Assembly: GCF_006152065.1 (NCBI RefSeq)
Contig: NZ_VDFW01000012.1
Location: 62,001-126,000 of the forward strand
Source of the DNA: Amycolatopsis alkalitolerans
Lineage (GTDB): Bacteria; Actinomycetota; Actinomycetes; Mycobacteriales; Pseudonocardiaceae
Direction: 5' to 3'
Length of the DNA: 64,000 nucleotides
This document shows, in pieces, positions 1 to 64,000 of the stretch. Within the stretch, counting starts at the first letter, position 1. Every line of letters starts with the position of its first letter. Below the pieces are notes generated by a model. The model was given only the letters and a program-made list of their open reading frames with translations. It was not told the origin of the DNA and did no database searches. Made by a program: the position numbers and the translations under genes.

Positions 1-153
1 GCGCGCGGTTTCGGTCTCCACGAAGGGCTCCAGCCACAACATGCCACGAGACCCGTTGCGCACCACCGTCGCACCCTCGGCCGCGAACTCCTTCGCGACC
101 AGATCCGCGCCCACCGACCGCGCAGCCGAATCACCGGGGACGTAGACCTTCAT
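1..153 (-). CDS. fdsB: NAD-dependent formate dehydrogenase beta subunit, N-terminus (partial)
   Basis: Partial gene that runs off the left edge; the first 51 residues are visible, from an ATG at 153. The reading is MKVYVPGDSAARSVGADLVA and continues into a GSRGMLWLEP stretch, which matches the N-terminal thioredoxin-like region of FdsB/NuoF-type NADH-binding subunits. In the family this subunit carries FMN, NAD and an Fe4S4 cluster and passes formate electrons to NAD+ in the cytoplasm. Its ATG overlaps the TGA of fdsG (ATGA), so the two are translationally coupled. The catalytic molybdenum subunit would lie outside the window. The identity rests on a short stretch plus the fdsG neighbour. Confidence 0.8.
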   Translation of the reverse strand, partial: MKVYVPGDSAARSVGADLVAKEFAAEGATVVRNGSRGMLWLEPFVETETAR

Positions 154-635
154 GAAGCCGCCGTTTCCGTCGCGAGGACCGTGTCCAGCCGGGACGGGTC
201 CACCCGCCCGTACACCCTGCCGTTCACCTGCGCCGCCGGGCCGAGCGCACAGTTGCCCAGGCAGAACACCTGGTTCAGGGTGATCGACCTGTCCGCCGTG
301 GTCTGCCCCAGCTTGACGCCCAGTGCCTGCTCCGCGTGTGCCACCAGCTGCTCCGCGCCGACCGCCTGGCATGCTTCCGCGCGGCACAGGCGCACATCGG
401 TGCGCCCGCCAGGCTCGGACCGGAAATCGGAATAGAAGCTCACCACGCCGTGCACATCGGCGCGGGAGATGTTGAGCTCGGCGGCCAGCAGCGGGACGAT
501 CTCGTGGTCCACGCAGCCGAACTCGGCCTGGATCGCATGCAGGATCGGCAACAGCGCCCCCCGTTCACTGCGATACTCGGCGACGATGGCCCGCACCCGG
601 TCGATGACCGGCGGACCGCTCGCTTCGATTGCCAT
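150..635 (-). CDS. fdsG: NAD-dependent formate dehydrogenase gamma subunit (NuoE-like)
   Basis: 161-aa NuoE/FdsG-type protein that carries a [2Fe-2S] cluster in the diaphorase arm of soluble formate dehydrogenase. The four cluster cysteines are visible: Cys84 and Cys89 (CRAEAC), Cys125 and Cys129 (CLGNC). The fold start GALLPILHAIQAEFG is typical. I chose the ATG at 635 because family members begin close to this point and a purine-rich GGGAAG lies upstream; a longer reading from 866 runs into pabAB. The 100-bp gap upstream carries a LysR-type box (724-740). Oxidising formate to CO2 with NAD+ would be the exit step of the one-carbon pathway encoded further right. Confidence 0.9.
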   Translation of the reverse strand: MAIEASGPPVIDRVRAIVAEYRSERGALLPILHAIQAEFGCVDHEIVPLLAAELNISRADVHGVVSFYSDFRSEPGGRTDVRLCRAEACQAVGAEQLVAHAEQALGVKLGQTTADRSITLNQVFCLGNCALGPAAQVNGRVYGRVDPSRLDTVLATETAAS

Positions 636-723
636 GCGGCTGCCCACTTCCCTTATGTTCCAACCGAAAGCCAGTCTAGTCGGCGACAGCTCACGACCCG
701 GCATATGATTTCCGAACACCGGG

Positions 724-2886
<2,163 letters not shown>

Positions 2887-3031
2887 TCACGCGCCACCCG
2901 CATGTAGCGACCGTACGGCATCACACCCGCGTTGCGTATTGACCATTTTTCACAACCTCATTGCCCGCCGTGATGGCCGGTATTTCGCAGCCGCGCCCAC
3001 CCGGATCCGTCGAACACAGGAGGTCCTGCTC

Positions 3032-3286
3032 GTGACACTCTTACAGCTGCGAACCTTCGTGTCGGTCCGCGCCGTCACGCACAACCTGCTGGCCACTCTC
3101 GAACTCGACCCGCACACGCTCACCATGCGGCCGGGCATCAGCGAGCGCGAGCACGTACCAAGGAAATCCGATGACCACCCGGAAGTAGTTTCCCGTACCA
3201 TTCTTTTCAGCGATCAGCCACTCCTGCTGCGCATGGGATTACTATGCAAACAAACGTCGAAGCACAAACCGCCGAAAACGGTGTGA
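3032..3286 (+). CDS. Possible small leader ORF of unknown function ahead of folP
   Basis: Within the 375-bp gap between pabAB and folP, a GTG at 3032 is preceded at the usual distance by a strong AGGAGG (3019-3024). The 84-codon frame begins MTLLQLRTFVSVRAVTHNLL and runs into folP by 43 bases in another frame. I recognise no family. The first ten residues recall a LysR N-terminus, but no helix-turn-helix follows. It may be a translated leader, a decayed regulator or chance. The rest of the gap shows nothing else that I recognise. Confidence 0.25.
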   Translation: MTLLQLRTFVSVRAVTHNLLATLELDPHTLTMRPGISEREHVPRKSDDHPEVVSRTILFSDQPLLLRMGLLCKQTSKHKPPKTV

Positions 3287-4116
3287 CCACGCTGCCCGAG
3301 CTGGATCGATGTGTCGTCATGGCAGTTGTCAACGTCACCCCGGACTCGTTTTCCGACGGTGGGCTTTTCTTCGAAACCAAAGCGGCGATAGCGCACGGGA
3401 TGGGGCTACTGAGGGCCGGGGCCGACATCATCGACGTCGGCGGAGAATCGACTCGGCCGGGCGCCGGCCGGGTCCCGGCCGACGAGGAATTGCGGCGAGT
3501 CCTCCCGGTCGTGTCGGAACTGTCGGCGGCGGGGGCGTCGGTCAGCATCGATACCACGCGAGCATGCGTGGCCGAGGCCGCGGTGGACGCCGGCGCACGG
3601 ATCGTCAACGACGTGAGCGGCGGCCTTGCCGATCCACTCATGCCCAGGTTCGTCGCACACGCCGACGTGCCCTACATCCTCATGCACTGGCGCGGCCCCA
3701 GCACGCAGATGCAGCGTAACGCGCACTACGGCGATGTCGTCACAGAAGTCGCGGCCGAGCTGCAGCAGCGGCTGTGCGCGGTCGTCGACGCCGGGGTTCG
3801 GGCTGACCAGATCGTGCTCGACCCGGGCCTGGGTTTCGCGAAGACGGCCGAACACAATTGGCGCCTTCTCGCCCACCTCGACGTGCTCAAGCAACTCGGT
3901 CGGCCGTTGCTGATCGGCGCGTCCCGCAAGTCGTTTCTCGGTGAGCTGCTCGCGGGCGAAGGCGGCGCGAAAACGCCGACCGACGAGCGAGACGCGGCAT
4001 CGGCCGCGGTGGCCGCGCTCGCTGCTGCTACCGGCGTCTGGGGCGTTCGTGCCCACACCGTGCCCCTCACCCTCGATGCCGTGCGGGTAGCCGCTGCGCT
4101 GCGTGCCGCCGCCTGA
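3244..4116 (+). CDS. folP: Dihydropteroate synthase
   Basis: 290-aa TIM-barrel enzyme that joins PABA to 6-hydroxymethyl-dihydropterin diphosphate to give dihydropteroate. Motifs are intact: NVTPDSFSDGG at about 30-40, DVGGESTRPGA at about 65-75, the SIDTTR strand, and GASRKSFLG near the C-terminal third. It is transcribed away from pabAB and towards folD, with a 44-bp convergent gap. No folE, folB or folK is next to it, so this looks like an accessory copy serving the local one-carbon system rather than the housekeeping folate operon (inference). The start ATG gives the usual family length. Confidence 0.93.
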   Translation: MQTNVEAQTAENGVTTLPELDRCVVMAVVNVTPDSFSDGGLFFETKAAIAHGMGLLRAGADIIDVGGESTRPGAGRVPADEELRRVLPVVSELSAAGASVSIDTTRACVAEAAVDAGARIVNDVSGGLADPLMPRFVAHADVPYILMHWRGPSTQMQRNAHYGDVVTEVAAELQQRLCAVVDAGVRADQIVLDPGLGFAKTAEHNWRLLAHLDVLKQLGRPLLIGASRKSFLGELLAGEGGAKTPTDERDAASAAVAALAAATGVWGVRAHTVPLTLDAVRVAAALRAAA

Positions 4117-4160
4117 TCAGCGGACGCGTGCGATGGCCCGGCACGTGCCGCCCCACCGGA

Positions 4161-5117
4161 TCAACCGGCGAGGCGGTGTGGCCTCTGCTCGGGTTCCGTG
4201 CCGGGCAACCCGGCGGCGGCCCGCGCCGCCGCTACCGTGTTCCGCAGCAGCCACACGTCGGTGATCGGGCCGACGCCGCCAGGAACCGGCGAGATCGCCT
4301 CGGCTTTCGCCGCCACCGTGGCGAAGTCGAGGTCACCGACCAGCCGGACCTTGCCGGTTCGCGGTTCTTCGACCGGGTTGATCCCCACGTCGATCGCGAT
4401 CACACCCGGCTTGACGTGTTCACCGGTCACCAGTCCCGGCATCCCGGCCGCGATGATGAGGATGTCCGCCTGAGCCGTGTGTGAGTAGAGCAGCCCGGCC
4501 TTGAAGCTGTGCACATCGCACGACAGCACTGTGGCGTTCCGGTTCAGGCCGAGGATGACCGCCGGCTTGCCCACGTTGTTCGAACGGCCGACCAGCACCA
4601 TGTTGCTCCGCGCGTACACCTCCTGCGGATCGCGCCCGGATTCTCGCAGGTACCGATCGAGCATGTGAAAGGCCGAGGCAGGAGTCGACGGGATGTAGCG
4701 AGGGCGGTCGAGGGTGAGCAGGCCGGCGTTCACCGGATGCACTGCTTCGATGTCCTTCACCGGATCCAGCAGCCGGTACAGCGCGACCTCCGACACCTGC
4801 CGCGGCAACGGGCGGAGCACCAGTACCCCGGACACTCGGGGATCGGCGTCGAGCTTCCCGACCGCCGCGAGCGCGTCCGCCTCCGTCACATTCTCCGGCA
4901 ACGCCTCGCACACATAGTGGCAGCCGAGCTTACCGGCGAGCCCGCGCAGGCGGCGTTCATAAGCCCGTGCCGCGTAACCCTCCCCGGCCATGACCGTCGC
5001 AAGACCGGGGCGGATTCCCTGCCGTGCGAGCTCCGCGATTTCCACGGCGAGCTGATCCCGGAGGTCTGCCGCGTAGTGCTCGCCGTCGATGATTTTTGCG
5101 ACCACGTCATCCACCAT
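4161..5117 (-). CDS. folD: FolD-type methylene-THF dehydrogenase, cyclohydrolase residues altered
   Basis: 318-aa FolD family protein. The NADP-binding half is well kept: VGRSNNVGKPA near 177-187 and PGGVGPITDVW near the C-terminus. In the catalytic half, eye alignment to human MTHFD1 and E. coli FolD shows the essential cyclohydrolase lysine (YxxxK, Lys56 human) replaced by Leu57. The Gln of VQLPLP is replaced by Leu101, and the Asp of KDVDG by Glu124. Methylene-THF dehydrogenase activity is expected to remain, while methenyl-THF hydrolysis is probably lost. That step is likely done by fchA, whose stop overlaps this start by 11 bp. I chose the ATG at 5117; the upstream reading extends into fchA. 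Last gene of the fhs-fchA-folD operon. Confidence 0.88.
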   Translation of the reverse strand: MVDDVVAKIIDGEHYAADLRDQLAVEIAELARQGIRPGLATVMAGEGYAARAYERRLRGLAGKLGCHYVCEALPENVTEADALAAVGKLDADPRVSGVLVLRPLPRQVSEVALYRLLDPVKDIEAVHPVNAGLLTLDRPRYIPSTPASAFHMLDRYLRESGRDPQEVYARSNMVLVGRSNNVGKPAVILGLNRNATVLSCDVHSFKAGLLYSHTAQADILIIAAGMPGLVTGEHVKPGVIAIDVGINPVEEPRTGKVRLVGDLDFATVAAKAEAISPVPGGVGPITDVWLLRNTVAAARAAAGLPGTEPEQRPHRLAG

Positions 5118-5715
5118 TCTCGGAGACGGCACGGCCGGCCGAGTCGGCGGCGAGGCGGACCAGACACTCCGCCCCGTCAACCAGCTCGTCGCCCAGCTTG
5201 CCGGTTTTCGCGTTGATCTGGACCAGCGTCGCCGCCGATCGCACCGCGGCTTCCGCGAGGCAGACGGCGGTGAACGCGTCGCCGCGCAGATGCGCATTGC
5301 CGCCCTCGGCCAGGCGTGCCGCGAGCTTCACCACGCTCGCGGCGATATCCGCGATTTCCAGCGGGACCTCCGCCGCCCACTGCAGAGCCGACCGGATTCG
5401 CTCCCGCCTTTCCTCCAGGTCGTCGGTTCGGGGCAGCGCATACGCTTCGAGGACCGCGCGGTACGCCTCGGCGTCGGCGTCGGCGAGGCGGATTACCCGG
5501 TCGCGTAACCGGTCGGCTTCCCGTGCCAGGTCAACGGCGTCCCTCAGCACGTCCTCGGAATAGCGCGCGGCCATAGCGGTGAGGCCGGCCGCGGTGGCCG
5601 CCGTCATCGCGGCGGCGGCACCACCGCCGGGGGCCGGCTGCTTCGCCGCGATGGCGGACAGGAACTTCGCGACGCTGAGCGCGCGGAACGAGGAGCTCAC
5701 TGCCGCACCATCCAT
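5107..5715 (-). CDS. fchA: Methenyl-THF cyclohydrolase of the FTCD_C/FchA family
   Basis: 202-aa all-helical protein of the formiminotransferase-cyclodeaminase C-terminal family. The early PAPGGGAAAAM loop and the RDAVDLAREADRLRDRVIRLADADAEAY helix are typical. In clostridial and methylotroph clusters this family (FchA/Fch) supplies 5,10-methenyl-THF cyclohydrolase activity; in histidine degradation it is formimino-THF cyclodeaminase. No histidine-degradation gene is nearby, and the flanking genes are fhs and a folD that seems to lack cyclohydrolase residues, so the cyclohydrolase role is favoured. The ATG at 5715 is 4 bp after the fhs stop; the upstream extension is just antisense to the fhs end. 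Confidence 0.85.
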   Translation of the reverse strand: MDGAAVSSSFRALSVAKFLSAIAAKQPAPGGGAAAAMTAATAAGLTAMAARYSEDVLRDAVDLAREADRLRDRVIRLADADAEAYRAVLEAYALPRTDDLEERRERIRSALQWAAEVPLEIADIAASVVKLAARLAEGGNAHLRGDAFTAVCLAEAAVRSAATLVQINAKTGKLGDELVDGAECLVRLAADSAGRAVSENGG

Positions 5716-5719
5716 GAGC

Positions 5720-7417
5720 TCATGACAACCCCACGATCTCGGCATCGGCGTCGAGATCGATGTGCGCGGCGGCCGGATCCGCGCTGAGTCCGGGCATGGT
5801 CCGCATTTCGCCGCAGATCGGGTACACGAAACCGGCGCCCACCGAGGCTCGGACCTCGCGGACCGGGAGCGTCCATCCCGTCGGGGCACCTTTCAGCTTC
5901 GGGTTCGAGGAAATGGACAGGTGTGTCTTCGCCATGCAGATCGGGAGATGGCTGAAGCCGGCACCTTCATAGGTATTGAGCTGACGGGACGCGTTGTCCG
6001 AGTAGTCGACCCCAGCGGCGCCGTACACCAGTGTGGCAATGGTGTCGATCTTCTCCCGCAGGCTGGCGTTGTCGGGGTAGAGGAACCTGAAGTCATTGGG
6101 TTGCTCGGCTGCCTCCGCCACCGCCGACGCGAGTTCCGCCGCGCCACGCCCGCCATCGGAAAAGTGAGTCGATACGGCGGCGCGAGCACCCATCTCCTCG
6201 GCGATTTCGCGGATGATGCGGTGCTCGGAGGGGTGATCCGTGGGGAACGCGTTGATCGCGACCACCGGTGCGACACCGTGCAGCCGCACGTTCTCAATCT
6301 GCTTGCGCAGGTTCGCCGCCCCCGCGGCGACGTCCTCCGGATTCTCCTCCAGCAGCTCGTCGGGCAACGGCTTGCCGGCCACTATCCGGTACTTGCCCGA
6401 GTGCGCCTTGAGCGCACGAACGGTGGCGACCAGTACCGCGACGTCCGGCTTCAGGCCGGAGGCACGGCATTTGATGTTGAAGAACCGCTCGGCGCCCATG
6501 TCGGCACCGAAGCCGGCTTCGGTGATGAGGAAGTCGCCGCACCGGATACCGATGAGATCGGCCACCACGGACGAGTTACCCGTCGCAATGTTCCCAAAAG
6601 GTCCACAGTGGACCAGAACCGGAGTGTTCTCCAACGTTTGCAGCAGGTTGGGCTTGATCGCCTCGCGCAGCAGCACGGTCATCGATCCCGCGGCCTGCAG
6701 CTGCTCGGCCGTCACCGGCTTCCGGTCGCCGGTGTAACCGACCACGATCTGGCCCAGCTTGGCGCGCAGATCGGCCAGCGATCGCGCGAGCGCCAGCGTC
6801 GCCATCACCTCCGAGGCGGCCGTAATGTCGAAACCGGTCTGCCGCGGCAGGCCGTCTGCCGACGAGCCGAGCCCGATCACGATGTTCCGCAGCGCCCGGT
6901 CGTTGACGTCCAGGACGCGCCGCCACGTGATGTTGTGCATGTCGAAATCGAGCTCGTTGCCCTGGTACAGATGATTGTCGAGCATCGCGGCGAGTAGGTT
7001 GTGTGCCGCCGTGACGGCGTGCATATCCCCGGTCAGGTGCAGGTTGAGCAGCTCCATCGGCACAACCTGGCTGTACCCGCCACCCGCCGCGCCGCCCTTG
7101 ATCCCGAAGGTCGGCCCCATCGACGGCTGCCGGATCGCCACCACCGCGCGCTTGCCGATATGCCCGAATCCCTGACCCAGCCCCACCGTCGTAGTGGTCT
7201 TACCCTCGCCCAGCGGCGTCGGCGTGATAGCGGTGACGACTACGTATTTCGCCGGCCTCTCCCCCGCCAGCTCGTCGGCCGCCTCCGTTTTGATTTTCAC
7301 CACGCTCTCGCCGTAGCGCTCCAGCAGATGGCTACCGATGCCCATCTCGTCCGCGATATCCTCTATCGGCTTCAGCACAGCATTACGGGCGATTTCCAGG
7401 TCGCTCGGGAATGGCAT
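5720..7417 (-). CDS. fhs: Formate-tetrahydrofolate ligase
   Basis: 565-aa formyl-THF synthetase, cytosolic, interconverting formate, THF and ATP with 10-formyl-THF, ADP and phosphate. The nucleotide-binding loop PTPLGEGKTTT lies at about 66-76, and PSMGPTFGIKGGAAGGGYSQV follows at about 100. Full family length (usual 550-560). A clear GAGGAG precedes the ATG at 7417. First gene of fhs-fchA-folD, with a 150-bp leader that holds two inverted repeats and a LysR-type box shared with two other operons. The reaction is reversible, so it could either assimilate formate or release it with ATP gain. The paired formate dehydrogenase suggests the release direction (inference). Confidence 0.95.
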   Translation of the reverse strand: MPFPSDLEIARNAVLKPIEDIADEMGIGSHLLERYGESVVKIKTEAADELAGERPAKYVVVTAITPTPLGEGKTTTTVGLGQGFGHIGKRAVVAIRQPSMGPTFGIKGGAAGGGYSQVVPMELLNLHLTGDMHAVTAAHNLLAAMLDNHLYQGNELDFDMHNITWRRVLDVNDRALRNIVIGLGSSADGLPRQTGFDITAASEVMATLALARSLADLRAKLGQIVVGYTGDRKPVTAEQLQAAGSMTVLLREAIKPNLLQTLENTPVLVHCGPFGNIATGNSSVVADLIGIRCGDFLITEAGFGADMGAERFFNIKCRASGLKPDVAVLVATVRALKAHSGKYRIVAGKPLPDELLEENPEDVAAGAANLRKQIENVRLHGVAPVVAINAFPTDHPSEHRIIREIAEEMGARAAVSTHFSDGGRGAAELASAVAEAAEQPNDFRFLYPDNASLREKIDTIATLVYGAAGVDYSDNASRQLNTYEGAGFSHLPICMAKTHLSISSNPKLKGAPTGWTLPVREVRASVGAGFVYPICGEMRTMPGLSADPAAAHIDLDADAEIVGLS

Positions 7418-7468
7418 TCTGAGCTCCTCACAATAACCGAGATTAGCCGGCCGCTGAAACGCTTGCCA

Positions 7469-7505
7469 GGACCGAACGGTCCGGTACTATCCTGCCAAAC
7501 AGGAT
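7469..7505 (-). promoter_or_regulatory. Two inverted repeats in the fhs leader
   Basis: GGACCG-AA-CGGTCC (7469-7482) is followed by ATCCTG-N5-CAGGAT (7489-7505). Both are perfect and lie 52-88 bp before the fhs ATG. They could be protein operators or a folded 5' leader. The second repeat is nested within GTACT...AGTAC (7484-7517). I see no match to a known THF riboswitch. Confidence 0.35.
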
Positions 7506-7539
7506 TGCGGCAGTACTAGTCAGCGATTTCGAATTACCC

Positions 7540-7556
7540 TATAGTCGCGTCTTATG
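7540..7556 (-). promoter_or_regulatory. LTTR-type box 2 (TATAG-N7-TTATG), upstream of fhs
   Basis: The box reads TATAG TCGCGTC TTATG. It lies 124 bp before the fhs ATG and just past the lysR stop. Including flanks it shares CCCTATAGTC-N6-TATGTCCG with the box at 15740, that is 18 of 24 positions identical. Box 3 lies 125 bp before its own ATG. One arm has C to T (TTAT), so it is a slightly imperfect palindrome. Confidence 0.65.
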
Positions 7557-7568
7557 TCCGTGGCATGC

Positions 7569-8537
7569 TCACGCGGCGTCGACGCCCGCCAGTGAGCGTC
7601 CGGTCGTGTGGCGCGCCTGGAGATGCGTCGTCTCAGGTGCCTTCCGGCTGGCGATCGTCACGAGGATCTGCGCGGCCGGCGAGAGCTCCACGTTCCTCCG
7701 CCACGATGCCCGGAACTGACGGACGAGCCGGACACCGGCCAACGGCACTTGGACGAGTTCGCGGTTTTCCAGCTCACTTCGGACGCTCATCCGGCTCAGC
7801 ACGGCCGCGCCGGCACCCGCCAGTACCGTGCCCTTGACGGCGTTCGTGGAACCGAGTTCGAGGTGGGGGTGCCCATCGTCCAGGCCGCCGAGTGCTCGCT
7901 CGAGCGTCTCCCGCGTGCCCGACCCTCGTTCCCGCAGCACAAGCGGCACCTCGGTCAGCTCGGCGCGCGTGACGGGGGTGGTGCGCCCGGCCCAGGGATG
8001 GCCCGGCGCGACGACGACCACCAGCTCGTCGCCTCCGACGACCACCTGGGCAAGTCCGGAATGATCGCAGGGGTCCTCGACGAACCCGATGTCGATCTGT
8101 CCGGCGGCCACCTGCTCGACGACGTCGCGAGAATTCCGCACCTGCAGTTCGACGGCCATGTGCGGTAACCGCTCGCGCAGCTCGATCAGCCAGCACGGCA
8201 TGAGGTTGTCCGCCACGGTGAGGCTGGACACCAGCCGCAGCCTGCCGCGCTGGACATCGCGCAGGGCCGCCGTACCAGCGGCCAGCTTGTCCGCGGCTTC
8301 AACGACGCCGCGTGCCCATTGCGCCACCATCCGGCCGGACGGCGTGAGGCTGCACCCGGTGTAGGTGCGCTCCAGCAACCGCAGCCCGAGCCGGCGCTCG
8401 AGCGCCTGGATGCGGGTGCTCACGGTGGGTTGGGACATGGCATGGGCACGTGCCGCCTTGCTCAGGCTGCCCAGTCGTTCCACACACAGGAGCAGATCGA
8501 GATCGACCAGCTCGGGCACGCTAGGGGGCAAGATCAT
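7569..8537 (-). CDS. LysR-family transcriptional regulator (candidate one-carbon regulator)
   Basis: 322-aa LysR-type regulator. The N-terminal helix-turn-helix is clear (LLCVERLGSLSKAARAHAMSQPTVSTRIQALERRLG, about 15-50) and is followed by the effector domain with RGRLRLVSSLTVADNLMPCWL. The C-terminal half resembles CysB/CbbR-type binding domains in general layout, and the ligand is not predictable. Start ATG at 8537; the long upstream open frame is antisense to the next regulator. It lies directly upstream of, and in the same direction as, fhs, with 151 bp between. That position makes it the prime candidate to bind the boxes at 724, 7540 and 15740 (inference). Confidence 0.9.
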   Translation of the reverse strand: MILPPSVPELVDLDLLLCVERLGSLSKAARAHAMSQPTVSTRIQALERRLGLRLLERTYTGCSLTPSGRMVAQWARGVVEAADKLAAGTAALRDVQRGRLRLVSSLTVADNLMPCWLIELRERLPHMAVELQVRNSRDVVEQVAAGQIDIGFVEDPCDHSGLAQVVVGGDELVVVVAPGHPWAGRTTPVTRAELTEVPLVLRERGSGTRETLERALGGLDDGHPHLELGSTNAVKGTVLAGAGAAVLSRMSVRSELENRELVQVPLAGVRLVRQFRASWRRNVELSPAAQILVTIASRKAPETTHLQARHTTGRSLAGVDAA

Positions 8538-8661
8538 CGTTGACCTACCGTCTCTTGTGGTGCGCGAAGCCCGGAGTTTGTCACCACGGGTCTCGGGTCC
8601 ATGTAACCGTGCGTGTGCTGATTGCGGAAGCCCGCACGACCCGGTAGTTGCGCACATGGGC

Positions 8662-8675
8662 GTGCAATCCTGCAC
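8662..8675 (+). promoter_or_regulatory. Palindrome GTGCA-N4-TGCAC at the start of the second lysR
   Basis: A perfect 5-bp-arm palindrome lies 9 bp before the proposed GTG start at 8685, in the 147-bp gap between the two divergent lysR genes. A related TGCGCAC half-site lies at 8649-8655. Autoregulation by the second LysR is plausible but not shown. Confidence 0.4.
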
Positions 8676-8684
8676 ACTTGGGGA

Positions 8685-9599
8685 GTGGCGGAACCACGCG
8701 CGGATGATCTCCTGTACCTGCTGGCACTTGCCCGGACCGGGCGGCTGGTGCAAGCGGGCCATCTCCTGGGCGTCGAGCACACCACGGTGGCCCGCCGTAT
8801 CACCGCCCTCGAGACGGCCGTCGGCCGGCGCCTGGTGCACCGCACCGGGAACAGGTGGCTGCTCACCGACGACGGCGAGCAGCTGCTGGCCCACGCCGAG
8901 ACCATCGAATCCACGATGCACCAGGTGGCCGAATTCGAGGTGAGCCGCAGCAGCAGTCTGGGCGGGACGGTGCGCGTCGCCGCGACCGACGGGATCGGCG
9001 GCACGGTGGTCACCCAGGCGCTCGTCGATCTGCAGCGAAGCCATCCGCAGCTCGAAATCGAGTTGACCACGGCCACTCGCCGCTTCGACGTGACCTACAA
9101 GGACTACGACGTGGCGGTCACTCTCCAGCGGTTCCAGTCCCGGCGCTTCCTGGTCCGCCATCTGACCGATTACCTGATGGAGCTGTACGCGACCCGCAGC
9201 TATCTGAGCACCCATCCGCCGATCAACGATGCCGGAGATCTGGCGGCGCATACCTTCGTCTGGTACGTCGAGTCGTTGCTCGAGGTGCCCGAGCTCGACA
9301 TCTTCGAAGAGAACGTCGGCACGCACCCCAATCTCCGCAGTTCGAACATCTTCGCGCAACTGGGCTTCGTGCTCGCCGGCGGTGGCATCGGCCTGCTGCC
9401 ACGATTCCTCGTCATGGACCGCCCCGAACTCGTGCCGGTGCTACCGGACGAGATTTCCGTGCGCCGGACGTTGTGGCTCGTGGTACGCCAGGAGTCGCTG
9501 AATCTCGCCCGGGTGCATGCGACGCTGGACCATCTCGACGCACGATTGGCAGACCTGCAAGATCGCCTGATCGGACCGATGCCGGACCATCCGGGCTGA
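8685..9599 (+). CDS. LysR-family transcriptional regulator
   Basis: About 304 aa from a GTG at 8685, which is overlapped by a GGGGAG purine run; an ATG at 8622 would add 21 unlikely residues. The helix-turn-helix is present (LLALARTGRLVQAGHLLGVEHTTVARRITALETAVGRRL). The effector domain belongs to the AraC/GcvA-like LTTR group that keeps FDVTYKDYDVAV. It is divergent from the other lysR with a 147-bp shared gap and convergent with the TauE-type permease gene. It could co-regulate the one-carbon operons or the six-gene operon to its right; the sequence does not decide this. Confidence 0.88.
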   Translation: MAEPRADDLLYLLALARTGRLVQAGHLLGVEHTTVARRITALETAVGRRLVHRTGNRWLLTDDGEQLLAHAETIESTMHQVAEFEVSRSSSLGGTVRVAATDGIGGTVVTQALVDLQRSHPQLEIELTTATRRFDVTYKDYDVAVTLQRFQSRRFLVRHLTDYLMELYATRSYLSTHPPINDAGDLAAHTFVWYVESLLEVPELDIFEENVGTHPNLRSSNIFAQLGFVLAGGGIGLLPRFLVMDRPELVPVLPDEISVRRTLWLVVRQESLNLARVHATLDHLDARLADLQDRLIGPMPDHPG

Positions 9600-9611
9600 C
9601 CACACTGCCGG

Positions 9612-10376
9612 TCACGAGCGGAACGCGGACGCCAGCGCGGACAGGCCGGCGAGCCACACGGTTGCCAGCAAGGCGAATCGGAACCTGTGACCCGGCATCC
9701 TGTGCACGCTCCACGCGCCCGCCACGCCACCGAGCGCGCCCAGCGGCATCAAGATCAGGCCGTGCACGACGAACCCGGTGTCGGCCCGTGTCATTCCGGT
9801 CGCGAGGCCGACCAGATAGCTGGTGAGGTTGAAGGCGGCAAGCGCGGCCCGCCCCTCGACCACCCGCCAGCGCTGCATCGAGACGACGAGCGCGAGCGGC
9901 GGTCCGCCCATGCTGGTGGCCCCGTTGAGGAAACCACCGAACAATCCGGCGACCGCGGTCGCGGTCGCCTCGTGCCGGACCGGCCGCGGAGGGCTGATCA
10001 ACCAGGTCACCGCGGTCACCAATGCCGTCGCCGCGATGAAGACCGTCAGCACCCGCGGTGCGGCGTGTGAGAGCACCACGACCCCGACGGGGGTTCCCGC
10101 CACGGCACCGCCGATCAGCCACCCGGAACGCCCCGGCCTGAGGCCCTTCCGTGTTTCCACGAGGACGGCCGCGCTCAGGATCGCGCCGAGCACCAGCGAA
10201 AGCATGACCACCTGATGCGGCTGGCGGACGAGCAGCACCAGCAACGGGGTCGACACCACGGCGAACCCCATCCCGGTGAAGCCCTGGACGTACCCTGCCA
10301 CGAGGACGATCAGGGCCGCCAGGAACCAGATCGCCGGTCCCCCGCCCGCCAGCGCGTCAGACGCCAGAATGACCAT
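9612..10376 (-). CDS. TauE/SafE-family membrane permease
   Basis: 254-aa integral membrane protein with about eight hydrophobic segments and the family repeat GxVQGFTGMGFA...P in the first helix pair and GGFLNGATSMGGPP in the second. Family members move sulfite, sulfoacetate or other small anions and organic acids. I prefer the ATG at 10376 over a TTG at 10415. Last of six minus-strand genes starting at 15616, all with gaps of 31-108 bp, so it may export a small anion made by that pathway, such as formate or sulfite (inference). Confidence 0.85.
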   Translation of the reverse strand: MVILASDALAGGGPAIWFLAALIVLVAGYVQGFTGMGFAVVSTPLLVLLVRQPHQVVMLSLVLGAILSAAVLVETRKGLRPGRSGWLIGGAVAGTPVGVVVLSHAAPRVLTVFIAATALVTAVTWLISPPRPVRHEATATAVAGLFGGFLNGATSMGGPPLALVVSMQRWRVVEGRAALAAFNLTSYLVGLATGMTRADTGFVVHGLILMPLGALGGVAGAWSVHRMPGHRFRFALLATVWLAGLSALASAFRS

Positions 10377-10415
10377 TCGCCCCTCCGGCCATCGCGGCGG
10401 CAACACCGGGACCAA

Positions 10416-11714
10416 TCACTCCCGGGACCGGACCTCGATCCGCCCGGCGCGGACTCGGACCTCGAACACCGGCTGCGGCGAGAACGCCGGCCCGCGGACG
10501 ACGCCGCCATCACTCAGGCGGAACTTCGATTCATGCCACGGGCAGCTGACGACGCCGTCACAGACCTGTCCCAGCGACAGCGGCGCACCCGCGTGACTGC
10601 AGGCATTGTGAATGGCCGAGATACGGCCATCGCGGTTCCGATGCAGCAGCACCGTCTTCTCACCGGCAGGCACGGCCAGCGTCCGGCCTGGCGCGCCGTC
10701 GAGTTCCGTTTCGAGTGCCGTCGGGAACCACTGCGCCGGTCCTGGTGGCCACGCGGTGTGGTTGACCATCGTGCCGTGGCCGAACACCAGGTGTCCACCG
10801 AGGAACGCGGCGCCGACGGTGACCGCGAGGCCGACTGCCGACAGCACGACGGCCACTGTTCGCGCGCCGGCGAAATAGTAGGTCGCGGACGACGCGGCTT
10901 CGACCAGGAGCGCGGCGGTCATCAGCAGGCCGTGCATCAGACCGGCACGTCGTTCGTGTCCCTCGGCGACCGTCCAGTCGGCGACGCCGGTGAGGGCGGT
11001 GGCCAGCGCCGCCGCGACGCCGGCGACACCGAGGATGGCCGCCGGCTGAGGCTGGCCGATCAGGTACAGCAGCAGCGAGCTGATCCACAGCCCGATGGGG
11101 AGGTCGCTCAGCGCGGGGTGCAGCGCATGGCCGAACCAGCGGCCGTGCAACAGATCGAGCAGTCCCGTCCGCACGAGCCGTCTCCGCACGGGCACGAGAC
11201 CGGCGATCATGCGGTCGGCAGATTCCCGGAGCCAGTCCATCCGGTCCAGTTCGGCGGAAATCCTCGCGTGCCAGGGCAGGGCACGTTCCAGCGCCTCCTC
11301 ACGCACGCCCTCCCCGGCCTCCGGTTGGGTGCTCTCCGTTGCTCCGGGCGGGGCTCCGCCCGGAGCAACGGCCACAAGCACCTTCCCGTCTTCCACCCGG
11401 ACCGCGTATGTAGGTGCCGCGCGGTCGGCAGGTGGTCCCAGCACTTCGCCCGACCGGACGTCGAAGGCGCTGTAGTGGAGGGGGCAGTACACGACGTTGT
11501 CACACAAGGCGCCCTCATCGAGGTTCGCGCGCTCGTGCGTACACACGCCGCCGATCGCGTAGAACCGGCCGTCCACTCTCGCCAGCAGAACGCGCTCACC
11601 ACCGATCTCGTAACCTGCCATCTGCCCGTCGGCGAAATCTTCGGCAGCGCCGACCTCCACGAATTCATCGAGGTCGGCATGCCCGGCCGCGGACTGCTCC
11701 CTGCTCGTCGTCAC
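10416..11714 (-). CDS. Double-Rieske membrane protein with central DUF2231 domain
   Basis: 432-aa protein with two complete Rieske [2Fe-2S] sites. The first is Cys58-His60 (CTH) with Cys77-His80 (CPLH); the second is Cys372-His374 (CSH) with Cys391-His394 (CPWH). Between them is a DUF2231-like membrane domain (about 170-310) with four hydrophobic segments and the HPALSDLPIGLW start. Single-Rieske/DUF2231 fusions are known, while two clusters flanking the membrane domain look uncommon. A perfect 16-bp-arm palindrome lies exactly in the linker after the first Rieske domain, as if two genes had been joined there. GTG start at 11714. The likely role is electron transfer between a soluble redox partner and the membrane or an oxygenase; the partner is unknown. 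Confidence 0.85.
   Translation of the reverse strand: MTTSREQSAAGHADLDEFVEVGAAEDFADGQMAGYEIGGERVLLARVDGRFYAIGGVCTHERANLDEGALCDNVVYCPLHYSAFDVRSGEVLGPPADRAAPTYAVRVEDGKVLVAVAPGGAPPGATESTQPEAGEGVREEALERALPWHARISAELDRMDWLRESADRMIAGLVPVRRRLVRTGLLDLLHGRWFGHALHPALSDLPIGLWISSLLLYLIGQPQPAAILGVAGVAAALATALTGVADWTVAEGHERRAGLMHGLLMTAALLVEAASSATYYFAGARTVAVVLSAVGLAVTVGAAFLGGHLVFGHGTMVNHTAWPPGPAQWFPTALETELDGAPGRTLAVPAGEKTVLLHRNRDGRISAIHNACSHAGAPLSLGQVCDGVVSCPWHESKFRLSDGGVVRGPAFSPQPVFEVRVRAGRIEVRSRE
11336..11371. repeat. Perfect 16-bp-arm palindrome inside the double-Rieske gene
   Basis: The left arm is CCGTTGCTCCGGGCGG, the loop GGCT, and the right arm the exact reverse complement. It encodes residues about 115-126, a Pro/Gly/Ala-rich linker (APGGAPPGA). 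It resembles GC-rich intergenic palindromes of actinomycetes, but here it is in frame within a gene, between two domains. Confidence 0.85.
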
Positions 11715-11755
11715 CGTCTCACCATCCCTGTGCGGGTCCTTGCTCCCCGTGCCGG

Positions 11756-12643
11756 TTACCGGCTCGGTGTCCAGGCGACGAGATCGCAGAACTTCCGCCG
11801 CTCCTCGTCCGACATCGACACCGTGTGCTCCGGACCGGGGTACACGCGATCCCGCACCTCGTCACGGTATTGCCGGAAGACGTCCTCGAACACTGGGATC
11901 AGATCCTGATAGATCTTCGAATGCCGCGGCGTGTGTTCCTCGTAGATGTGGAACAGGTCGCTGGTGATGATGTGCACCCCGTCGGACCGGGCGCCGGCAC
12001 CCAGCGACACCACCGGCACCGGAAGCTCCTCCGCCAGGTAGGCGGCGACTTCGTCCGTGGTGACCTCGCAGAGGATTGAGAAACATCCGGCGTCCACCAT
12101 CGCGAACGCGTCATCAACGAGTTCCTTCGCACGATCGGCGGTCTTACCCTGTGCCCGGAAGCCGCCGAGCTGCGGCATCCGCATCGGCGTGATCCCGATG
12201 TGCCCCTGCACGGGTATCCCGGCCTGCACGATCGCCTCGATGTGTTTGGCGTGATGGCGGTTGCCCTCACACTTCATGACTTCCGCACCCGCTTCGGCGA
12301 CGAACCGGCCGGCGTTCTCGACCGCCTGCTGCGGCGAGACGTGGAAGCTCCAGTACGGCATGTCGACCATGCGCATCCCGTACTTCGATCCCCGCGACAC
12401 GGCTTTCGCCATGCTCATCACCTCGTCGAACGTGACCGAGGTCGTGTCGGGGTGCCCGAAGAGGACCATCCCGCCGGTGTCGGAGACACACAGGATGTCG
12501 ACTCCACCGATCCGGTCGGCGATCACGGCCGACCGGTAGTCGTAGATCGCCATCTGGACGATCGGCTCACCCTTCTTCTTCTTTTCCAGAAGGGACGGAA
12601 TGGTGACCTTCTTCTGCTTCTTCGGTGGCTGATCCTGCGCCAT
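11756..12643 (-). CDS. PanB-like (ketopantoate hydroxymethyltransferase family) enzyme, divergent
   Basis: 295-aa TIM-barrel protein of the PanB/PEP-mutase superfamily. Canonical PanB moves a hydroxymethyl group between 5,10-methylene-THF and 2-ketoisovalerate. By eye, the metal and substrate residues are kept: Asp55 (VSDT), Asp94 (VDMPY), Glu126 (MKCEGN), His148 (GHIGITP) and GxGAG at 215. The region of the catalytic glutamate (LECVP in E. coli) reads LCEVT here, offset by one. The Lys-rich N-terminus, IYDYRSAV and the C-terminal extension also differ. No panC or panD is near. The neighbours are MFS, Rieske and amidohydrolase genes, and a regulatory box is shared with fhs, so a catabolic THF-linked hydroxymethyl transfer is proposed. 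ATG at 12643 with AAGGAG. Confidence 0.8.
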   Translation of the reverse strand: MAQDQPPKKQKKVTIPSLLEKKKKGEPIVQMAIYDYRSAVIADRIGGVDILCVSDTGGMVLFGHPDTTSVTFDEVMSMAKAVSRGSKYGMRMVDMPYWSFHVSPQQAVENAGRFVAEAGAEVMKCEGNRHHAKHIEAIVQAGIPVQGHIGITPMRMPQLGGFRAQGKTADRAKELVDDAFAMVDAGCFSILCEVTTDEVAAYLAEELPVPVVSLGAGARSDGVHIITSDLFHIYEEHTPRHSKIYQDLIPVFEDVFRQYRDEVRDRVYPGPEHTVSMSDEERRKFCDLVAWTPSR

Positions 12644-12678
12644 CGTGGATCTCCTTGTGATCGAGCCGGAAATCCTGA

Positions 12679-14004
12679 CTAGGACTCCAGCGTTTCCTTG
12701 CGAACCAGCTGCGTACTGGCGGTCCCGCCCGCGACGTCGATGGAGATTTCTTCCAGTTCCTTCCTCGCGGTCTCGGGTCCCATCAGGTACCCGATGATCG
12801 TCAGTACCCACAGTCCGGTGAAGGCCAGGTACGGCACCGTGGGACCGTAGACGGAGATCGCCCAGCCGACGACGAAGGGCGCGGCGATCGAGACCACGCG
12901 GCCACCGCCGACCGCGATCCCGAAACCCGTCCCTCGCAGTGAGGTCGGGAACAGCTCGGCGATGTAGGTGTCGCCCACACCCCACAGCCAGCCGAGCATC
13001 GCGATCGACAGCCCACCGAAGACGAGGTAGGAAGACAGGCCGGTCGCCGTGGCACCCAGGGCGGTCGCGCCCATCATGATTACCGCGCCCAGAATCGCGG
13101 AAGGCTTGCGGCCCAGGGCGTCGGCCAGCCAGGTACCGACGTAGCAGAAGAGGAACTGGACTACGTAGAACAGCATGGCGTACTTGATCGCACCCGCGGC
13201 GCTCACATGGAACTTCTGCACCATGAACGTCGTGAGGAACACCGTCATACCCCAGTAGCCCACCGCGTTCGCGGTGTAGATCAGCCACCCGATGACGATG
13301 CGCTTCTTCGCGCCGGGTACCCGCCAGATACTCACCTTGGCACGCTTGTTCCCCTTCGCCTTCGCCTCGAGCTTCGCGACGGTGTATCGCGTGGATTCAC
13401 GCAGCCGCCGGCGAATCAGGAAGAGCGCCAGGGACGGAACGATCGCCAGGATGAAAGCCCATTGCCAGCCCCATCGCGGGACGACGAGAAGAGCGGTGCC
13501 GGCCGCCAGGATGTAACCGGCTGAGTACAGCGAGAAGATTATGCCGCCGGTACCGACCGCTCGGTGCCTGGCCGGCCACATCTCCGCGGTATAAGGGGCG
13601 CCGACCGCGAGCTCGCCCGCCCCGCCTACGCCGGTGAGGAAGCGAAGGGCGGTGAACACCGGTACATTCGTCGTCAGCCCACCAAGAGCGGTGCTGGCGC
13701 CGTAGACGAGGATCGAGACGCCAAGGGTGTCCTTCCGTCCCCACCTGTCCGCGGCGATCCCGAACCCGATCGTCCCGATCGTATAACCCACAAGGAAGAT
13801 CGAGCCGATCGTGCCGAGGGCGCTCAGGCTCACGTGCAACGTATCCTTTATCGCGGGGAGCACCAGGCTGTAGATGTTCACCGCGTACGCGTCGAACCCA
13901 TATCCCAGGCCCGCCGCCACCGCCACCAGCAGTGCTTGCTTGAAGGTGACCTTTTCTTTCGCGAAATCTCGTAAACGGTGCGATTCAGCATCGCTGCTTT
14001 TCAT
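12679..14004 (-). CDS. MFS transporter (organic-acid/sugar-porter type)
   Basis: About 441 aa with twelve predicted membrane segments. It has the MFS loop GIAADRWGRKDTLG between helices 2 and 3 and LADALGRKPSAI in the second half. The FDAYAVNIYSLVLPAIKD start resembles aromatic-acid and niacin-type symporters. The ATG at 14004 has GGAG nine bases upstream and is preferred over a GTG at 14013. It lies between the Rieske gene (108 bp away) and the PanB-like gene (35 bp). It probably imports the growth substrate of this operon; the chemical identity cannot be read from sequence. Confidence 0.88.
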   Translation of the reverse strand: MKSSDAESHRLRDFAKEKVTFKQALLVAVAAGLGYGFDAYAVNIYSLVLPAIKDTLHVSLSALGTIGSIFLVGYTIGTIGFGIAADRWGRKDTLGVSILVYGASTALGGLTTNVPVFTALRFLTGVGGAGELAVGAPYTAEMWPARHRAVGTGGIIFSLYSAGYILAAGTALLVVPRWGWQWAFILAIVPSLALFLIRRRLRESTRYTVAKLEAKAKGNKRAKVSIWRVPGAKKRIVIGWLIYTANAVGYWGMTVFLTTFMVQKFHVSAAGAIKYAMLFYVVQFLFCYVGTWLADALGRKPSAILGAVIMMGATALGATATGLSSYLVFGGLSIAMLGWLWGVGDTYIAELFPTSLRGTGFGIAVGGGRVVSIAAPFVVGWAISVYGPTVPYLAFTGLWVLTIIGYLMGPETARKELEEISIDVAGGTASTQLVRKETLES

Positions 14005-14112
14005 GACGGACACTCCACATGTTCGTCTTGCATATACCCACGACCAGGTAACAGATCCCCCTTTCCCTCGCCCGACTCGCGCATCGACGGTAGCGCCGGC
14101 GGACGACGCCGA

Positions 14113-14472
14113 TCAGGCTTGCAGTTGCACGACGATCTGCCCATCCTCCTCGAAGACCGGGAAAGTGGGCACCGCGCGCCCCGGATCGAATACCGTGCAA
14201 CCGGTCCGGATGTCGTATTCGTAGCCGTGCCAGGGACATTTGAGCACCTCGCGACCAGGCTCAAGCTGGTACTCGCCGACTTCCTTGGTGGTCGCGTGGT
14301 GCTCGTAAAGCCGACCGTACTCGAGCGGCCCGCCCTGGTGCAGGCACTTCGCCGCGAGTGCGTGCAGACTCCCGTCCTCGCCGCGAACCACGACAACCCG
14401 GATCGGCCCCAGCTGCACCTGCCGCATCTCACCACTGTCCAACTCGGACACGGGACAAACCACCTGCTTCAT
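14113..14472 (-). CDS. Rieske [2Fe-2S] protein with long inter-motif spacer
   Basis: 119-aa soluble Rieske protein. The ligands are Cys43-His45 (CLH) and Cys79-His82 (CPWH). The 33-residue spacer between the pairs is about twice that of ordinary Rieske ferredoxins and holds a charged insert (YEHHATTKEVGEY). ATG at 14472 with GGGAGA upstream. It is the second gene of the operon led by the amidohydrolase. It may feed electrons to an unseen oxygenase or pair with the double-Rieske membrane protein; alternatively it may be an oxygenase fragment, since no catalytic domain is fused. Confidence 0.88.
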   Translation of the reverse strand: MKQVVCPVSELDSGEMRQVQLGPIRVVVVRGEDGSLHALAAKCLHQGGPLEYGRLYEHHATTKEVGEYQLEPGREVLKCPWHGYEYDIRTGCTVFDPGRAVPTFPVFEEDGQIVVQLQA

Positions 14473-14503
14473 CGCAGATCTCCCTTCTTCGCAGACACCG
14501 GCG

Positions 14504-15616
14504 TCACTGCCCCGCCGTACGCAGTGCGGGCATCTTCGCGTAGCCGTTCTGGGCGTTTTCCACGAAGATCTTCCGCTGAAGATCTTCAGAAAGTCCTTGC
14601 GGGAGCGCTTCGGTCGGCGAATCGAAATCCCAATGCGGGTAGTCGGTGGAGAAACAGAAGAGCTCGTCGGATTCACACCAGTCGATGAGGCGCATGAACT
14701 GCGTCAGGCTCATCTCCTCCGTCGGCTGAGTCGCGAATCGCACCTGCTGCCTGATGATGTCGCTGGGCATTCGCTTGACCCACGGCACCTCCGAACGAAG
14801 CTCCTTGTACTGCTGGTCGGCCCGGGACATCAGGTGCGGAACGTAGGTGAACCCACCCTCGATCATGAAGACCTTCAGCTCCGGGTGCTTGTCGAAGACG
14901 CCGTTGAAGATGAGGCTCACCAGTTCGGACATGAACACCTGCGGGACCAGGGTGTGCCACTCCACGAAGTAGCGGTGGAACCCCAGCGCGGTGGGCGCGT
15001 TCTCGCTGTGATGGAAGCCCAGAGCGAGATTGTTGCGCGCGATGGCCTCGTAGATCGGGTGGTAATAGGGGTCGCCGAACGCCTTGTCGGCGATGTACAA
15101 GATCGCCTGCACCATCTTCGGATGAGAGCCGATCCGATCGATCTCACGAGCGGCGCCGATGGGATCGTGCGCGTTGACGTGCACCGAGCCCAGCAGCCGA
15201 TCGTCCCGGCTCAGCCAGTCGGCGATCTGCCAGTCGTTGTAGGCGCTCATCAGGGCGGTCTTGAACTCCGCCCAGCCAGGCTGCAGGGCCGACGCGTCCA
15301 ACCAGCCGGTCAGCACCGCGTAGTCGATGTCGTGCTCATCGAGCAACTGCCGCCGGAGCAGATCGTAGTCCGAACCGCCGGGACGCCCGTCCGGAAGCTT
15401 CGCATCGAGCCGGTCGAGGCCTCCCGCCGCGTACTGGCTGTAGGGCAGCACGCGCTCGGGCTGCCAGCCGAAGTCGGTGATGTACTTCCGCCACATCGGC
15501 TCCAGATAGGGCACCAGTGCCTGCAGGTCGGCGCGCTCGTGCACGTCGACGTCAATGAGCTGGGACCTTTTTGCCGATGGTGACGAAACCACAGGCCTGA
15601 CGCTGACCTCGGTCAT
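14504..15616 (-). CDS. Amidohydrolase-2 (ACMSD-like) family metal-dependent hydrolase/decarboxylase
   Basis: 370-aa TIM-barrel protein of the amidohydrolase-related family. Family markers are the N-terminal IDVDVHE, FHHSEN at mid-length, HPELKVFMIEGG and the C-terminal STDYPHWDFDSP. Members include ACMSD, o-pyrocatechuate and vanillate-type decarboxylases and various C-C or C-N hydrolases; the reaction here is not predictable. ATG at 15616, RBS AAGGGA. First gene of the six-gene operon, with an LTTR-type box 125 bp upstream. Decarboxylation or ring-side-chain cleavage ahead of the PanB-like step is one possibility (inference). Confidence 0.82.
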   Translation of the reverse strand: MTEVSVRPVVSSPSAKRSQLIDVDVHERADLQALVPYLEPMWRKYITDFGWQPERVLPYSQYAAGGLDRLDAKLPDGRPGGSDYDLLRRQLLDEHDIDYAVLTGWLDASALQPGWAEFKTALMSAYNDWQIADWLSRDDRLLGSVHVNAHDPIGAAREIDRIGSHPKMVQAILYIADKAFGDPYYHPIYEAIARNNLALGFHHSENAPTALGFHRYFVEWHTLVPQVFMSELVSLIFNGVFDKHPELKVFMIEGGFTYVPHLMSRADQQYKELRSEVPWVKRMPSDIIRQQVRFATQPTEEMSLTQFMRLIDWCESDELFCFSTDYPHWDFDSPTEALPQGLSEDLQRKIFVENAQNGYAKMPALRTAGQ

Positions 15617-15739
15617 TGTGATTCCCTTTCAAAGCCACTGCCTCACGTCGATCAAGGTGAAGTGCCGCAATAGTTGACTAACATTGGGAGAATGCCAGCA
15701 AGGTTCCCGCTGGCGCTAGCCGCGAAATGGCGATGCCCC

Positions 15740-15756
15740 TATAGTCCTGCGCTATG
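15740..15756 (-). promoter_or_regulatory. LTTR-type box 3 (TATAG-N7-CTATG), upstream of the amidohydrolase operon
   Basis: TATAG TCCTGCG CTATG, a perfect ATAG/CTAT palindrome with T-N11-A spacing, 125 bp before the ATG at 15616. The flanks match the fhs box (CCCTATAGTC...TATGTCCG). A second weak palindrome, GTT-GACT-AAC, lies nearer the gene at 15673-15682. Otherwise the stretch 15617-15958 is AT-richer than its surroundings and shows no gene. Confidence 0.65.
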
Positions 15757-15958
15757 TCCGGGCACCGTCCGCCCCGGTCCGCTCCACAGCGTGACGTCGC
15801 GGGCACGCAGTGAGCCCGTTCGGCTCGACCAGGTGATTGAGAAGGTCACCGGCCCGATGACGTCATACCCAACACCAATATCTGTGTTCGTTACCAAATC
15901 AAAATGAACCGCCTACTATTCAGTTCTACCCGAAAACGCGCTGACAAGGCGATGTCCC

Positions 15959-16340
15959 GTGGATACACCACCGAGCAAGGAGGAGGCGGGCACGAAGCGT
16001 CCGCTGCGAACCGCTGTCGTCGGCGATCACGAAATGGTCCTCGAGGGCATCAAGGCGCTGTTCACCAGGTTCCTCGCGGCTCCAGCAGCGGGCTGGACCT
16101 GCGCCGGCTGCTGGTCACGGCGAACCCTGGCAGGGGGTCGTGCTGCTCAGTGCCCACGACGACGAGCAGTACCTCTTTCAGGCCGTACGCGCCGGCGCGG
16201 CAGCCTATCTGCTCAAATGGATCGACGGCGAGGGGACTGGTCCGTCAATTGGAGCTCGCCGCCGGGGGCAGACGGTCGTGGATCCGGCCATGGCAGGCCG
16301 GGCGGTGGCGGCCGCGGCCCGCCTGCAAGCAGGCGAATAA
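15959..16340 (+). pseudogene. Response regulator remnant (NarL-type receiver), frameshifted
   Basis: A GTG at 15959 opens a frame whose residues 16-34 read LRTAVVGDHEMVLEGIKAL, the first strand and helix of a NarL-type receiver domain. The similarity then moves to other frames: GLDLRRLLVTANP in a second, and LLSAHDDEQYLFQAVRAGAA with YLLK in a third from 16140. Later pieces (RQLELAAGG, VVDPAMAGRAVAAAA) alternate between frames. At least three shifts and probably small deletions are needed, and the DNA-binding domain is missing. It is followed by a kinase fragment, so this was a two-component pair. Confidence 0.75.
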
Positions 16341-16389
16341 GGATCGCGCGGGGTGCGATCGCGTTCGCTCTGCGTGAGGGGATCTACCG

Positions 16390-16545
16390 GTGATCGGGCG
16401 ACGGCTCGACCTGACCGATCTGGAGCGGAAGAACGCCCTGCTCATCGGGATCGTCGAGGCGATCTCGGTCGGGCCTGAGATCGCGCTGCTCGCCGACAAG
16501 GTCGCGCTCCTGATCGCTGAGGCCATCGAGGCCGACGCCAGAACA
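16390..16545 (+). pseudogene. Sensor kinase N-terminal fragment, truncated by an IS remnant
   Basis: Starting at a GTG at 16390, the frame reads DLTDLERKNALLIGIVEAIS and then LLADKVALLIAEAIEADA, which looks like the start of a GAF-type sensor histidine kinase. Similarity stops at about 16545, exactly where the antisense transposase remnant begins. No kinase core is found on the far side, so the 3' part was deleted. Confidence 0.55.
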
Positions 16546-16941
16546 CGCGGCGGGCGCTGGCGTAGGGTTCGCTGGTCATGGCTTGATCGACCAGGCGGGA
16601 GAACGGGGCGATGCCGGTCGTGGGTTCGCAGCGGCCGAACACGCGGGCTCGGTGGACGTCGTAGGCGGCGAGGTAGGCCAGTGTGCCGCCGCGGGTGTAT
16701 TCAGATTCCACCCGCACCGGCCGCCCACGGCGCGGCCGGTCGGCCAGTCCCGGCAGCCCTTCGCGGCAGAACCGCTTGCGCCAATTGCGAACCGTGTCCA
16801 CGACAACCCCGAGCGCGCGAGCGCCCGCAGCACCTGGCGATGCTCGGCACGACCATGCCGCGACAGTGCCTCCAGTATCTGCCGATCCGCCGGGTCCAGC
16901 GTGATCACATACGGGCTACGCGCGGTCACCAACCCACTCAT
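16546..16941 (-). mobile_element. Decayed IS630-family transposase fragment
   Basis: Read on the minus strand from an ATG at 16941: VITLDPADRQILEALSRHGR, then RQVLRALAR. A frameshift near 16801 leads into VDTVRNWRKRFCREGLPGLA with DRPRRGRP, the helix-turn-helix and linker of IS630 transposases. The DDE half is only partly present (TLAYLAAYDVHRARVFGRCE and SRLVDQAMTSEPYASARR) and ends at about 16546 at the kinase fragment. No terminal repeats or TA duplication could be identified. It is not functional. Confidence 0.75.
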
Positions 16942-17200
16942 TTCAAGATCGACTATGGGAGTGAGACGGTATCGAGCAGGATCGTGCCCATGGCCTCCCC
17001 GCCCGAGTCGCAACGCCCGGCGCCCAAGCCGATTTCCTCGCCTGGGAAACGTCAGTGCGCCAGGCAGTCGAGTCCCGTCGCGAGACCGCCCGCTGCGAGC
17101 GCAGCCCGGCGGCCGGTTCAGGTGGGCGTGATCCCGCATCGCCGCGGTCGGCCGCTCTCCTGACCGGAAGAACCGTGTGGCGGCGGGTGTTGGGCTCGTC
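16942..17200. other. Gene-free scar between the IS remnant and the SDR gene
   Basis: About 260 bp with no recognisable gene, terminator or repeat. Short open frames exist on both strands but match nothing I know. It is probably leftover DNA from the insertion and deletion events to its left. Confidence 0.5.
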
Positions 17201-17983
17201 TCAGAATCGGGCGGTCATGCCGCCATCGACGTTGATCGTCTGACCCGTGATGTAGGAAGCCCCTTCGCCCGCGAGGAACACCACGAGACCGGCGATCTCG
17301 TGCGGTCGTCCCCAGCGACCGAGCGCCGTGCGCGTGCGAAGCCACGCGTTCCATTCGGGATCCTCGGTCAGTTCGGCGTTGAGCTCGGTCGCGAAGGTAC
17401 CGGGGGCGACCGAGTTGACGGTGATGCCGTGGAGTCCGAGGTCGGCTGCCAGTGCCCTGGTGAGTCCGTCGAGTCCCGCCTTGGCGGCGGCGTAGGCAAC
17501 GTCGCCCGCCCTGCCGAGTTGGCCGACCACCGACGAGATGTTGATGATGCGGCCCGGTATGCCGCGCTCGATGAGGTCCCGGGCGACGGTCCGGCTGAGC
17601 GAGTAGGCGGCGATGAGGTGTGAATCGAGCATCGCCGTCAGCGCCTCGGGTTCGAGGGCGCCCAGTCCGCGTCTGTCGCGATGGCCGACGTTGTTGACCA
17701 GCACATCGATCGGCCCGAGTGCGGCCAGCGCCTCCGTGGCGTCCCGGTCGGTGACATCGAACGCGGAGCCGGTGGCGGCGAGACCCTGGTCGCGCAACTG
17801 GGCCGCGGCGGCGTGCACCGAAGTGGTGACGCGGCCGTTGACGATGACATCGGCGCCTGCACGGGCGAGGCCACGAACGATCTCCAGACCCAGCCCACGG
17901 ACGGAGCCGGTCACCAGAGCACGCCGGCCGCGGAGCGGGCCCGGGCTGTGATCCGCGGAGCGGTCATGTCGGGTTGTGGTCAC
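17201..17983 (-). CDS. SDR-family NAD(P)-dependent oxidoreductase
   Basis: 260-aa classical short-chain dehydrogenase. TGSVRGLG takes the place of the TGxxxGxG nucleotide motif, followed by NNVG and the catalytic Ser (ISSV) and YAAAK, with GGMTARF at the end. GTG start at 17983 overlaps the RidA stop (GTGA). It is the last gene of a six-gene operon that begins with an ABC importer. It could reduce or oxidise a keto/hydroxy product of the adjacent alpha-hydroxyacid oxidase; the substrate is unknown. Confidence 0.88.
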   Translation of the reverse strand: MTTTRHDRSADHSPGPLRGRRALVTGSVRGLGLEIVRGLARAGADVIVNGRVTTSVHAAAAQLRDQGLAATGSAFDVTDRDATEALAALGPIDVLVNNVGHRDRRGLGALEPEALTAMLDSHLIAAYSLSRTVARDLIERGIPGRIINISSVVGQLGRAGDVAYAAAKAGLDGLTRALAADLGLHGITVNSVAPGTFATELNAELTEDPEWNAWLRTRTALGRWGRPHEIAGLVVFLAGEGASYITGQTINVDGGMTARF

Positions 17984-18348
17984 GCTGTCTCCGTCCTCGC
18001 GGCGATGGCCGAGATCTCCACCGACACACCCGCCACGACGAATCCGCACGTAACCGTTGTGCGGGCTGGGGGATCGACAGGGAACGCCGTCGCGAAGGCG
18101 GTGTTCCACGCCGTCGGTTTCGCGTCGGGGGCAAGGAACGCCGTGAGGGCGACGACGTCGCCGAGGAGACATCCGTGCTCGGCCAGCGTGTGGCCCAGAA
18201 CCTCGAAGACGTCGGCCGCCTGCTCGGCGAGTGTGCGCGGGCTGCCCGTCAGAACGGCAGGACTGACCAGCCCGGAGGTGAACACCAGGCCGGCCGCCGC
18301 GACGGCGCCCGCGAACGCGGGGCTCTGCCCGGCTACCCGATGGATCAC
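17980..18348 (-). CDS. ridA: RidA/YjgF-family deaminase
   Basis: 122-aa RidA-like protein (LVFTSGLVSPAVLTGSPRTL, QAADVFEVLGHTLAEHGC and DVVALTAFLA). RidA hydrolyses reactive enamines/imines released by amino-acid-metabolising enzymes, and the wider family includes pathway-specific hydrolases. The usual family arginine in RxxV near the C-terminus reads PARTTVTCGF, as expected. GTG at 18348 with GGAGG eight bases upstream; it overlaps the stop of the oxidase gene. The combination of FMN oxidase, RidA and SDR suggests handling of an amino- or hydroxy-acid imported by the linked ABC system (inference). Confidence 0.85.
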   Translation of the reverse strand: MIHRVAGQSPAFAGAVAAAGLVFTSGLVSPAVLTGSPRTLAEQAADVFEVLGHTLAEHGCLLGDVVALTAFLAPDAKPTAWNTAFATAFPVDPPARTTVTCGFVVAGVSVEISAIAARTETA

Positions 18349-19460
18349 GACGGCGACCTCCGGACCGCGCTCTCGTCGAGCTCCCGCACGCCGCCCCTGC
18401 CGAGCAGGGTGAGCACGGTGCCCAGCTCCGCCCGGATCAACTGGTGCACCCGGCGGACACCGGCCTCCCCGGCTGCCGCGAGGCCGTGCGCGGCGAGCCT
18501 GCCGATGACCACGACATCGGCCCCGAGCGCGAGCGCCTTCGCCACGTCCGCGCCCCGGCGGATACCACTGTCCAGGGCGACCCGCGCGCGGCCCGCGACC
18601 GCACGCACCACTTCCGGTAGCTGGTCCAACGCGGCCGGCGCGCCGTCGAGCTGGCGGCCTCCGTGGTTGGACACGAGGATCCCGGCGGCACCGGCCGCGA
18701 CCGCCGATTCGGCGTCGGCGCCGGTGAGGATCCCCTTGGCGAGCCATGGCAATGGCGAATCGGCGAGCGCGCCCGCCAGCCGGTCCCAGCTCCAGACCGG
18801 TTCGGTCCGATCGAACAGCTGCCCGAACACCGCCTGCGGTTCGGGCGAGCCGGCGGCCCGGTAGTTGCCCGTGATGATGGCCGGGTCGGGCGCGAACCTG
18901 TTGCGCAGGTTGCGCTCCCGCCAACCGCCCGTGGGGCAGTCGACCGTCACGCACAGCGCGTGATACCCGCACTCGGCCGCCCGCGCGATCATCGCCCGGA
19001 AGTTGTCCTCCGGGCCCATCGGGTGCAGCTGCGCGATCATCGCGGCGGCCGGTGCGGCCGCCCGCACCTCCTCCAGCGAGTGGCTGCCCGCCTCCGGCAC
19101 GATGCTCGCCACCCCCTCGGCTTCGTTCGCCCGCGCGACCGCGCGCTGGCCTTCGGGGTGGAAGAGCGCGTCGGCGCCGAACGGCGCGGTGAGCACCGGC
19201 ATGCTCAGGTCCACACCGAGAAACGAGGTCCGCGTCGAAGGTACGTCCGCGCCGCTCATCACGCGTGGCACGAAGGTCCACCGGCCGAACGCCTCCCGGT
19301 TGGCCCGCAGGGTGGACTCGTCGCCCGCGCCACCGGCTAGGAAGTCCCACACGTCCGCGGGCAGGGTTTCGCGGGCGGCGTCAACGATCTCGTCCAGTGT
19401 GGCGAACCGCTCCCCGCTGCCGTAGAAGGTGGCGGCCGCCGCGATGTCGCCCGATGTCAT
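18345..19460 (-). CDS. FMN-dependent alpha-hydroxy-acid oxidase/dehydrogenase
   Basis: 371-aa member of the lactate/glycolate/mandelate oxidase family. It contains TAPFGADALFHPEGQRA in the FMN-binding N-terminal half, WLAKGILTGADA with the FMN-contacting lysine, and the signature SNHGGRQLDGAPA with the catalytic His and substrate Arg. It oxidises 2-hydroxy acids to 2-keto acids; whether it uses O2 or a quinone cannot be told. ATG at 19460 overlaps the stop of the upstream ATPase (ATGA). Confidence 0.9.
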   Translation of the reverse strand: MTSGDIAAAATFYGSGERFATLDEIVDAARETLPADVWDFLAGGAGDESTLRANREAFGRWTFVPRVMSGADVPSTRTSFLGVDLSMPVLTAPFGADALFHPEGQRAVARANEAEGVASIVPEAGSHSLEEVRAAAPAAAMIAQLHPMGPEDNFRAMIARAAECGYHALCVTVDCPTGGWRERNLRNRFAPDPAIITGNYRAAGSPEPQAVFGQLFDRTEPVWSWDRLAGALADSPLPWLAKGILTGADAESAVAAGAAGILVSNHGGRQLDGAPAALDQLPEVVRAVAGRARVALDSGIRRGADVAKALALGADVVVIGRLAAHGLAAAGEAGVRRVHQLIRAELGTVLTLLGRGGVRELDESAVRRSPS

Positions 19461-20266
19461 AGGTTGACCTCCGTCTGGTGGCCGAGCAGGAGCCGGTCGC
19501 TGACCGCGTCACCGGAACCGCTGATCAGGTCGACGAGCCCGGCCGGACTCGTCGCGTCCTTCGTCGCGGCGTCGAGATCGGCGATGACCGTGCCGCGGCT
19601 GAGCACCAGCAGCCGCTCCCCCATCGCCAGCGCGTGTTCCATGTTGTGGGTGATCATCAAGGTGGTGCAGCCCATGTCCCGGACCAGCTCTTCGGTGAGC
19701 GCGAGTACCTTGGCGGCGGTCGCGGGGTCCAGCGCCGCGAGGTGTTCGTCGAGCAACAGGACCTCGGGCGCGCTCAACCCGGCCATCACCATGGTGAGGC
19801 TCTGCCGCTGCCCGGCCGACAGCAGTCCGACGCGGTCGGCGAGACGGTTCTCGAGACCGAGCCCGAGCAGCGCCAGTCGTTCCCGCATCCGCGCACGGCG
19901 TTTCGCCGACAAGGCGAACCGCAGGGTGCGGCGACGCCCACGGCTCATCGCGAGGGCGAGATTGTCCTCGATGCTCAGCTCCGGCGCGCTGCCGGCACGC
20001 GGGTCGTCGAAGACCCGGGCGACCGCGCCCGCGCGACGGTAGTCCGGCCATCCGGTGACGTCCCGCCCGCCGATGCGCACCCGTCCGCTCGTCGGGCGCG
20101 CGGCGCCGGAGATCGTCCGCACGACGCTGCTCTTGCCCGCGCCGTTGCTGCCGATGACCGTCGCGAACTGTCCGGTATGGACGGTGAGGGAGAGGCCGCG
20201 CAATGCGACGACCTCATCCACCCGGCCGCGGTTGTAGATCAGGTCGACTCCATCGAGCTCGAGCAT
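19457..20266 (-). CDS. ABC transporter ATP-binding protein
   Basis: 269-aa ABC ATPase with Walker A GSNGAGKSS, signature LSAGQRQSL, Walker B VLLLDEHLAALDP and the switch His (ITHN). It belongs to the cluster with a BPD_transp_2-type permease and a PF04392-type binding lipoprotein, an importer class linked in some bacteria to aromatic amino acids or nucleosides. The stop and start overlap with its neighbours supports a single mRNA. Confidence 0.92.
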   Translation of the reverse strand: MLELDGVDLIYNRGRVDEVVALRGLSLTVHTGQFATVIGSNGAGKSSVVRTISGAARPTSGRVRIGGRDVTGWPDYRRAGAVARVFDDPRAGSAPELSIEDNLALAMSRGRRRTLRFALSAKRRARMRERLALLGLGLENRLADRVGLLSAGQRQSLTMVMAGLSAPEVLLLDEHLAALDPATAAKVLALTEELVRDMGCTTLMITHNMEHALAMGERLLVLSRGTVIADLDAATKDATSPAGLVDLISGSGDAVSDRLLLGHQTEVNL

Positions 20267-21186
20267 CAGTAAGCCCTCCGCGCCGCGGGCACGAAACTCG
20301 CCACCCGGACCTTTCGGAACACCCGGCCGAGGTACCGTTCGGCCGCGACCGCGATCACCAGGGTGAGTGCGGTGACGCCGCGCAGATCGCCCGCGGGTAG
20401 CCCGATTCGCAGCGCGCCCACGAGAATCAACCGGTACAGCAAGGTTCCGGCGAGTACGCAGGCGACGATCCTGAAGACCTTCGAACCGGAGGGCCGGAGC
20501 AGCAGTTCACCCAGCAGCACCGCGCCCACGCCGGAAACGAAGACCCCGACACCCATGTTCACGTCGGCGTAGCCTTGCGTCTGCACCAGCAGCCCCGAGC
20601 CGAGACCGGCGAGCGCGTTGGACACGAACAGCGCGAGTGCGAGCACGGCGCGATCGTTGACGCCCTGACTGCGGGCCATGCCCGCGTTCACCCCGCTGGC
20701 CCGCAGCGCGAGGCCGATCTCGGTCCGCATCAGCAGCGCGTAGCCGGCCAGCACCACCAGCACGATCAGCCCCAGCAGCACCGAGATCGCCAGATCGGGA
20801 GAGCCACCGAACCCGGTCACCGCGGTCGTGAGGGTGCCGGCGGTCAGCAGGCTCAGCGTCGGAGCGCCGAGCACGTGCAGCGTGACACTGAAAAGTCCGA
20901 TGCTCATCACGAGACCTGCCAGCAGCACCGGCACGCGTAACCACAGGTGCAGACCCGCGGTCACGAGGCCGGCCGCACCACCGGCAAGAGCACCCAGCAA
21001 CAGGGCGGGCAGCGGGGCCAGCCCGGACACCGCCGCTACCGCCGTAACGGCACCACCGAGCGCGAAACTGCCCTCGACCGTCAGATCGAAGTCCGCGCGC
21101 ACCCGGAACACCGTGTAGATCCCGAGGAAAACCGGCACCATAGGCAGCCCGGTGACCAGGGTGTCGAGCACGACGCGGCCGATCAT
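20266..21186 (-). CDS. ABC transporter permease (BPD_transp_2 family)
   Basis: 306-aa hydrophobic protein with about eight to nine membrane segments, glycine/leucine-rich, of the branched-chain-type permease family. GVNAGMARSQGVN matches the cytoplasmic coupling loop (EAA-like) that contacts the ATPase. It starts 4 bp inside the end of the binding-protein gene and ends at the ATG of the ATPase gene. Confidence 0.9.
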   Translation of the reverse strand: MIGRVVLDTLVTGLPMVPVFLGIYTVFRVRADFDLTVEGSFALGGAVTAVAAVSGLAPLPALLLGALAGGAAGLVTAGLHLWLRVPVLLAGLVMSIGLFSVTLHVLGAPTLSLLTAGTLTTAVTGFGGSPDLAISVLLGLIVLVVLAGYALLMRTEIGLALRASGVNAGMARSQGVNDRAVLALALFVSNALAGLGSGLLVQTQGYADVNMGVGVFVSGVGAVLLGELLLRPSGSKVFRIVACVLAGTLLYRLILVGALRIGLPAGDLRGVTALTLVIAVAAERYLGRVFRKVRVASFVPAARRAY

Positions 21187-22175
21187 TTGACCACCGCCTT
21201 GGCCAGGATGTCCTGCGGCACGGTCACCTTGAGACTGTCCATTGTGTTCTTGTTGAGCTCGAACTCCACACCGCTCGGCTGCCCGAAGCCGATCTCCCCC
21301 GGGTTCGCTCCGGCCAGCACCTTGGCCGCTGCCTCGGCCGCCAGCTCCCCGACCACCGGATAGTTCGGCCCGATGCTGGCCAGCACGCCCGGGACGCCGG
21401 CGTCACCGCCGCACACGTAGACCGGCAGCTTCGCCGCCGCCGCCGTCGAGCCCACGGCGGCGAGCCCGGCGAAGACTGTCGCGTCCGGTCCGATGAGGAT
21501 GGCGTCCGCCCTCCCGACGAGGCCGCGCGCACCAGTTGGCACGTCGCCGGCTCCGGAGATCGAGGACTCCACAAGGGACAGTCCGGGGTGCGACGCCACC
21601 GCCTTGCGGAGTGCTTCCACCCACACCTGCATGTTCTTGTTCGACGGATCGTAAATGGTGCCGATGCGCGTGGGGGTGGGGCCGACCTTCAGAATCTGGT
21701 CGAGCAGCCGTGCGGGGTCGACGTAATCGGTACTGCCGGTGACGTTGCCGGCCGGCGACGTGAGCGACCTCGCGACGCCGCTGCCGACGGGATCGCCCAT
21801 CGCGATGGCGAAGATGGGCCGGTCACGAACCTGCTGGGCGAGCGCGATCACCGCCGGGGTCCCGATTACCGCGAAGGCGTCGTCATCCGATCCGGCGAAG
21901 TCACGAGCGATACCACTGATCAGACTCTGATCGCCCTGGGCGTTCTTGACCTCGAAGGTGATCTTCTTCGGCGCCAGCAAAGCGGTGAGCTTGCGCTCGA
22001 AGGCCGTCACCGTGTCGCCGAGCACGGTCGCCTCGGCCACCTGCAACACGCCGATGCGGTAGGAGTCCTTCCCTGCCAAGGACGAACTCGTACCGGGCGA
22101 TGCGGTGCCGCAGGCGCCGGCAAGCAGGGTGGCCGCGAGCGCGGCGGGTAATCGCATCATACGGCTGACTTTCAC
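21183..22175 (-). CDS. ABC transporter substrate-binding lipoprotein (PF04392 type)
   Basis: About 330-aa exported lipoprotein. The signal peptide ends in LAGAC (lipobox), then a Ser/Gly/Thr linker and an ABC_sub_bind-type fold (YRIGVLQVAEA, AVIGTPAVIALAQ, RIGTIYDPSNKN, GEIGFGQPSGVEF). I chose the second of two adjacent GTG codons (22175) because GGAGG stands at proper spacing; a longer frame starts at 22193. First gene of the operon to 17201. Upstream lies a perfect 8-bp inverted repeat. Family members bind tyrosine, tryptophan or related ligands, but the ligand here is not determined. Confidence 0.88.
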   Translation of the reverse strand: MKVSRMMRLPAALAATLLAGACGTASPGTSSSLAGKDSYRIGVLQVAEATVLGDTVTAFERKLTALLAPKKITFEVKNAQGDQSLISGIARDFAGSDDDAFAVIGTPAVIALAQQVRDRPIFAIAMGDPVGSGVARSLTSPAGNVTGSTDYVDPARLLDQILKVGPTPTRIGTIYDPSNKNMQVWVEALRKAVASHPGLSLVESSISGAGDVPTGARGLVGRADAILIGPDATVFAGLAAVGSTAAAAKLPVYVCGGDAGVPGVLASIGPNYPVVGELAAEAAAKVLAGANPGEIGFGQPSGVEFELNKNTMDSLKVTVPQDILAKAVVK

Positions 22176-22204
22176 CACTGCCTCCAGGGGCACGATGTGA
22201 GAAC

Positions 22205-22228
22205 TTCTTCTCCATTAGGTGAGAAGAA
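22205..22228 (-). promoter_or_regulatory. Inverted repeat TTCTTCTC-N8-GAGAAGAA upstream of the ABC operon
   Basis: Perfect 8-bp arms with an 8-bp spacer lie 30-53 bp before the binding-protein start. Related direct copies of TGAGAACTT flank it (22198-22206 and near 22265). It could be an operator or an RNA stem; no cognate regulator gene is adjacent. Confidence 0.5.
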
Positions 22229-22292
22229 CGCTAAGAGCACGTTCAGCTTCAGTCAACCTCTAGTTGAGAACTTTTCCTCGTTTTAACGAAGC

Positions 22293-23042
22293 TCATCGAC
22301 CGGCCCAGCGAGGCGACCGCCGCGCCAGAAACGCCTCGATGCCTTCCTGGGCGTCCGCACTGCCGAGCACCGGTTGCCACAATGCCGCCAGTTCCGCCGC
22401 CATCTCTCGCAGGTGGACGGCGGAGGACAGCCGGACCATCTGTTTCGCCGCCAGCGCGGTCAACGGAGCCCCAGCCGCTACCCGTCGCGCCAGCGCGCAC
22501 GCATCCCCGAGCAGATCGCCCGGCGATACCACCGCGTTGACCAGACCGAGTTCGTAGGCGCGCTGGGCACCGATGGGGTCGCCGGTGAGCAGCAGCTCCA
22601 GCACCGCGCGCGGCGGGAGCAACCACGGCAGCCCCGCCGCCCAGGACAACGACCGTCCGAGCTTCACTTCCGGTACCGCGAACCGCGCGCCGGTCGCGGC
22701 CACGCAGAGATCACACACTTGCAGCAGCAGGAAACCCGCGCCATAGGCCGCCCCGTTGACCGCGGCGACCAACGGCTTGCGCAGTCGCAGTCCGTCGATG
22801 AACCGCCGCATCGGCTCGGGGTCCTCGCTCAGTTCGCGCAGATCACCACCGGCACAGAACGCCCGCTCCCCCGCGCCGGTCAGCACCCCGACGCGTACGC
22901 CGGCATCCGCGTCCATCGCCGCGAACGCGGCGAGCAACTGCTGCCTGGCCGCGGCGTTGAGCGCGTTGCCCGCCTCCGGCCGGTCGATGGTCAGCACCGC
23001 GATTTCGTCCTCGGTCCGGTACCGGACAAACTCCGCACTCAT
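22293..23042 (-). CDS. Enoyl-CoA hydratase/isomerase family protein
   Basis: 249-aa crotonase-fold protein. The CoA-binding and oxyanion-hole segments are visible (RPEAGNALN, AFCAGGDLREL, AAYGAGFLLLQVCDLCVA). The C-terminal region matches hydratases, but the catalytic pair of glutamates is not certain, so a hydratase, isomerase or lyase role is possible. ATG at 23042 with GGAG upstream. It is single, and divergent from the tetR gene at 23090 with a 47-bp gap, so it is probably the target of that repressor. Confidence 0.88.
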   Translation of the reverse strand: MSAEFVRYRTEDEIAVLTIDRPEAGNALNAAARQQLLAAFAAMDADAGVRVGVLTGAGERAFCAGGDLRELSEDPEPMRRFIDGLRLRKPLVAAVNGAAYGAGFLLLQVCDLCVAATGARFAVPEVKLGRSLSWAAGLPWLLPPRAVLELLLTGDPIGAQRAYELGLVNAVVSPGDLLGDACALARRVAAGAPLTALAAKQMVRLSSAVHLREMAAELAALWQPVLGSADAQEGIEAFLARRSPRWAGR

Positions 23043-23089
23043 GCTCGCTCCTTGTCGTGGCCGTGCCAAAATGAGCCCAAGGAGGGTTC

Positions 23090-23692
23090 ATGGCACGTCG
23101 TTCGGTGGGGATTCGCAGGGACAGCGCCGAGACGCGCGATCGGTTGCTGGACACCGCGGCACTGCTGCTCGCCGAGCGCGGTACCGCGTTCACGCTGCCG
23201 GATCTGGCGCGCGCGGCCGGCATCTCGTCGGCCACGGTCTACCGGCACTTCGCGGACGTCCAGGAGGTCCACCGCGAGTTCTACTACCGCCTGATCGACG
23301 AACTGGTCGACGACCTCGGCAACGTGTCGGCCCGTGCGCGCGGCCGCCGCAGGTTCGAAGCCATCTGCGACCGCTGGGCGGCGTGCGCGGCACTGTGGGG
23401 GCGCGCGGCGACCCACATCCGCAGCGCGGAGGGATTCCTGGCGCGCGTCCACCACGCGGACCCGCCGACGTCGACCCTGTTCGGCATCCTCGAGCCGGCG
23501 ATCGAGGAGATCATCGAAGACGGGACGATACCGGCGCAGGAGACCGACTACGCGGTACTCATCTGGATCACGATCTTCGACGAGCGCGTCATCGTCGATC
23601 TGTCGGAAACCCTGCGCTGGTCGACGAAACGCATCGCACGCACTCTCTCGGCCTCGGTACTGGGCGCGCTCGGCGGCGATCCGGCGGCCTGA
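23090..23692 (+). CDS. TetR-family transcriptional regulator
   Basis: 200-aa regulator with an N-terminal TetR helix-turn-helix (FTLPDLARAAGISSATVYRHFADVQEVHREFY, about 40-75) and a variable ligand domain. AAGGAGG stands just ahead of the ATG. The 47-bp divergent gap to the enoyl-CoA hydratase gene is too short for two independent promoters with separate operators, which suggests shared control. It converges with the thiolase gene; the small hairpin GACGG-GCCGG-CCGTC (23691-23705) lies at the junction. Confidence 0.92.
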   Translation: MARRSVGIRRDSAETRDRLLDTAALLLAERGTAFTLPDLARAAGISSATVYRHFADVQEVHREFYYRLIDELVDDLGNVSARARGRRRFEAICDRWAACAALWGRAATHIRSAEGFLARVHHADPPTSTLFGILEPAIEEIIEDGTIPAQETDYAVLIWITIFDERVIVDLSETLRWSTKRIARTLSASVLGALGGDPAA

Positions 23693-23703
23693 CGGGCCGG
23701 CCG

Positions 23704-24873
23704 TCACGGCCTTTCGATGATCGTCGCGTTGGCCATGCCACCCGCCTCGCACATCGTCTGCAAGCCGAACCGCCCTCCGGTGGACTCCAGCACGTTGAGC
23801 AGGGTCACGAGCAGCCTCGTCCCGGAGGAGCCGAGCGCGTGGCCGAGCGCGATCGCGCCGCCGTGGATGTTCAGCCGCGCCGGGTCCGCGCCCGTTTCGC
23901 GCAGCCACGCGAGCGGAACGCACGCGAACGCCTCGTTGAGCTCGTACGCGTCGAGGTCACCGATGGTCATTCCGGCCCGGTCGAGCACCTTTCGGGTGGC
24001 CGGGATCGGTCCGGTGAGCATCAGCAGCGGGTCGTCCCCGACGACCGAGAACGCGTGGAACCGGGCCCGCGCGCACAACCCGAGCGATCGGGCCCTGCGC
24101 TCGCTCATGATCAGCACCGCGGACGCGCCATCGGTCAACGGAGACGAGTTGCCCGGGGTGACGTTCCACTCGATATCGGGAAACCGGGCGGCCATCTCGT
24201 CGGTCCGGAACGACGGCCTCAGCCCGGCGAGCGCGTCGGCCGTGGTGTCGTGGCGAACCGTCTCATCGACAACGAGACCGGGCGCCTCCGCCACGCCCGC
24301 CACCTCGGCCGCGAAGTCACCCGCGTGCCACGCCGCGGCGGCGCGCCGGTGCGACTCGGCGCTGAACTCGTCCAGCTCCGCACGGCCGAGCTTCCACCGT
24401 GCGGCAACGAGTTCGGCGGAGATCCCCTGGTGCACCAGCCCCTCGGGATAACGAGACGCGTGGCGCTCACCCATGCCCGGCGGCCGGGAGCTGCCGAGCT
24501 GGATCGTGCTCATCGATTCGACACCGGCGGCAATGACGATGTCGTACGCACCGGCCAGCACACCCTGCGCGGCGAACGCGGCGGCCTGCTGGCTCGACCC
24601 GCACTGCCGGTTGATCGTCGTGGCCGGCACCGACTCCGGCAGGCCGGCCGCGAGCGCCGCGGTGCGGGCGATGTTGCCCGACTGAGCACCGACCTGCTGC
24701 ACACACCCGACGATGACGTCCTCGACCAGCGCGGGGTCGATACCCGTCCGTGCCACCACCGTCCGCAGCACACCGGCGAGCAGGTCGGCGGGATGGACCG
24801 ACGCCAGTGCGCCACCGGTCTTGCCCTTGCCCGCCGGCGTGCGCACGGCCGCCACGATCACCGCGTCGCTCAC
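23704..24873 (-). CDS. Thiolase (acetyl-CoA acyltransferase)
   Basis: 389-aa type II thiolase that cleaves 3-ketoacyl-CoA with CoA, or the reverse. The nucleophile Cys91 stands in NRQCGSS, the later motifs are NEAFA and GGAIALGHALGSSG with the catalytic His, and the second Cys is in MCEAGGMANA. GTG start at 24873 overlaps the MFS stop (GTGA). Last gene of a seven-gene operon from 30726; expected to release acetyl- or propionyl-CoA at the end of a beta-oxidation-like ring or side-chain pathway. Confidence 0.93.
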   Translation of the reverse strand: MSDAVIVAAVRTPAGKGKTGGALASVHPADLLAGVLRTVVARTGIDPALVEDVIVGCVQQVGAQSGNIARTAALAAGLPESVPATTINRQCGSSQQAAAFAAQGVLAGAYDIVIAAGVESMSTIQLGSSRPPGMGERHASRYPEGLVHQGISAELVAARWKLGRAELDEFSAESHRRAAAAWHAGDFAAEVAGVAEAPGLVVDETVRHDTTADALAGLRPSFRTDEMAARFPDIEWNVTPGNSSPLTDGASAVLIMSERRARSLGLCARARFHAFSVVGDDPLLMLTGPIPATRKVLDRAGMTIGDLDAYELNEAFACVPLAWLRETGADPARLNIHGGAIALGHALGSSGTRLLVTLLNVLESTGGRFGLQTMCEAGGMANATIIERP

Positions 24874-26210
24874 CCGGCCACCTCCGCACCGGCCGTATCT
24901 ACTATGGACACCGACTCCTCCCGTTCGCGCAGCGGCCGTTCCGACCACGCGAGCACACCCGCGAAGGTGATCAGGCAACCGACGACCATGTAGGCCGACA
25001 CCGAGAGCGAGGTGCCCGTCGTGGCGAGGAGCCAGGCCGCCACCAGCGGGGCGAAGCCGCCCCCGATCACCGCACCGAGCGCGTAGGCCAGCGACGCCCC
25101 GCTGTAGCGCACGGCGGCCGGGAAGAGTTCCGCGTACGCGGCCGCCTGCGGGCCGTAGGTCACTCCGAGCCCGAAGGCCAGCCCGAACACCGCGAGCAGC
25201 ATCCACGGCAGCGAACCGGTGTCCAGCAGCAGGAACATCGGAAACGACCATGCCGCGAGCGCGACGGTACCGAGCAGGTACGTGCGGCGCCGCCCGAGGC
25301 GGTCGGACCACCTGGCCCCGAGCACCGTCCACAATGCCCACGACAGCGCGCCCACCACGCCGACCAGCAACATCGCCGAGCGGCTCACGTGCAGCTTCTG
25401 CGTTCCGTAGGAGCCGATGAACGCGATCAGGAGGTAGCCACAGAGGTTGACGCCGACGAACAGCGCCGAGGCGACGACGACCGCGCGCAGATGGGTCCGC
25501 ACCAACACCGCGAGTGGCGCGCTGCGACGCGCTCTGGTCCGGCGCAACTCCGCGAACACCGGCGTCTCCGCGACCCGGGCACGGATCACGAGCCCCACCG
25601 CGACCAGCACGACGCTGAGCAGGAACGGGATGCGCCAGCCCCAGGCCAGGAACTGCTCCGGTGTCGTGGCGGCCGAGACGGCCAGCAGCACCAGATTGGC
25701 CAGTACCAGACCGAACGGCCCGCCCAGTTGCGGGAACGCCCCGAACAGGCCCCGGCGGCCGGGTGGCGCGTGCTCGACGGCAAGCAGCGCGGCACCGCCC
25801 CATTCGCCGCCGGCGGAAATCCCTTGCAGGAAGCGCAGGACGACCAGCAGCACCGGGGCGGTGACCCCGATGGCGGCGTACCCGGGGAGCAGGCCGATGG
25901 CGGTCGTCGAGCCGCCCATCAGGATCAGGGTCGCCACCAGCATCGCCCGGCGGCCGAAAAGATCACCGAGATGCCCGGCGACGATGCCACCGAGCGGCCG
26001 GGCGAGGAAGCTGACGCCGACCGTGGCGAACGACGCGAGCAGCGCCGAAGCCGGTTCCAGGCCGGGAAAGAACAGCTTGTCGAACACCAGGCCGGCGGCG
26101 GCGGCGAAGACCAGGAAGTCGTACCACTCGATGGTGGTGCCGACCAGGCTGGCCCACGCGACGCGCCGCAGGTGCGGGGTGACGGCGGTCGTGGGCTGGG
26201 TGGGGTTCAT
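24870..26210 (-). CDS. MFS transporter, metabolite:H+ symporter (MHS) type
   Basis: 446-aa carrier with twelve membrane segments. TTIEWYDFLVFAAAAGLVF and SFLARPLGGIVAGHLGDLFGRR are hallmarks of the MHS subgroup (citrate, proline/betaine, shikimate and aromatic-acid transporters). A second-half loop has RWSDRLGRRRT. ATG at 26210 with AGGAG. It lies between aldolase and thiolase genes in the catabolic operon, so it most likely imports the pathway's acid substrate. Confidence 0.92.
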   Translation of the reverse strand: MNPTQPTTAVTPHLRRVAWASLVGTTIEWYDFLVFAAAAGLVFDKLFFPGLEPASALLASFATVGVSFLARPLGGIVAGHLGDLFGRRAMLVATLILMGGSTTAIGLLPGYAAIGVTAPVLLVVLRFLQGISAGGEWGGAALLAVEHAPPGRRGLFGAFPQLGGPFGLVLANLVLLAVSAATTPEQFLAWGWRIPFLLSVVLVAVGLVIRARVAETPVFAELRRTRARRSAPLAVLVRTHLRAVVVASALFVGVNLCGYLLIAFIGSYGTQKLHVSRSAMLLVGVVGALSWALWTVLGARWSDRLGRRRTYLLGTVALAAWSFPMFLLLDTGSLPWMLLAVFGLAFGLGVTYGPQAAAYAELFPAAVRYSGASLAYALGAVIGGGFAPLVAAWLLATTGTSLSVSAYMVVGCLITFAGVLAWSERPLREREESVSIVDTAGAEVAG

Positions 26211-26239
26211 CGGCACTCCTCTGGGCCGGGGACGGGGAC

Positions 26240-27013
26240 TCAGTCGAGGACGTCGGGCTGGTTGCGGACGATCTCCTGATACAGCGGCTGGAAGCTGAAC
26301 CAGGCCGCCCGGGGCGTGCCCATGGTGTCGCGGACGGCGCGCGCGTCCTCCGGTTCGGCCGGCCGCGGCGACCCGGCGGATTCGGCGAGGAACTGCACAT
26401 GCGCGCTGTGCTCGAACGCGATGAACCACCAGGCGGCCTCGTCCACGCTCTGCCCGACGGTCACGACGCCGTGATTGCGCAGCACGGCCGCGCGATGCGG
26501 GCCGAGATCCTGCGCGATCGCCTTGGCCTTGAGGTCCTCGAGCGTCACACCGGTGTGCTCGTCGTGGATCACGTGATCTTCGAAGAACATGCAGCCTTCG
26601 TTGGTGAGCGGCTGCAGCGGACGGTTCATCGCCGACCATGCCGATCCGTACACGCTGTGGGCATGCGCGGCCGCGACCACGTCCGGCCGGGCGGCGTGCA
26701 CCTCCGAGTGGATCCGGAACGCGGCGGTGTTGAGGATCCCGTCGCCTGCCACGACGCGGCCGTCGTGGTCGACGAGGATCAGGTCGGAGGCCCGCATCGC
26801 GCCGAAGTGCAGCCCGAACGGGTTGACCCAGAACCGGTCCGGATATTCGGGATCGCGCGCGGTGATGTGGCCGGCCACCCCCATGTCGAAGCCGAACCGG
26901 GCGAAGACCCGCAGTGCGACGGCAAGCCGCTGTTTGCGGTCCAGGCGCTCCTGTTCGACCGAGCCGAACGCAGGCGGTTCGGCGAAGATCATCTTGGTCG
27001 GCGTCTGCGTCAT
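26240..27013 (-). CDS. Class II aldolase/adducin-family protein
   Basis: 257-aa zinc-aldolase-fold protein (FGFDMGVAGHITARDPE at the start, AAHAHSVYG with two metal-ligand histidines, LRNHGVVTVG with a third). The family includes sugar-phosphate aldolases and also decarboxylases or hydrolases acting on aromatic intermediates. ATG at 27013 with AAGGAG. In a CoA-ester catabolic operon it may cleave a C-C bond in a hydroxylated intermediate (inference). Confidence 0.88.
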   Translation of the reverse strand: MTQTPTKMIFAEPPAFGSVEQERLDRKQRLAVALRVFARFGFDMGVAGHITARDPEYPDRFWVNPFGLHFGAMRASDLILVDHDGRVVAGDGILNTAAFRIHSEVHAARPDVVAAAHAHSVYGSAWSAMNRPLQPLTNEGCMFFEDHVIHDEHTGVTLEDLKAKAIAQDLGPHRAAVLRNHGVVTVGQSVDEAAWWFIAFEHSAHVQFLAESAGSPRPAEPEDARAVRDTMGTPRAAWFSFQPLYQEIVRNQPDVLD

Positions 27014-27054
27014 GACGGAACTCCTTGCTGGCAGTGACAGTTCGAGCGGCGGGT

Positions 27055-27795
27055 TTACGACCCGAGCCCCATGCCGCCGGAGACACCGAGCGTCTCCGCG
27101 GTGATGTACGAAGCCTCCGGGGAGGCGAGGAAGGCAACACCGGCCGCGATCTCCTGCGGCGAGCCGAGCCTGCCGAGCTGGGTCCCGGCGACCATGGCGG
27201 CGAGTAGCGCGGCGCCACGCTCCCCCCTGTCCCGGATGGCTTGCACCATCGGGGTTTCGGTGGGACCGGGCGCGACGCAGTTGGCGGTGATCGCGAACCT
27301 CGCGTTCTCCCGTGCGATGGACTTGGTGAACCCGATCAGCGCTGCCTTCGAGGTGGCGTACACGGCGTTGCCCTTGGCGCCGATGCGCCCGGCCTCCGAG
27401 GTCACCGTGACGATGCGGCCGTACCGGCGCGCCTGCATACCGGGCAGCACGGCCTGGGTGCAGGCCAGCACGCCTTCGACATTGACCGCCAGCGTCCGGC
27501 GCCAGCGCGCGGGCGGCACGTCGGTGAACCACCCGAAGTCGTCGATACCGGCGTTGTTGACCAGAACGTCGAACGGTTCACCGCCCAGTGACTGGTGCAC
27601 GGCCGTGGGGTCGGTGACGTCGAGCGTCACAGCGGTCCCGCCGATGTCGGCGGCCGTCTTGGCCGCGCCGCCGGCGTCGACGTCGGCGGCAAGCACACGG
27701 GCGCCTTCGTCCGCGAGCCTGCGCGCGATCGCCGCCCCGATGCCGCTCCCGGCTCCGGTGACCACCGCCCGCTGCCCGGCGAAACGGCCGTTCAT
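27055..27795 (-). CDS. SDR-family oxidoreductase
   Basis: 246-aa classical SDR with TGAGSGIG, NNAG, catalytic Ser (TVTSEAG) and YATSK, and GGMGLGS at the C-terminus. ATG at 27795 overlaps the stop of the enoyl-CoA hydratase gene. It is a good candidate for the 3-hydroxyacyl-CoA dehydrogenase step between the hydratases and the thiolase, or for a dihydrodiol dehydrogenase acting after the nearby ring-hydroxylating oxygenase. Confidence 0.9.
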   Translation of the reverse strand: MNGRFAGQRAVVTGAGSGIGAAIARRLADEGARVLAADVDAGGAAKTAADIGGTAVTLDVTDPTAVHQSLGGEPFDVLVNNAGIDDFGWFTDVPPARWRRTLAVNVEGVLACTQAVLPGMQARRYGRIVTVTSEAGRIGAKGNAVYATSKAALIGFTKSIARENARFAITANCVAPGPTETPMVQAIRDRGERGAALLAAMVAGTQLGRLGSPQEIAAGVAFLASPEASYITAETLGVSGGMGLGS

Positions 27796-28595
27796 CGGCC
27801 GGTGAAGGTCGGTTCACGGCGCTCGATCACCGCGGCGAGCCCCTCCCGCGCGTCGGCGGTACCGGACAGCTCGGCGACGGTGCGCGCCTCGTCGGGCAGG
27901 GCATCTTCGATGGATCGGCCGACGCCGTCCCACATCAGGCGTTTGGTCGCCGCGATCGCCTTCGGGGCGCCGGCGGCGAGCGTGCGCGCCAGGTCGAGCG
28001 CCCGTTTGGCGAGCTCGGCGTCGGGCACGACCTCGGTGACGATGCCGAGTTCGTGCGCCTCCGCCGCGGTCAGGCGCGGGTTCGTCAGCACGATCCGCAT
28101 CGCCTCGCGGATCCCGACGATCCGGCTGAGGGTCACCGTCGTGCCGGCGTCGGGCGCCATTCCGACGGCGGTGGCCGCGGGCAGGAAGCGGGCGCGCTCC
28201 GTGGCGAGCACGAAGTCCGCCGCGCACACCAGGCCGAACCCGCCACCACCTGCCGCGAAGCCGTCCACGGCGGCGATCACGGGGGCGGGTAACCGGATCA
28301 TCGCCGAGACCGACACCTGCAACCACGAGGTGACCTCGCGGAGGTAGTCCGGCAGCCCGGGACCTTTCGACGCGAAGTCCCGCACGTCCCCGCCGCCGCT
28401 GAAATGCCTGCCGTTGCCGCTGATGATCAGCGCACGCAGGTCGGGCCGGCGGTGGCACGCCATCATGGCCTCGTAGAAGGAGCGCAGGAAACCGACGGAC
28501 ATGCCGTTGGCCGCGTCGGGCCGGTTCATCCGCAGGGTGGCCACGCCATCGGCGATATCGAGCAGGACGTCGCCGTCGGCGATCACGGCGGTCAT
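27792..28595 (-). CDS. Enoyl-CoA hydratase/isomerase family protein
   Basis: 267-aa crotonase-fold enzyme (GNGRHFSGGGDVRDFA; AAVDGFAAGGGGFGLVCAAD; LTAAEAHELGIVTEVV). It resembles the PaaG-like isomerase/hydratase group in length. ATG at 28595 overlaps the next stop. It probably hydrates or isomerises an unsaturated CoA ester formed after the PaaK-like ligase acts. Confidence 0.9.
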   Translation of the reverse strand: MTAVIADGDVLLDIADGVATLRMNRPDAANGMSVGFLRSFYEAMMACHRRPDLRALIISGNGRHFSGGGDVRDFASKGPGLPDYLREVTSWLQVSVSAMIRLPAPVIAAVDGFAAGGGGFGLVCAADFVLATERARFLPAATAVGMAPDAGTTVTLSRIVGIREAMRIVLTNPRLTAAEAHELGIVTEVVPDAELAKRALDLARTLAAGAPKAIAATKRLMWDGVGRSIEDALPDEARTVAELSGTADAREGLAAVIERREPTFTGR

Positions 28596-29353
28596 GTGGT
28601 CACCTTTCGTCGGGTGAAGGCGCCGAAGGCCGCCTGGCCCTCGGCCTCGAGATGGTCGAGTACGCGCGTGGTCTCGACCGGCAGCCCCGCGTCGAGGGGA
28701 TGTTCGAGGGCGCGATCGACGAGGAATTTGCTGTGCGCCATCGCGGCGGGCGGGTTGGCCACCAGCCGCTCGACGAGTGAGTCCACCTCCTCGTCGAACC
28801 GGCCGGGTTCGGCGGCCCGGTACGCCAGCCCCCACGCGACCGCTTGCGCGCCACTGATTTCGTCGCCGGTCAGGATCAGCCCCATCGCGCGCTGGCGTCC
28901 TACGATGCGCGGCAGGCGCTGGGTGCTTCCACCGCCGGGAACCTGGCCGAACCGGCTGTGGATGTCCGAGATCCGGGCGTCCGTGCGCACCACCGCGATG
29001 TCGCAGGCCTGCATCAGCTCGAAGCCACCGGCAACCGCGTGCCCGTGCACCGCGGCGACCACCGGAACCGGTGCCGACGTGATGGTGGTCAGCGCACGCC
29101 GGAACTCCGTGAACAGCTCGGCCATCGCGGCGCGGCCACGCGCGTGCAGGGTGGCGAGCGCGCCCACGTCCCCGCCGGCACAGAAGTCCGCACCCGCGCC
29201 GCGGATCACGATGACCCGGACCTCGCGCGCCAAGGCTTCGACCGCGGCGGCAAGCTCGCGCGCGAGCTCGACGGTGACCGCGTTGCGGGCTTGTGGCCGG
29301 TTCAGCAGGACGTGCCCGACTGATCCCTCGGTTCGCTGTCGGACCTGGGTCAC
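28592..29353 (-). CDS. Enoyl-CoA hydratase/isomerase family protein
   Basis: 253-aa second crotonase in the operon (LNRPQARNAVTVEL; ADFCAGGDVGALA; AVHGHAVAGGFELMQACDIA; RFGQVPGGGSTQRL). It has the usual Gly-rich oxyanion hole. GTG at 29353 overlaps the end of the CoA-ligase gene. The two crotonases share only general family features, so they likely perform different steps. Confidence 0.9.
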   Translation of the reverse strand: MTQVRQRTEGSVGHVLLNRPQARNAVTVELARELAAAVEALAREVRVIVIRGAGADFCAGGDVGALATLHARGRAAMAELFTEFRRALTTITSAPVPVVAAVHGHAVAGGFELMQACDIAVVRTDARISDIHSRFGQVPGGGSTQRLPRIVGRQRAMGLILTGDEISGAQAVAWGLAYRAAEPGRFDEEVDSLVERLVANPPAAMAHSKFLVDRALEHPLDAGLPVETTRVLDHLEAEGQAAFGAFTRRKVTT

Positions 29354-30726
29354 GTCGTGACCGCCGTTGTCCTCGGGTCGAGCTCGACCAGCGGAGCCAC
29401 CGCGCCGAACTCTTCGACGGTCAGCACTCGCCGCGCCTTACCCTCGTATCGGGGCAGTTCCCCATCGCCCGCGGCGACCACGGGCAGCCGGATGCCGAGC
29501 CGGTCGGACAGCCGGTCGGACAGTTCGGGAACCGCGGTCTCGCGCAGGGCGTGGGCGATCTCGACGACGACCGTGGCCTCCGTCGCCCGCAGACCGTCCG
29601 GATCCTTGTCCACCACCAGCTGCCAGCCCGCCCCGATGTCGGCGACGGCGGACACGACGTCCTCCACCTGCGAAGGCATCACGAGACTGCCGCGGACCTT
29701 GAGGACATCGTCGGTGCGCCCGGAGATCCAGCTGATCTTCGGATGTCCACGACGGCCGCACGGGCAGTCGTAGGCGTCCGGGGCCCAGGAAGTGAGATCG
29801 CGGGTACGCCACCGCACCATCGGCGAGCCTTCCCGCTGCAGGGTGGTGACCACGAGCTCACCCAGCACGTCCGGTTCCGTGACCGGTTCGCCGGACTCGG
29901 GGTCGATGATCTCGATCAGGTAGTGGTCCGACCAGACGTGGAAGGTGCCCTGTTCACGCGAGTACGCACACGTGCCCGCGACGAACGGGCCGCCCAGTTC
30001 CGTTGTGCCGTAAGTGTTGTGCGGGCGGAAGCCGGGCGGCATCGCCTCGGACAACCGCGCCATCGCCGCCGGGCTCATCGTTTCCCCACCGAAGATCCCG
30101 ATCCGCAGGCGCCAGTCGGCCGCCGGATCGATGCCGGCCTCGCGGGCCCGTTCGACGAGCAGCAGAGCGAAGGTCGGCGTGCACGAGATGACGGTGACGC
30201 CGAGGTCCCGGAGGCGCTCGACCGCCAGCGTCGTCCGTCCCGGTCCCGCCGGAAACGCGGTGACTCCGACCTGTTCATAGGCGCGGTCCAGGGAGCTGCC
30301 GCCGATCCACAGCCCGTAGCCGTAGCACTGCCAGGCGATGTCGTCGGACCGCACGCCCATCGCGGTGAGGTTTCGCGCACCCAGCTCACCGATGTTGTCC
30401 AGGTCCTGACGGGTGAACGCGATGTGGCAGGGCAGCCCCGTCGTGCCCGTCGTGGCGTTGAGTCGCACGATGTCGGCACGCCGGGCGGCCTGCACTCCCC
30501 ATGGCTGCAGTTCGCGCAGTTGCGCCTTGTCCATGAAGGGGACGCCGGCGAGATCCTCCGCCGTGCGAACCGCGGCCACGTCGACTCCTGCTTCGGCAAG
30601 CCGGTCGCGGTAGTGCGGCACGCGCAGGGCGGTCCGCAAGGTCCGCCGCAGCCCGTCCTGCTGAAGGAGCTGGATCTCCTCAGGTGCGGCGGTCTCGAGC
30701 GCCGGAGACCAGTAGGTGGTGGTCAC
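29350..30726 (-). CDS. PaaK-like aryl/acyl-CoA ligase (AMP-forming)
   Basis: 458-aa ANL-superfamily ligase of the phenylacetate-CoA ligase branch. It shows the P-loop-like NATTGTTGLP, NTYGTTELGGP, TRDLTSW and the C-terminal domain lysine region (RYEGKARRV). It would activate an aromatic or alicyclic carboxylic acid to its CoA thioester with ATP. First gene of the seven-gene operon; GTG start at 30726. A TetR-type operator lies 36 bp upstream. Confidence 0.9.
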   Translation of the reverse strand: MTTTYWSPALETAAPEEIQLLQQDGLRRTLRTALRVPHYRDRLAEAGVDVAAVRTAEDLAGVPFMDKAQLRELQPWGVQAARRADIVRLNATTGTTGLPCHIAFTRQDLDNIGELGARNLTAMGVRSDDIAWQCYGYGLWIGGSSLDRAYEQVGVTAFPAGPGRTTLAVERLRDLGVTVISCTPTFALLLVERAREAGIDPAADWRLRIGIFGGETMSPAAMARLSEAMPPGFRPHNTYGTTELGGPFVAGTCAYSREQGTFHVWSDHYLIEIIDPESGEPVTEPDVLGELVVTTLQREGSPMVRWRTRDLTSWAPDAYDCPCGRRGHPKISWISGRTDDVLKVRGSLVMPSQVEDVVSAVADIGAGWQLVVDKDPDGLRATEATVVVEIAHALRETAVPELSDRLSDRLGIRLPVVAAGDGELPRYEGKARRVLTVEEFGAVAPLVELDPRTTAVTT

Positions 30727-30761
30727 GGATGGCCCCTTTGCCAGTCAGTCTCAGTTAATCA

Positions 30762-30775
30762 ACCGATCGTTCGGA
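30762..30775 (-). promoter_or_regulatory. TetR-type operator, copy 1 (ACCGATCGTTCGGA)
   Basis: Matches the perfect palindrome at 31550 (ACCGAACGTTCGGT) in 12 of 14 positions. It lies between the divergent CoA-ligase operon and the tetR gene at 30892. Placement within the ligase promoter fits repression and autoregulation by that TetR. Confidence 0.65.
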
Positions 30776-30891
30776 TAGTAGACTGACATCGGCCGCCCGA
30801 TTCCGTCAAGGCACAAAAGCGGAACCGGGGGCCGCGACTATCGTTGACCGGTGGGCGCCGGACCCGTCGGCGCCGAACGAGGAGGTAAGCG

Positions 30892-31503
30892 TTGGCGCGC
30901 GTCAGCAACTCCGTCCGCCCGCCGTTCCGCACCGACCAGATCGTCGACATCGCGGTGGACGTCTTCCTGGAGCGCGGCTATGACGCGACCTCGATGGGCG
31001 ACCTCGCGAAGGCCGCCGGCATCACGAAATCGAGCTTCTACCACCACGTCAGCTCCAAGGAAGAGCTGTTCGAACTCGGTGTCGGGCGCGCACTGGACGC
31101 GCTGTTCGGCGTGCTCAAGGAACCCGAAGCGCTGACCGGACCGGCCGTGGACCGGGTGCGGCACATCATCCGGCGGATGGTGAAGATCATCACCGCGCGC
31201 CTTCCCGAGGTCGCACTCCTCGTCCGCGCCCACGGCAACACCGCAGCGGAGGAGCGCGCGATGCGCCGCCGCAGGCAGTTCGACCAGGCGATGACCGATC
31301 TGGTCGAGCAAGCCGTGCGCGACGGCGACCTGCGGCTGAACATGGAGCCGGGACTGTTCTCCCGGTTGGCACTGGGCGCGGCCGTTTCCGTGGTCGGGTG
31401 GTACCGGCCGACCGGACGCGTCACGGCGGAGCAACTGACGGACGCGGTCGAACGCCTGATCTTCGACTGCCCGGTTGCCACCCCCGCCACCAGGACGCGC
31501 TGA
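30892..31503 (+). CDS. TetR-family regulator of the aromatic-acid catabolon
   Basis: 203-aa TetR protein that starts at a TTG supported by a near-perfect GAGGAGGT. The helix-turn-helix is SMGDLAKAAGITKSSFYHHVSSKEEL. The C-terminal domain looks like TetR_C_33/KstR2-like groups in general terms, and the ligand is perhaps a CoA ester. It sits between the two halves of the catabolon, with near-identical palindromes at 30762 and 31550 on either side. It therefore probably represses both operons and itself (inference from sites). Confidence 0.92.
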   Translation: MARVSNSVRPPFRTDQIVDIAVDVFLERGYDATSMGDLAKAAGITKSSFYHHVSSKEELFELGVGRALDALFGVLKEPEALTGPAVDRVRHIIRRMVKIITARLPEVALLVRAHGNTAAEERAMRRRRQFDQAMTDLVEQAVRDGDLRLNMEPGLFSRLALGAAVSVVGWYRPTGRVTAEQLTDAVERLIFDCPVATPATRTR

Positions 31504-31549
31504 GCCGCCGACCGCTCGCCTGCCACTGTTGCCACACCCCTTGAAATGA

Positions 31550-31563
31550 ACCGAACGTTCGGT
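31550..31563 (+). promoter_or_regulatory. TetR-type operator, copy 2 (perfect palindrome ACCGAACGTTCGGT)
   Basis: A 14-bp perfect palindrome about 86 bp before the ring-hydroxylating oxygenase alpha start, in the 145-bp gap after tetR. It shares 12 of 14 bases with the site upstream of the CoA-ligase operon. Confidence 0.75.
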
Positions 31564-31648
31564 AATGATGGGAGAGTCGGAGGCAGCGCGACTGCCCGGC
31601 GCCACGTCTTGGTGATGCCCTCCCCGGCACCGCTCGAAGGAGATGCTG

Positions 31649-32923
31649 ATGACCGCGCCCACCGTCGGACGCCCGGACTACGCACGACTCATCCAGGCCG
31701 ACCGGGTCCACGGTTCGCTCTACACCGACCCCCGGATCTTCGCCGACGAGCTCGCCAGGATCTGGTACCGGACCTGGGTCTACGTCGGTCACGAAAGCGA
31801 AGTACCCGAACCGGATGACTACGCGGTCAAGAACATCGGGCCGCAGTCGATCATCATGACCCGGGACCGGCACGGCACCATCCATCTGCTGCTCAACCGC
31901 TGCAGCCACCGGGCCAACCAGCTCTGCGAGGCCGCGCGGGGCAACACCGGCGCGCTGCGCTGCCAGTACCACGGCTGGACCTTCGGCACCGACGGCGCAC
32001 TCCTGGGCTACCCCTTCCGGCAGGGCTACAACGGCAACGAGGCCAAAGCCGCGCTCGGGCTCGGCCGCGTCGCCAGGGTCGACTCCTACCGCGGGTTCGT
32101 TTTCGGCAGCTTCGCCACCGAGGGTCCGACCCTCCGTGAGCACCTCGGCGCCGCGGCCGGCGTGCTCGACCGCGTCGTCCGCCTCTCCCCCGACAACGAG
32201 GTGCAGCTGACCGCCGGCTGGCTGCAACACGAGGTTCGGGCCAACTGGAAGATGCTGGTGGAGAACGAGACCGACGGCTACCACCCCCAGTTCGTGCACG
32301 CCTCGATCTTCGAAGTCGGTGAGAGCCACGTGGCCGCGATGTACAGCGAGAAGTCCGCGGCCACGGCGCGGGACCTCGGCGGCGGGCACACCGAACACGA
32401 CCTCCGGCCGCAGTTTCGCGCCGAGGACGTGCCGCTGGGCTGGTTCGGCACCACCGAGGACCGCCTCCCTGGCTACGTGCGCACGATGCGGGCGGCGCAC
32501 GGTGACACGACGGCCCGAGAGATCCTGGTCGACGGCTCGCCCCACGTGATGATCTTCCCGAACCTGTTCATCGCCGAGATCCAGATGTTCGTCATCCAGC
32601 CGGTCAGCGTCGATCACACGATCCAGCACGTGACGCCACTCCAGTTCAAGGGTGCCCCGGACCTCAACAGGCGGCTCCTCCATCAGGTCCGCGGTTCTGT
32701 TGGGCCCGCCGGGTTCCTGCTCGCCGACGACTCCGAGATGTACGAGCGCAACCAGCGCGGGGTGGTGAGCCGGGCGCCGGAATGGCTCGTTCTGCGGCGC
32801 GGGCTGCACCGGGAACGGATCGACGCGGAGGGCCACCTCGCCGGCGCGGCGACGGACGAAACGACGCAACGCGGCATCTGGCGTCATATCAGGCAACTGA
32901 TGACGGAAGGCGAGCAGGCATGA
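31649..32923 (+). CDS. Rieske ring-hydroxylating oxygenase, alpha (catalytic) subunit
   Basis: 424-aa oxygenase alpha subunit. The Rieske ligands are Cys85-His87 and Cys105-His108 (CQYHGW). The mononuclear iron site has His212 and His217 in ENETDGYHPQFVH, and the bridging Asp209 is present. It would insert O2 into an aromatic ring to give a cis-diol or a phenol. AAGGAG is spaced correctly for the ATG at 31649, while the ATG at 31643 is too close. It is followed directly by the beta subunit (ATGA overlap) and by its own reductase and ferredoxin. Confidence 0.93.
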   Translation: MTAPTVGRPDYARLIQADRVHGSLYTDPRIFADELARIWYRTWVYVGHESEVPEPDDYAVKNIGPQSIIMTRDRHGTIHLLLNRCSHRANQLCEAARGNTGALRCQYHGWTFGTDGALLGYPFRQGYNGNEAKAALGLGRVARVDSYRGFVFGSFATEGPTLREHLGAAAGVLDRVVRLSPDNEVQLTAGWLQHEVRANWKMLVENETDGYHPQFVHASIFEVGESHVAAMYSEKSAATARDLGGGHTEHDLRPQFRAEDVPLGWFGTTEDRLPGYVRTMRAAHGDTTAREILVDGSPHVMIFPNLFIAEIQMFVIQPVSVDHTIQHVTPLQFKGAPDLNRRLLHQVRGSVGPAGFLLADDSEMYERNQRGVVSRAPEWLVLRRGLHRERIDAEGHLAGAATDETTQRGIWRHIRQLMTEGEQA

Positions 32924-33417
32924 CCGCGCCCGCCACAACCGGTGCGATCACCCGTCAAGACGCGGAGCAGTTCCTGTATGCCGAGGCGCGCCTCGCCGAC
33001 GAGTGCCGCTACGACGAGTGGGAAGCGCTCTGGACCGACGACGCCCTCTATTGGGTACCGGCCGGCGCCGACTCACTGTCCGATCCGGACAGTCACATCT
33101 CCGTGATCTACGACCACCGTTCCCGGATCGCACTGCGGGTCGCTCAGCTCAAGACCGGAAAGCGGCACTCGCAGGATCCGGCGAGCAGCGTCGCCCACCT
33201 GATCTCCAATGTGGAACTGACCGGCGCCGTCGAGCACGGCGTCGAAACCCGCGCCACCTTCATCGCGGTCGAGTCCCGCGTCCGCGGCCTGACGACCTGG
33301 GCCGGGACGGTTCGGCACACGCTCATCAGGGTCGGCGGCCGCATCCGGATGTCCCGCAAGGTCGTCCTGCTGGTCAACCGCGATCAGCCCATCCCGACCA
33401 TGTCGTTCCTCATCTGA
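32920..33417 (+). CDS. Ring-hydroxylating oxygenase, beta subunit
   Basis: 165-aa NTF2-fold beta subunit (AEQFLYAEARLADECRYDEWEALWTDDALYWVP; a late RMSRKVVLL strand). It gives structural support to the alpha subunit in an alpha3beta3 oxygenase. Its ATG overlaps the alpha stop. Length and motif order are typical of the family. Confidence 0.92.
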   Translation: MTAPATTGAITRQDAEQFLYAEARLADECRYDEWEALWTDDALYWVPAGADSLSDPDSHISVIYDHRSRIALRVAQLKTGKRHSQDPASSVAHLISNVELTGAVEHGVETRATFIAVESRVRGLTTWAGTVRHTLIRVGGRIRMSRKVVLLVNRDQPIPTMSFLI

Positions 33418-33430
33418 GCTGGAGCCAGGT

Positions 33431-33673
33431 ATGCACGTCATCGCCAACGAGTTCGCGTCGGTAACGGTGTCGGTCGATCACGAGGGCAACGACACCCGGC
33501 TGTGCATTGTGGACAACAACACCGGCCACACCGCGTATTTCGACGCGCTGCTGCTCGAAACGCTCGTCTGGGCACCAGAATCGGTACTGCGCAAGCTGCT
33601 CGACCCGTCACTGCACCGATGGTCCGCCGAACCCGGACCGGCCGATCCCTCGGCTCCGGGGAGTCCCGGATGA
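33431..33673 (+). CDS. Conserved small protein of ring-hydroxylating oxygenase operons
   Basis: 80 aa, starting MHVIANEFASVTVSVDHEGN, then a run that continues TGHTAYFDALLLETLVWAPESVL and ends in a disordered Pro/Ser/Gly tail. No catalytic motif, signal peptide or cysteine cluster is visible. I recall small proteins of this type beside actinobacterial Rieske oxygenases, sometimes mislabelled as dihydrodiol dehydrogenase, but their role is not known to me. The ATG has GGAG upstream, and its stop overlaps the reductase start, so it is translated as part of the operon. Confidence 0.75.
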   Translation: MHVIANEFASVTVSVDHEGNDTRLCIVDNNTGHTAYFDALLLETLVWAPESVLRKLLDPSLHRWSAEPGPADPSAPGSPG

Positions 33674-34938
33674 CGCACATCGCCGTAGCCGGCGCCGGGC
33701 CGTCCGGGATCTTCGCGACCGCGGCACTGCTCAAACGCGACGATGTCCGGGTCGACGTTTTCGACCGCAGCCCGACACCGTTCGGCCTAGTCCGGTACGG
33801 TGTCGCCCCGGATCATCTGAAGATCAAGTCCGTGGCGCGCACCCTGCACCGGACGATGTCGGACCCTCGCGTGACGTTTCGGGGAAACGTCACGCTCGGC
33901 CGGGACCTCGCGCTGGACGAGCTCCAACGCGAGTACGCCGCCGTCGTGCTCGCCACGGGCGCCCCGCGGGCGCGGCGACTGGACATCCCGGGCGAAGACC
34001 TGCCGGGTCATATCAGCGCGAGCACGCTGGTCGACTGGTACAACGGCCGGCCCGCGGTCCGCAAAGGCCAAAACGCCGAAAGGGTCGTCGTCATCGGCGC
34101 CGGCAACGTCGCACTCGACATCGCGCGTGTCCTGCTCCGAGGACGCCGCGGACTCGCCCACACCGACGTCACCGACACGGTTCTCCAGGCACTCGACCGG
34201 AATCCCGTCCGTGACCTGCGGGTGCTCGTCCGCCGCGGCGTGGCCGGCACGAAGTTCACCCCGGCGGAACTGCTCGAGTTGGACAAGCTGCCGGACCTCG
34301 ATATCGCCGTCGACCCGGGCGAGCTCACGCTGACCGCGGATGACCGTCGGCGTTACGAAACAGACCGGGCCGTTGCTGCCCGCGTCGAGGTGTTCCGGCG
34401 GTGGAGCACCCGACCCCGAACCGGTGCGCGCCGCCGCCTGACGTTCCGCTTCCGGCAGGAACCGGAAGCACTCACCGGAGCCGACCGCGTCGAGGCAGTT
34501 CTCTTGCGTGGTGGTGAATGCGTTCCCGCCGATCTTGTCGTCAGCGCGATCGGGTACCGCGGCGCCCCGCTGGACGGCGCGCCCTTCGACGAAGCGCTCG
34601 GCCGGATCCCACATGTTCGTGGCCGCGTCCGCCCAGGCCTGTACACCACCGGTTGGGCCAAGCGCGGGCCGTCGGGCGTGATCGGCACGAACAAGGCTTG
34701 TGCCATCGAGACGGTGAAGACCCTCCTCGCCGACCTGGGCGCCGACGGCCGCACACCGGACATCGACGCCGTCCTCGCCGCGAAGGGCGTCCGGGTCGTC
34801 ACCTGGCCCGGTTGGCTGGCGATCGACGAGGCCGAGATCGTGCTCGGCGCCCGGAACGACCGCACTCGAACCAAGATCGACGATCTGGCCCGTCTGGTCG
34901 AGATCGGTGCCGAAGGAGGACGGACATGGCCTACGTGA
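33670..34938 (+). CDS. FprA-type NADPH:ferredoxin reductase
   Basis: 422-aa flavoprotein of the adrenodoxin-reductase/FprA family. It has an FAD site near the start (VAGAGPSGIFATAALL), PFGLVRYGVAPDH, NADPH site VVIGAGNVALDIARVLL and C-terminal GWAKRGPSGVIGTNK. It would pass electrons from NADPH to the ferredoxin encoded next and on to the oxygenase. Its ATG overlaps the 80-aa gene's stop; its end overlaps the ferredoxin start by 13 bp. Confidence 0.92.
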   Translation: MTHIAVAGAGPSGIFATAALLKRDDVRVDVFDRSPTPFGLVRYGVAPDHLKIKSVARTLHRTMSDPRVTFRGNVTLGRDLALDELQREYAAVVLATGAPRARRLDIPGEDLPGHISASTLVDWYNGRPAVRKGQNAERVVVIGAGNVALDIARVLLRGRRGLAHTDVTDTVLQALDRNPVRDLRVLVRRGVAGTKFTPAELLELDKLPDLDIAVDPGELTLTADDRRRYETDRAVAARVEVFRRWSTRPRTGARRRLTFRFRQEPEALTGADRVEAVLLRGGECVPADLVVSAIGYRGAPLDGAPFDEALGRIPHVRGRVRPGLYTTGWAKRGPSGVIGTNKACAIETVKTLLADLGADGRTPDIDAVLAAKGVRVVTWPGWLAIDEAEIVLGARNDRTRTKIDDLARLVEIGAEGGRTWPT

Positions 34939-35234
34939 TCACCGAGGGGTGCCTCGACATCATGGACCGCAGCTGTCTGGATCAATGTCCGGTCGACTGC
35001 ATCCAGCAGGGCGAGCGGATGCTCTACATCAACCCCGACGACTGCATCGACTGCGGGGCCTGCGAATCCGTGTGCCCGCAAGGCGCGATCTTCTTCGACG
35101 AAGAGCTCCCCGCCGACCGCCAGCGCTTCCGCGACATCAACGCCGGTGTCTTCGCCTTGGGACTCGAACCGGGTGCCGACCACCCCGTCGTCGCCGCCGG
35201 CGGCCACCGCAGCACAATGGACCGTCCCAGCTAA
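34926..35234 (+). CDS. fdxA: 7Fe/8Fe ferredoxin
   Basis: 102-aa FdxA-type ferredoxin. Cysteines are at 9, 17, 21, 25 and at 40, 43, 46, 50 (CIDCGACESVCP), the pattern of a [3Fe-4S]/[4Fe-4S] protein. The start is supported by AGGAGG. It is the last gene of the oxygenase operon and the likely electron carrier between the FprA-like reductase and the Rieske oxygenase, in place of the more usual [2Fe-2S] ferredoxin. It ends convergent with the LLM gene, overlapping by 4 bp. Confidence 0.92.
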   Translation: MAYVITEGCLDIMDRSCLDQCPVDCIQQGERMLYINPDDCIDCGACESVCPQGAIFFDEELPADRQRFRDINAGVFALGLEPGADHPVVAAGGHRSTMDRPS

Positions 35235-36037
35235 CGTCCGGCGAGCTTGGCGACGACGGGGGCGAGCTTGTCGGCGAAGTCGGCGCCGAAGACGAAATAG
35301 GAGAAGCCGATCTCCTCCCGTCGCCGCTGGATTTCCTCGGCGGCGGCCGCCGGGTCATCCGGAAGTATGGCCAGCGAGTCCGCGGCGCGGACCGCGGCAG
35401 GGTCGGCGCCGGGAGGCGCCATGAACGGTGCGCGTGCGTCGCCGACAAAGGGCACGTGGAGCGCGAGCTCGAGGTCCCGGACGGCGAGGAAGTCGCGTGC
35501 CAGCCGCGCGATTTCGCCCCGGGGCTCATCCGGCATCTGCGTGAAGGTGACCGTGTCCGCGACCTCGGCCGCCAGCGCCCGGGCGTTCGGACCGCGCACG
35601 GCGATCGTCACAGGAGTGTGACGGTCGGGGCCGTCGAGATCTCGCAGCGCCCTGACGGTCTCACGCACCTGTCCCAGCCGCTCACCCGGCGGGACAATGG
35701 GCAGTCCCTTTTCGCGGAGCTCGTCCTCGATTCCCGGCCTTCCGGTGCCGATGCCCAGCTCGAAGCGACCGTCGGTGAGGACCGACAGCGAGTGCGCTTC
35801 CCACGCCGTCATCCAGGCCGGGCGTATCGGGGAGGCGTACACCCACGTGCCCACGCGCAGGTCGGCCAGTGCCGCGGCGGTGGCCAGCGTGGGGCCAGGC
35901 GCCGGTTGCCATTGCGGGACGTCGGGCATCAGCAGCGTCGAGTAGCCGCTGTCGGCGACACGGCGGACGCAGGCCCGCCACGTCGGCAGGTCAGTTGTGA
36001 TCGGGGCAACGACCCCGAACCGAAACGGTCTCGTCAT
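35231..36037 (-). CDS. LLM-class (luciferase-like, probably F420-dependent) oxidoreductase
   Basis: 268-aa TIM-barrel protein of the luciferase-like family (RFGVVAPITTDLPTW; SLSVLTDGRFELGIGTGRPG). The GIGTGRPG region and actinobacterial setting fit F420-dependent members, but an FMN-linked role is possible. ATG at 36037. It is alone on the minus strand, convergent with the oxygenase operon, so its link to the flanking pathways is unclear. Confidence 0.85.
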   Translation of the reverse strand: MTRPFRFGVVAPITTDLPTWRACVRRVADSGYSTLLMPDVPQWQPAPGPTLATAAALADLRVGTWVYASPIRPAWMTAWEAHSLSVLTDGRFELGIGTGRPGIEDELREKGLPIVPPGERLGQVRETVRALRDLDGPDRHTPVTIAVRGPNARALAAEVADTVTFTQMPDEPRGEIARLARDFLAVRDLELALHVPFVGDARAPFMAPPGADPAAVRAADSLAILPDDPAAAAEEIQRRREEIGFSYFVFGADFADKLAPVVAKLAGR

Positions 36038-36362
36038 GCCTGAATCCCTCCACCTGGGGACATCCCCTCCGGTACATCCAGAGGTACTGACGACGGATCC
36101 ACCCGAAACTCATCGGTGCGGCGCGAAGAAGTCGGTGAGGGCGGCGAGCATCACGTCGGGTGCTTCCTCGGCGGGACGTGGCCGCAGCCGGAAATCACGG
36201 TGCCGCTCTTCCGGCCGGACGGAACGACCATCCCGCGTTTCGACTCGCCGGCACCCGAGTTCGCGCAGGTCAAAGCCGGTGACGCGATCATTCTCCCGGC
36301 TTAACGACGGCGTTACGCTTCCGGCCTTCCGGTCGAATCGGATGTCGATGCACTCTAACCGC
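36038..36362. other. Intergenic region with possible gene remnants
   Basis: The 325-bp gap before the gntR gene has no intact gene. On the minus strand, 36113-36170 reads like the C-terminus of an alpha/beta hydrolase (EEAPDVMLAALTDFFAPHR then stop). On the plus strand, 36200-36304 reads EITVPLFRPDGTTIPRFDSP and ends VKAGDAIILPA, which may be another fragment. Neither has a start or full domain. The promoter of gntR presumably lies at the right end. Confidence 0.35.
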
Positions 36363-37127
36363 ATGAAGCAGGCCAGAATGGACCCCCGGACCAAACGCCG
36401 CCTGGGCGCTGCCCGCCGGGTACGGGACCTGCTCCGGGCGGCCATCGTGCACGAGGAGTTCCCCGCCGGCGCGCTGCCCGGCGAGGCCGAACTCATGCTG
36501 GCCTTTTCTGCCAGCCGTCAGGTTATCCGGGACGCGCTGGCGCTGCTTCGCGAGGAGGGTCTCGTCAAGCGCGTGCAGGGGACGGGCACCTTTTCCGTCG
36601 CCTCCAAGGTGCGCCACTCCTTCAGCCACCTGCACGGTCCGGAACCCGCGATGGAGCGGGTGTCCCACCGGATTCTCGCGATCAGCAAGGAGACCGCGGC
36701 GCCACGAGTCGCGGACCGGCTCTGCCTCCGCCCCGGCACCGAATGCGGCGTCGTCGAGTACCTCGCCGTACTCGGCGCCGAACCGTACTACGCCTGCACC
36801 GCCTATGTACCGCTCCCGCTGGTGGGCGTGGTCAAGCACGGGCAGGCGGTGAGCGAGTGGTACGCCGTCTACGAGCTGGCCGGGTTCGAGCTCGGCGTCA
36901 CCGATCAGGCCGTGGAAGCGATCCTCGCCGACGACGACGCGGCCGCGTTGCTCGAGGTCCCGCCCGGCGCCCCGCTGATGCTGTTCGAACGGCTCGTCCG
37001 CGATCACACGGGACGGCCGCTCGAGTACGCCTTCGCCAGGGTGCGAGGCGACCGCATCGCGTTACTGGCCCAACTTCCCCGTCACCGCTGGCAGCGCCGC
37101 CGGCATCAGTCCGCGCTGGAGGCGTGA
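36363..37127 (+). CDS. GntR-family (HutC/UTRA type) transcriptional regulator
   Basis: 254-aa regulator with an N-terminal winged helix (RRVRDLLRAAIVHEEFPAGALPGEAELMLAFSASRQVIRDALALLREEG) and a C-terminal UTRA ligand domain (LAVLGAEPYYACTAYVPLPL; LFERLVRDHTGRPLEYAFARVRGDRI). Its stop overlaps the ATG of the first permease (TGATG), so it is co-transcribed with the importer and amidase genes it probably controls. Confidence 0.92.
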   Translation: MKQARMDPRTKRRLGAARRVRDLLRAAIVHEEFPAGALPGEAELMLAFSASRQVIRDALALLREEGLVKRVQGTGTFSVASKVRHSFSHLHGPEPAMERVSHRILAISKETAAPRVADRLCLRPGTECGVVEYLAVLGAEPYYACTAYVPLPLVGVVKHGQAVSEWYAVYELAGFELGVTDQAVEAILADDDAAALLEVPPGAPLMLFERLVRDHTGRPLEYAFARVRGDRIALLAQLPRHRWQRRRHQSALEA

Positions 37128-38071
37128 TGGCCGGCTATCTCGGACGGCGGCTGCTGATGACGATCCCGATCCTCATCGGCGTGTCCATCGTCATCTTCGT
37201 CACCATCAAGATCATTCCGGGCGACCCGGTCGCCTCGATGCTCGGGCCGACCGGCAGCCCCGAGGCCAGGGCCGCGCTGCACGCGCGGCTCGGGCTCGAC
37301 GATCCCCTGCCGGTGCAGTACTTCTCGTGGCTCTCGCACAGCATCACCGGCGACTTCGGCACGAGTATCGCCCGGCACGACGCGGTCGCGCCGATCGTGT
37401 TCGACGCACTGGTGAACACGCTCATCCTCACCGTCGCCGCCGGGGCGCTCGCGATCGTGCTCGGCCTCGCCATCGGCGCGCTGACCGGCCTGCGCCGCAC
37501 CGGGATCGCGGCGCGGATCGGCAACGCGTTCGCGCTGTTCTCGATCTCCGTACCGCAGTACTCCATCGGCCTGCTGCTGATCATCTACCTTGCCTCGAAC
37601 GCGGGCCTGTTCCCGGTCAGCGGCATGCACAACCCGAACGGCGACGGCGGCTTCGTGGACCTGTTCAACCATCTCATCCTGCCGGCCGTCACCGCGGCAC
37701 TCGTGCCGGCCGGGATCATCGCGCGGATGTTCCGCTCGTCCGTGCTCGACGTGATGAGCATGGACTTCATCGAGGCGCTCACCGCGCGCGGGCTGTCACG
37801 GGCCAGGGTGATGCGGCACGCGTTCCACAACACGGTGCCGTCGCTGCTGACGGTCGCCGGCCTGCAGATCGGTTACCTCCTCGGCGGGGTCGTGTTCGTC
37901 GAGGCCGTGTTCGCCTGGCCCGGGATCGGGTTGCTCGTCTACCAGTCGATCACCCAGCGGGACCTGCCGGTCATCCAGGCCGGGGTGCTCGTCTCCGCGT
38001 TCGCGTTCGTGCTCATCAACCTCGTGGTCGACGCGCTGCACGGGCTTGTCGACCCCCGCATCCGTACCTGA
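37127..38071 (+). CDS. Dpp/Opp-type ABC transporter permease 1 (DppB-like)
   Basis: 314-aa permease with six membrane segments. The N-terminal GRRLLMTIPILIGVSIVIFV and the EAA loop EALTARGLSRARVMRHAFHNTVPSLL are typical of DppB/GsiC. It imports peptides, nickel chelates or other small polar compounds together with the next four genes. ATG overlaps the GntR stop. Confidence 0.93.
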   Translation: MAGYLGRRLLMTIPILIGVSIVIFVTIKIIPGDPVASMLGPTGSPEARAALHARLGLDDPLPVQYFSWLSHSITGDFGTSIARHDAVAPIVFDALVNTLILTVAAGALAIVLGLAIGALTGLRRTGIAARIGNAFALFSISVPQYSIGLLLIIYLASNAGLFPVSGMHNPNGDGGFVDLFNHLILPAVTAALVPAGIIARMFRSSVLDVMSMDFIEALTARGLSRARVMRHAFHNTVPSLLTVAGLQIGYLLGGVVFVEAVFAWPGIGLLVYQSITQRDLPVIQAGVLVSAFAFVLINLVVDALHGLVDPRIRT

Positions 38072-38118
38072 CGGCAGCGTCGCCGGTCCCCCGTCCACGA
38101 ACTGCCGAGGAGTCTTCG

Positions 38119-38997
38119 ATGACCACACTGACCGAGGCGGCGTCGCTACCGGACACCACCACGGCGAGCAAACCCCGGCGCCGCCGGATGACCGTCAGCG
38201 CCACCGTCGCCGGCGTGGTGGTGCTGCTGATCGTGCTCACCGCCCTCGCCGGGCCACTGCTGGTCGGCGACCCGCTGGCAGGCGACACCGCACACCGGCT
38301 GCTGCCGGCCGGCACCCCCGGGCACGTGCTGGGTACCGACGGCCAGGGCCGCGATGTGCTCGCGCGGCTCGTGGACGGTACGCGCCTCTCCTTGCTGGCC
38401 GGACTCATCCCGGTGCTGTTCGCCGCGGTCGTGGGCACCGGGCTCGGCGTGACGGCCGGGCTGTCCGGCCGGTGGGGCCAGCGGCTGATCATGCGCACGC
38501 TGGACGTGTTCTACGCGTTCCCGGCGGTGCTGCTGGCCGTCGCGATTGCGGCCGCGCTGGGCTCGGGACTGTCCAATGCGATCATCGCACTCGCGGTGAT
38601 CCTGGTGCCGCCGGTGGCCCGCGTCGCGGAGACCGAGACCCGGCGGCTGGTCGACCTCGACTACATGGAGGCGGCCCGGGCGAGCGGCGCGCGCCGCTCG
38701 GCGATCGCGCTGCGGCAGGTGCTGCCCAATGTCGCGCCGCCCGTCGTCGTCTACTGCACTGCCCTGATTGGACTGTCCATTGTATACGCAGCAGGCCTGA
38801 GCTTCCTGGGCCTCGGTATCTCGCCGCCGACCGCGGAATGGGGGCTGATGGTCAGCGAGCACACCCAGTACATCTACTCGGCGCCGTTCCTTGCCGCGAT
38901 CCCGGCGCTCGCGATCCTGGTCGCGTCGGTGGCGTTCAACGTGCTCGGAGACGGCCTGCGCGATCTGCTCGACGTACGCGGGGAGGTGCGGGCATGA
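38119..38997 (+). CDS. Dpp/Opp-type ABC transporter permease 2 (DppC-like)
   Basis: 292-aa DppC-family permease with an N-terminal cytoplasmic tail, the periplasmic HVLGTDGQGRDVLARLVDG motif and the EAA loop EAARASGARRSAIALRQVLPNVAPP. ATG at 38119 with GAGGAG. It pairs with the DppB-like subunit. Confidence 0.93.
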   Translation: MTTLTEAASLPDTTTASKPRRRRMTVSATVAGVVVLLIVLTALAGPLLVGDPLAGDTAHRLLPAGTPGHVLGTDGQGRDVLARLVDGTRLSLLAGLIPVLFAAVVGTGLGVTAGLSGRWGQRLIMRTLDVFYAFPAVLLAVAIAAALGSGLSNAIIALAVILVPPVARVAETETRRLVDLDYMEAARASGARRSAIALRQVLPNVAPPVVVYCTALIGLSIVYAAGLSFLGLGISPPTAEWGLMVSEHTQYIYSAPFLAAIPALAILVASVAFNVLGDGLRDLLDVRGEVRA

Positions 38998-39980
38998 CGG
39001 TGATCCCGCCACTGGAAGTCCGTGACCTGTCCACCACATTCGTCGCCCGGCGGCGCCGGACCGAGGTCGTGCGCGGCGTGTCGTTCACGATCGGCCGCGG
39101 CGAGACGATGATGTTGCTCGGCGAGAGCGGCAGCGGGAAGTCCGTCACCGCGCGCTCCATCATGCGGCTCTACGGCTCGTCGGCCGAAATCGGCGGCAGC
39201 GTGCGGCTGGCGGGCCAGGAACTGCTCGGGCTGGGCGAACCGCGGCTGCGCGCGATACGCGGCAACCAGATCGCGCTCGTCCCGCAGGACCCCACGGGTG
39301 CGCTGGATCCCTTGCGCCGCATCGGTTCCCAGCTCGCCGAGGTGCTCGCCGTGCACGGCGTCGAAGGAGTCAAGACCGCGGCGCACCGGCGTGCCGAGGA
39401 GCTGCTGGCGATGGTCGGCATCCCGGACCCGAAGCGGGTGGCCGGCAGCTACCCGCACGAGCTGTCCGGCGGGATGCGGCAGCGGGCCGTGATCGCCATC
39501 GCGGTCAGCTGCGACCCGCAGGTGCTCATCGCCGACGAGCCGACCACCGCGCTGGACGTGACCGTGCAAGCGCAGATCCTGGAGCTGCTCGCCCGACTGC
39601 AGCAGCGCCTCGGGATGGCGGTGCTGATGGTCACGCACGACGTCGGGGTCGCCGCGGACTTCGGTGGCCGGGTCGGGGTCATGTACGCCGGCCGCCTCGT
39701 CGAGGCGGGCCCGGCGAGCGAAGTCCTTTCCGCGCCACGGCATCCCTACACTGCGGGCCTGCTCGAATCCCTGCCGACCCCGGGTGCCGCGCGTGGCGCA
39801 CTGCGCTCGATCGTCGGTGCTCCGCCGCCGGTCGGCGCGTTCCCGGCCGGGTGCGCGTTCGCGCCGCGCTGCCGCCAGGCACGGCCCTCGTGCACCCATG
39901 AGGATCCGCCCCTGGTCGCCGTCGCGGAAGATCGTGCCGCCGCGTGCCCCGTGGTGAACGCCGAACGGGTGGTGGCGTGA
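38994..39980 (+). CDS. Dpp/Opp-type ABC ATPase 1 (DppD-like)
   Basis: 328-aa ATPase with Walker A GESGSGKSV, signature ELSGGMRQR, Walker B VLIADEPTTALD and the C-terminal oligopeptide-type extension with cysteines (CAFAPRCRQARPSC) that may hold an Fe-S cluster in this family. ATGA overlap with the permease gene. Confidence 0.94.
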   Translation: MTVIPPLEVRDLSTTFVARRRRTEVVRGVSFTIGRGETMMLLGESGSGKSVTARSIMRLYGSSAEIGGSVRLAGQELLGLGEPRLRAIRGNQIALVPQDPTGALDPLRRIGSQLAEVLAVHGVEGVKTAAHRRAEELLAMVGIPDPKRVAGSYPHELSGGMRQRAVIAIAVSCDPQVLIADEPTTALDVTVQAQILELLARLQQRLGMAVLMVTHDVGVAADFGGRVGVMYAGRLVEAGPASEVLSAPRHPYTAGLLESLPTPGAARGALRSIVGAPPPVGAFPAGCAFAPRCRQARPSCTHEDPPLVAVAEDRAAACPVVNAERVVA

Positions 39981-40921
39981 TGAGCGACGTGCTGCTGCAA
40001 GCCGAAAACCTGAGCAAGACGTTCGGCAACGGAGTCCGCGCGGTCTCGGACGTTTCGCTGACGGTCCACAAAGGAGAGACGCTCGGCGTGGTCGGCGAGT
40101 CCGGGTGCGGGAAGTCGACCATCGGGAAGATGCTGCTCGGCCTGCTCGCGCCGGACACCGGGTCGGTGACGTTCGACGGGATCCCGTTCGCGGGGCTCGG
40201 TCACGGCCGGATGCGCGCGCTGCGTGCGCGGTTGCAGGTGGTGCCGCAGAACCCGCAGACCTCACTCAACCCGAGGCTGCGGGTGCGCCAGTCGATCGAG
40301 TTCAACCTGCGGGCCCACGGGACGGAGCGGGCGGCGCGCCGCCCGCAGGTGCTGGAACTGCTGGAGCGGGTCGGGCTCACCGCCGCACAGGCCGAGCGGT
40401 TTCCGCACGAGCTGTCCGGCGGCCAGTTGCAGCGCGTCGCGATCGCGCGTGCGCTGGCCACGTCCCCGGACCTCGTCGTGTGCGACGAAGCGGTGTCCGC
40501 TTTGGACAAGAGCGTGCAGGCGCAGGTGCTCAACCTGCTCGCCGGCCTGCAGGCCGAGACCGGGGTGGCGTTCCTGTTCATCTCGCACGACCTGGCCGTG
40601 GTGGAGCACATCTCCGACCGCGTCGCCGTGATGTACCTCGGCCGGGTCGTGGAACTCGCCCCGGCGCGGGAGCTGTGGGCCGACCCCCGGCACCCGTACA
40701 CCCGTGCCCTGCTTTCGGCGACCCCGGGGCAGGGACGAGAGCGCATCGTGCTCTCCGGTGACCTCCCCAACCCCGCCGATCCCCCGTCCGGCTGCGGGTT
40801 CCGCACCCGCTGTCCGGTCGCGGAAACGGTCTGCCAGGCCGAATGGCCACCGCTCGCCGAGGCGGCGCCGGGCCACCACGCGGCGTGTGTCCACGTGAGC
40901 CCCGTCGCCGTGCCCGGCTGA
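39980..40921 (+). CDS. Dpp/Opp-type ABC ATPase 2 (DppF-like)
   Basis: 313-aa ATPase with Walker A GESGCGKST, signature ELSGGQLQR, Walker B LVVCDEAVSALD and the same Cys-containing C-terminal extension (CGFRTRCPVAETVC). It starts within the stop of the first ATPase (TGATG). A hairpin follows in the gap to the binding-protein gene. Confidence 0.94.
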   Translation: MSDVLLQAENLSKTFGNGVRAVSDVSLTVHKGETLGVVGESGCGKSTIGKMLLGLLAPDTGSVTFDGIPFAGLGHGRMRALRARLQVVPQNPQTSLNPRLRVRQSIEFNLRAHGTERAARRPQVLELLERVGLTAAQAERFPHELSGGQLQRVAIARALATSPDLVVCDEAVSALDKSVQAQVLNLLAGLQAETGVAFLFISHDLAVVEHISDRVAVMYLGRVVELAPARELWADPRHPYTRALLSATPGQGRERIVLSGDLPNPADPPSGCGFRTRCPVAETVCQAEWPPLAEAAPGHHAACVHVSPVAVPG

Positions 40922-40948
40922 ACCCAGCCAGCACAACGAAATCCCCGG

Positions 40949-40971
40949 CCGGCGGCCACCGTGGCCGCCGG
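40949..40971 (+). promoter_or_regulatory. GC-rich hairpin between the ATPase and binding-protein genes
   Basis: The arms CCGGCGGCCAC and GTGGCCGCCGG are perfect and separated by one base (in RNA the loop would be a few bases larger). There is no T-run, and it lies inside an operon. Such stems often stabilise mRNA or attenuate read-through to set a different level for the binding protein. Confidence 0.55.
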
Positions 40972-41015
40972 GCTGATCCCCCATGCCCCGAAATCCCTTG
41001 CCGAGAGGAAAGATC

Positions 41016-42620
41016 GTGCCCCGTTACCCAGCCCGCCGGAAGAGGCGGTTCACACTCCTGGGCGCACTGCTCGCCGTCCTGTCACTCGTGCTGTCCGCGT
41101 GCGGCGGCAGCGCCACCTCCGCGGGCGATGGCGGGAACACGCTGATCATCGGCATGACCGCGTCCGACATCCCCGTTCTCGACACCGGGCTCGCCCAGGG
41201 ACAGGGCTACGAAGGCCTGCGTTTCGTCGGCAACCAGCTCTACGACGGCCTGACGAAGTTCGACCTGACCAAGAGCGACCAGATCCCGAAGATCATCCCG
41301 GATCTCGCCGAGTCGTGGGCCCCCAATGCCGACCTGACGAGCTGGACGTTCAAGCTGCGTCCCGGCGTGACCTTCCACGACGGCACCCCGTGGAACGCCG
41401 ACGCCGCGATCTTCAACCTCGACCGCTACCTCAACAAGACCAGCCCGGACTTCTACCAGGAACTCAACGCCCAGGGTGGACTGTCGATCGCCGGGATCAA
41501 GGCCTATCACAAGATCGACGACCTCACCATCCAGATCGACACCAACGGCCCGTGGGCATACCTGCCCAGCGACCTCGCGACCGTCTATTTCGGCAGCCCC
41601 ACCGCGATCAAGGCCGAGGGTAACCAGGGTTTCGCGGAGAAGCCGGTGGGCACCGGGCCGTTCAAGTTCGACTCGCTCGTGCGCGGCCAGCGGATGGTCA
41701 TGGTGGCCAACGACAAGTACTGGGCGGGCAGGCCGAAGGTGGACAAGGTGATCCTGCGCCCGATCCCCGACCCGACCGCCCGCACCGCGGCCTTGCGCTC
41801 CGGTGAGGTCAACTGGATCGAGGTGCCGCCGCCGGACGACGTGCCGAGCCTCAAGTCGCAGGGCTTCCAGGTGCTCACCAACTCCTACGACCACATCTGG
41901 CCGTGGGTCTACAACATGACCAAGGCGCCGTTCGACGACGTGAAGGTGCGCGAGGCGCTCAACTGGGCCATCAACCGGCAGGCGCTCGTGGACAACATCC
42001 TCAAGGGCACCGCCGAACCCGCTCTCGGCTACGTGCCGCACGCCAACGCCGCCTACGAACCCGCCGACGACGTGTACGGCTACGACCCGGCGAAGGCCAA
42101 GCGGCTGCTCGCGGAAGCCGGATATCCCAACGGGTTCACCATGACGTTGTCCTACCCCACGAGCGGCTCGGGCAATATGGTGCCCACCCCGATGAACACC
42201 GCGCTGCAGACCGACCTCGCCGCGGTGGGCGTCAAGGTGGAGCTCAAGCCCATCGAATGGGCGGCGATGCTGAACGACTACTTCGTCGGCAAGATCCCCG
42301 ACAACGCCGACGCGCTCAACATCTCCCTGAGCTACCAGCAGGAAGGCTTCTGGCGCAGCTGGTTCGGCACCGACTCCGGGATCAACGCCGGCAAGTACTC
42401 CAACCCGCAGGTGGACGACCTGTTCGCCAGGGCGCGGACGGTGGGCGACGACAAGGCGAGGGCGAACCTCTACTCGCAGGCCGCGCAGATCCTCGGCAAG
42501 GACTCGCCGTGGCTCGTCGTGGTGAACGACCGCAACCCGCGCGTCCTCGCCCCCAGCGTGCACGGGTTCGTGCAACCGCAGTCCTGGTTCGCCGATCTGA
42601 CCCAACTCTCGGTCGGCTGA
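41016..42620 (+). CDS. ABC transporter substrate-binding lipoprotein (SBP family 5)
   Basis: About 534-aa exported binding protein of the DppA/OppA family. The signal peptide ends at LVLSAC (lipobox), then FDLTKSDQIPKIIPDLAESW with the classic WTFKLRPGVTFHDGTPWNA. The GTG at 41016 has GAGAGGA at good spacing; an ATG at 40983 gives an 11-residue longer form. Usually the most abundant subunit. The three amidases that follow suggest an amide- or ureide-bearing ligand (inference). Confidence 0.92.
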   Translation: MPRYPARRKRRFTLLGALLAVLSLVLSACGGSATSAGDGGNTLIIGMTASDIPVLDTGLAQGQGYEGLRFVGNQLYDGLTKFDLTKSDQIPKIIPDLAESWAPNADLTSWTFKLRPGVTFHDGTPWNADAAIFNLDRYLNKTSPDFYQELNAQGGLSIAGIKAYHKIDDLTIQIDTNGPWAYLPSDLATVYFGSPTAIKAEGNQGFAEKPVGTGPFKFDSLVRGQRMVMVANDKYWAGRPKVDKVILRPIPDPTARTAALRSGEVNWIEVPPPDDVPSLKSQGFQVLTNSYDHIWPWVYNMTKAPFDDVKVREALNWAINRQALVDNILKGTAEPALGYVPHANAAYEPADDVYGYDPAKAKRLLAEAGYPNGFTMTLSYPTSGSGNMVPTPMNTALQTDLAAVGVKVELKPIEWAAMLNDYFVGKIPDNADALNISLSYQQEGFWRSWFGTDSGINAGKYSNPQVDDLFARARTVGDDKARANLYSQAAQILGKDSPWLVVVNDRNPRVLAPSVHGFVQPQSWFADLTQLSVG

Positions 42621-42647
42621 GCTTTCCGCCAACGAAAGGAGACCGCC

Positions 42648-44237
42648 ATGGCGATGCCCCGTGGACGCATCCGCGGCTTCGTGCGCCGCCCCACTCCCGA
42701 CGAGGTCGCCGGGCTCGGCGCGGCCGAGCACCTGTCGCTCACCCCACGCGAGGCCGAGCAGTACGCGCGGATCCTCGACCAGACCTTCGCCGGAGTCGAC
42801 CGGGTCGACGAACTGCACGCGCCGACCCCGCCGCTCACCTACACCGACCGTGACCCCGGCGGCCCGGTCAGTGACGCCGACGACCCGTTCCACGCGTTCA
42901 TCCGCCGCTGTCACGTGAAAGGCGCGGCCGCGGGTGTCCTCGAAGGACTGACCGTGGGTGTGAAGGACAACCTCGCGGTCGCGGGCGTCCCGATCACGAA
43001 CTCGTCCCGGACGCTGAGCTACACGCCGTCGACCGACGCGGTCGTGGTGTCGCGGCTGCTCGCCGCCGGGGCCGACATCGTCGGGAAGACCAACCTCGAC
43101 GACTTCTCCACCTCGGGCACCGGCGAGTCCAGCTGGTACGGCCCGGCCCGCAATGCCGTCGACCCGACCCGCTCGGCGGGTGGCTCGTCCGGCGGATCCG
43201 GTTCGGCCGTCCGATCGGGCGCGGTCGATCTGGCGATCGGTGTCGACGAGGGAGGATCGGCCCGGATTCCCGCTTCCTTCAACGGGATCGTGAGCATCAA
43301 GCCCAGTCAGGGCCTGGTGCCCTCGCACGGGCTGACCTACATGGACCACACCATCGACGCCGTGTGCCCGATGGCGTCCACAGTGGACCTGACCGCCAGG
43401 ATGCTCGACGTGATGAGCGGGCACTCCGATCGTGACCCGCAATGGGTCCGGGCGAAACCGTCACCGACGAGCGCCGCCGCAACCCTCACCGGCGGCGTGG
43501 CCGGGCTGCGGATCGGCGTGGTGACCGAGGGCCGGGACCCCGCCCTGTGCGAGCCCGGCGTGCTCGCCGCGTTCGAGTCCTCATGTGCGGCTCTGGACGC
43601 GGCCGGCGCGACCGTGTACCCCGTTTCAATTCCACTGTGGACGGACGCGTGGGCGATCGAGACCACCCTGCTGCTGCACCTGGCCTGGCTGACCGCGCAG
43701 TCCGACGGCGCCGGCTACTCGCATCTCGGCGAGGTCGATGTCGAGCGGGCGCACGCGTTCGGCCTGGTACGGCGGCTCGAGGCGGACTCGTTCCCGCCGT
43801 TCTTCAAGGTGTGGCTGATGGGTGGCCGGTACCTGCACGACAAGTACTTCTCCACCTACTTCGCCAAGGCCGCCAACCTGCGCCGCGCCCTCATCGCGCA
43901 GATCGACGCGGCGTTCGGGGAGTTCGACCTGCTCGTCACGCCGACCACCCCGCAGGTCGCGCCCGTGCTGCTCGACCGTCCCGCCGAGGACCCCGAGCTG
44001 CTCTCGCGGGGCACGACGATGGTCAGCAACACGTGCGTGCTCAACCTTTCCGGGCACCCCGCGCTCGCCGTGCCGAGCGGGGCCGACCCGGAGACCTCGA
44101 TGCCCACGTCGATCCAGATCATCGCGCCGCTGTGGCAGGATGCACTGACCTTCCGCGCCGGTGCGGTGGTCGAGGACGCGGCTGGAGTCATGCCCGGCGG
44201 CGCGGCGGTGGACATCGCACCCGCCGGGTCGCGGTGA
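42648..44237 (+). CDS. Amidase-signature hydrolase 1
   Basis: 529-aa amidase-signature enzyme. The Ser-cisSer-Lys triad is visible: Lys in TVGVKDN, the cis-Ser in AGGSSGGSGSAV and the nucleophile Ser in GVDEGGSARIPAS. It has an N-terminal extension of about 90 residues ahead of the AS core. ATG with AAAGGAG. Substrate unknown; likely a small amide or carbamoyl compound brought in by the ABC importer upstream. Confidence 0.92.
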   Translation: MAMPRGRIRGFVRRPTPDEVAGLGAAEHLSLTPREAEQYARILDQTFAGVDRVDELHAPTPPLTYTDRDPGGPVSDADDPFHAFIRRCHVKGAAAGVLEGLTVGVKDNLAVAGVPITNSSRTLSYTPSTDAVVVSRLLAAGADIVGKTNLDDFSTSGTGESSWYGPARNAVDPTRSAGGSSGGSGSAVRSGAVDLAIGVDEGGSARIPASFNGIVSIKPSQGLVPSHGLTYMDHTIDAVCPMASTVDLTARMLDVMSGHSDRDPQWVRAKPSPTSAAATLTGGVAGLRIGVVTEGRDPALCEPGVLAAFESSCAALDAAGATVYPVSIPLWTDAWAIETTLLLHLAWLTAQSDGAGYSHLGEVDVERAHAFGLVRRLEADSFPPFFKVWLMGGRYLHDKYFSTYFAKAANLRRALIAQIDAAFGEFDLLVTPTTPQVAPVLLDRPAEDPELLSRGTTMVSNTCVLNLSGHPALAVPSGADPETSMPTSIQIIAPLWQDALTFRAGAVVEDAAGVMPGGAAVDIAPAGSR

Positions 44238-45682
44238 TCGAGGTCGCGCCCGTCCGCGCGGTGCGGCTGCCGGTGCGGGCGGACGCCGACGCGGGCGCCC
44301 GGCGCCGGTTTCATCTGGTAGTCGTCGTGGCCGGGGTCGGGTTCGGGCTGACCGCGCCGTTCACCGCGCTGCTCGTGGTGGGTCTCGGCGGCTCCCCGGC
44401 CTCGGCGGCCTACGTGGTGTCCTCGATCGGATTGTCCTTGCTGCTGGTGGATTTCCTCGGCACCAGGTTCGTGCCACGGGTGTCCTCCCGCACCGCGCTG
44501 ACGGTCTCGCTGCTGGTGTTCGGCGTCGGGTGCCTGTTCTCGGCGGTCACCACCAGCTGGGAGGTCGTCGGGCTCGCGCGGGTGCTGCAGGGCTTCGGCA
44601 CCGCGCTGTTCATGGGCGGCGGGATCGCCCTCGCCGTCCGCCTCGTGGGCGAGCACACCCGCGGCCGCGCCATCGGGACGTTCAACGCGTTCTGGTTCCT
44701 CGGCGTAGCCACCGGGCCGCTCGGTGGCGGCCTGATCGCGGCGGCGGCACCGGGACCGGACGGGCTGCGGCTGCTGTTCGGCGTGTGCGGCGTGGTGAAC
44801 CTGGCCGGTGCGGCGGCGGCCTGGTTTCTCGCGCCCCGCTGGGTTTCCGACGTCCGGCCGCGGCTGGGCCTGCCGGCCGGGCTCGGTGTGCGCGGGCGGC
44901 GGATGTGGTCGGTGCTGGTGCTCACCGGGCTCGGCCAGGCCGTGCGGTCCGGGCTCGCGCTGACGCTGGTGCCGTTGCTCGGCGCCCGGCTCGGGATGGG
45001 CTGGGTCGCGCTCGGCGTCGCGCTGTTCGCACTGTCGGTCGCCGACGTCGCCACGATGCACTTCGGCGGTGGGCTCAGTGACCGGCACGGCAGGCTGCTT
45101 CCGCTGGCGACCGCGCTGGCCTGGGGCACGGTCGCCGTCACCGCGCTCGCCACGGTCGTGCGCGGGCCGGTCGCGTTCACCTTCGGTGCGCTCGCCGCCG
45201 GAGTGACCGTCGGCGCCACCTGGGTGGTGCCGGCGGCGATGACGATCGACCTCGCCGAAACACCGGAGACCGCGCTCGCGGCCTACCGGATCGCCTGCGA
45301 TATCGGGATGCTCACCGGCGGGGTGTTCGCCGGCGCCGGCATCGCCGTCGGCGGGGTGCACACCGCGCTCACGGCCACGGCCGCCCTCCTGTTCGGCGGC
45401 CTCCTGCTCACCCTCTCCGTCCGCGAGACGCTGCCCCGGCGCCCGCACCCGTCCGTCGTCAAGGAGGAACTCGTGCCCGTGCCCACGCCCGAGGAGTTCA
45501 CCGTATTCATCGCGAACTCCGACATCTCCCTCACCCCGGAACGGCTCTCCCAGGCCTACGCGACGCATGCGCGCTACCGCCCCGACCTGGAACGGCTGCG
45601 GGCGCTCCCGCTGCCGTTCACCGAACCCGTCACCGAGCCCGCGACCGCTCTCGCCTGGATCGCCAGGGGAGGAAAGGCATGA
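44234..45682 (+). CDS. MFS transporter with C-terminal AtzG-like extension
   Basis: 482-aa frame. Residues about 25-405 form a twelve-segment MFS carrier (GLTAPFTALLVVGLGGSP; VLQGFGTALFMGGGIALAVRL; GGGLSDRHGRLLPLA). From about residue 414 the frame continues without a stop into a soluble stretch of about 69 residues that looks like a stand-alone AtzG-like protein with its own start and RBS (45473). GTG start at 44234 overlaps the amidase stop. Either a true fusion, or an MFS whose C-terminal coding sequence also makes a separate small subunit. A role in uptake or efflux of the amidase substrate or product is likely. Confidence 0.85.
   Translation: MIEVAPVRAVRLPVRADADAGARRRFHLVVVVAGVGFGLTAPFTALLVVGLGGSPASAAYVVSSIGLSLLLVDFLGTRFVPRVSSRTALTVSLLVFGVGCLFSAVTTSWEVVGLARVLQGFGTALFMGGGIALAVRLVGEHTRGRAIGTFNAFWFLGVATGPLGGGLIAAAAPGPDGLRLLFGVCGVVNLAGAAAAWFLAPRWVSDVRPRLGLPAGLGVRGRRMWSVLVLTGLGQAVRSGLALTLVPLLGARLGMGWVALGVALFALSVADVATMHFGGGLSDRHGRLLPLATALAWGTVAVTALATVVRGPVAFTFGALAAGVTVGATWVVPAAMTIDLAETPETALAAYRIACDIGMLTGGVFAGAGIAVGGVHTALTATAALLFGGLLLTLSVRETLPRRPHPSVVKEELVPVPTPEEFTVFIANSDISLTPERLSQAYATHARYRPDLERLRALPLPFTEPVTEPATALAWIARGGKA
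45473..45682 (+). CDS. AtzG-like small subunit, nested in frame at the end of the MFS gene
   Basis: 69 aa from a GTG at 45473 preceded by AAGGAGG at five bases. The reading MPVPTPEEFTVFIANSDISL continues with ERLSQAYATHARYRPDLERLRALPLP. Length and helix layout resemble AtzG (DUF4089), which binds and stabilises the AtzE amidase in cyanuric-acid breakdown and is related to GatC. Its stop overlaps the ATG of amidase 2 (ATGA), the expected partner. It shares the MFS reading frame, so both separate and fused products are possible. Family assignment is from pattern only. Confidence 0.55.
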   Translation: MPVPTPEEFTVFIANSDISLTPERLSQAYATHARYRPDLERLRALPLPFTEPVTEPATALAWIARGGKA

Positions 45683-47088
45683 GCGACCTCGCCGATCTCA
45701 CCGCGACCGAACTGCTGGCCGCGTTCGCCGCCGGGACCGCGACCCCGAGCGAGGCCACCGCGGCCTGTCTCGCCCGCATCGAGGCCACCGACCCGGCGGT
45801 CAACTCGATCATCACTCTGCTGGCCGAGTCCGCACTCGTGCGGGCGGCCGAGTCCGACGCGCGCTGGCGCGACGGCACCGCCCGCCCGCTGGAAGGCGTT
45901 CCCTACGGGCTCAAGGACATCGTGGCCACCGCGGGGATTCCGACCACCGGCGGGTCGGCGCTGTACCGCGACTACGTCCCCGGCACCGATGCCGTGCTCG
46001 CCGCGCGCCTGGCCGAGGCCGGCGGGGTGCTGCTCGCCAAGCTCGCGACGTTCGAGTTCGCCTGCGGCGGCGCCGTGAACAAGACGTTCGGGCCTACGCT
46101 CAACCCGTGGGACCACCGCCGCACCACGGGCGGCTCGTCCTCGGGCTCCGGTGCCGCGGTGGCGCTGGGCCAGGTTCCGCTCGCCATCGGCACCGACACC
46201 GGCGGCTCGATCCGCATCCCCAGTTCGTTCTGCGGGATCACCGGGATCAAGGCCACCTACGGCCGGGTGCCCCGGCACGGGGTGATGGGCCTGTCGTGGA
46301 CCATGGACCATGCTGGGCCGATGACCCGCAGCGTGGCCGACGCCGCGCTGATGCTCGACGTGATCGCCGGGCCGGATCCCCTCGACCCCACGGCGCTGCC
46401 GGCCGAGGAGGCGCCGTTCACCTCGGCGCTCGGCCAGGACGTCGGCGGGATGCGGGTCGCGCGCAACCGCACCTTCCTCGAGGCCGAGATGCACCCCGCG
46501 GTGGCCGCCGAGTACGAGACGGCACTCGGGGAACTGACCGCGCTCGGGGTGGAGATCGTCGACGTGGAGCTGCCGACCTTCGACCTCGCCGCCGTCGCGG
46601 GCTGGTGGATCATCTACGCGGAAATGCTGTCCCTGCACGAAGAACACGTGTCCAAAATAGAGGATCGGGACGAGATGGGCGCCTCGCTACTCGGCGCGGC
46701 CCCGTTCGTCAGCGCCGCCGACTACCTGCGGGCGCTGCGCCTGCGCCCGCTGTTCCAGCGGGAACTCGACGATGCGATGGCCGGCTGCGCCGCGCTCGTC
46801 ACGCCGGCGATGACCGCGCTGCCCCCGCTCATCGCCCCGGAGATGACGTCCGATCTCGGCGACCGGGAAGTGCCGTGGCTCGACGCGGCCTGCCGGGTCA
46901 GCGTTCCGTTCAACCTCACCGGCTCCCCCGCGCTCGTCGTGCCCTCGGGCGAGGTGGACGGGCTGCCGGTGAGCGTGCAGTTCGTCGGGCGCCCCCGGGA
47001 CGAGGCGACCCTGTTCGCTCTCGGCGGTGCCTACCAGGCCGCCACCGCCCATCACCTGCGCCGCCCGGCCCTGCCCGCGGCCGCCTGA
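45679..47088 (+). CDS. Amidase-signature hydrolase 2 (AtzE/GatA-like)
   Basis: 469-aa AS-family enzyme with Lys in YGLKDIVATAG, cis-Ser in TGGSSSGSGAAV and nucleophile in GTDTGGSIRIPSSFCG. This is close to the AtzE/GatA subgroup by length and the RIPSSFCGI motif. ATG overlaps the end of the MFS/AtzG-like frame. It probably works with one of the two AtzG-like proteins. Confidence 0.92.
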   Translation: MSDLADLTATELLAAFAAGTATPSEATAACLARIEATDPAVNSIITLLAESALVRAAESDARWRDGTARPLEGVPYGLKDIVATAGIPTTGGSALYRDYVPGTDAVLAARLAEAGGVLLAKLATFEFACGGAVNKTFGPTLNPWDHRRTTGGSSSGSGAAVALGQVPLAIGTDTGGSIRIPSSFCGITGIKATYGRVPRHGVMGLSWTMDHAGPMTRSVADAALMLDVIAGPDPLDPTALPAEEAPFTSALGQDVGGMRVARNRTFLEAEMHPAVAAEYETALGELTALGVEIVDVELPTFDLAAVAGWWIIYAEMLSLHEEHVSKIEDRDEMGASLLGAAPFVSAADYLRALRLRPLFQRELDDAMAGCAALVTPAMTALPPLIAPEMTSDLGDREVPWLDAACRVSVPFNLTGSPALVVPSGEVDGLPVSVQFVGRPRDEATLFALGGAYQAATAHHLRRPALPAAA

Positions 47089-47099
47089 GGAGGAGCGTC

Positions 47100-48476
47100 A
47101 TGTACCTGACTATCACCGAGGCCGCCGCCGCGCTGCGAAACGGCGAGACGACGTCCGTCGCGCTCACTGAAGCCGCGTTCGCCGCAGCCGACGCGCACGA
47201 CGAGAAGCTCGGCGTGTACCTGTCCCGGTTCGACGAGACCGCGCTCGCGGCCGCGGCGAAGGCCGACACCGAACTGGCCGGTGGCACCGACCGCGGCCCG
47301 CTGCACGGGATTCCGCTGGGAATCAAGGACATCATCGCCACCGAGGAGGGCGCGACCACCGCGCAGAGCCTTGTGCTCGACCGTGCGTGGGGTGCCGGCG
47401 GGGACGCGCCGGTCGTGGCACGGCTGCGGGCCGCGGGCGCGATCATCACCGGCAAGACCACCACGATGGAGTACGCGATCGGCACCCCCGATCCGGAAAA
47501 GCCGTTCCCGATCCCGCGCAACCCGTGGAACACGCGCCATTATCCCGGCGGGTCCAGCTCGGGCACCGGCAACGGGGTGGCGGCCGGGCTGTTCCTCGGC
47601 GGCCTCGGCACCGACACCGGCGGCAGCATCCGTTACCCGGCAACGAGTTGCGGGATCACCGGACTCAAGCAGACCTTCGGCCGGGTGCCGAAGGCCGGCT
47701 GCGTACCGCTCGGCTACAGCTATGACCACATCGGACCCATGGCGCGCACCGCCGAGGACTGTGCGGCGATGCTGACCGTGCTCGCCGGACACGACGCCCG
47801 TGACGCGACGTCAGTCGACCGGCCGGTCGGCGACTACTCCAGCGGGCTCACCGGTTCCCTGGAAGGGATGCGGATCGGGATCGACATGCTGCTCGACCGC
47901 TCACCGATGACGGTACCGGAGCTGAAACCGGCCCTGGACGCGGCAGTCGCCGAGCTGACGGCCGCCGGAGCGGAGGTCGTCGAAGTGCGGCTGCCGCTCT
48001 ACGATGAGCTCAAGTCGGCCACCATGATCGGGCTCACCGCCGAGGCCTACGCCTACCACCAGCCGGACCTGCGCGCCCGGTGGCTCGACTACGGTGCGGG
48101 TACCCGGATGGCCGTCGCCACCGGGGCGCTCATCAGCGCCGGCGACTACGTGCAGGCCCAGCGGGTGCGCAGGGTCGGACAGCACAAGGTCGCGGCCCTG
48201 TTCGACGACGTGGACCTGATCCTGACGCCGACCAGCGCGTGCGGCGCGCCCGAGGTCGAGAAACTGACCCTCGACGACATCGTCGACGCGCTGCACACGC
48301 CCTACTGGAACGCGCTCGGCAACCCGGCGATGTCGGTTCCGATGGGCTTCACCAGCGACGGGCTGCCGCTAGGCCTGCAGATCATCGGCAAACCGTTCGA
48401 CGAGGCCGCCGTGCTGGCCGCCGGTTTCGCCTACCAGCAACGCACTACCTCGCACCTGCAGACACCCGACCTGTAG
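47100..48476 (+). CDS. Amidase-signature hydrolase 3 (AtzE/GatA-like)
   Basis: 458-aa third AS enzyme with Lys in LGIKDIIATEEG, cis-Ser in PGGSSSGTGNGV and nucleophile in GTDTGGSIRYPATSCG. GAGGAGGAG precedes the ATG at 47100. It is followed 12 bp later by a 61-aa AtzG-like gene, which points to an AtzE-AtzG-type two-subunit hydrolase. Confidence 0.92.
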   Translation: MYLTITEAAAALRNGETTSVALTEAAFAAADAHDEKLGVYLSRFDETALAAAAKADTELAGGTDRGPLHGIPLGIKDIIATEEGATTAQSLVLDRAWGAGGDAPVVARLRAAGAIITGKTTTMEYAIGTPDPEKPFPIPRNPWNTRHYPGGSSSGTGNGVAAGLFLGGLGTDTGGSIRYPATSCGITGLKQTFGRVPKAGCVPLGYSYDHIGPMARTAEDCAAMLTVLAGHDARDATSVDRPVGDYSSGLTGSLEGMRIGIDMLLDRSPMTVPELKPALDAAVAELTAAGAEVVEVRLPLYDELKSATMIGLTAEAYAYHQPDLRARWLDYGAGTRMAVATGALISAGDYVQAQRVRRVGQHKVAALFDDVDLILTPTSACGAPEVEKLTLDDIVDALHTPYWNALGNPAMSVPMGFTSDGLPLGLQIIGKPFDEAAVLAAGFAYQQRTTSHLQTPDL

Positions 48477-48488
48477 AAGGGAAACCGC

Positions 48489-48674
48489 ATGGAAACCGAT
48501 CCCGCCGTCGTCGTCCCGGCGCTACTCACCGCCGCCGGGCTGAGCCCGCTGAAGGAAGAAGTCGCCCTCATGATCGCGAGCTTCCCCGCACGCGTCACCG
48601 AAATCGAGAAGCTGTACGCGGTTGCCGAGGCGCGATACGAGGAACCGGGCCTCATCTTCCGCGCCGAACCCTGA
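48489..48674 (+). CDS. AtzG-like small amidase partner
   Basis: 61-aa protein starting METDPAVVVPALLTAAGLSP, followed by a helical middle and ending RYEEPGLIFRAEP. The (L/I)FRA end and size match AtzG/DUF4089 proteins that accompany AtzE-type amidases. It has GAAGGGAAA upstream. Last gene of the run from the gntR gene. Confidence 0.75.
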   Translation: METDPAVVVPALLTAAGLSPLKEEVALMIASFPARVTEIEKLYAVAEARYEEPGLIFRAEP

Positions 48675-48699
48675 TCCGCCGGATCCCAGATCGGCCGTA

Positions 48700-48717
48700 G
48701 GCACCCGATTCGGTGCC
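48700..48717. terminator. Possible bidirectional terminator hairpin
   Basis: GGCACC-CGATTC-GGTGCC lies in the 49-bp gap between the convergent AtzG-like and biotin carboxylase genes. A second small repeat GATCC-GCC-GGATC precedes it. No T-run, as is common in actinomycetes. Confidence 0.45.
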
Positions 48718-48723
48718 ACTCGC

Positions 48724-50082
48724 TCAAGTCGCGGCCTGGACGGCGTGGACCAGACCGGTGTCGTAGCGCCCGTCGGCGAACCGCCTGTCGCGGACCAGAC
48801 GGCGGAGGAACTCGAGATTCGTCTTCGGACCTTCGATGGCGAACTGGTCGAGCGCGGTGCGCAGCCGGCCGATCGCCGCGTCCCGGGTCGGGCCGTGGGC
48901 GCAGAGTTTCGCCAGGAGCGGGTCGAAATCGGCGGTCACCGTGTTCCCGCGCCGATATCCGCTGTCCACTCGGATGCCCTCACCCGCCGGCTCGTCCCAG
49001 CGGGTGACGTGGCCCGGACCGGGCAGGAAGCGCACGGGGTCCTCGGCGCAGACGCGGGCCTCGATGGCATGGCCGGACGGCGCGCGGGCCGCCAGGCCGA
49101 CCGAGGGCGGACCACCCATCGCCACCCGGAGTTGTTCGTGCACCAGATCGAGGCCGGTCACCAGTTCCGTCACCGGGTGTTCGACCTGGAGCCGGGTATT
49201 CATCTCCAGGAACGACAATTCGAACGTGACCGCGTCGACCAGGAATTCCACGGTTCCGGCATTGCGATAACCGACCGCCCGCCCGGCGACCACGGCCGCG
49301 CGCAGGAGTTCGTCCCGCACCTCTCCCGGCAGGTTCGGCGCCGGGGATTCCTCGACCACTTTCTGGTTGCGCCGCTGCGTGGAGCAGTCGCGCTCGCCCA
49401 GTGCGACGACCGTGCCATCGGCCAGCCCGAAGATCTGCACCTCGACATGGCGCGCGTGCTCGACGAAGCGCTCCAGGAATACCCTGCTGTCGCCGAACAG
49501 ACGCTCCGCGCGAGACCGGGTGGCTTCGAACAGTGTGGTCAACTCCGCTTGGTCGTGCGCCACGGACATGCCCATTCCGCCACCGCCGGCGGACGCTTTC
49601 AGCATGAGCGGATAGCCGATGGCTTCGGCCTCCGCCATCGCGGCCTCCGGCGAGTCGATCGAGTCGCCGGAGCCCTTCCCGACCGGGACACCGGCCTCGG
49701 CCACGATCCGCCTGGCCTCGATCTTGTCACCCACCGCGGCAATCGCCGCCGGCGAAGGTCCGACCCAGCGCATCCCGGCATCCTGGACGGCTCGCGCGAA
49801 CGACGCGCGCTCCGACAGGAACCCATAACCCGGGTGGACCGCCTCGGCGCCGCACCGCATCCCGGCCGACACGATCCGGTCGGCCGCGAGATACACCTGG
49901 GACTCCGGAAGATCGTCGATGCCGATCGCCTCGTCCGCCTCCCGGACGAATGGCAACTCGGCATCACCAGGGCTGTGCACCACGATCGAACGCACACCGT
50001 GCTCACGCGCCGTGCGCACGATCCGGCGAGCGATTTCGCCTCGATTGGCGATCAGCAACGACGCCGGCAGCCAGGTTTTCAT
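48724..50082 (-). CDS. accC: Biotin carboxylase subunit of an acyl-CoA carboxylase
   Basis: 452-aa AccC-type ATP-grasp enzyme that carboxylates biotin on a carrier protein. Visible: LLIANRGEIARRIVRTARE, KASAGGGGMGMS (ATP lid), ERDCSTQRRNQKVVEESPAP, FLEMNTRLQVEHPVTE. It stops after the carboxylase domain, with no fused carrier. That distinguishes it from the usual actinobacterial AccA3-type fusion and means it needs the separate carrier at 60294. Last gene of a ten-gene operon beginning with tetR at 60033. ATG with AGGAGG. Confidence 0.94.
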   Translation of the reverse strand: MKTWLPASLLIANRGEIARRIVRTAREHGVRSIVVHSPGDAELPFVREADEAIGIDDLPESQVYLAADRIVSAGMRCGAEAVHPGYGFLSERASFARAVQDAGMRWVGPSPAAIAAVGDKIEARRIVAEAGVPVGKGSGDSIDSPEAAMAEAEAIGYPLMLKASAGGGGMGMSVAHDQAELTTLFEATRSRAERLFGDSRVFLERFVEHARHVEVQIFGLADGTVVALGERDCSTQRRNQKVVEESPAPNLPGEVRDELLRAAVVAGRAVGYRNAGTVEFLVDAVTFELSFLEMNTRLQVEHPVTELVTGLDLVHEQLRVAMGGPPSVGLAARAPSGHAIEARVCAEDPVRFLPGPGHVTRWDEPAGEGIRVDSGYRRGNTVTADFDPLLAKLCAHGPTRDAAIGRLRTALDQFAIEGPKTNLEFLRRLVRDRRFADGRYDTGLVHAVQAAT

Positions 50083-50091
50083 CGCGTCCTC

Positions 50092-51621
50092 CTAGAATGT
50101 CGTGGGCCAGTTGCTCAGCAGGTGCTCGCCGACACCGCCGGTAGGCCGATGCCGATGAATCTCCAGCTGCTCGGCGATCCAGTTCCGGGTGTCCCTCGGG
50201 TCGATCACGTCGTGCGCGCCATAGGCACCGGCCAGGTCGTAGGCCGTCGTCCGGCGGCTCATTTCGGCGAGGCGATCACGGTAGGCATCGGGGTCCTTGT
50301 CCTCGGACAGTCCGTGCACCACGAACACCGCCGACCGCGGATCCATGAAACTGACCTGTGCCGACCACCAGGCGGCCACCGCGTCGGCGGTGTCGCCGCC
50401 GCCCATGTTCACGAACGCCTGGCCGTAGTCCTTCCGCATCATGATCGTCAGCTTCGGCACGGTCATCTGGGACAGCGCGTTCATCCAGTTGATGACCTTT
50501 CCGGTGATCCGCCGTTTCTCGGCCTCGACCCCGATCAGGAATCCCGGCTGGTCCGCGAAGAACACCACGGGGATGTTGAACGAGTCGCACAGCACCAGGA
50601 AACTCGTCGCCTTGTCACAGGCGTCCGCGTCGACCGCGCCGGCCTTGTTGACCGGATTGCTGGCGATGACGCCGATCGTCCTCCCGCCGATCCTGGCCAG
50701 CGCGGTGACCAGGTTCCTGGCGAATCGGGCCTTCAGCTCGAACAGCGACCCACCGTCCACGACGCACCGCAGCACGTCACGCACGTCGTACACGCCGGCC
50801 GGCGATTCCGGCACCCGGTCGAGTGTCCGCGCCGGGTCGGTCTCCGGTTGCGTGGTCTCGATGACCGGTGGTTCCTCCTGGTTGTGGCTGGGCAGGTAGC
50901 CGAGGAAGCGGCGGACCGAGTCGATCGCCTCCTCGTCGGTGTCGGCCACCACGTCGGCGATTCCGGTGATCTCGGCGTGCAGCCGCCAGCCGCCCAGTTC
51001 CTCCTTGCCGACCTCACGCCCGGTGGCCCTGCCGACCAGTCCCGGGCTGGACACCGCCATCACGGCACCCTTCCGGAACACCACGAAGTCGGAACACACC
51101 GCATGCCAGGCCGCCGACCCGAACGAATAACCGAAAACCGCCGACGCCCATGGGTTCTCCCGCAGCCGCAGGAATCGGCGGCGGTCGCTCAGGGTGGCCA
51201 TCCCGGCGCCACCCATGATGTCCGGCATCCGCACACCGGTCGACTCCGACAGGTAGACGACCGGGATTCCGGACGCGGTGCCGACGTCCTTCATATGCTG
51301 CATCTTCTTGTTGCTGATCGGACCGCTGGAAGCGCCCTTGACCGTGAAGTCGTAGCCGACCACGGCCACCGACCGCCCGCATACCGCGCCAAAGCCGGCG
51401 ATCTTGCCGTCCCGTGGCGTGGTTTCTTCGTCGCCGGGTCGCTGTGAGGTGGTGAACCGGCCGCTTTCCTTGAAACTGCCCGGATCGCACAGGCGGTCCA
51501 CGCGCTGCTCGACGTTCAGGATGCCTTGTTCGGCCCGCTGGCGGAGCTTCTTCTCGCCGCCCATCCGTCGCGCGGTGGCCGTTCTGGCGGCGTGCTCTAC
51601 CTCGTTCTGTTCGGTCGTCAT
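50092..51621 (-). CDS. Acyl-CoA carboxylase carboxyltransferase 1
   Basis: 509-aa PccB/AccD-type carboxyltransferase with both crotonase-like halves. It has VGYDFTVKGASSGPISNKKM and GGAGMATLSDRR in the N half, and FADQPGFLIGVEAEK and MRKDYGQAFVNMGGG in the C half. It transfers CO2 from carboxybiotin to an acyl-CoA such as propionyl- or acetyl-CoA; substrate choice cannot be read with confidence. It overlaps the upstream synthetase gene by ATGA and lies 9 bp before accC. Confidence 0.93.
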   Translation of the reverse strand: MTTEQNEVEHAARTATARRMGGEKKLRQRAEQGILNVEQRVDRLCDPGSFKESGRFTTSQRPGDEETTPRDGKIAGFGAVCGRSVAVVGYDFTVKGASSGPISNKKMQHMKDVGTASGIPVVYLSESTGVRMPDIMGGAGMATLSDRRRFLRLRENPWASAVFGYSFGSAAWHAVCSDFVVFRKGAVMAVSSPGLVGRATGREVGKEELGGWRLHAEITGIADVVADTDEEAIDSVRRFLGYLPSHNQEEPPVIETTQPETDPARTLDRVPESPAGVYDVRDVLRCVVDGGSLFELKARFARNLVTALARIGGRTIGVIASNPVNKAGAVDADACDKATSFLVLCDSFNIPVVFFADQPGFLIGVEAEKRRITGKVINWMNALSQMTVPKLTIMMRKDYGQAFVNMGGGDTADAVAAWWSAQVSFMDPRSAVFVVHGLSEDKDPDAYRDRLAEMSRRTTAYDLAGAYGAHDVIDPRDTRNWIAEQLEIHRHRPTGGVGEHLLSNWPTTF

Positions 51622-53825
51622 ATTCGCTGCCTCTCCTGGTCGGCCGGATACGCCGTTGCCGCGTGATAGGCGACCAGTCCGCGGCAAGCGGCGATCGCAT
51701 CCGGGATTTCCGCGAACACCGGAATGCCGAGGCCACGGGCGACCTCCGCGCAGTGCTGGGCCCGGCCCTGGGTGATCGGCCGCTGATCCGAGCGCAGCAC
51801 GATCAGGTGCGGGGTACCCGCTCCGGTCTCGTCGCGGGCGGCGGCGACCGCCCGGATCACGTTCTCCACCAGATCGTCGCCGTTCGCGTCGGGAGTCGCC
51901 GGAATGACGCCGATATTGACGTGGGTGATCACCGTGCCCGGCTTCGCGCCGGTGTGGATCACGTTCAGGATGTCCTTCGCCACCCTGCCGTCGTCCACGA
52001 TCATGCTGCGCGCCGGAATGTCGATGGGGTTGGCCAGGCCGTTTCCGGGTGGCAGGCCGATCGCCGCCAGGCCGGCGAGCACGTCGTCGGGCAACAGAGG
52101 CACCCGAAGCCCGGCCCGGGCCAGCGCGTCCGAGGCGAGCACGCTGGTGCCGCCACCATTGCCGAACAACACCACGCCGCCGCCGGCCGCGATCCGCACG
52201 TCGCGGAAATGAAACACCTCCAGGCAATTGAGCAGTTCGCCCAGGTCGTCCACCAGCACGATCCCGGCCTGCCGGGCGATGGCGGGCCACACCTTCTCGT
52301 TCGCGGCCAGTGCTCCGGTGTGGGACGACGCGGCTGTCGATCCGGCGCTGGTCCGGCCGCCGGCCAGCAGAATCACCGGTTTGTGCGGACCGCGGCCGCG
52401 GAGCATTTCCAGCAGTTCCAAGCCGGCCTCGATGGATTCCAGATAGAACGCGACGACGGCGGTGTCCGGATCCGCCAGAAAGTGGTCGAGCAGTTCCGCG
52501 GGTCGCACGTCGATCGCGTTTCCCAGGCTGACCACCGCGCGGAAGGAAATGCCACGGGCGGCACCCAGCCGGATCACGTCGACACTGAGCCCGCCACTCT
52601 GTGACACGAATGCGACGGAGCCGGGTTCGGACGGCGGATCGGACACGAAGGAGATTCGCCCGGTCGGCGAGAACGTGCCGAGGCAGTTCGGGCCCAGGAC
52701 CCGGATTCGTTCCCGGACCGCGATCCGGCTCAGTTCGGCTTCCCGCTCGCCGCCGGCCTCGATTTCGCCGAAGCCGCTGGAAATGACCTGGGCGAAGCCG
52801 ACTCGGCCGTCCGCGCCGGTCAACGCCGGTGCGACCTGCGGCGCCGGGAGCGTGATGTAGGCGTAGTCGACCGGCTCGTCCAGTTCGCGCAGGCTGGGCA
52901 CCGTGACGTGGCCGTCGACCGTCTCGGCGGTGGGGTGCACGACGACTATCCGCCCGCCGAATTCGCCGGCGCGCAGCTGATCCAGAAACGCGTTCCCCAG
53001 GTTCGGCTGCCGAGCCGACGCGCCGACCACGGCTACCGACTTGGGCTCGAGCAGCCGACTGAAATCGGTGGCAACCGGCTCGGCTCGTGCCGTTCCGGAA
53101 CTGTCCGCGGGTGGTCCGACCACGATGCTCGCATCGACCGCCGTGCTCCCGGTGGCGGTGACCACGATCGGGTTGACGTCGACCGCCTCGACCCAATCGG
53201 GCAATCGGGTGAGCAGCCCATCGACCCCGGCGAACCGGACGATCTGCGCCACCAGCGACTCGACGTCGACCGGCGCCGAACCGCGAGCGCCGTGGAGCAA
53301 TCCGGCGCCGCGTAGTCCATCGATGATGCCGTGTACCTCCGGCCGGGTCAGCGGCGCCACGCCGACGCCGACATCCTCCAGCATCTCGGTCCAGACACCG
53401 CCAAGGCCGATCATGACCGCCCACGCGCCACCCGGTTGCCGCGTCGCGCCCAGAATGATCTCGACGCCGCGACCGGCCTGTTCCTCCACCAGAAAGCGCT
53501 CCGGTATGTGGCCGGCCGCCCGCACACCGGCATCGACCTGGCGGATCGCGTGGGCGGCTGCGGCGGCATCCACCACTCCGAGGACGACGCCACCGGCGTC
53601 GGACTTGTGCACCAGTGTCGCGCCGAGTGCCTTCACCACCAGCGGTGCGGTCAGCGAATCCGCTCTCGCGGCCTCGTCGGCGCTGTCGACGACCACCGAT
53701 CGGGGCACGGCCAGTCCGGCGGACGCCAGCACTTGCTTGCTCCGGTCCTCCGGGAGCGTGTTGCCGTCCCTGGCGAGCACCTCGGCCGCCGCGGCGGCGA
53801 GCAAACGGTCCAGATCCGGGTCCAT
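51618..53825 (-). CDS. Acyl-CoA synthetase, NDP-forming (fused ATP-grasp + CoA-binding)
   Basis: About 735-aa ADP-forming acyl-CoA synthetase. The ATP-grasp subdomain comes first (about 20-240, LVVKALGATLVHKSDAGGVVLG), then the CoA-binding and ligase part (VAVVGASARQPNLGNAFL, VSQSGGLSV, and SSHTGALA with the phosphorylated His). In many archaeal and PatZ-like homologues the order is alpha then beta, so this is the beta-alpha arrangement. It activates an organic acid with ATP to ADP. The ATG at 53825 has GGAGG eight bases upstream; an ATG at 53840 adds five residues. It probably makes the acyl-CoA substrate for the adjacent carboxylase. Confidence 0.9.
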   Translation of the reverse strand: MDPDLDRLLAAAAAEVLARDGNTLPEDRSKQVLASAGLAVPRSVVVDSADEAARADSLTAPLVVKALGATLVHKSDAGGVVLGVVDAAAAAHAIRQVDAGVRAAGHIPERFLVEEQAGRGVEIILGATRQPGGAWAVMIGLGGVWTEMLEDVGVGVAPLTRPEVHGIIDGLRGAGLLHGARGSAPVDVESLVAQIVRFAGVDGLLTRLPDWVEAVDVNPIVVTATGSTAVDASIVVGPPADSSGTARAEPVATDFSRLLEPKSVAVVGASARQPNLGNAFLDQLRAGEFGGRIVVVHPTAETVDGHVTVPSLRELDEPVDYAYITLPAPQVAPALTGADGRVGFAQVISSGFGEIEAGGEREAELSRIAVRERIRVLGPNCLGTFSPTGRISFVSDPPSEPGSVAFVSQSGGLSVDVIRLGAARGISFRAVVSLGNAIDVRPAELLDHFLADPDTAVVAFYLESIEAGLELLEMLRGRGPHKPVILLAGGRTSAGSTAASSHTGALAANEKVWPAIARQAGIVLVDDLGELLNCLEVFHFRDVRIAAGGGVVLFGNGGGTSVLASDALARAGLRVPLLPDDVLAGLAAIGLPPGNGLANPIDIPARSMIVDDGRVAKDILNVIHTGAKPGTVITHVNIGVIPATPDANGDDLVENVIRAVAAARDETGAGTPHLIVLRSDQRPITQGRAQHCAEVARGLGIPVFAEIPDAIAACRGLVAYHAATAYPADQERQRI

Positions 53826-53826
53826 C

Positions 53827-54900
53827 TCAACTGCCTCCATTACCGGTGCGCCGCCCTAACCGGTGTGATCGCCGCACGGCACGATCGAGGAGTGTGCCGA
53901 CCATCGCACCGACCGTCTCGAATGCCGCGCCCACCGCATGACCCTGCAGGTATCTGCTGTGAATGCCTTCCAGGATGACCGCGATCTTCAGGTCCGCGAA
54001 CACCAGGTACCAGTCGATCGCCGCCGGATCGACGTCCCGGCGGGCGGCATAGAGTTCGATGACCTCGTGCCGGGCGAGGAAACCGGGCAACGCGGTCGCA
54101 CCGGCGGTGATCGGATTGGGTGGCTCACCGGGATCGTCCCAGAAGCTGGCCAGGATTCCGATGTCCGCCAGTGTGTCGCCGAGCGTCGACATCTCCCAGT
54201 CGAGAACGGCCAGGATCCGCGACCTGGCCCCGGGGTCGACCATGAGATTGTCTATTTTGTAGTCGCCGTGCACGATGCCGAATTCGGTGGACACGGGAAG
54301 GGTGCGGCCCAGCCGGGTCAGCAGTTCGTCCACCTCCGGCCGCGGGGAGGTCCGTGAGGACTCCCACTGCCGCCGCCACCGGGCCAGCTGCCGAGCCAGA
54401 TAGTGCCGCGGCCGCCCCCAGCCGGACAGCCCGACCGCCTCGATCGGCACCTCGTGCAAGGTGACCAGGGTGTCCACGATCGCTTCGCTGAGCGCGCGAC
54501 GCTCGTCGGCGGTGATCCGCTCGGTTTCCCGTGCGGTGCGCAGGGTTATTCCGTTGATCCGCTCCATGACGTAGAACGGCGCACCGATCACCGAGGTGTC
54601 CTCACACAACCCGATCACGGCCGGAACCGGCACCTTGCTGCCGGCCAGCGCGCTGAGCACCCGGAATTCCCGGCCCATATCGTGGGCGGTGGGCAGGACG
54701 AATCCGTACGGCGGCCGGCGCAGTACCCACGACCGGTCGCCGGCGCTGATGACGTAGGTCGGATTGGACCGTCCACCGGTGATCAGGCGCATGGTCAGCG
54801 CACCGGTGACGGGCTGCCCCAGCCAGTCGCCCAGCACACGCGACAGCGCGGCAAGGTCCGTACCTTCCGGGACCGCCCCGGCTTGCTCGCTAGGCGTCAA
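53827..54900 (-). CDS. APH-like phosphotransferase family protein
   Basis: 357-aa aminoglycoside-phosphotransferase-fold kinase (GGRSNPTYVISAGDRSWVLRRPP; catalytic loop IVHGDYKIDNLMVD; VLDWEMSTLGD). This subgroup often sits with acyl-CoA metabolism genes (FadE36/ACAD10-like) and may phosphorylate a hydroxyacyl-CoA rather than an antibiotic. TTG start at 54900 with GAGGGG upstream. It ends one base before the synthetase start. Confidence 0.88.
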   Translation of the reverse strand: MTPSEQAGAVPEGTDLAALSRVLGDWLGQPVTGALTMRLITGGRSNPTYVISAGDRSWVLRRPPYGFVLPTAHDMGREFRVLSALAGSKVPVPAVIGLCEDTSVIGAPFYVMERINGITLRTARETERITADERRALSEAIVDTLVTLHEVPIEAVGLSGWGRPRHYLARQLARWRRQWESSRTSPRPEVDELLTRLGRTLPVSTEFGIVHGDYKIDNLMVDPGARSRILAVLDWEMSTLGDTLADIGILASFWDDPGEPPNPITAGATALPGFLARHEVIELYAARRDVDPAAIDWYLVFADLKIAVILEGIHSRYLQGHAVGAAFETVGAMVGTLLDRAVRRSHRLGRRTGNGGS

Positions 54901-54965
54901 GCATCAACACCCCTCTCAGACTGATTTCGCGAAACGGCCGACGAGTCCAAGCGGAACGGGATTCG

Positions 54966-55628
54966 TCAGCCGACGTGTGCGAACGCGCGCGCCGGAGCGC
55001 CGTCACCCTCATGGATCGGCAACGGCAGAATGGACACGTCGAACCGCTCCGGCAGCGGGTTGTCGAAGCGGAGATTTTCCACGATGATCACGTCGTTGCC
55101 GAGCAGGATGTGATGCACCGGGAAATTGAAGCCCGAGTCCCGCAGCGAATGCGGTTTGTCCGGCGTCAGCATGTCGATGCCGAGCAGCCGGATGCCCCGG
55201 TCGATCATCCAGCCGGCCGCATCCTCGGTGAAATACGGGTGCTCGACGTAGCTGGGCTGCCAGTAGCGCGTGGTGAAACCCGTCCTGACCAGCAACCGGT
55301 CACCGCGGCGCACATGACCGCCCGCGCCGTCCAGCATCGCGGCGGTGATCTCCTGACGCTCCGCGAGATCGAAATCGATCGCGCACGCGGGGCCGACCAG
55401 CCAGTCCAGCGGGACGTCGTCGATCGTCATGCCGTCGGCGATGAAATGCCGGGGTGCGTCCACATGCGTGCCGCAATGGCTCGGCATCGTGCACATCAGC
55501 ACATTCGGCTTGCCGTCCGCCAGCGACATCACCGGGTCGAACTTCACCCCGGGCAGGATCGGCGCCACCGGGATCGAGTTGTTCAGGGGATGCGTCAGGT
55601 CGAGAAATCCTGCCATCTCGCGGTTCAC
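54966..55628 (-). CDS. Cyclase-family (kynurenine formamidase-like) metal hydrolase
   Basis: 220-aa protein of the cyclase/KynB family with the metal-binding motif HCGTHVDAPRHF and ILLGNDVIIVENL near the end. The family hydrolyses N-formylkynurenine, isatin or lactones, and the substrate here is unknown. The GTG at 55628 overlaps the binding-protein stop (GTGA); an ATG at 55616 with GAGGTG upstream is an equally good start. A hydrolysed small amide or lactone imported by the following ABC genes is plausible. Confidence 0.88.
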   Translation of the reverse strand: MNREMAGFLDLTHPLNNSIPVAPILPGVKFDPVMSLADGKPNVLMCTMPSHCGTHVDAPRHFIADGMTIDDVPLDWLVGPACAIDFDLAERQEITAAMLDGAGGHVRRGDRLLVRTGFTTRYWQPSYVEHPYFTEDAAGWMIDRGIRLLGIDMLTPDKPHSLRDSGFNFPVHHILLGNDVIIVENLRFDNPLPERFDVSILPLPIHEGDGAPARAFAHVG

Positions 55629-56650
55629 CTCGCGCCCGGGTCGACGATGTCGTTGTATGCCACCGGTGTCTTGATCTTGTCGAAGTTGAGCAGGAAGTTC
55701 GACGTGTTCTCCACCTTCTGCTGGTTGATGCGGAAGCCGAAACTGTTGAGGTTCGACTTCAGCATCTCGGTCACCAGTGTCTTGTCATTGGCGATGGCCT
55801 TGAGGCCGACGTCCACCAGCGTGTTGAAGTTCGCCGGGTCGGCGATGAAGTCGTACGTTTCCTTCATGGCCGCCTGGAAGTCCTTGAAGGTCTGCTGCTT
55901 CCGGTCGACATTCGACTTCAGCGCGGCCCACTGGTTGTAGTCCCAGTCCAGGTCCTTCAGTTCGGTCGGCAGGTCGTTGGTGCGCAGATCGAACACGTTG
56001 GTGGCGTACTTTCCGATCGATACCGCCTGCGTCTGCATCGGCTCGAACGCCACCACCGCGTCGATCGTGCCGTGCTGCAGCGCGGGAACGGCGGTGGGCG
56101 GCGCGCCGACCCCGACGAAGGTGACATCCTTGTCCGGGTTCAGGCCCGCCTTCGACAGCAGGTAGCGCATCACCAGTTCCACACTCGCGCCGCGCTGGGT
56201 GACGCCGATCTTCGCGCCCTTCAGTGCGGTGATCGCCTCCGGGAACTTGCCCGAATGCGTCACACCCTTGAACTTGTTGTTCACCACCACACTGAAGATG
56301 GGTGTCGTCGTGTTGCCGGACACCGCGACCATGTCCTGGCCCTGAGCGCGGGCCAGCATGAGGTTGTCCATCGAGTTCAGCTGGATGTCGGCGCTGCCGC
56401 TGACCACCGCGGCGTTCGCGTCCGGACCGCCGGACACGTCGATCAGACTGACATTCAGGTGGTGCTTGGCGAAGATGCCCTCGGCCTGCGCCACCCGGGC
56501 TGGGAAGCTGATCAGGCTACCCGGGTACTGGGCGATTTTCAGCGCGCCGGCACCGGAGGGCTGACTGCCACCGCAAGCGGCGACGGCCAGAGACGTGCAC
56601 AGGATCGCGCCGACGAGCGCGACAGCGTGTCGTAGTGACGTGGGTTTCAT
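55625..56650 (-). CDS. NitT/TauT-type ABC substrate-binding lipoprotein (NMT1-like)
   Basis: 341-aa lipoprotein with a signal peptide ending LAVAAC and an NMT1/SsuA-like fold (ARVAQAEGIFAKHHLNVSLID; GVTQRGASVELVMRYLLSKAG; GTIDAVVAFEPMQ). The ATG at 56650 follows GAAAGG; a longer frame from 56725 lacks a signal peptide at its start. It feeds the permease and ATPase encoded just upstream in the operon. Ligands of the family include taurine, sulfonates, nitrate, riboflavin/thiamine precursors and aromatic acids such as phthalate. Confidence 0.9.
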   Translation of the reverse strand: MKPTSLRHAVALVGAILCTSLAVAACGGSQPSGAGALKIAQYPGSLISFPARVAQAEGIFAKHHLNVSLIDVSGGPDANAAVVSGSADIQLNSMDNLMLARAQGQDMVAVSGNTTTPIFSVVVNNKFKGVTHSGKFPEAITALKGAKIGVTQRGASVELVMRYLLSKAGLNPDKDVTFVGVGAPPTAVPALQHGTIDAVVAFEPMQTQAVSIGKYATNVFDLRTNDLPTELKDLDWDYNQWAALKSNVDRKQQTFKDFQAAMKETYDFIADPANFNTLVDVGLKAIANDKTLVTEMLKSNLNSFGFRINQQKVENTSNFLLNFDKIKTPVAYNDIVDPGAR

Positions 56651-56721
56651 AGGGCGTGCCTTTCTGGGATTCCACCGACGGCTGCTTGTCACCCCCAGCA
56701 GTGCTCCGGCATGGCGGGCGT

Positions 56722-57600
56722 TCACATGCGGCCCTTCTTCTGCCAGCGCAGCAGACGCCGTTCGGCGAGGACCGTGAGCGCGTCCAGCACCGCGGCGATG
56801 ATGGCCAGCACGACGAGCATGCCGATCACGCCGGCGGTCTGGAACGTGCCGGAGAAGTAGGTCAACTGCTGTCCGATACCCGCTTCGGCGGCGATCATCT
56901 CCCCGACCACCGCGCCGAGCAGGGCGTAGATGATGCCCAGTCGCAACCCGGCCAGAATGGCCGGAAGCGACGCCGGAAGCAGCACCGAACGGAACATCTG
57001 GAATTCATTTCCGCCGAGCAGCTTGCCGACCGTGACCAGATCGGTGTCCACATTCCGCATGCCGACCCGGGTGTTCACCAGCAGAATGAAGAAGACCAGG
57101 CTGATCGCCAGGATTATCTTCGACAACGCGCCCAGACCGAACCACAGCAGAAAAAGCGGGGCGAGCGCGACCCGGGGCAGCGAGTTGACGACCACGAAAA
57201 ACGGGTCGAGCAGGTCGTCGAGCACCTGAAAACGGGCCAGCAGCAGGCCGGCCATGATACCGCCCGCGCTGCCGATGGCGAATCCGATCAGCGTTTCTCG
57301 CAGAGTCACCTCGAGGTGTGTCCAGAGCGCCCCGCTCCGGACGTAGTCGTAGAGGAAGTTCGCCACGCCGGCCGGGCTGCTGACGAAGTACGGATCGACG
57401 ATTCTGGCGTTCGAGCACAGTTGCCAGGCCACCAGCAGTGCGGCCAGCAGGACCAGCCGGCCGCCGATGATTCCGGTACGCCGCCAGGTGCCGCGACGCC
57501 GGGCCCGGCGGATCGGCGCGGGGATGTGCGGCCGCGTGGCGGAGGAGTCCTTCAGGCGCTCGGCCGGACGCGTCGCGCCGTCGGTTTCGCTAGGAAACAA
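56722..57600 (-). CDS. NitT/TauT-type ABC permease
   Basis: 292-aa permease with an Arg-rich N-terminal tail and six membrane segments. The EAA loop lies near GGNEFQMFRSVLLPASLPAILAGLRLG, as in SsuC/TauC. TTG start at 57600 with GGAGAGG upstream, overlapping the ATPase end by 11 bp. Hydrophobic segments and length are typical. Confidence 0.92.
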   Translation of the reverse strand: MFPSETDGATRPAERLKDSSATRPHIPAPIRRARRRGTWRRTGIIGGRLVLLAALLVAWQLCSNARIVDPYFVSSPAGVANFLYDYVRSGALWTHLEVTLRETLIGFAIGSAGGIMAGLLLARFQVLDDLLDPFFVVVNSLPRVALAPLFLLWFGLGALSKIILAISLVFFILLVNTRVGMRNVDTDLVTVGKLLGGNEFQMFRSVLLPASLPAILAGLRLGIIYALLGAVVGEMIAAEAGIGQQLTYFSGTFQTAGVIGMLVVLAIIAAVLDALTVLAERRLLRWQKKGRM

Positions 57601-58369
57601 TGACCTCTCCCCTCAGCTCGTTCCAGATACGTTCGAAATACTTCTGGTAGGTGGCGTCGAAACGTAGTGAATCCGGGTGACGCGGACGCGGCAGCCCGAT
57701 GTCGATCTCGGCTTTGATACGCCCTGGACTGGCGGTGAACACCAGCACCCGGTCGGCCAGTGCGATTGCCTCGGACACGTCGTGGGTCACGAACACGACG
57801 GTCTTGTCGGTGCCTTCCCAGACTTTCGTGAATTCCTCCTGCATCAGGATCTTGGTCTGCGCGTCGAGCGCGCCGAACGGTTCGTCCATCAACAGGAATT
57901 CCGGGTCCAGCGCCAGAGTGCGGGCCAGTGCCGCGCGCTGGCGCATACCCTGGGACAGTTCCGCCGGATAGGCGTCGCGGTAGTTCGCCAGGCCGACGAG
58001 CACCAGCAGCCGGTCCGCTTCCTCGGCCCTTGTTCTGCGCCGGACGCCCCGGAATTCCAGGCCCAGCTTGATGTTGTCGCTCACGGTCCGCCACGGCATC
58101 AGGCCGGGCCGGGCGAACATGTAGCCCACCGACCGGTCGACCCGCACGGCGGGCTGACCGTTCCGGTACACCTCACCGGAGGTGGGCCGGATCAACCCGG
58201 CCATCATGTTCAGCACGGTGGTCTTGCCGCAGCCGCTCGGGCCGACGATGGCAAGAAACTGGCCACGGGGTACCCCGAACGTCACGTCATCGGTCGCCAG
58301 CGGACTGGCCGCGGCGGTGTCGAACTGGTGCGTGACGTGCCGAGCCTCCAGCGCGTATCGTTCTGTCAC
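57590..58369 (-). CDS. NitT/TauT-type ABC ATPase
   Basis: 259-aa ATPase (Walker A GPSGCGKTT, signature LSQGMRQRAALART, Walker B FLLMDEPFGALD, switch FVTHDVSEAIALADRVLV), the SsuB/TauB branch. GTG start at 58369, 12 bp after the LLM stop. Part of the TetR-led ten-gene operon. Confidence 0.94.
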   Translation of the reverse strand: MTERYALEARHVTHQFDTAAASPLATDDVTFGVPRGQFLAIVGPSGCGKTTVLNMMAGLIRPTSGEVYRNGQPAVRVDRSVGYMFARPGLMPWRTVSDNIKLGLEFRGVRRRTRAEEADRLLVLVGLANYRDAYPAELSQGMRQRAALARTLALDPEFLLMDEPFGALDAQTKILMQEEFTKVWEGTDKTVVFVTHDVSEAIALADRVLVFTASPGRIKAEIDIGLPRPRHPDSLRFDATYQKYFERIWNELRGEVIVS

Positions 58370-58381
58370 GGTCTCACATCC

Positions 58382-59386
58382 TCAGTTCTCCGGCCGAAAT
58401 CCCCATGGCTCGAGCACTCCGGTCGCCCACAGCTCGACCTGTTCCGGGCCGGGTGCGACCGGGCTCGCCACAATGTGTTCCACGCCCGCATCCACGAGTT
58501 GCGCCACGCGGTCGCGGACATCCGCGAGGGAACCGGTCCAGTGCAGCTGCCGGGCCACTTCGAAGGGCGTTCCCTTGCCCAGTGCTTCCGCGAACGCGGC
58601 TTCCTGCTGGGACAGAGCCTGTTCGCGGGTGCCGTCCACCAGGTGGCACCAGTTCACGTGCGCCACCGTGAACGGGCCGCCGTCGGTGCCCAGTTCCTTG
58701 CGGCGTTCGGTGATCGCCACCCGGCCGGCGCGAATCTGCGTCACCGACGTGGTCGGCCGGGACAGCCATCCTTCCGCCCGGCTGATCCGGTCGAGCACCG
58801 GGCGGGCGAATTCGGGTGGACCCAGCTGGTGATAGGTACCGGCGTTCGGACCACCGGCGATCCACAGTTCCAGCGAGTTCCGGACCGGTGGTCCCATCAG
58901 CACCTCGTCGAACCGGAAGTGCCTGCCCCGGTGGGCGAACACGCGGTGGCCGCGTGCCCCCCGCAGTACGTCGAGCGTTTCGTCGGTGCGCGATCCGCGT
59001 TGCCGCGCGTCCAGCCCGATGGCCGCGAACTCGTCCCGGTTCCACCCCGTCCCCACGCCGAGCACCAGGCGGTCACCGGTGACCGCCTGGAGAGACGCGA
59101 CGGCCTTGGTGAGCGCGAGGGGATGGCGGAACGGTGCGACGAGTACCGCGGTGCCGAGTTGGATGCGGGAGGTCACCGCGGCGCAGTAGGCGAGCCCGAC
59201 CAGCGGGTCGAGGACCTGGGACTCGCCGAGGAAGCGCAGGTAACCATCGACGCCGACCAGCCGATCGGGCAACCAGAACGAAGCCAGTCCCGCCTTCTCG
59301 CACGCCACGGCGATCGTGCCGATCGTGTCGGGCGGGGCGTCCACGGCGATCGGCGGCAGCCGCAGGCCGAACCGCGGGCCGTTCAC
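58382..59386 (-). CDS. LLM-class (F420-type) oxidoreductase
   Basis: 334-aa luciferase-like protein (SFWLPDRLVGV; IQLGTAVLVAPFRHPLALTKAVASLQAVTGDRLVLGVGTGWNRDEFAAIG). The GVGTGWNRDEF motif is typical of the actinobacterial TIGR03619-like F420-dependent group. GTG start overlaps the tetR stop (GTGA). It probably reduces or oxidises the imported compound before CoA activation. Confidence 0.9.
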   Translation of the reverse strand: MNGPRFGLRLPPIAVDAPPDTIGTIAVACEKAGLASFWLPDRLVGVDGYLRFLGESQVLDPLVGLAYCAAVTSRIQLGTAVLVAPFRHPLALTKAVASLQAVTGDRLVLGVGTGWNRDEFAAIGLDARQRGSRTDETLDVLRGARGHRVFAHRGRHFRFDEVLMGPPVRNSLELWIAGGPNAGTYHQLGPPEFARPVLDRISRAEGWLSRPTTSVTQIRAGRVAITERRKELGTDGGPFTVAHVNWCHLVDGTREQALSQQEAAFAEALGKGTPFEVARQLHWTGSLADVRDRVAQLVDAGVEHIVASPVAPGPEQVELWATGVLEPWGFRPEN

Positions 59387-60033
59387 CGCGCGCCACCGGG
59401 TGAATCCGCGTGCAGCGCCCCGAGGGCGTACACCCGGTACTGTGCGGCGACCTGATCACTGGTCAGGGCCCCGCCGGTGCGGTACCAGGTGGCGACCGAC
59501 GTGCACATGGTCACCACGGCGCGGCTGGCATCCTTCACCGAGTCCACGTGGAACCGCCCCGCGGCGACGCCCTCCGCCACCAGCCGTTCGAACGTCTCCT
59601 GTTGCGCGTCGCGCAGCCGGACTATCTCGGTCAGGTCGTCCCGCTCCAGGCTGCGCAGTTCGGTGTTGCCGACGAAGCTCTCCTGCTGGCGCTCGGCATG
59701 GAACCGGACGTGCGTCTCCACCGCCGCCGCGAACCGGTCGACCGGGTCGGTCCCGGCCTTGTCCATCGCGTTCGACGTCTCCTCGATGAGATCGTCCATC
59801 ACCCGCCGGATGAGGATCATCAGGATCTGGTACTTCGACGTGAAGTGGTGATAGATACCCGGCACGGTAACGCCGGCACGTTCGGCGATCTCCTTGACCT
59901 TGGTGGCCTGGTAGCCGTTCTCGCAAAAGGCGGCCAGAGCACAGTCGAGAATCCGGGTCCGTCCTGGCGATCGGCCGACATTCGTTTGGCGTGGCACTTT
60001 GGTTCGACGCCTGGAGTTGAGTGATGAGTCCAC
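59383..60033 (-). CDS. TetR-family regulator leading the carboxylase operon
   Basis: 216-aa TetR protein with helix-turn-helix KVKEIAERAGVTVPGIYHHFTSKYQILMIL and a TetR_C domain with many acidic and Arg residues. GTG at 60033 with AGAGAG upstream. It is the first gene of a minus-strand run of ten genes to 48724, with gaps of at most 71 bp. A candidate palindromic operator lies 38 bp upstream (60071-60086), so autoregulation of the whole operon is likely. Confidence 0.92.
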   Translation of the reverse strand: MDSSLNSRRRTKVPRQTNVGRSPGRTRILDCALAAFCENGYQATKVKEIAERAGVTVPGIYHHFTSKYQILMILIRRVMDDLIEETSNAMDKAGTDPVDRFAAAVETHVRFHAERQQESFVGNTELRSLERDDLTEIVRLRDAQQETFERLVAEGVAAGRFHVDSVKDASRAVVTMCTSVATWYRTGGALTSDQVAAQYRVYALGALHADSPGGAR

Positions 60034-60070
60034 GATGACTCTCTCTCTGGTGGTTAGCGCTCCGGCACTT

Positions 60071-60086
60071 TAGTGAGTGCTCAGTA
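60071..60086 (-). promoter_or_regulatory. Candidate TetR operator (TAGTGAG-TG-CTCAGTA)
   Basis: A 16-bp imperfect palindrome with 7-bp arms (one mismatch pair) in the 260-bp gap upstream of tetR. The rest of that gap is AT-richer than its surroundings and has no gene; it presumably holds the tetR promoter and the end of the biotin-carrier operon, including a CCGGC-TCA-GCCGG stem over the carrier stop codon. Confidence 0.5.
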
Positions 60087-60293
60087 GTATCTATTCCGCC
60101 TTCGCCGAAGTCAAGTAGGGATGATTTCTTTCAAAAGCCGCTGAAAAACTCGCCGTGAACGCCGCAAAGGGGTGCACGGAACCTTTTTGGTGTCGAGCCG
60201 TCGTTGACTCTTACTCGATGTCATCGAACGAGCGCGAATGGTGTTCAGCGAATTCTGCTCACAAGCCTCCGATTCGTTGTCCGGGTGGCCGGC

Positions 60294-60527
60294 TCAGCCG
60301 GTCTCGCCGTCGTCGGACAGCGTGACCAGGACGTCGCCTTCCAGCACCGACGAGCCTTCCGAGGCCACGACCGTGATCACCACCCCGGCTGAGAAACTGA
60401 CCACCGGAATCTCCATCTTCATCGACTCGAGAATCACCAGTTGCTGATTCTCGGCGACCTGGTCGCCAGGCTCGACGAGCACCTTCCAGACACTGGCCGC
60501 CATATCGGCCTTGATGTGAATAGGCAT
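60294..60527 (-). CDS. Stand-alone biotin carboxyl carrier protein
   Basis: 77-aa biotinyl/lipoyl-domain protein. The biotinylation site is in LESMKMEIPV (Lys at the centre of the MKM motif), followed by GSSVLEGDVLVTL. It is a minimal carrier with no Pro/Ala-rich linker. It follows carboxyltransferase 2 in the same operon by 27 bp and is the only carrier in the window, so it probably serves AccC (48724) with one or both carboxyltransferases. Confidence 0.92.
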   Translation of the reverse strand: MPIHIKADMAASVWKVLVEPGDQVAENQQLVILESMKMEIPVVSFSAGVVITVVASEGSSVLEGDVLVTLSDDGETG

Positions 60528-60554
60528 CGTTGACGCTCCTTTGTTCGGCAGTGC

Positions 60555-62189
60555 TCACGAGCGCATGGTCCGGCGAACGGGACCGAGTAGTTCGGGGAGC
60601 AGACGGTATGCCTGAACTATCCATTCGCATAGCCGCGGGCGGGTGGTGCGCGGGTCGATGATGTCCTGTATCGCGAATCGCTCGGCGGTCAGGAATGGGT
60701 TCTCGATGGGGCTCAGTTCGGCGTAGAGTTGTTTCCGCAGTGACTCGGGATCGGCAGCCTCGCTGAGTTCCCGGCGGTATGCCGCCTCCACCCCGCCTTC
60801 GATGGGAATGGAGCCCCAGTGCGCGGTCGGCCATGCGAGTCGCCAGTTGATCGCGCGGCACAGCGGCGCATACGCCGAACCGGCCAATCCGTACGCCCGG
60901 CGGACGAAAATGGTCGCCCACGGCACACCGGCCTGTTCGATCGCCATCTGCGCGCGAATTCCCTTGCGTACCGCGCCGGCGGCCTCGGCCGTGGTGCCCA
61001 CCATCGTGCCCGGCTGGTCGACGAAATTGATGATCGGGATGTGGAACGAATCGGCCATGTCCACGAACCGGATCAGCTTCTCGGCCGACTGTGCGGTGAG
61101 CGCGCCGCCCATGTGCATCGGGTCGCTGGCCAGTACGGCGACCGGATGGCCGCCCAGCCGCGCCAGGCAGGTGATCTCCGACCTGCCGTTGTACCGGCCG
61201 ATCTCGAAGATGCTGTCCTTGTCGAACACTGATTTCAGGATCCGTCGCATGTCATACGCCTGGCGTTTCGCGCCGGGGATGACGGTGGCGAGGAAGTCGT
61301 CCTGGCGGTCCACCGGATCGGACGACTCGGCCACCGGCGGCGTCTCGTACACGTTGCTCGGCAAGTAGCTCAGGAAACGGCGGGCCTGGCTGATGGCGCC
61401 CGCCTCGTCGGCGGCTTCGTTGTCCACCACGCCGGAGCCGCGCGCGTGCACCTGCGAGCCACCGAGTTGGTGCGGGGTCACGTCCTCGCCCACCGCCGCC
61501 TTGACCACCGCGGGGCCGCCGGCGAACACGTACGACGTGTTCTCGGTCATCACGGAGAAATGGCTGGCGCACACGCGGATCGCGCCCAGTCCGGCGGCCG
61601 CGCCCAGTGCCACGCCGATCACGGGCACGTAACCGAGCTGAGCGACGAACGGCCAGTCCCGGTAGCCCGGAATCTTCGTGGACGACATCTGCTTCAACAG
61701 GTTCACACTGCCGCCCGCGGTTTCCACCAGCCGGACCAGCGGCATCCGGTATTCCAGCGCCAGCCGCTCGGCGTACTGCCACTTGTCCGGATTGGTCGAC
61801 TCCGAAGACCCGCCGCGGACGGTGAAGTCCTCCGCGACGATCACCACCTCGTGGCCGCCGACGCGACCGGTTCCGGTCACCACGTTCGACGGCGTCACGT
61901 TGAGCAGGTTGCCCTCGGCGTCGTATTCGGCGGCACCGGTGAACTTGCCGATCTCCCGGAACGTGCCCGGGTCGACGAGCAGGTCTATCCGTTCGCGCAC
62001 GCTCTTGCGGCCGCGTTCGTGCTGCCGGGCGACCTTGTCGGCGCCGCCGAGCTGTTCGGCGAACCAGCTGCGGGACTTCAGTTGGGCGACCCACCAGGGT
62101 TCCCCGTTCGGGCCCGCGGCGCTGGTTCCCACCGGCACGTTTCTGGTGGCGGGCTCCTGCGGGCGATTCCCGCCGATCGGCGCGTTCAT
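60555..62189 (-). CDS. Acyl-CoA carboxylase carboxyltransferase 2
   Basis: 544-aa carboxyltransferase distinct from the one at 50092. It has an N-terminal extension (about 30 residues), VAEDFTVRGGSSESTNPDKWQYAERLA, GGSVNLLKQMSS and NFVDQPGTMVGTTAEAAGAVRKG. It resembles the methylcrotonyl/other acyl-CoA CT group more than the propionyl type. ATG at 62189 overlaps the SucD-like stop (ATGA). Its operon partners are a biotin carrier and a two-subunit CoA ligase. Confidence 0.92.
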   Translation of the reverse strand: MNAPIGGNRPQEPATRNVPVGTSAAGPNGEPWWVAQLKSRSWFAEQLGGADKVARQHERGRKSVRERIDLLVDPGTFREIGKFTGAAEYDAEGNLLNVTPSNVVTGTGRVGGHEVVIVAEDFTVRGGSSESTNPDKWQYAERLALEYRMPLVRLVETAGGSVNLLKQMSSTKIPGYRDWPFVAQLGYVPVIGVALGAAAGLGAIRVCASHFSVMTENTSYVFAGGPAVVKAAVGEDVTPHQLGGSQVHARGSGVVDNEAADEAGAISQARRFLSYLPSNVYETPPVAESSDPVDRQDDFLATVIPGAKRQAYDMRRILKSVFDKDSIFEIGRYNGRSEITCLARLGGHPVAVLASDPMHMGGALTAQSAEKLIRFVDMADSFHIPIINFVDQPGTMVGTTAEAAGAVRKGIRAQMAIEQAGVPWATIFVRRAYGLAGSAYAPLCRAINWRLAWPTAHWGSIPIEGGVEAAYRRELSEAADPESLRKQLYAELSPIENPFLTAERFAIQDIIDPRTTRPRLCEWIVQAYRLLPELLGPVRRTMRS

Positions 62190-63094
62190 GAGTGCTCCAT
62201 CGGTCCGAGTACGTCGATCAACCGGGCGCGCAGTTCGTCCAAGCTGTGCGCCAAGCGGGCACCGGCAGTGTGCAGCGCGTCGAGTTTGCCGGCGGCCGTG
62301 TCGGTGAGCAGGCGGCCCATCGGGGCGTGCCCGAACGGGACGGTGCTGGGCAGTGTTTCGGTGGCGCGACCAGGAATCAGCGCGATTACCGGGACACGGA
62401 CCGCCCCGGCCGCGATCGCGCCGGCCAGGTCGTATTCCTGATGGCCGGACGGTTCGCCGAACACGACGACCGCCTCGGTCTTCGGGTCGTCCTCGACGAT
62501 CCGCACCGCGTCCACCATCGACGTGGCCACGAACGGGCTGCCGCCCAGGCCCAGTTGCACGCTCGTGCCCATTCCCCACTGCCGCAGGTACAGGCTGATC
62601 TCCGACGCCATACCGCCGCTGCGGGACACCACGCCGACCGAACCGGCGGCGAACCGCTCCCACGGATCGTCGCCTCCCGGGCAGCCCCACCGGCCGACCT
62701 GCGGCACCACGATGCCTTGGCTGTTCGGCCCGACAACGCGCATACCGCGCGCGCGGGCGTGTTCGGCGGCGCGCAGGAAGCCGTGCAGTGGCACGTTCTC
62801 GGCGCTGACCACGGTCAGCCGGATCCCGGCTTCGGCCGATTCGACCAGCGAGTCCGGCACGAGCGGCGCCGGCACGTAGTTCATCGACACGGTGGCCCCG
62901 GTCGCGGCGACCGCGTCGGTGACCGAGTCGTACACCGGAACGCCGTGCACCTCGCCGCCGCCACGGCCGGGGGTGACACCGCAACTGATCCGGGTGCCGG
63001 ATCGCAGCATCCACGCCGTTTCCATCGTGCCCTGGCGGCCGGTGATGCCCTGGACGAGAAGTCCGGGCCCGCCGGACATCAGTTCCCGGATCAC
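62186..63094 (-). CDS. Succinyl-CoA synthetase alpha-like subunit (SucD/MtkB family)
   Basis: 302-aa CoA-binding ligase subunit (LVQGITGRQGTMETAWMLRSGT; VVSRSGGMASEI). The phosphorylated histidine is in PFGHAPMG. It is divergent from housekeeping SucD and closer in layout to pathway-specific thiokinases. GTG start overlaps the beta-like stop. It probably forms the acyl-CoA that carboxyltransferase 2 uses. Confidence 0.88.
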   Translation of the reverse strand: MIRELMSGGPGLLVQGITGRQGTMETAWMLRSGTRISCGVTPGRGGGEVHGVPVYDSVTDAVAATGATVSMNYVPAPLVPDSLVESAEAGIRLTVVSAENVPLHGFLRAAEHARARGMRVVGPNSQGIVVPQVGRWGCPGGDDPWERFAAGSVGVVSRSGGMASEISLYLRQWGMGTSVQLGLGGSPFVATSMVDAVRIVEDDPKTEAVVVFGEPSGHQEYDLAGAIAAGAVRVPVIALIPGRATETLPSTVPFGHAPMGRLLTDTAAGKLDALHTAGARLAHSLDELRARLIDVLGPMEHS

Positions 63095-64000
63095 GAGGCG
63101 CCCTCGGCTCGAGGTGTGCGCGCGTCGAGTGCGCCGGCGAGCATGCCGCAGGCGTCGTCCAACGATGCCTCCCTGCCGACGAACGTCACCGCGGGCGCCC
63201 GGTCGCCCAGCAGCTTCCGGGATTCCTCCTCGTTCGGTCCGGCGATCCGGACGACCAACGGCTTTTCCGTGGCGTCATAGGAAGTCCGGTCCAGCGCGGC
63301 GACCAGTGATTCGGCCAGCTCCCGGGTGTCCATCAGGCTCATCACCACCGCACCGACGATCCCGCCGCGAACATCCGGTGTGGACAGTCCGGCGGCGATC
63401 AGTTCGACCAGCTTGCTCTGTGGTGCGCCGGGGCTGCCGTCGACGTAGCAGGACGGTCGCAGGCCGAGGTCGACGAGCCGGTCGAGCACCACGAGCCCGG
63501 CGCCGCCGCCGACCACCAGCGCCGCCACGTCGCCGTCCAGCTCGAAGAACTTCACCGACGGCCGGTCCGGGAAGGCGGCGTCCGCGTTCGCCACGGCCTC
63601 CTCGCGGGCGGTGCGGGGCCGCGTGGCGGGCGACAGGCCCCGTGGCCGGTAGCGGGTGGCCAGCCAGCCGCTGTAGTCCTCGAACTCGACCGCCACGCCC
63701 ACCGCGACCAGCCGCTCACCGTTCCAGCGGAATGGGTTGACCTCGATCAGGGTCGCCTCGGACACGGTGAACGCCTGCCAGATGGCTTGCACGGCGCGGC
63801 TGAGTGGCCGGGTGAGTGCCGGTTCGACACCGGCGTCGCGCAATGCCGTACCAATCTCGTAGCCGGTGAGGCCGCGGGTCATCGAGATCGGCACGGTAAC
63901 CGCGGTCGAGGCGTCGAAACCGACCCCGCCCGAACGGGAAACCCGCAACACCGCGCCGCCGTGACCGGTGTCGAGACCGATCGACGCGTAGCATTCCGAG
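63091..64000 (-). CDS. Succinyl-CoA synthetase beta-like ATP-grasp subunit (partial)
   Basis: Partial gene that runs off the right edge; the last 303 codons are visible. The open frame continues through 64000, reading SECYASIGLDTGHGGAVLRV at the edge, so the internal GTG at 63951 is not the true start. It matches the C-terminal part of SucC-type subunits (LIEVNPFRWNGERLVAVGVAVEFED, AALVVGGGAGLVVLDRLVDLGL, GAVVMSLMDTRELAESLV). It pairs with the SucD-like gene by overlap. Confidence 0.87.
   Translation of the reverse strand, partial: SECYASIGLDTGHGGAVLRVSRSGGVGFDASTAVTVPISMTRGLTGYEIGTALRDAGVEPALTRPLSRAVQAIWQAFTVSEATLIEVNPFRWNGERLVAVGVAVEFEDYSGWLATRYRPRGLSPATRPRTAREEAVANADAAFPDRPSVKFFELDGDVAALVVGGGAGLVVLDRLVDLGLRPSCYVDGSPGAPQSKLVELIAAGLSTPDVRGGIVGAVVMSLMDTRELAESLVAALDRTSYDATEKPLVVRIAGPNEEESRKLLGDRAPAVTFVGREASLDDACGMLAGALDARTPRAEGAS

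Follow-up and report, generated by a model that had tools for sequence, protein, structure and literature searches.

A six-gene operon on the minus strand of Amycolatopsis alkalitolerans, within the 64,000-nucleotide stretch analysed here (the window), is a candidate catabolic module for methanesulfonate (MSA). About an even chance is given to this reading, which is built on family memberships, the subfamily of a PanB-family paralogue here called PanB2, metal ligands, synteny and co-occurrence, all taken from sequence. The original prediction, which placed a PanB-like protein in an operon with an amidohydrolase, two Rieske proteins, an importer and an exporter, and derived from it a catabolic route linked to tetrahydrofolate (THF), is partly supported as a whole. 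The six genes themselves are confirmed, all on one strand and separated by at most about 110 bp.

The gene with the highest coordinates (14504..15616) encodes a protein of PF04909 (Amidohydro_2), assigned to the amidohydrolase-related dinuclear oxygenases (ARO) by its best solved relatives and by the six metal ligands of AibH2; it is proposed as an MSA hydroxylase. The adjoining gene (14113..14472) encodes a small Rieske [2Fe-2S] ferredoxin (PF00355, E 8.6e-17), the proposed electron donor of the ARO. A major facilitator (MFS; 12679..14004/14013; PF07690), similar to aromatic acid/H+ symporters and proposed to import MSA, precedes PanB2 (11756..12643; PF02548, E 2.1e-81), a putative THF hydroxymethyltransferase. 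Next comes a membrane protein (10416..11714), probably active in electron transfer, in which a Rieske domain is found over cut-off twice, while its DUF2231 match (E 5.5e-05) is slightly below cut-off; the last gene (9612..10376/10415; PF01925, E 1.5e-26) encodes a predicted sulfite exporter of the TauE/SafE family. In the four Pseudonocardiaceae loci known, the window included, the small Rieske gene always adjoins the ARO and the DUF2231/two-Rieske protein is always kept. A promoter and terminator scan returned 3 promoter-like sites, 1.2 being expected, and 5 terminator-like sites, against 5.8 expected; no conclusion is based on these numbers.

Downstream, on the same strand, lie genes for a LysR-type regulator (7569..8537; PF00126 and PF03466), the formate-THF ligase Fhs (5720..7417; NF010030, above cut-off), the methenyl-THF cyclohydrolase FchA (5107..5715; PF04961, with NF045657 under its cut-off) and the methylene-THF dehydrogenase FolD (4161..5117; PF00763 and PF02882). 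Regulation shared by the operon with fhs-fchA-folD and fds, as originally claimed, is not established by this layout, where a 1.07-kb gap and the LysR gene intervene between TauE and fhs; as a counterpoint, the gene immediately after PanB2 in four related genomes, in the same orientation, is fhs. Of the NAD-linked formate dehydrogenase, only the gamma subunit FdsG (150..635, also on the minus strand; NF004638, barely above cut-off) is encoded inside the window. FdsB-like and FdsA-like genes are located immediately left of its edge (L055), so that the complete module needs about 20 kb, instead of the 15.6 kb previously indicated. An aminotransferase near BhcA adjoins FdsA.

PanB2 is a member of its family, scoring 273.6 bits against PF02548 (gathering score 28.7). 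In the phylogeny with canonical PanB, a check suggested with the original prediction, its subfamily, found in two phyla, occupies one side of a 100/100 branch with a stem of 1.89; the nearest row outside (L007, from genome G182) is 41% identical. Six positions, E. coli D45, D84, K112, E114, H136 and E181, are kept in all 18 aligned PanB2 rows; we take them to be the metal ligands and catalytic residues of PanB. Six others (L42, G44, S46, G201, I202, I212) are replaced in all 18 rows, each by one uniform residue. Among plasmid relatives, all 647 records fall below 60% identity.

PanB2 is not the sole PanB of its genome: a second, higher-scoring one is found on contig C14, and this, together with the separate tree group, led to the rejection of a plain PanB role. 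A function in the PanB direction, where methylene-THF and a 2-oxo acid would give a hydroxymethyl acid for assimilation, is very unlikely. In its favour are the PanB catalytic residues, all kept where checked, the aminotransferase beside FdsA and the aminotransferase part of a MocR-like protein of locus L018. Yet an additional PanB is present in 13 of the 17 PanB2-bearing genomes, and no panC or panE is found among the annotated subset of PanB2 neighbours, where genes for sulfite and THF recur instead. The L018 protein, which lies beside PanB2, resembles a MocR-type regulator when judged by eye.

The neighbours of PanB2 point to sulfonates. In Alphaproteobacteria, MsmA is encoded on the same contig in 13 of 16 PanB2 loci, often beside TauE, SoxCD and an importer of the MSA type. 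PanB2 occurs in 3 of 385 sampled alphaproteobacterial genomes, and the same three contain MsmA at 53-88% identity, the next three matches reaching 38-40%. Every MsmA examined in PanB2 clusters has a spacer of 26 residues, the length reported as constant in MsmA (PMC4433239). TauE-family genes are present in 13 of 21 PanB2 loci, and an msm-type ABC importer comes next after PanB2 in an actinobacterial metagenome-assembled genome (L013). The comparative evidence thus indicates a C1 sulfonate, most likely MSA, in place of the quaternary hydroxymethyl carbons or aromatic acids first suggested as substrates. The claim that no pathway with this gene set had been described holds in part: Table 1 of PMC4433239 already lists TauE, GcvT, PanB, SoxC and SoxD beside the msm genes of an MSA-growing Filomicrobium; PanB is labelled there only "C1-moiety transfer", and the available passages of that paper give no tested function for it.

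The association is not strict. In a sample of one order, PanB2 is absent from the region surrounding msm in 3 of 8 msm genomes, so it may be dispensable for MSA use. In favour of the MSA reading, another PF04909 protein takes the place of PanB2 in the four msm clusters (at least 80% identity) without it; this mutual exclusivity, judged within the fetched stretches, may reflect a single event. A Paraburkholderia graminis plasmid counts against strict exclusivity, since neither PanB2 nor this other PF04909 protein is found near its MsmA-like protein (52% identity, spacer of 26). An MsmA elsewhere in the genome of the window was considered and rejected: the best matches there reach 26-33% over parts of the query, with none at 1e-60.

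The importer leads to the same clusters. An MFS protein 60% identical to that of the window is encoded near msmABCD in locus L115, and among plasmids its top-ranked match is encoded 1.3 kb away from the collection's sole MsmA exceeding 60%. That PanB2 acts on a quaternary carbon or an aromatic acid product, taking off its hydroxymethyl group, as originally proposed, is hardly credible, since genes for sulfonate and sulfite are its neighbours in two phyla; the best score of the MFS protein is indeed in the aromatic acid/H+ symport family, but its 147.8 bits are far under the curated cut-off of 418.55.

According to the MSA reading, the MFS protein would import MSA and the ARO, receiving electrons from the small Rieske ferredoxin, would hydroxylate its methyl group to hydroxymethanesulfonate (HMS), substituting for the Rieske oxygenase MsmABCD of Alphaproteobacteria. 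PanB2, as its context and catalytic residues suggest, would then load onto THF either the hydroxymethyl carbon of HMS or the formaldehyde with which HMS equilibrates, giving 5,10-methylene-THF and sulfite. The latter would be exported by TauE, while FolD, FchA and Fhs would convert methylene-THF to formate with a gain of ATP, and Fds would oxidize formate to CO2. Hydroxymethyl transfer to THF followed by these enzymes fits well, and this part of the original proposal is strengthened by the paralogous nature of PanB2, by its conserved catalytic residues and by the occurrence of fhs after it in four genomes of another phylum, G1081 among them (loci L017, L050, L051, L052 and L112); in two of the four, folD is next (L017, L051, L052). 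THF genes adjoin PanB2 in 10 of 21 loci overall.

Tetrahydrofolate and formaldehyde condense without an enzyme. This speaks against PanB2 merely trapping free formaldehyde on THF, as a folate counterpart of Fae, after spontaneous breakdown of the sulfonate, and so does, weakly, its being met beside msm or ARO genes; the alternative is rather unlikely, even if it shares the genomic evidence for the MSA reading, including the adjoining THF genes, and would suit the presence of Fae in just 2 of 17 PanB2 genomes, the other 15 lacking it, a figure that favours the MSA reading too. Two observations count against the MSA reading: GcvT, encoded in some of the clusters, could be the THF transferase, and MSAMO is reported, in the available passages, to yield formaldehyde and sulfite directly (PMC4433239).

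The role of the ARO as a hydrolase, implied by the name amidohydrolase, was discarded. Its best solved relative is 8sm9 (E 1.1e-114, 50% identity), followed by 8sm8, 8sm7, SfbO and AibH2, and all six AibH2 metal ligands are kept (D24, H26, H202, E253, D325, H328). ARO (at least 78% identity) and PanB2 are found in the same 4 of 249 Pseudonocardiaceae genomes. A single-sequence AlphaFold model of the ARO, with a mean pLDDT of 36.6, was set aside. Breakdown of Aib through a THF hydroxymethyltransferase was also dropped, the section headings of the published account naming dehydrogenases. Sulfonate binding is not supported by the residues of the SfbO site, because Arg232 and Arg235 correspond to His221 and Val224; of the other SfbO residues named, W341 is kept and N67 is Q61 (residue 280 is left out for a numbering mismatch). 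The missing arginines, and the inclusion of Pseudonocardia asaccharolytica among the operon hosts, would agree with another methylated sulfur compound as substrate in Pseudonocardiaceae (dimethyl sulfide, dimethyl sulfone, methanesulfinate or a product of dimethyl disulfide), hydroxylated on the methyl and stripped of HOCH2 by PanB2. The location of MFS and PanB2 relatives in msm clusters is against this, and such a substrate is quite unlikely.

Methanesulfonate is a natural sulfur compound, to which a very large quantitative share in the global sulfur cycle is ascribed (PMC4433239). The operon might encode two enzymes new to the literature. One would be a PanB-family hydroxymethanesulfonate:THF hydroxymethyltransferase, cleaving C-S and passing the carbon directly to folate with no formaldehyde set free; the other, a dinuclear ARO, would be a methanesulfonate monooxygenase that arose a second time from an unrelated protein. 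This is put forward tentatively, with somewhat more doubt than confidence. If true, an enzyme moving the MSA carbon to folate would explain both the avoidance of free formaldehyde and a gain of ATP, the largely uncharacterised AROs would acquire a natural C1 substrate, and MSA use would extend to actinobacteria that msmA-based surveys would miss. In the literature, where subscription journals are thinly covered and absence is weak evidence, no account was found, among the papers listed, of MSA use by Pseudonocardia, which counts against the MSA reading. Nor was there one of hydroxymethanesulfonate with tetrahydrofolate, or of amidohydrolase, methanesulfonate, Rieske and monooxygenase together, and the listed titles that combine methanesulfonate with panB seem to concern other matters.

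Compared with canonical PanB (1m3u, 1oy0), PanB2 shares the PF02548 family and the six catalytic positions; it differs by its long stem, by uniform changes near catalytic residues, by annotated neighbours devoid of pantothenate genes and by the higher-scoring PanB in the same genome. The known AROs AibH1H2, SfbO and 8sm9 (PMC7782822, PMC10811679) resemble that of the window in PF04909 membership, metal ligands and adjoining small Rieske protein; SfbO differs in its sulfate-binding arginines, and AibH1H2 in being a two-subunit enzyme, while the window ARO is a single gene. The closest parallel for the whole module, the msmABCD/msmEFGH clusters of Alphaproteobacteria (PMC4433239), has in common with it PanB2 (in many clusters), a TauE-family exporter, LysR, the handling of sulfite and C1 units and, in some, fhs/folD; in place of MsmABCD and MsmEFGH, the window features the ARO, its Rieske ferredoxin and the MFS importer.

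All six genes share the minus strand and are separated by short gaps, which confirms the operon: an ARO-type amidohydrolase (amidohydrolase-related dinuclear oxygenase, ARO; 14504-15616), a small Rieske protein (14113-14472), an MFS transporter, a PanB-family protein (11756-12643), called PanB2 together with its orthologues, a DUF2231 protein with two Rieske domains, and TauE (9612-10415). The LysR, fhs, fchA and folD genes follow farther along on the same strand; the regulation shared with fhs, as supposed in the original prediction, is not borne out; the LysR gene and a 1.07-kb gap intervene. Fds had been placed inside the window, which holds for FdsG, while FdsB and FdsA lie just beyond the edge, in the fetched locus L055. 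There, left of the window, an aminotransferase near BhcA (578.6 bits, cut-off 650; L055:2137-3438) adjoins FdsA, which may point to a connection with glyoxylate metabolism. At window positions 27792-32300, enoyl-CoA hydratase-like and CoA-ligase-like genes and, near 31694, a match resembling a ring-hydroxylating oxygenase may belong to a separate aromatic pathway.

PanB2 had been regarded as possibly distinct from true PanB, and both genome content and phylogeny agree. A second PanB is encoded on contig 14 of the same genome (363.9 bits, versus 276 for PanB2). Another PanB is present in 13 of the 17 PanB2 genomes; none was found in the other four (G646, G647, G648, G652), the loci leading to which are MAGs. 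When 18 PanB2 rows were placed in a tree with 18 rows of other PanB, a 100/100 branch (stem 1.89) set all PanB2 apart; L007, whose genome belongs to the window's own family, is the nearest outside row. The group holds both Actinomycetota and Pseudomonadota, yet falls on one side of the tree. Six positions, whose catalytic roles we assume, are kept in 18 of 18 PanB2 rows; equally uniform changes (E. coli numbering: L42C, G44S, S46T, L81R, V111M, V179L, G201S, I202L, Q211V, I212H) lie near them in sequence, in stretches which are presumably barrel strands. PanB2 is rare: within the window's family, 4 of 249 genomes carry it (identity at least 83%, three further matches at 40-41% being left out), as do 2 of 396 genomes of the phylum sample, the window's included, and 3 of 385 Alphaproteobacteria.

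PanB2 was examined at 21 loci from 20 genomes (window, L010-L023, L050-L052, L106, L112, L116). MsmA, of the methanesulfonate (MSA) monooxygenase MsmABCD, shares the contig with PanB2 in 13 of the 16 alphaproteobacterial loci; the remaining three (L014, L018, L020) come from contigs 14.3, 3.7 and 14.5 kb long, two of which carry SoxCD genes. The MsmA Rieske motif spacer, constant at 26 residues according to PMC4433239, has this length in all 12 copies inspected of the 13 (G960 contig 45 excluded). Among the 385 Alphaproteobacteria, MsmA at 53% or above is found only in G650, G870 and G960, the same three that carry PanB2; the other matches, three in number, are at 38-40%. A TauE-family gene is present at 13 of the 21 loci, and fhs or folD at 10. 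PanB2 is followed by fhs on the same strand at five loci from four genomes (L017, L050, L051, L052, L112), at three of which folD comes after fhs; in an actinobacterial MAG (L013) it is followed by an importer akin to that of msm clusters (49-60% identity). By context, a role of PanB2 as the enzyme passing C1 units to tetrahydrofolate (THF) in sulfonate catabolism is well supported; the donor, we infer, would be hydroxymethanesulfonate itself. Against this role, three of eight msm genomes of one order show no PanB2 in the stretch around msm, genes for GcvT, another THF-transferase family, are present in some clusters, and Fae occurs in 2 of the 17 PanB2 genomes, those of the two Filomicrobium loci. 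The claim that the gene set is undescribed stands only in part: PMC4433239, in the part available, lists PanB, TauE, GcvT, SoxC and SoxD beside msm in an MSA-growing Filomicrobium, so the association is already published; that part labels PanB 'C1-moiety transfer' and reports no test of function.

The msm clusters show further features. MsmA looks split in three genomes, one of them Puniceispirillum (L017:1932-4397 and 6696-7802; L050:7546-8667 with L085; L051:6733-7827; L052:6568-7659 with L093). The first protein (788-822 aa) keeps the 26-spacer Rieske motif and lacks SEFYHDxMH, its reductase part being confirmed by Pfam in L017 only; the second (364-374 aa) keeps SEFYHDxMH and lacks the Rieske motif. 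An oxygenase alpha subunit in two pieces would be unusual. A protein of about 250-280 aa (L016:6506-7564, L021:7474-8304, L118:7319-8065 and others, M. nodulans included) matched no Pfam or NCBIfam model in the members scanned (L016; L118, Pfam only). A GldA/GldFG-like ABC pair repeatedly adjoins the msm transporter genes (L016:13598-17205, L022:5432-8790). Molybdopterin, Fe4S4 and DmsC-like subunits (L050:1900-6499), which separate MsmC from the second MsmA-like gene, may form a SoeABC-type sulfite dehydrogenase.

Of 16 msm-cluster genomes compared, 12 have PanB2 and four (G1229, G1251, G1213, M. nodulans) lack it within the fetched stretch. All four carry another PF04909 protein (L118:8136-8999, L108:12828-13673, L110:12693-13538, L114:17350-18207), 71-74% identical to the M. 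nodulans copy, the one scanned with Pfam; it is found in none of the 12 PanB2 genomes within the stretches fetched. By eye, the usual N-terminal D-x-H motif is missing, and the closest solved structure is 3irs, uncharacterised. On the MsmA tree (support 63/96), the four genomes may reflect a single event, so that the swap may have happened once rather than four times. A Paraburkholderia graminis plasmid was kept out of the comparison, its MsmA-like protein being only 52% identical, although with a 26-residue spacer; neither PanB2 nor the second PF04909 protein was found in the 23 kb fetched. The pattern agrees with the idea that the monooxygenase product needs an enzyme, without proving it.

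In the window's genome (G000) no MsmA was found. A relative of the MFS transporter (60% identity) is found near msmABCD in G1213, and the stretches fetched from that genome showed no genes for the MSA importer MsmEFGH; this proximity comes from a biased sample, because the loci were fetched for msm. In a less biased search of 72,556 plasmids (832 records matched), the top match (38%, 201 bits) is on pMNOD01 of Methylobacterium nodulans, the other 11 listed reaching at most 135 bits. Just one MsmA in the collection exceeds 60% (83%), and this top match lies 1.3 kb away from it, in a cluster that also contains TauE, formate dehydrogenase genes and a molybdopterin oxidoreductase with 33% identity to SoxC; no PanB2 was found in the 26 kb fetched.

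The best matches of the window's amidohydrolase are dinuclear oxygenases (8sm9, 50% identity; AibH2 and SfbO, 38-39%), and it retains the six metal ligands of AibH2. Two more ARO-like proteins, encoded in tandem and 32% identical to it (G000:C65:9427-11474, L048/L049), possibly form an AibH1H2-like two-subunit enzyme. Of the 249 family genomes, the four that carry PanB2 are also those with ARO orthologues (at least 78%); one more, which gave no PanB2 match, holds a 50% relative. In Alphaproteobacteria, 10 of the 12 PanB2 genomes then in hand were searched: G655 has a 45% relative, and none was found at 1e-40 in the other nine. We infer that the ARO may serve as MSA monooxygenase, in place of MsmABCD. 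Against it, the sulfate-site arginines of SfbO are replaced by His and Val, and a literature search gave no report of MSA use by Pseudonocardia; the substrate could instead be another methylated sulfur compound, P. asaccharolytica being among the hosts. As for its identity as an ARO, PMC10811679 looked for AROs via an adjacent small Rieske protein, and the ARO of the window has such a neighbour.
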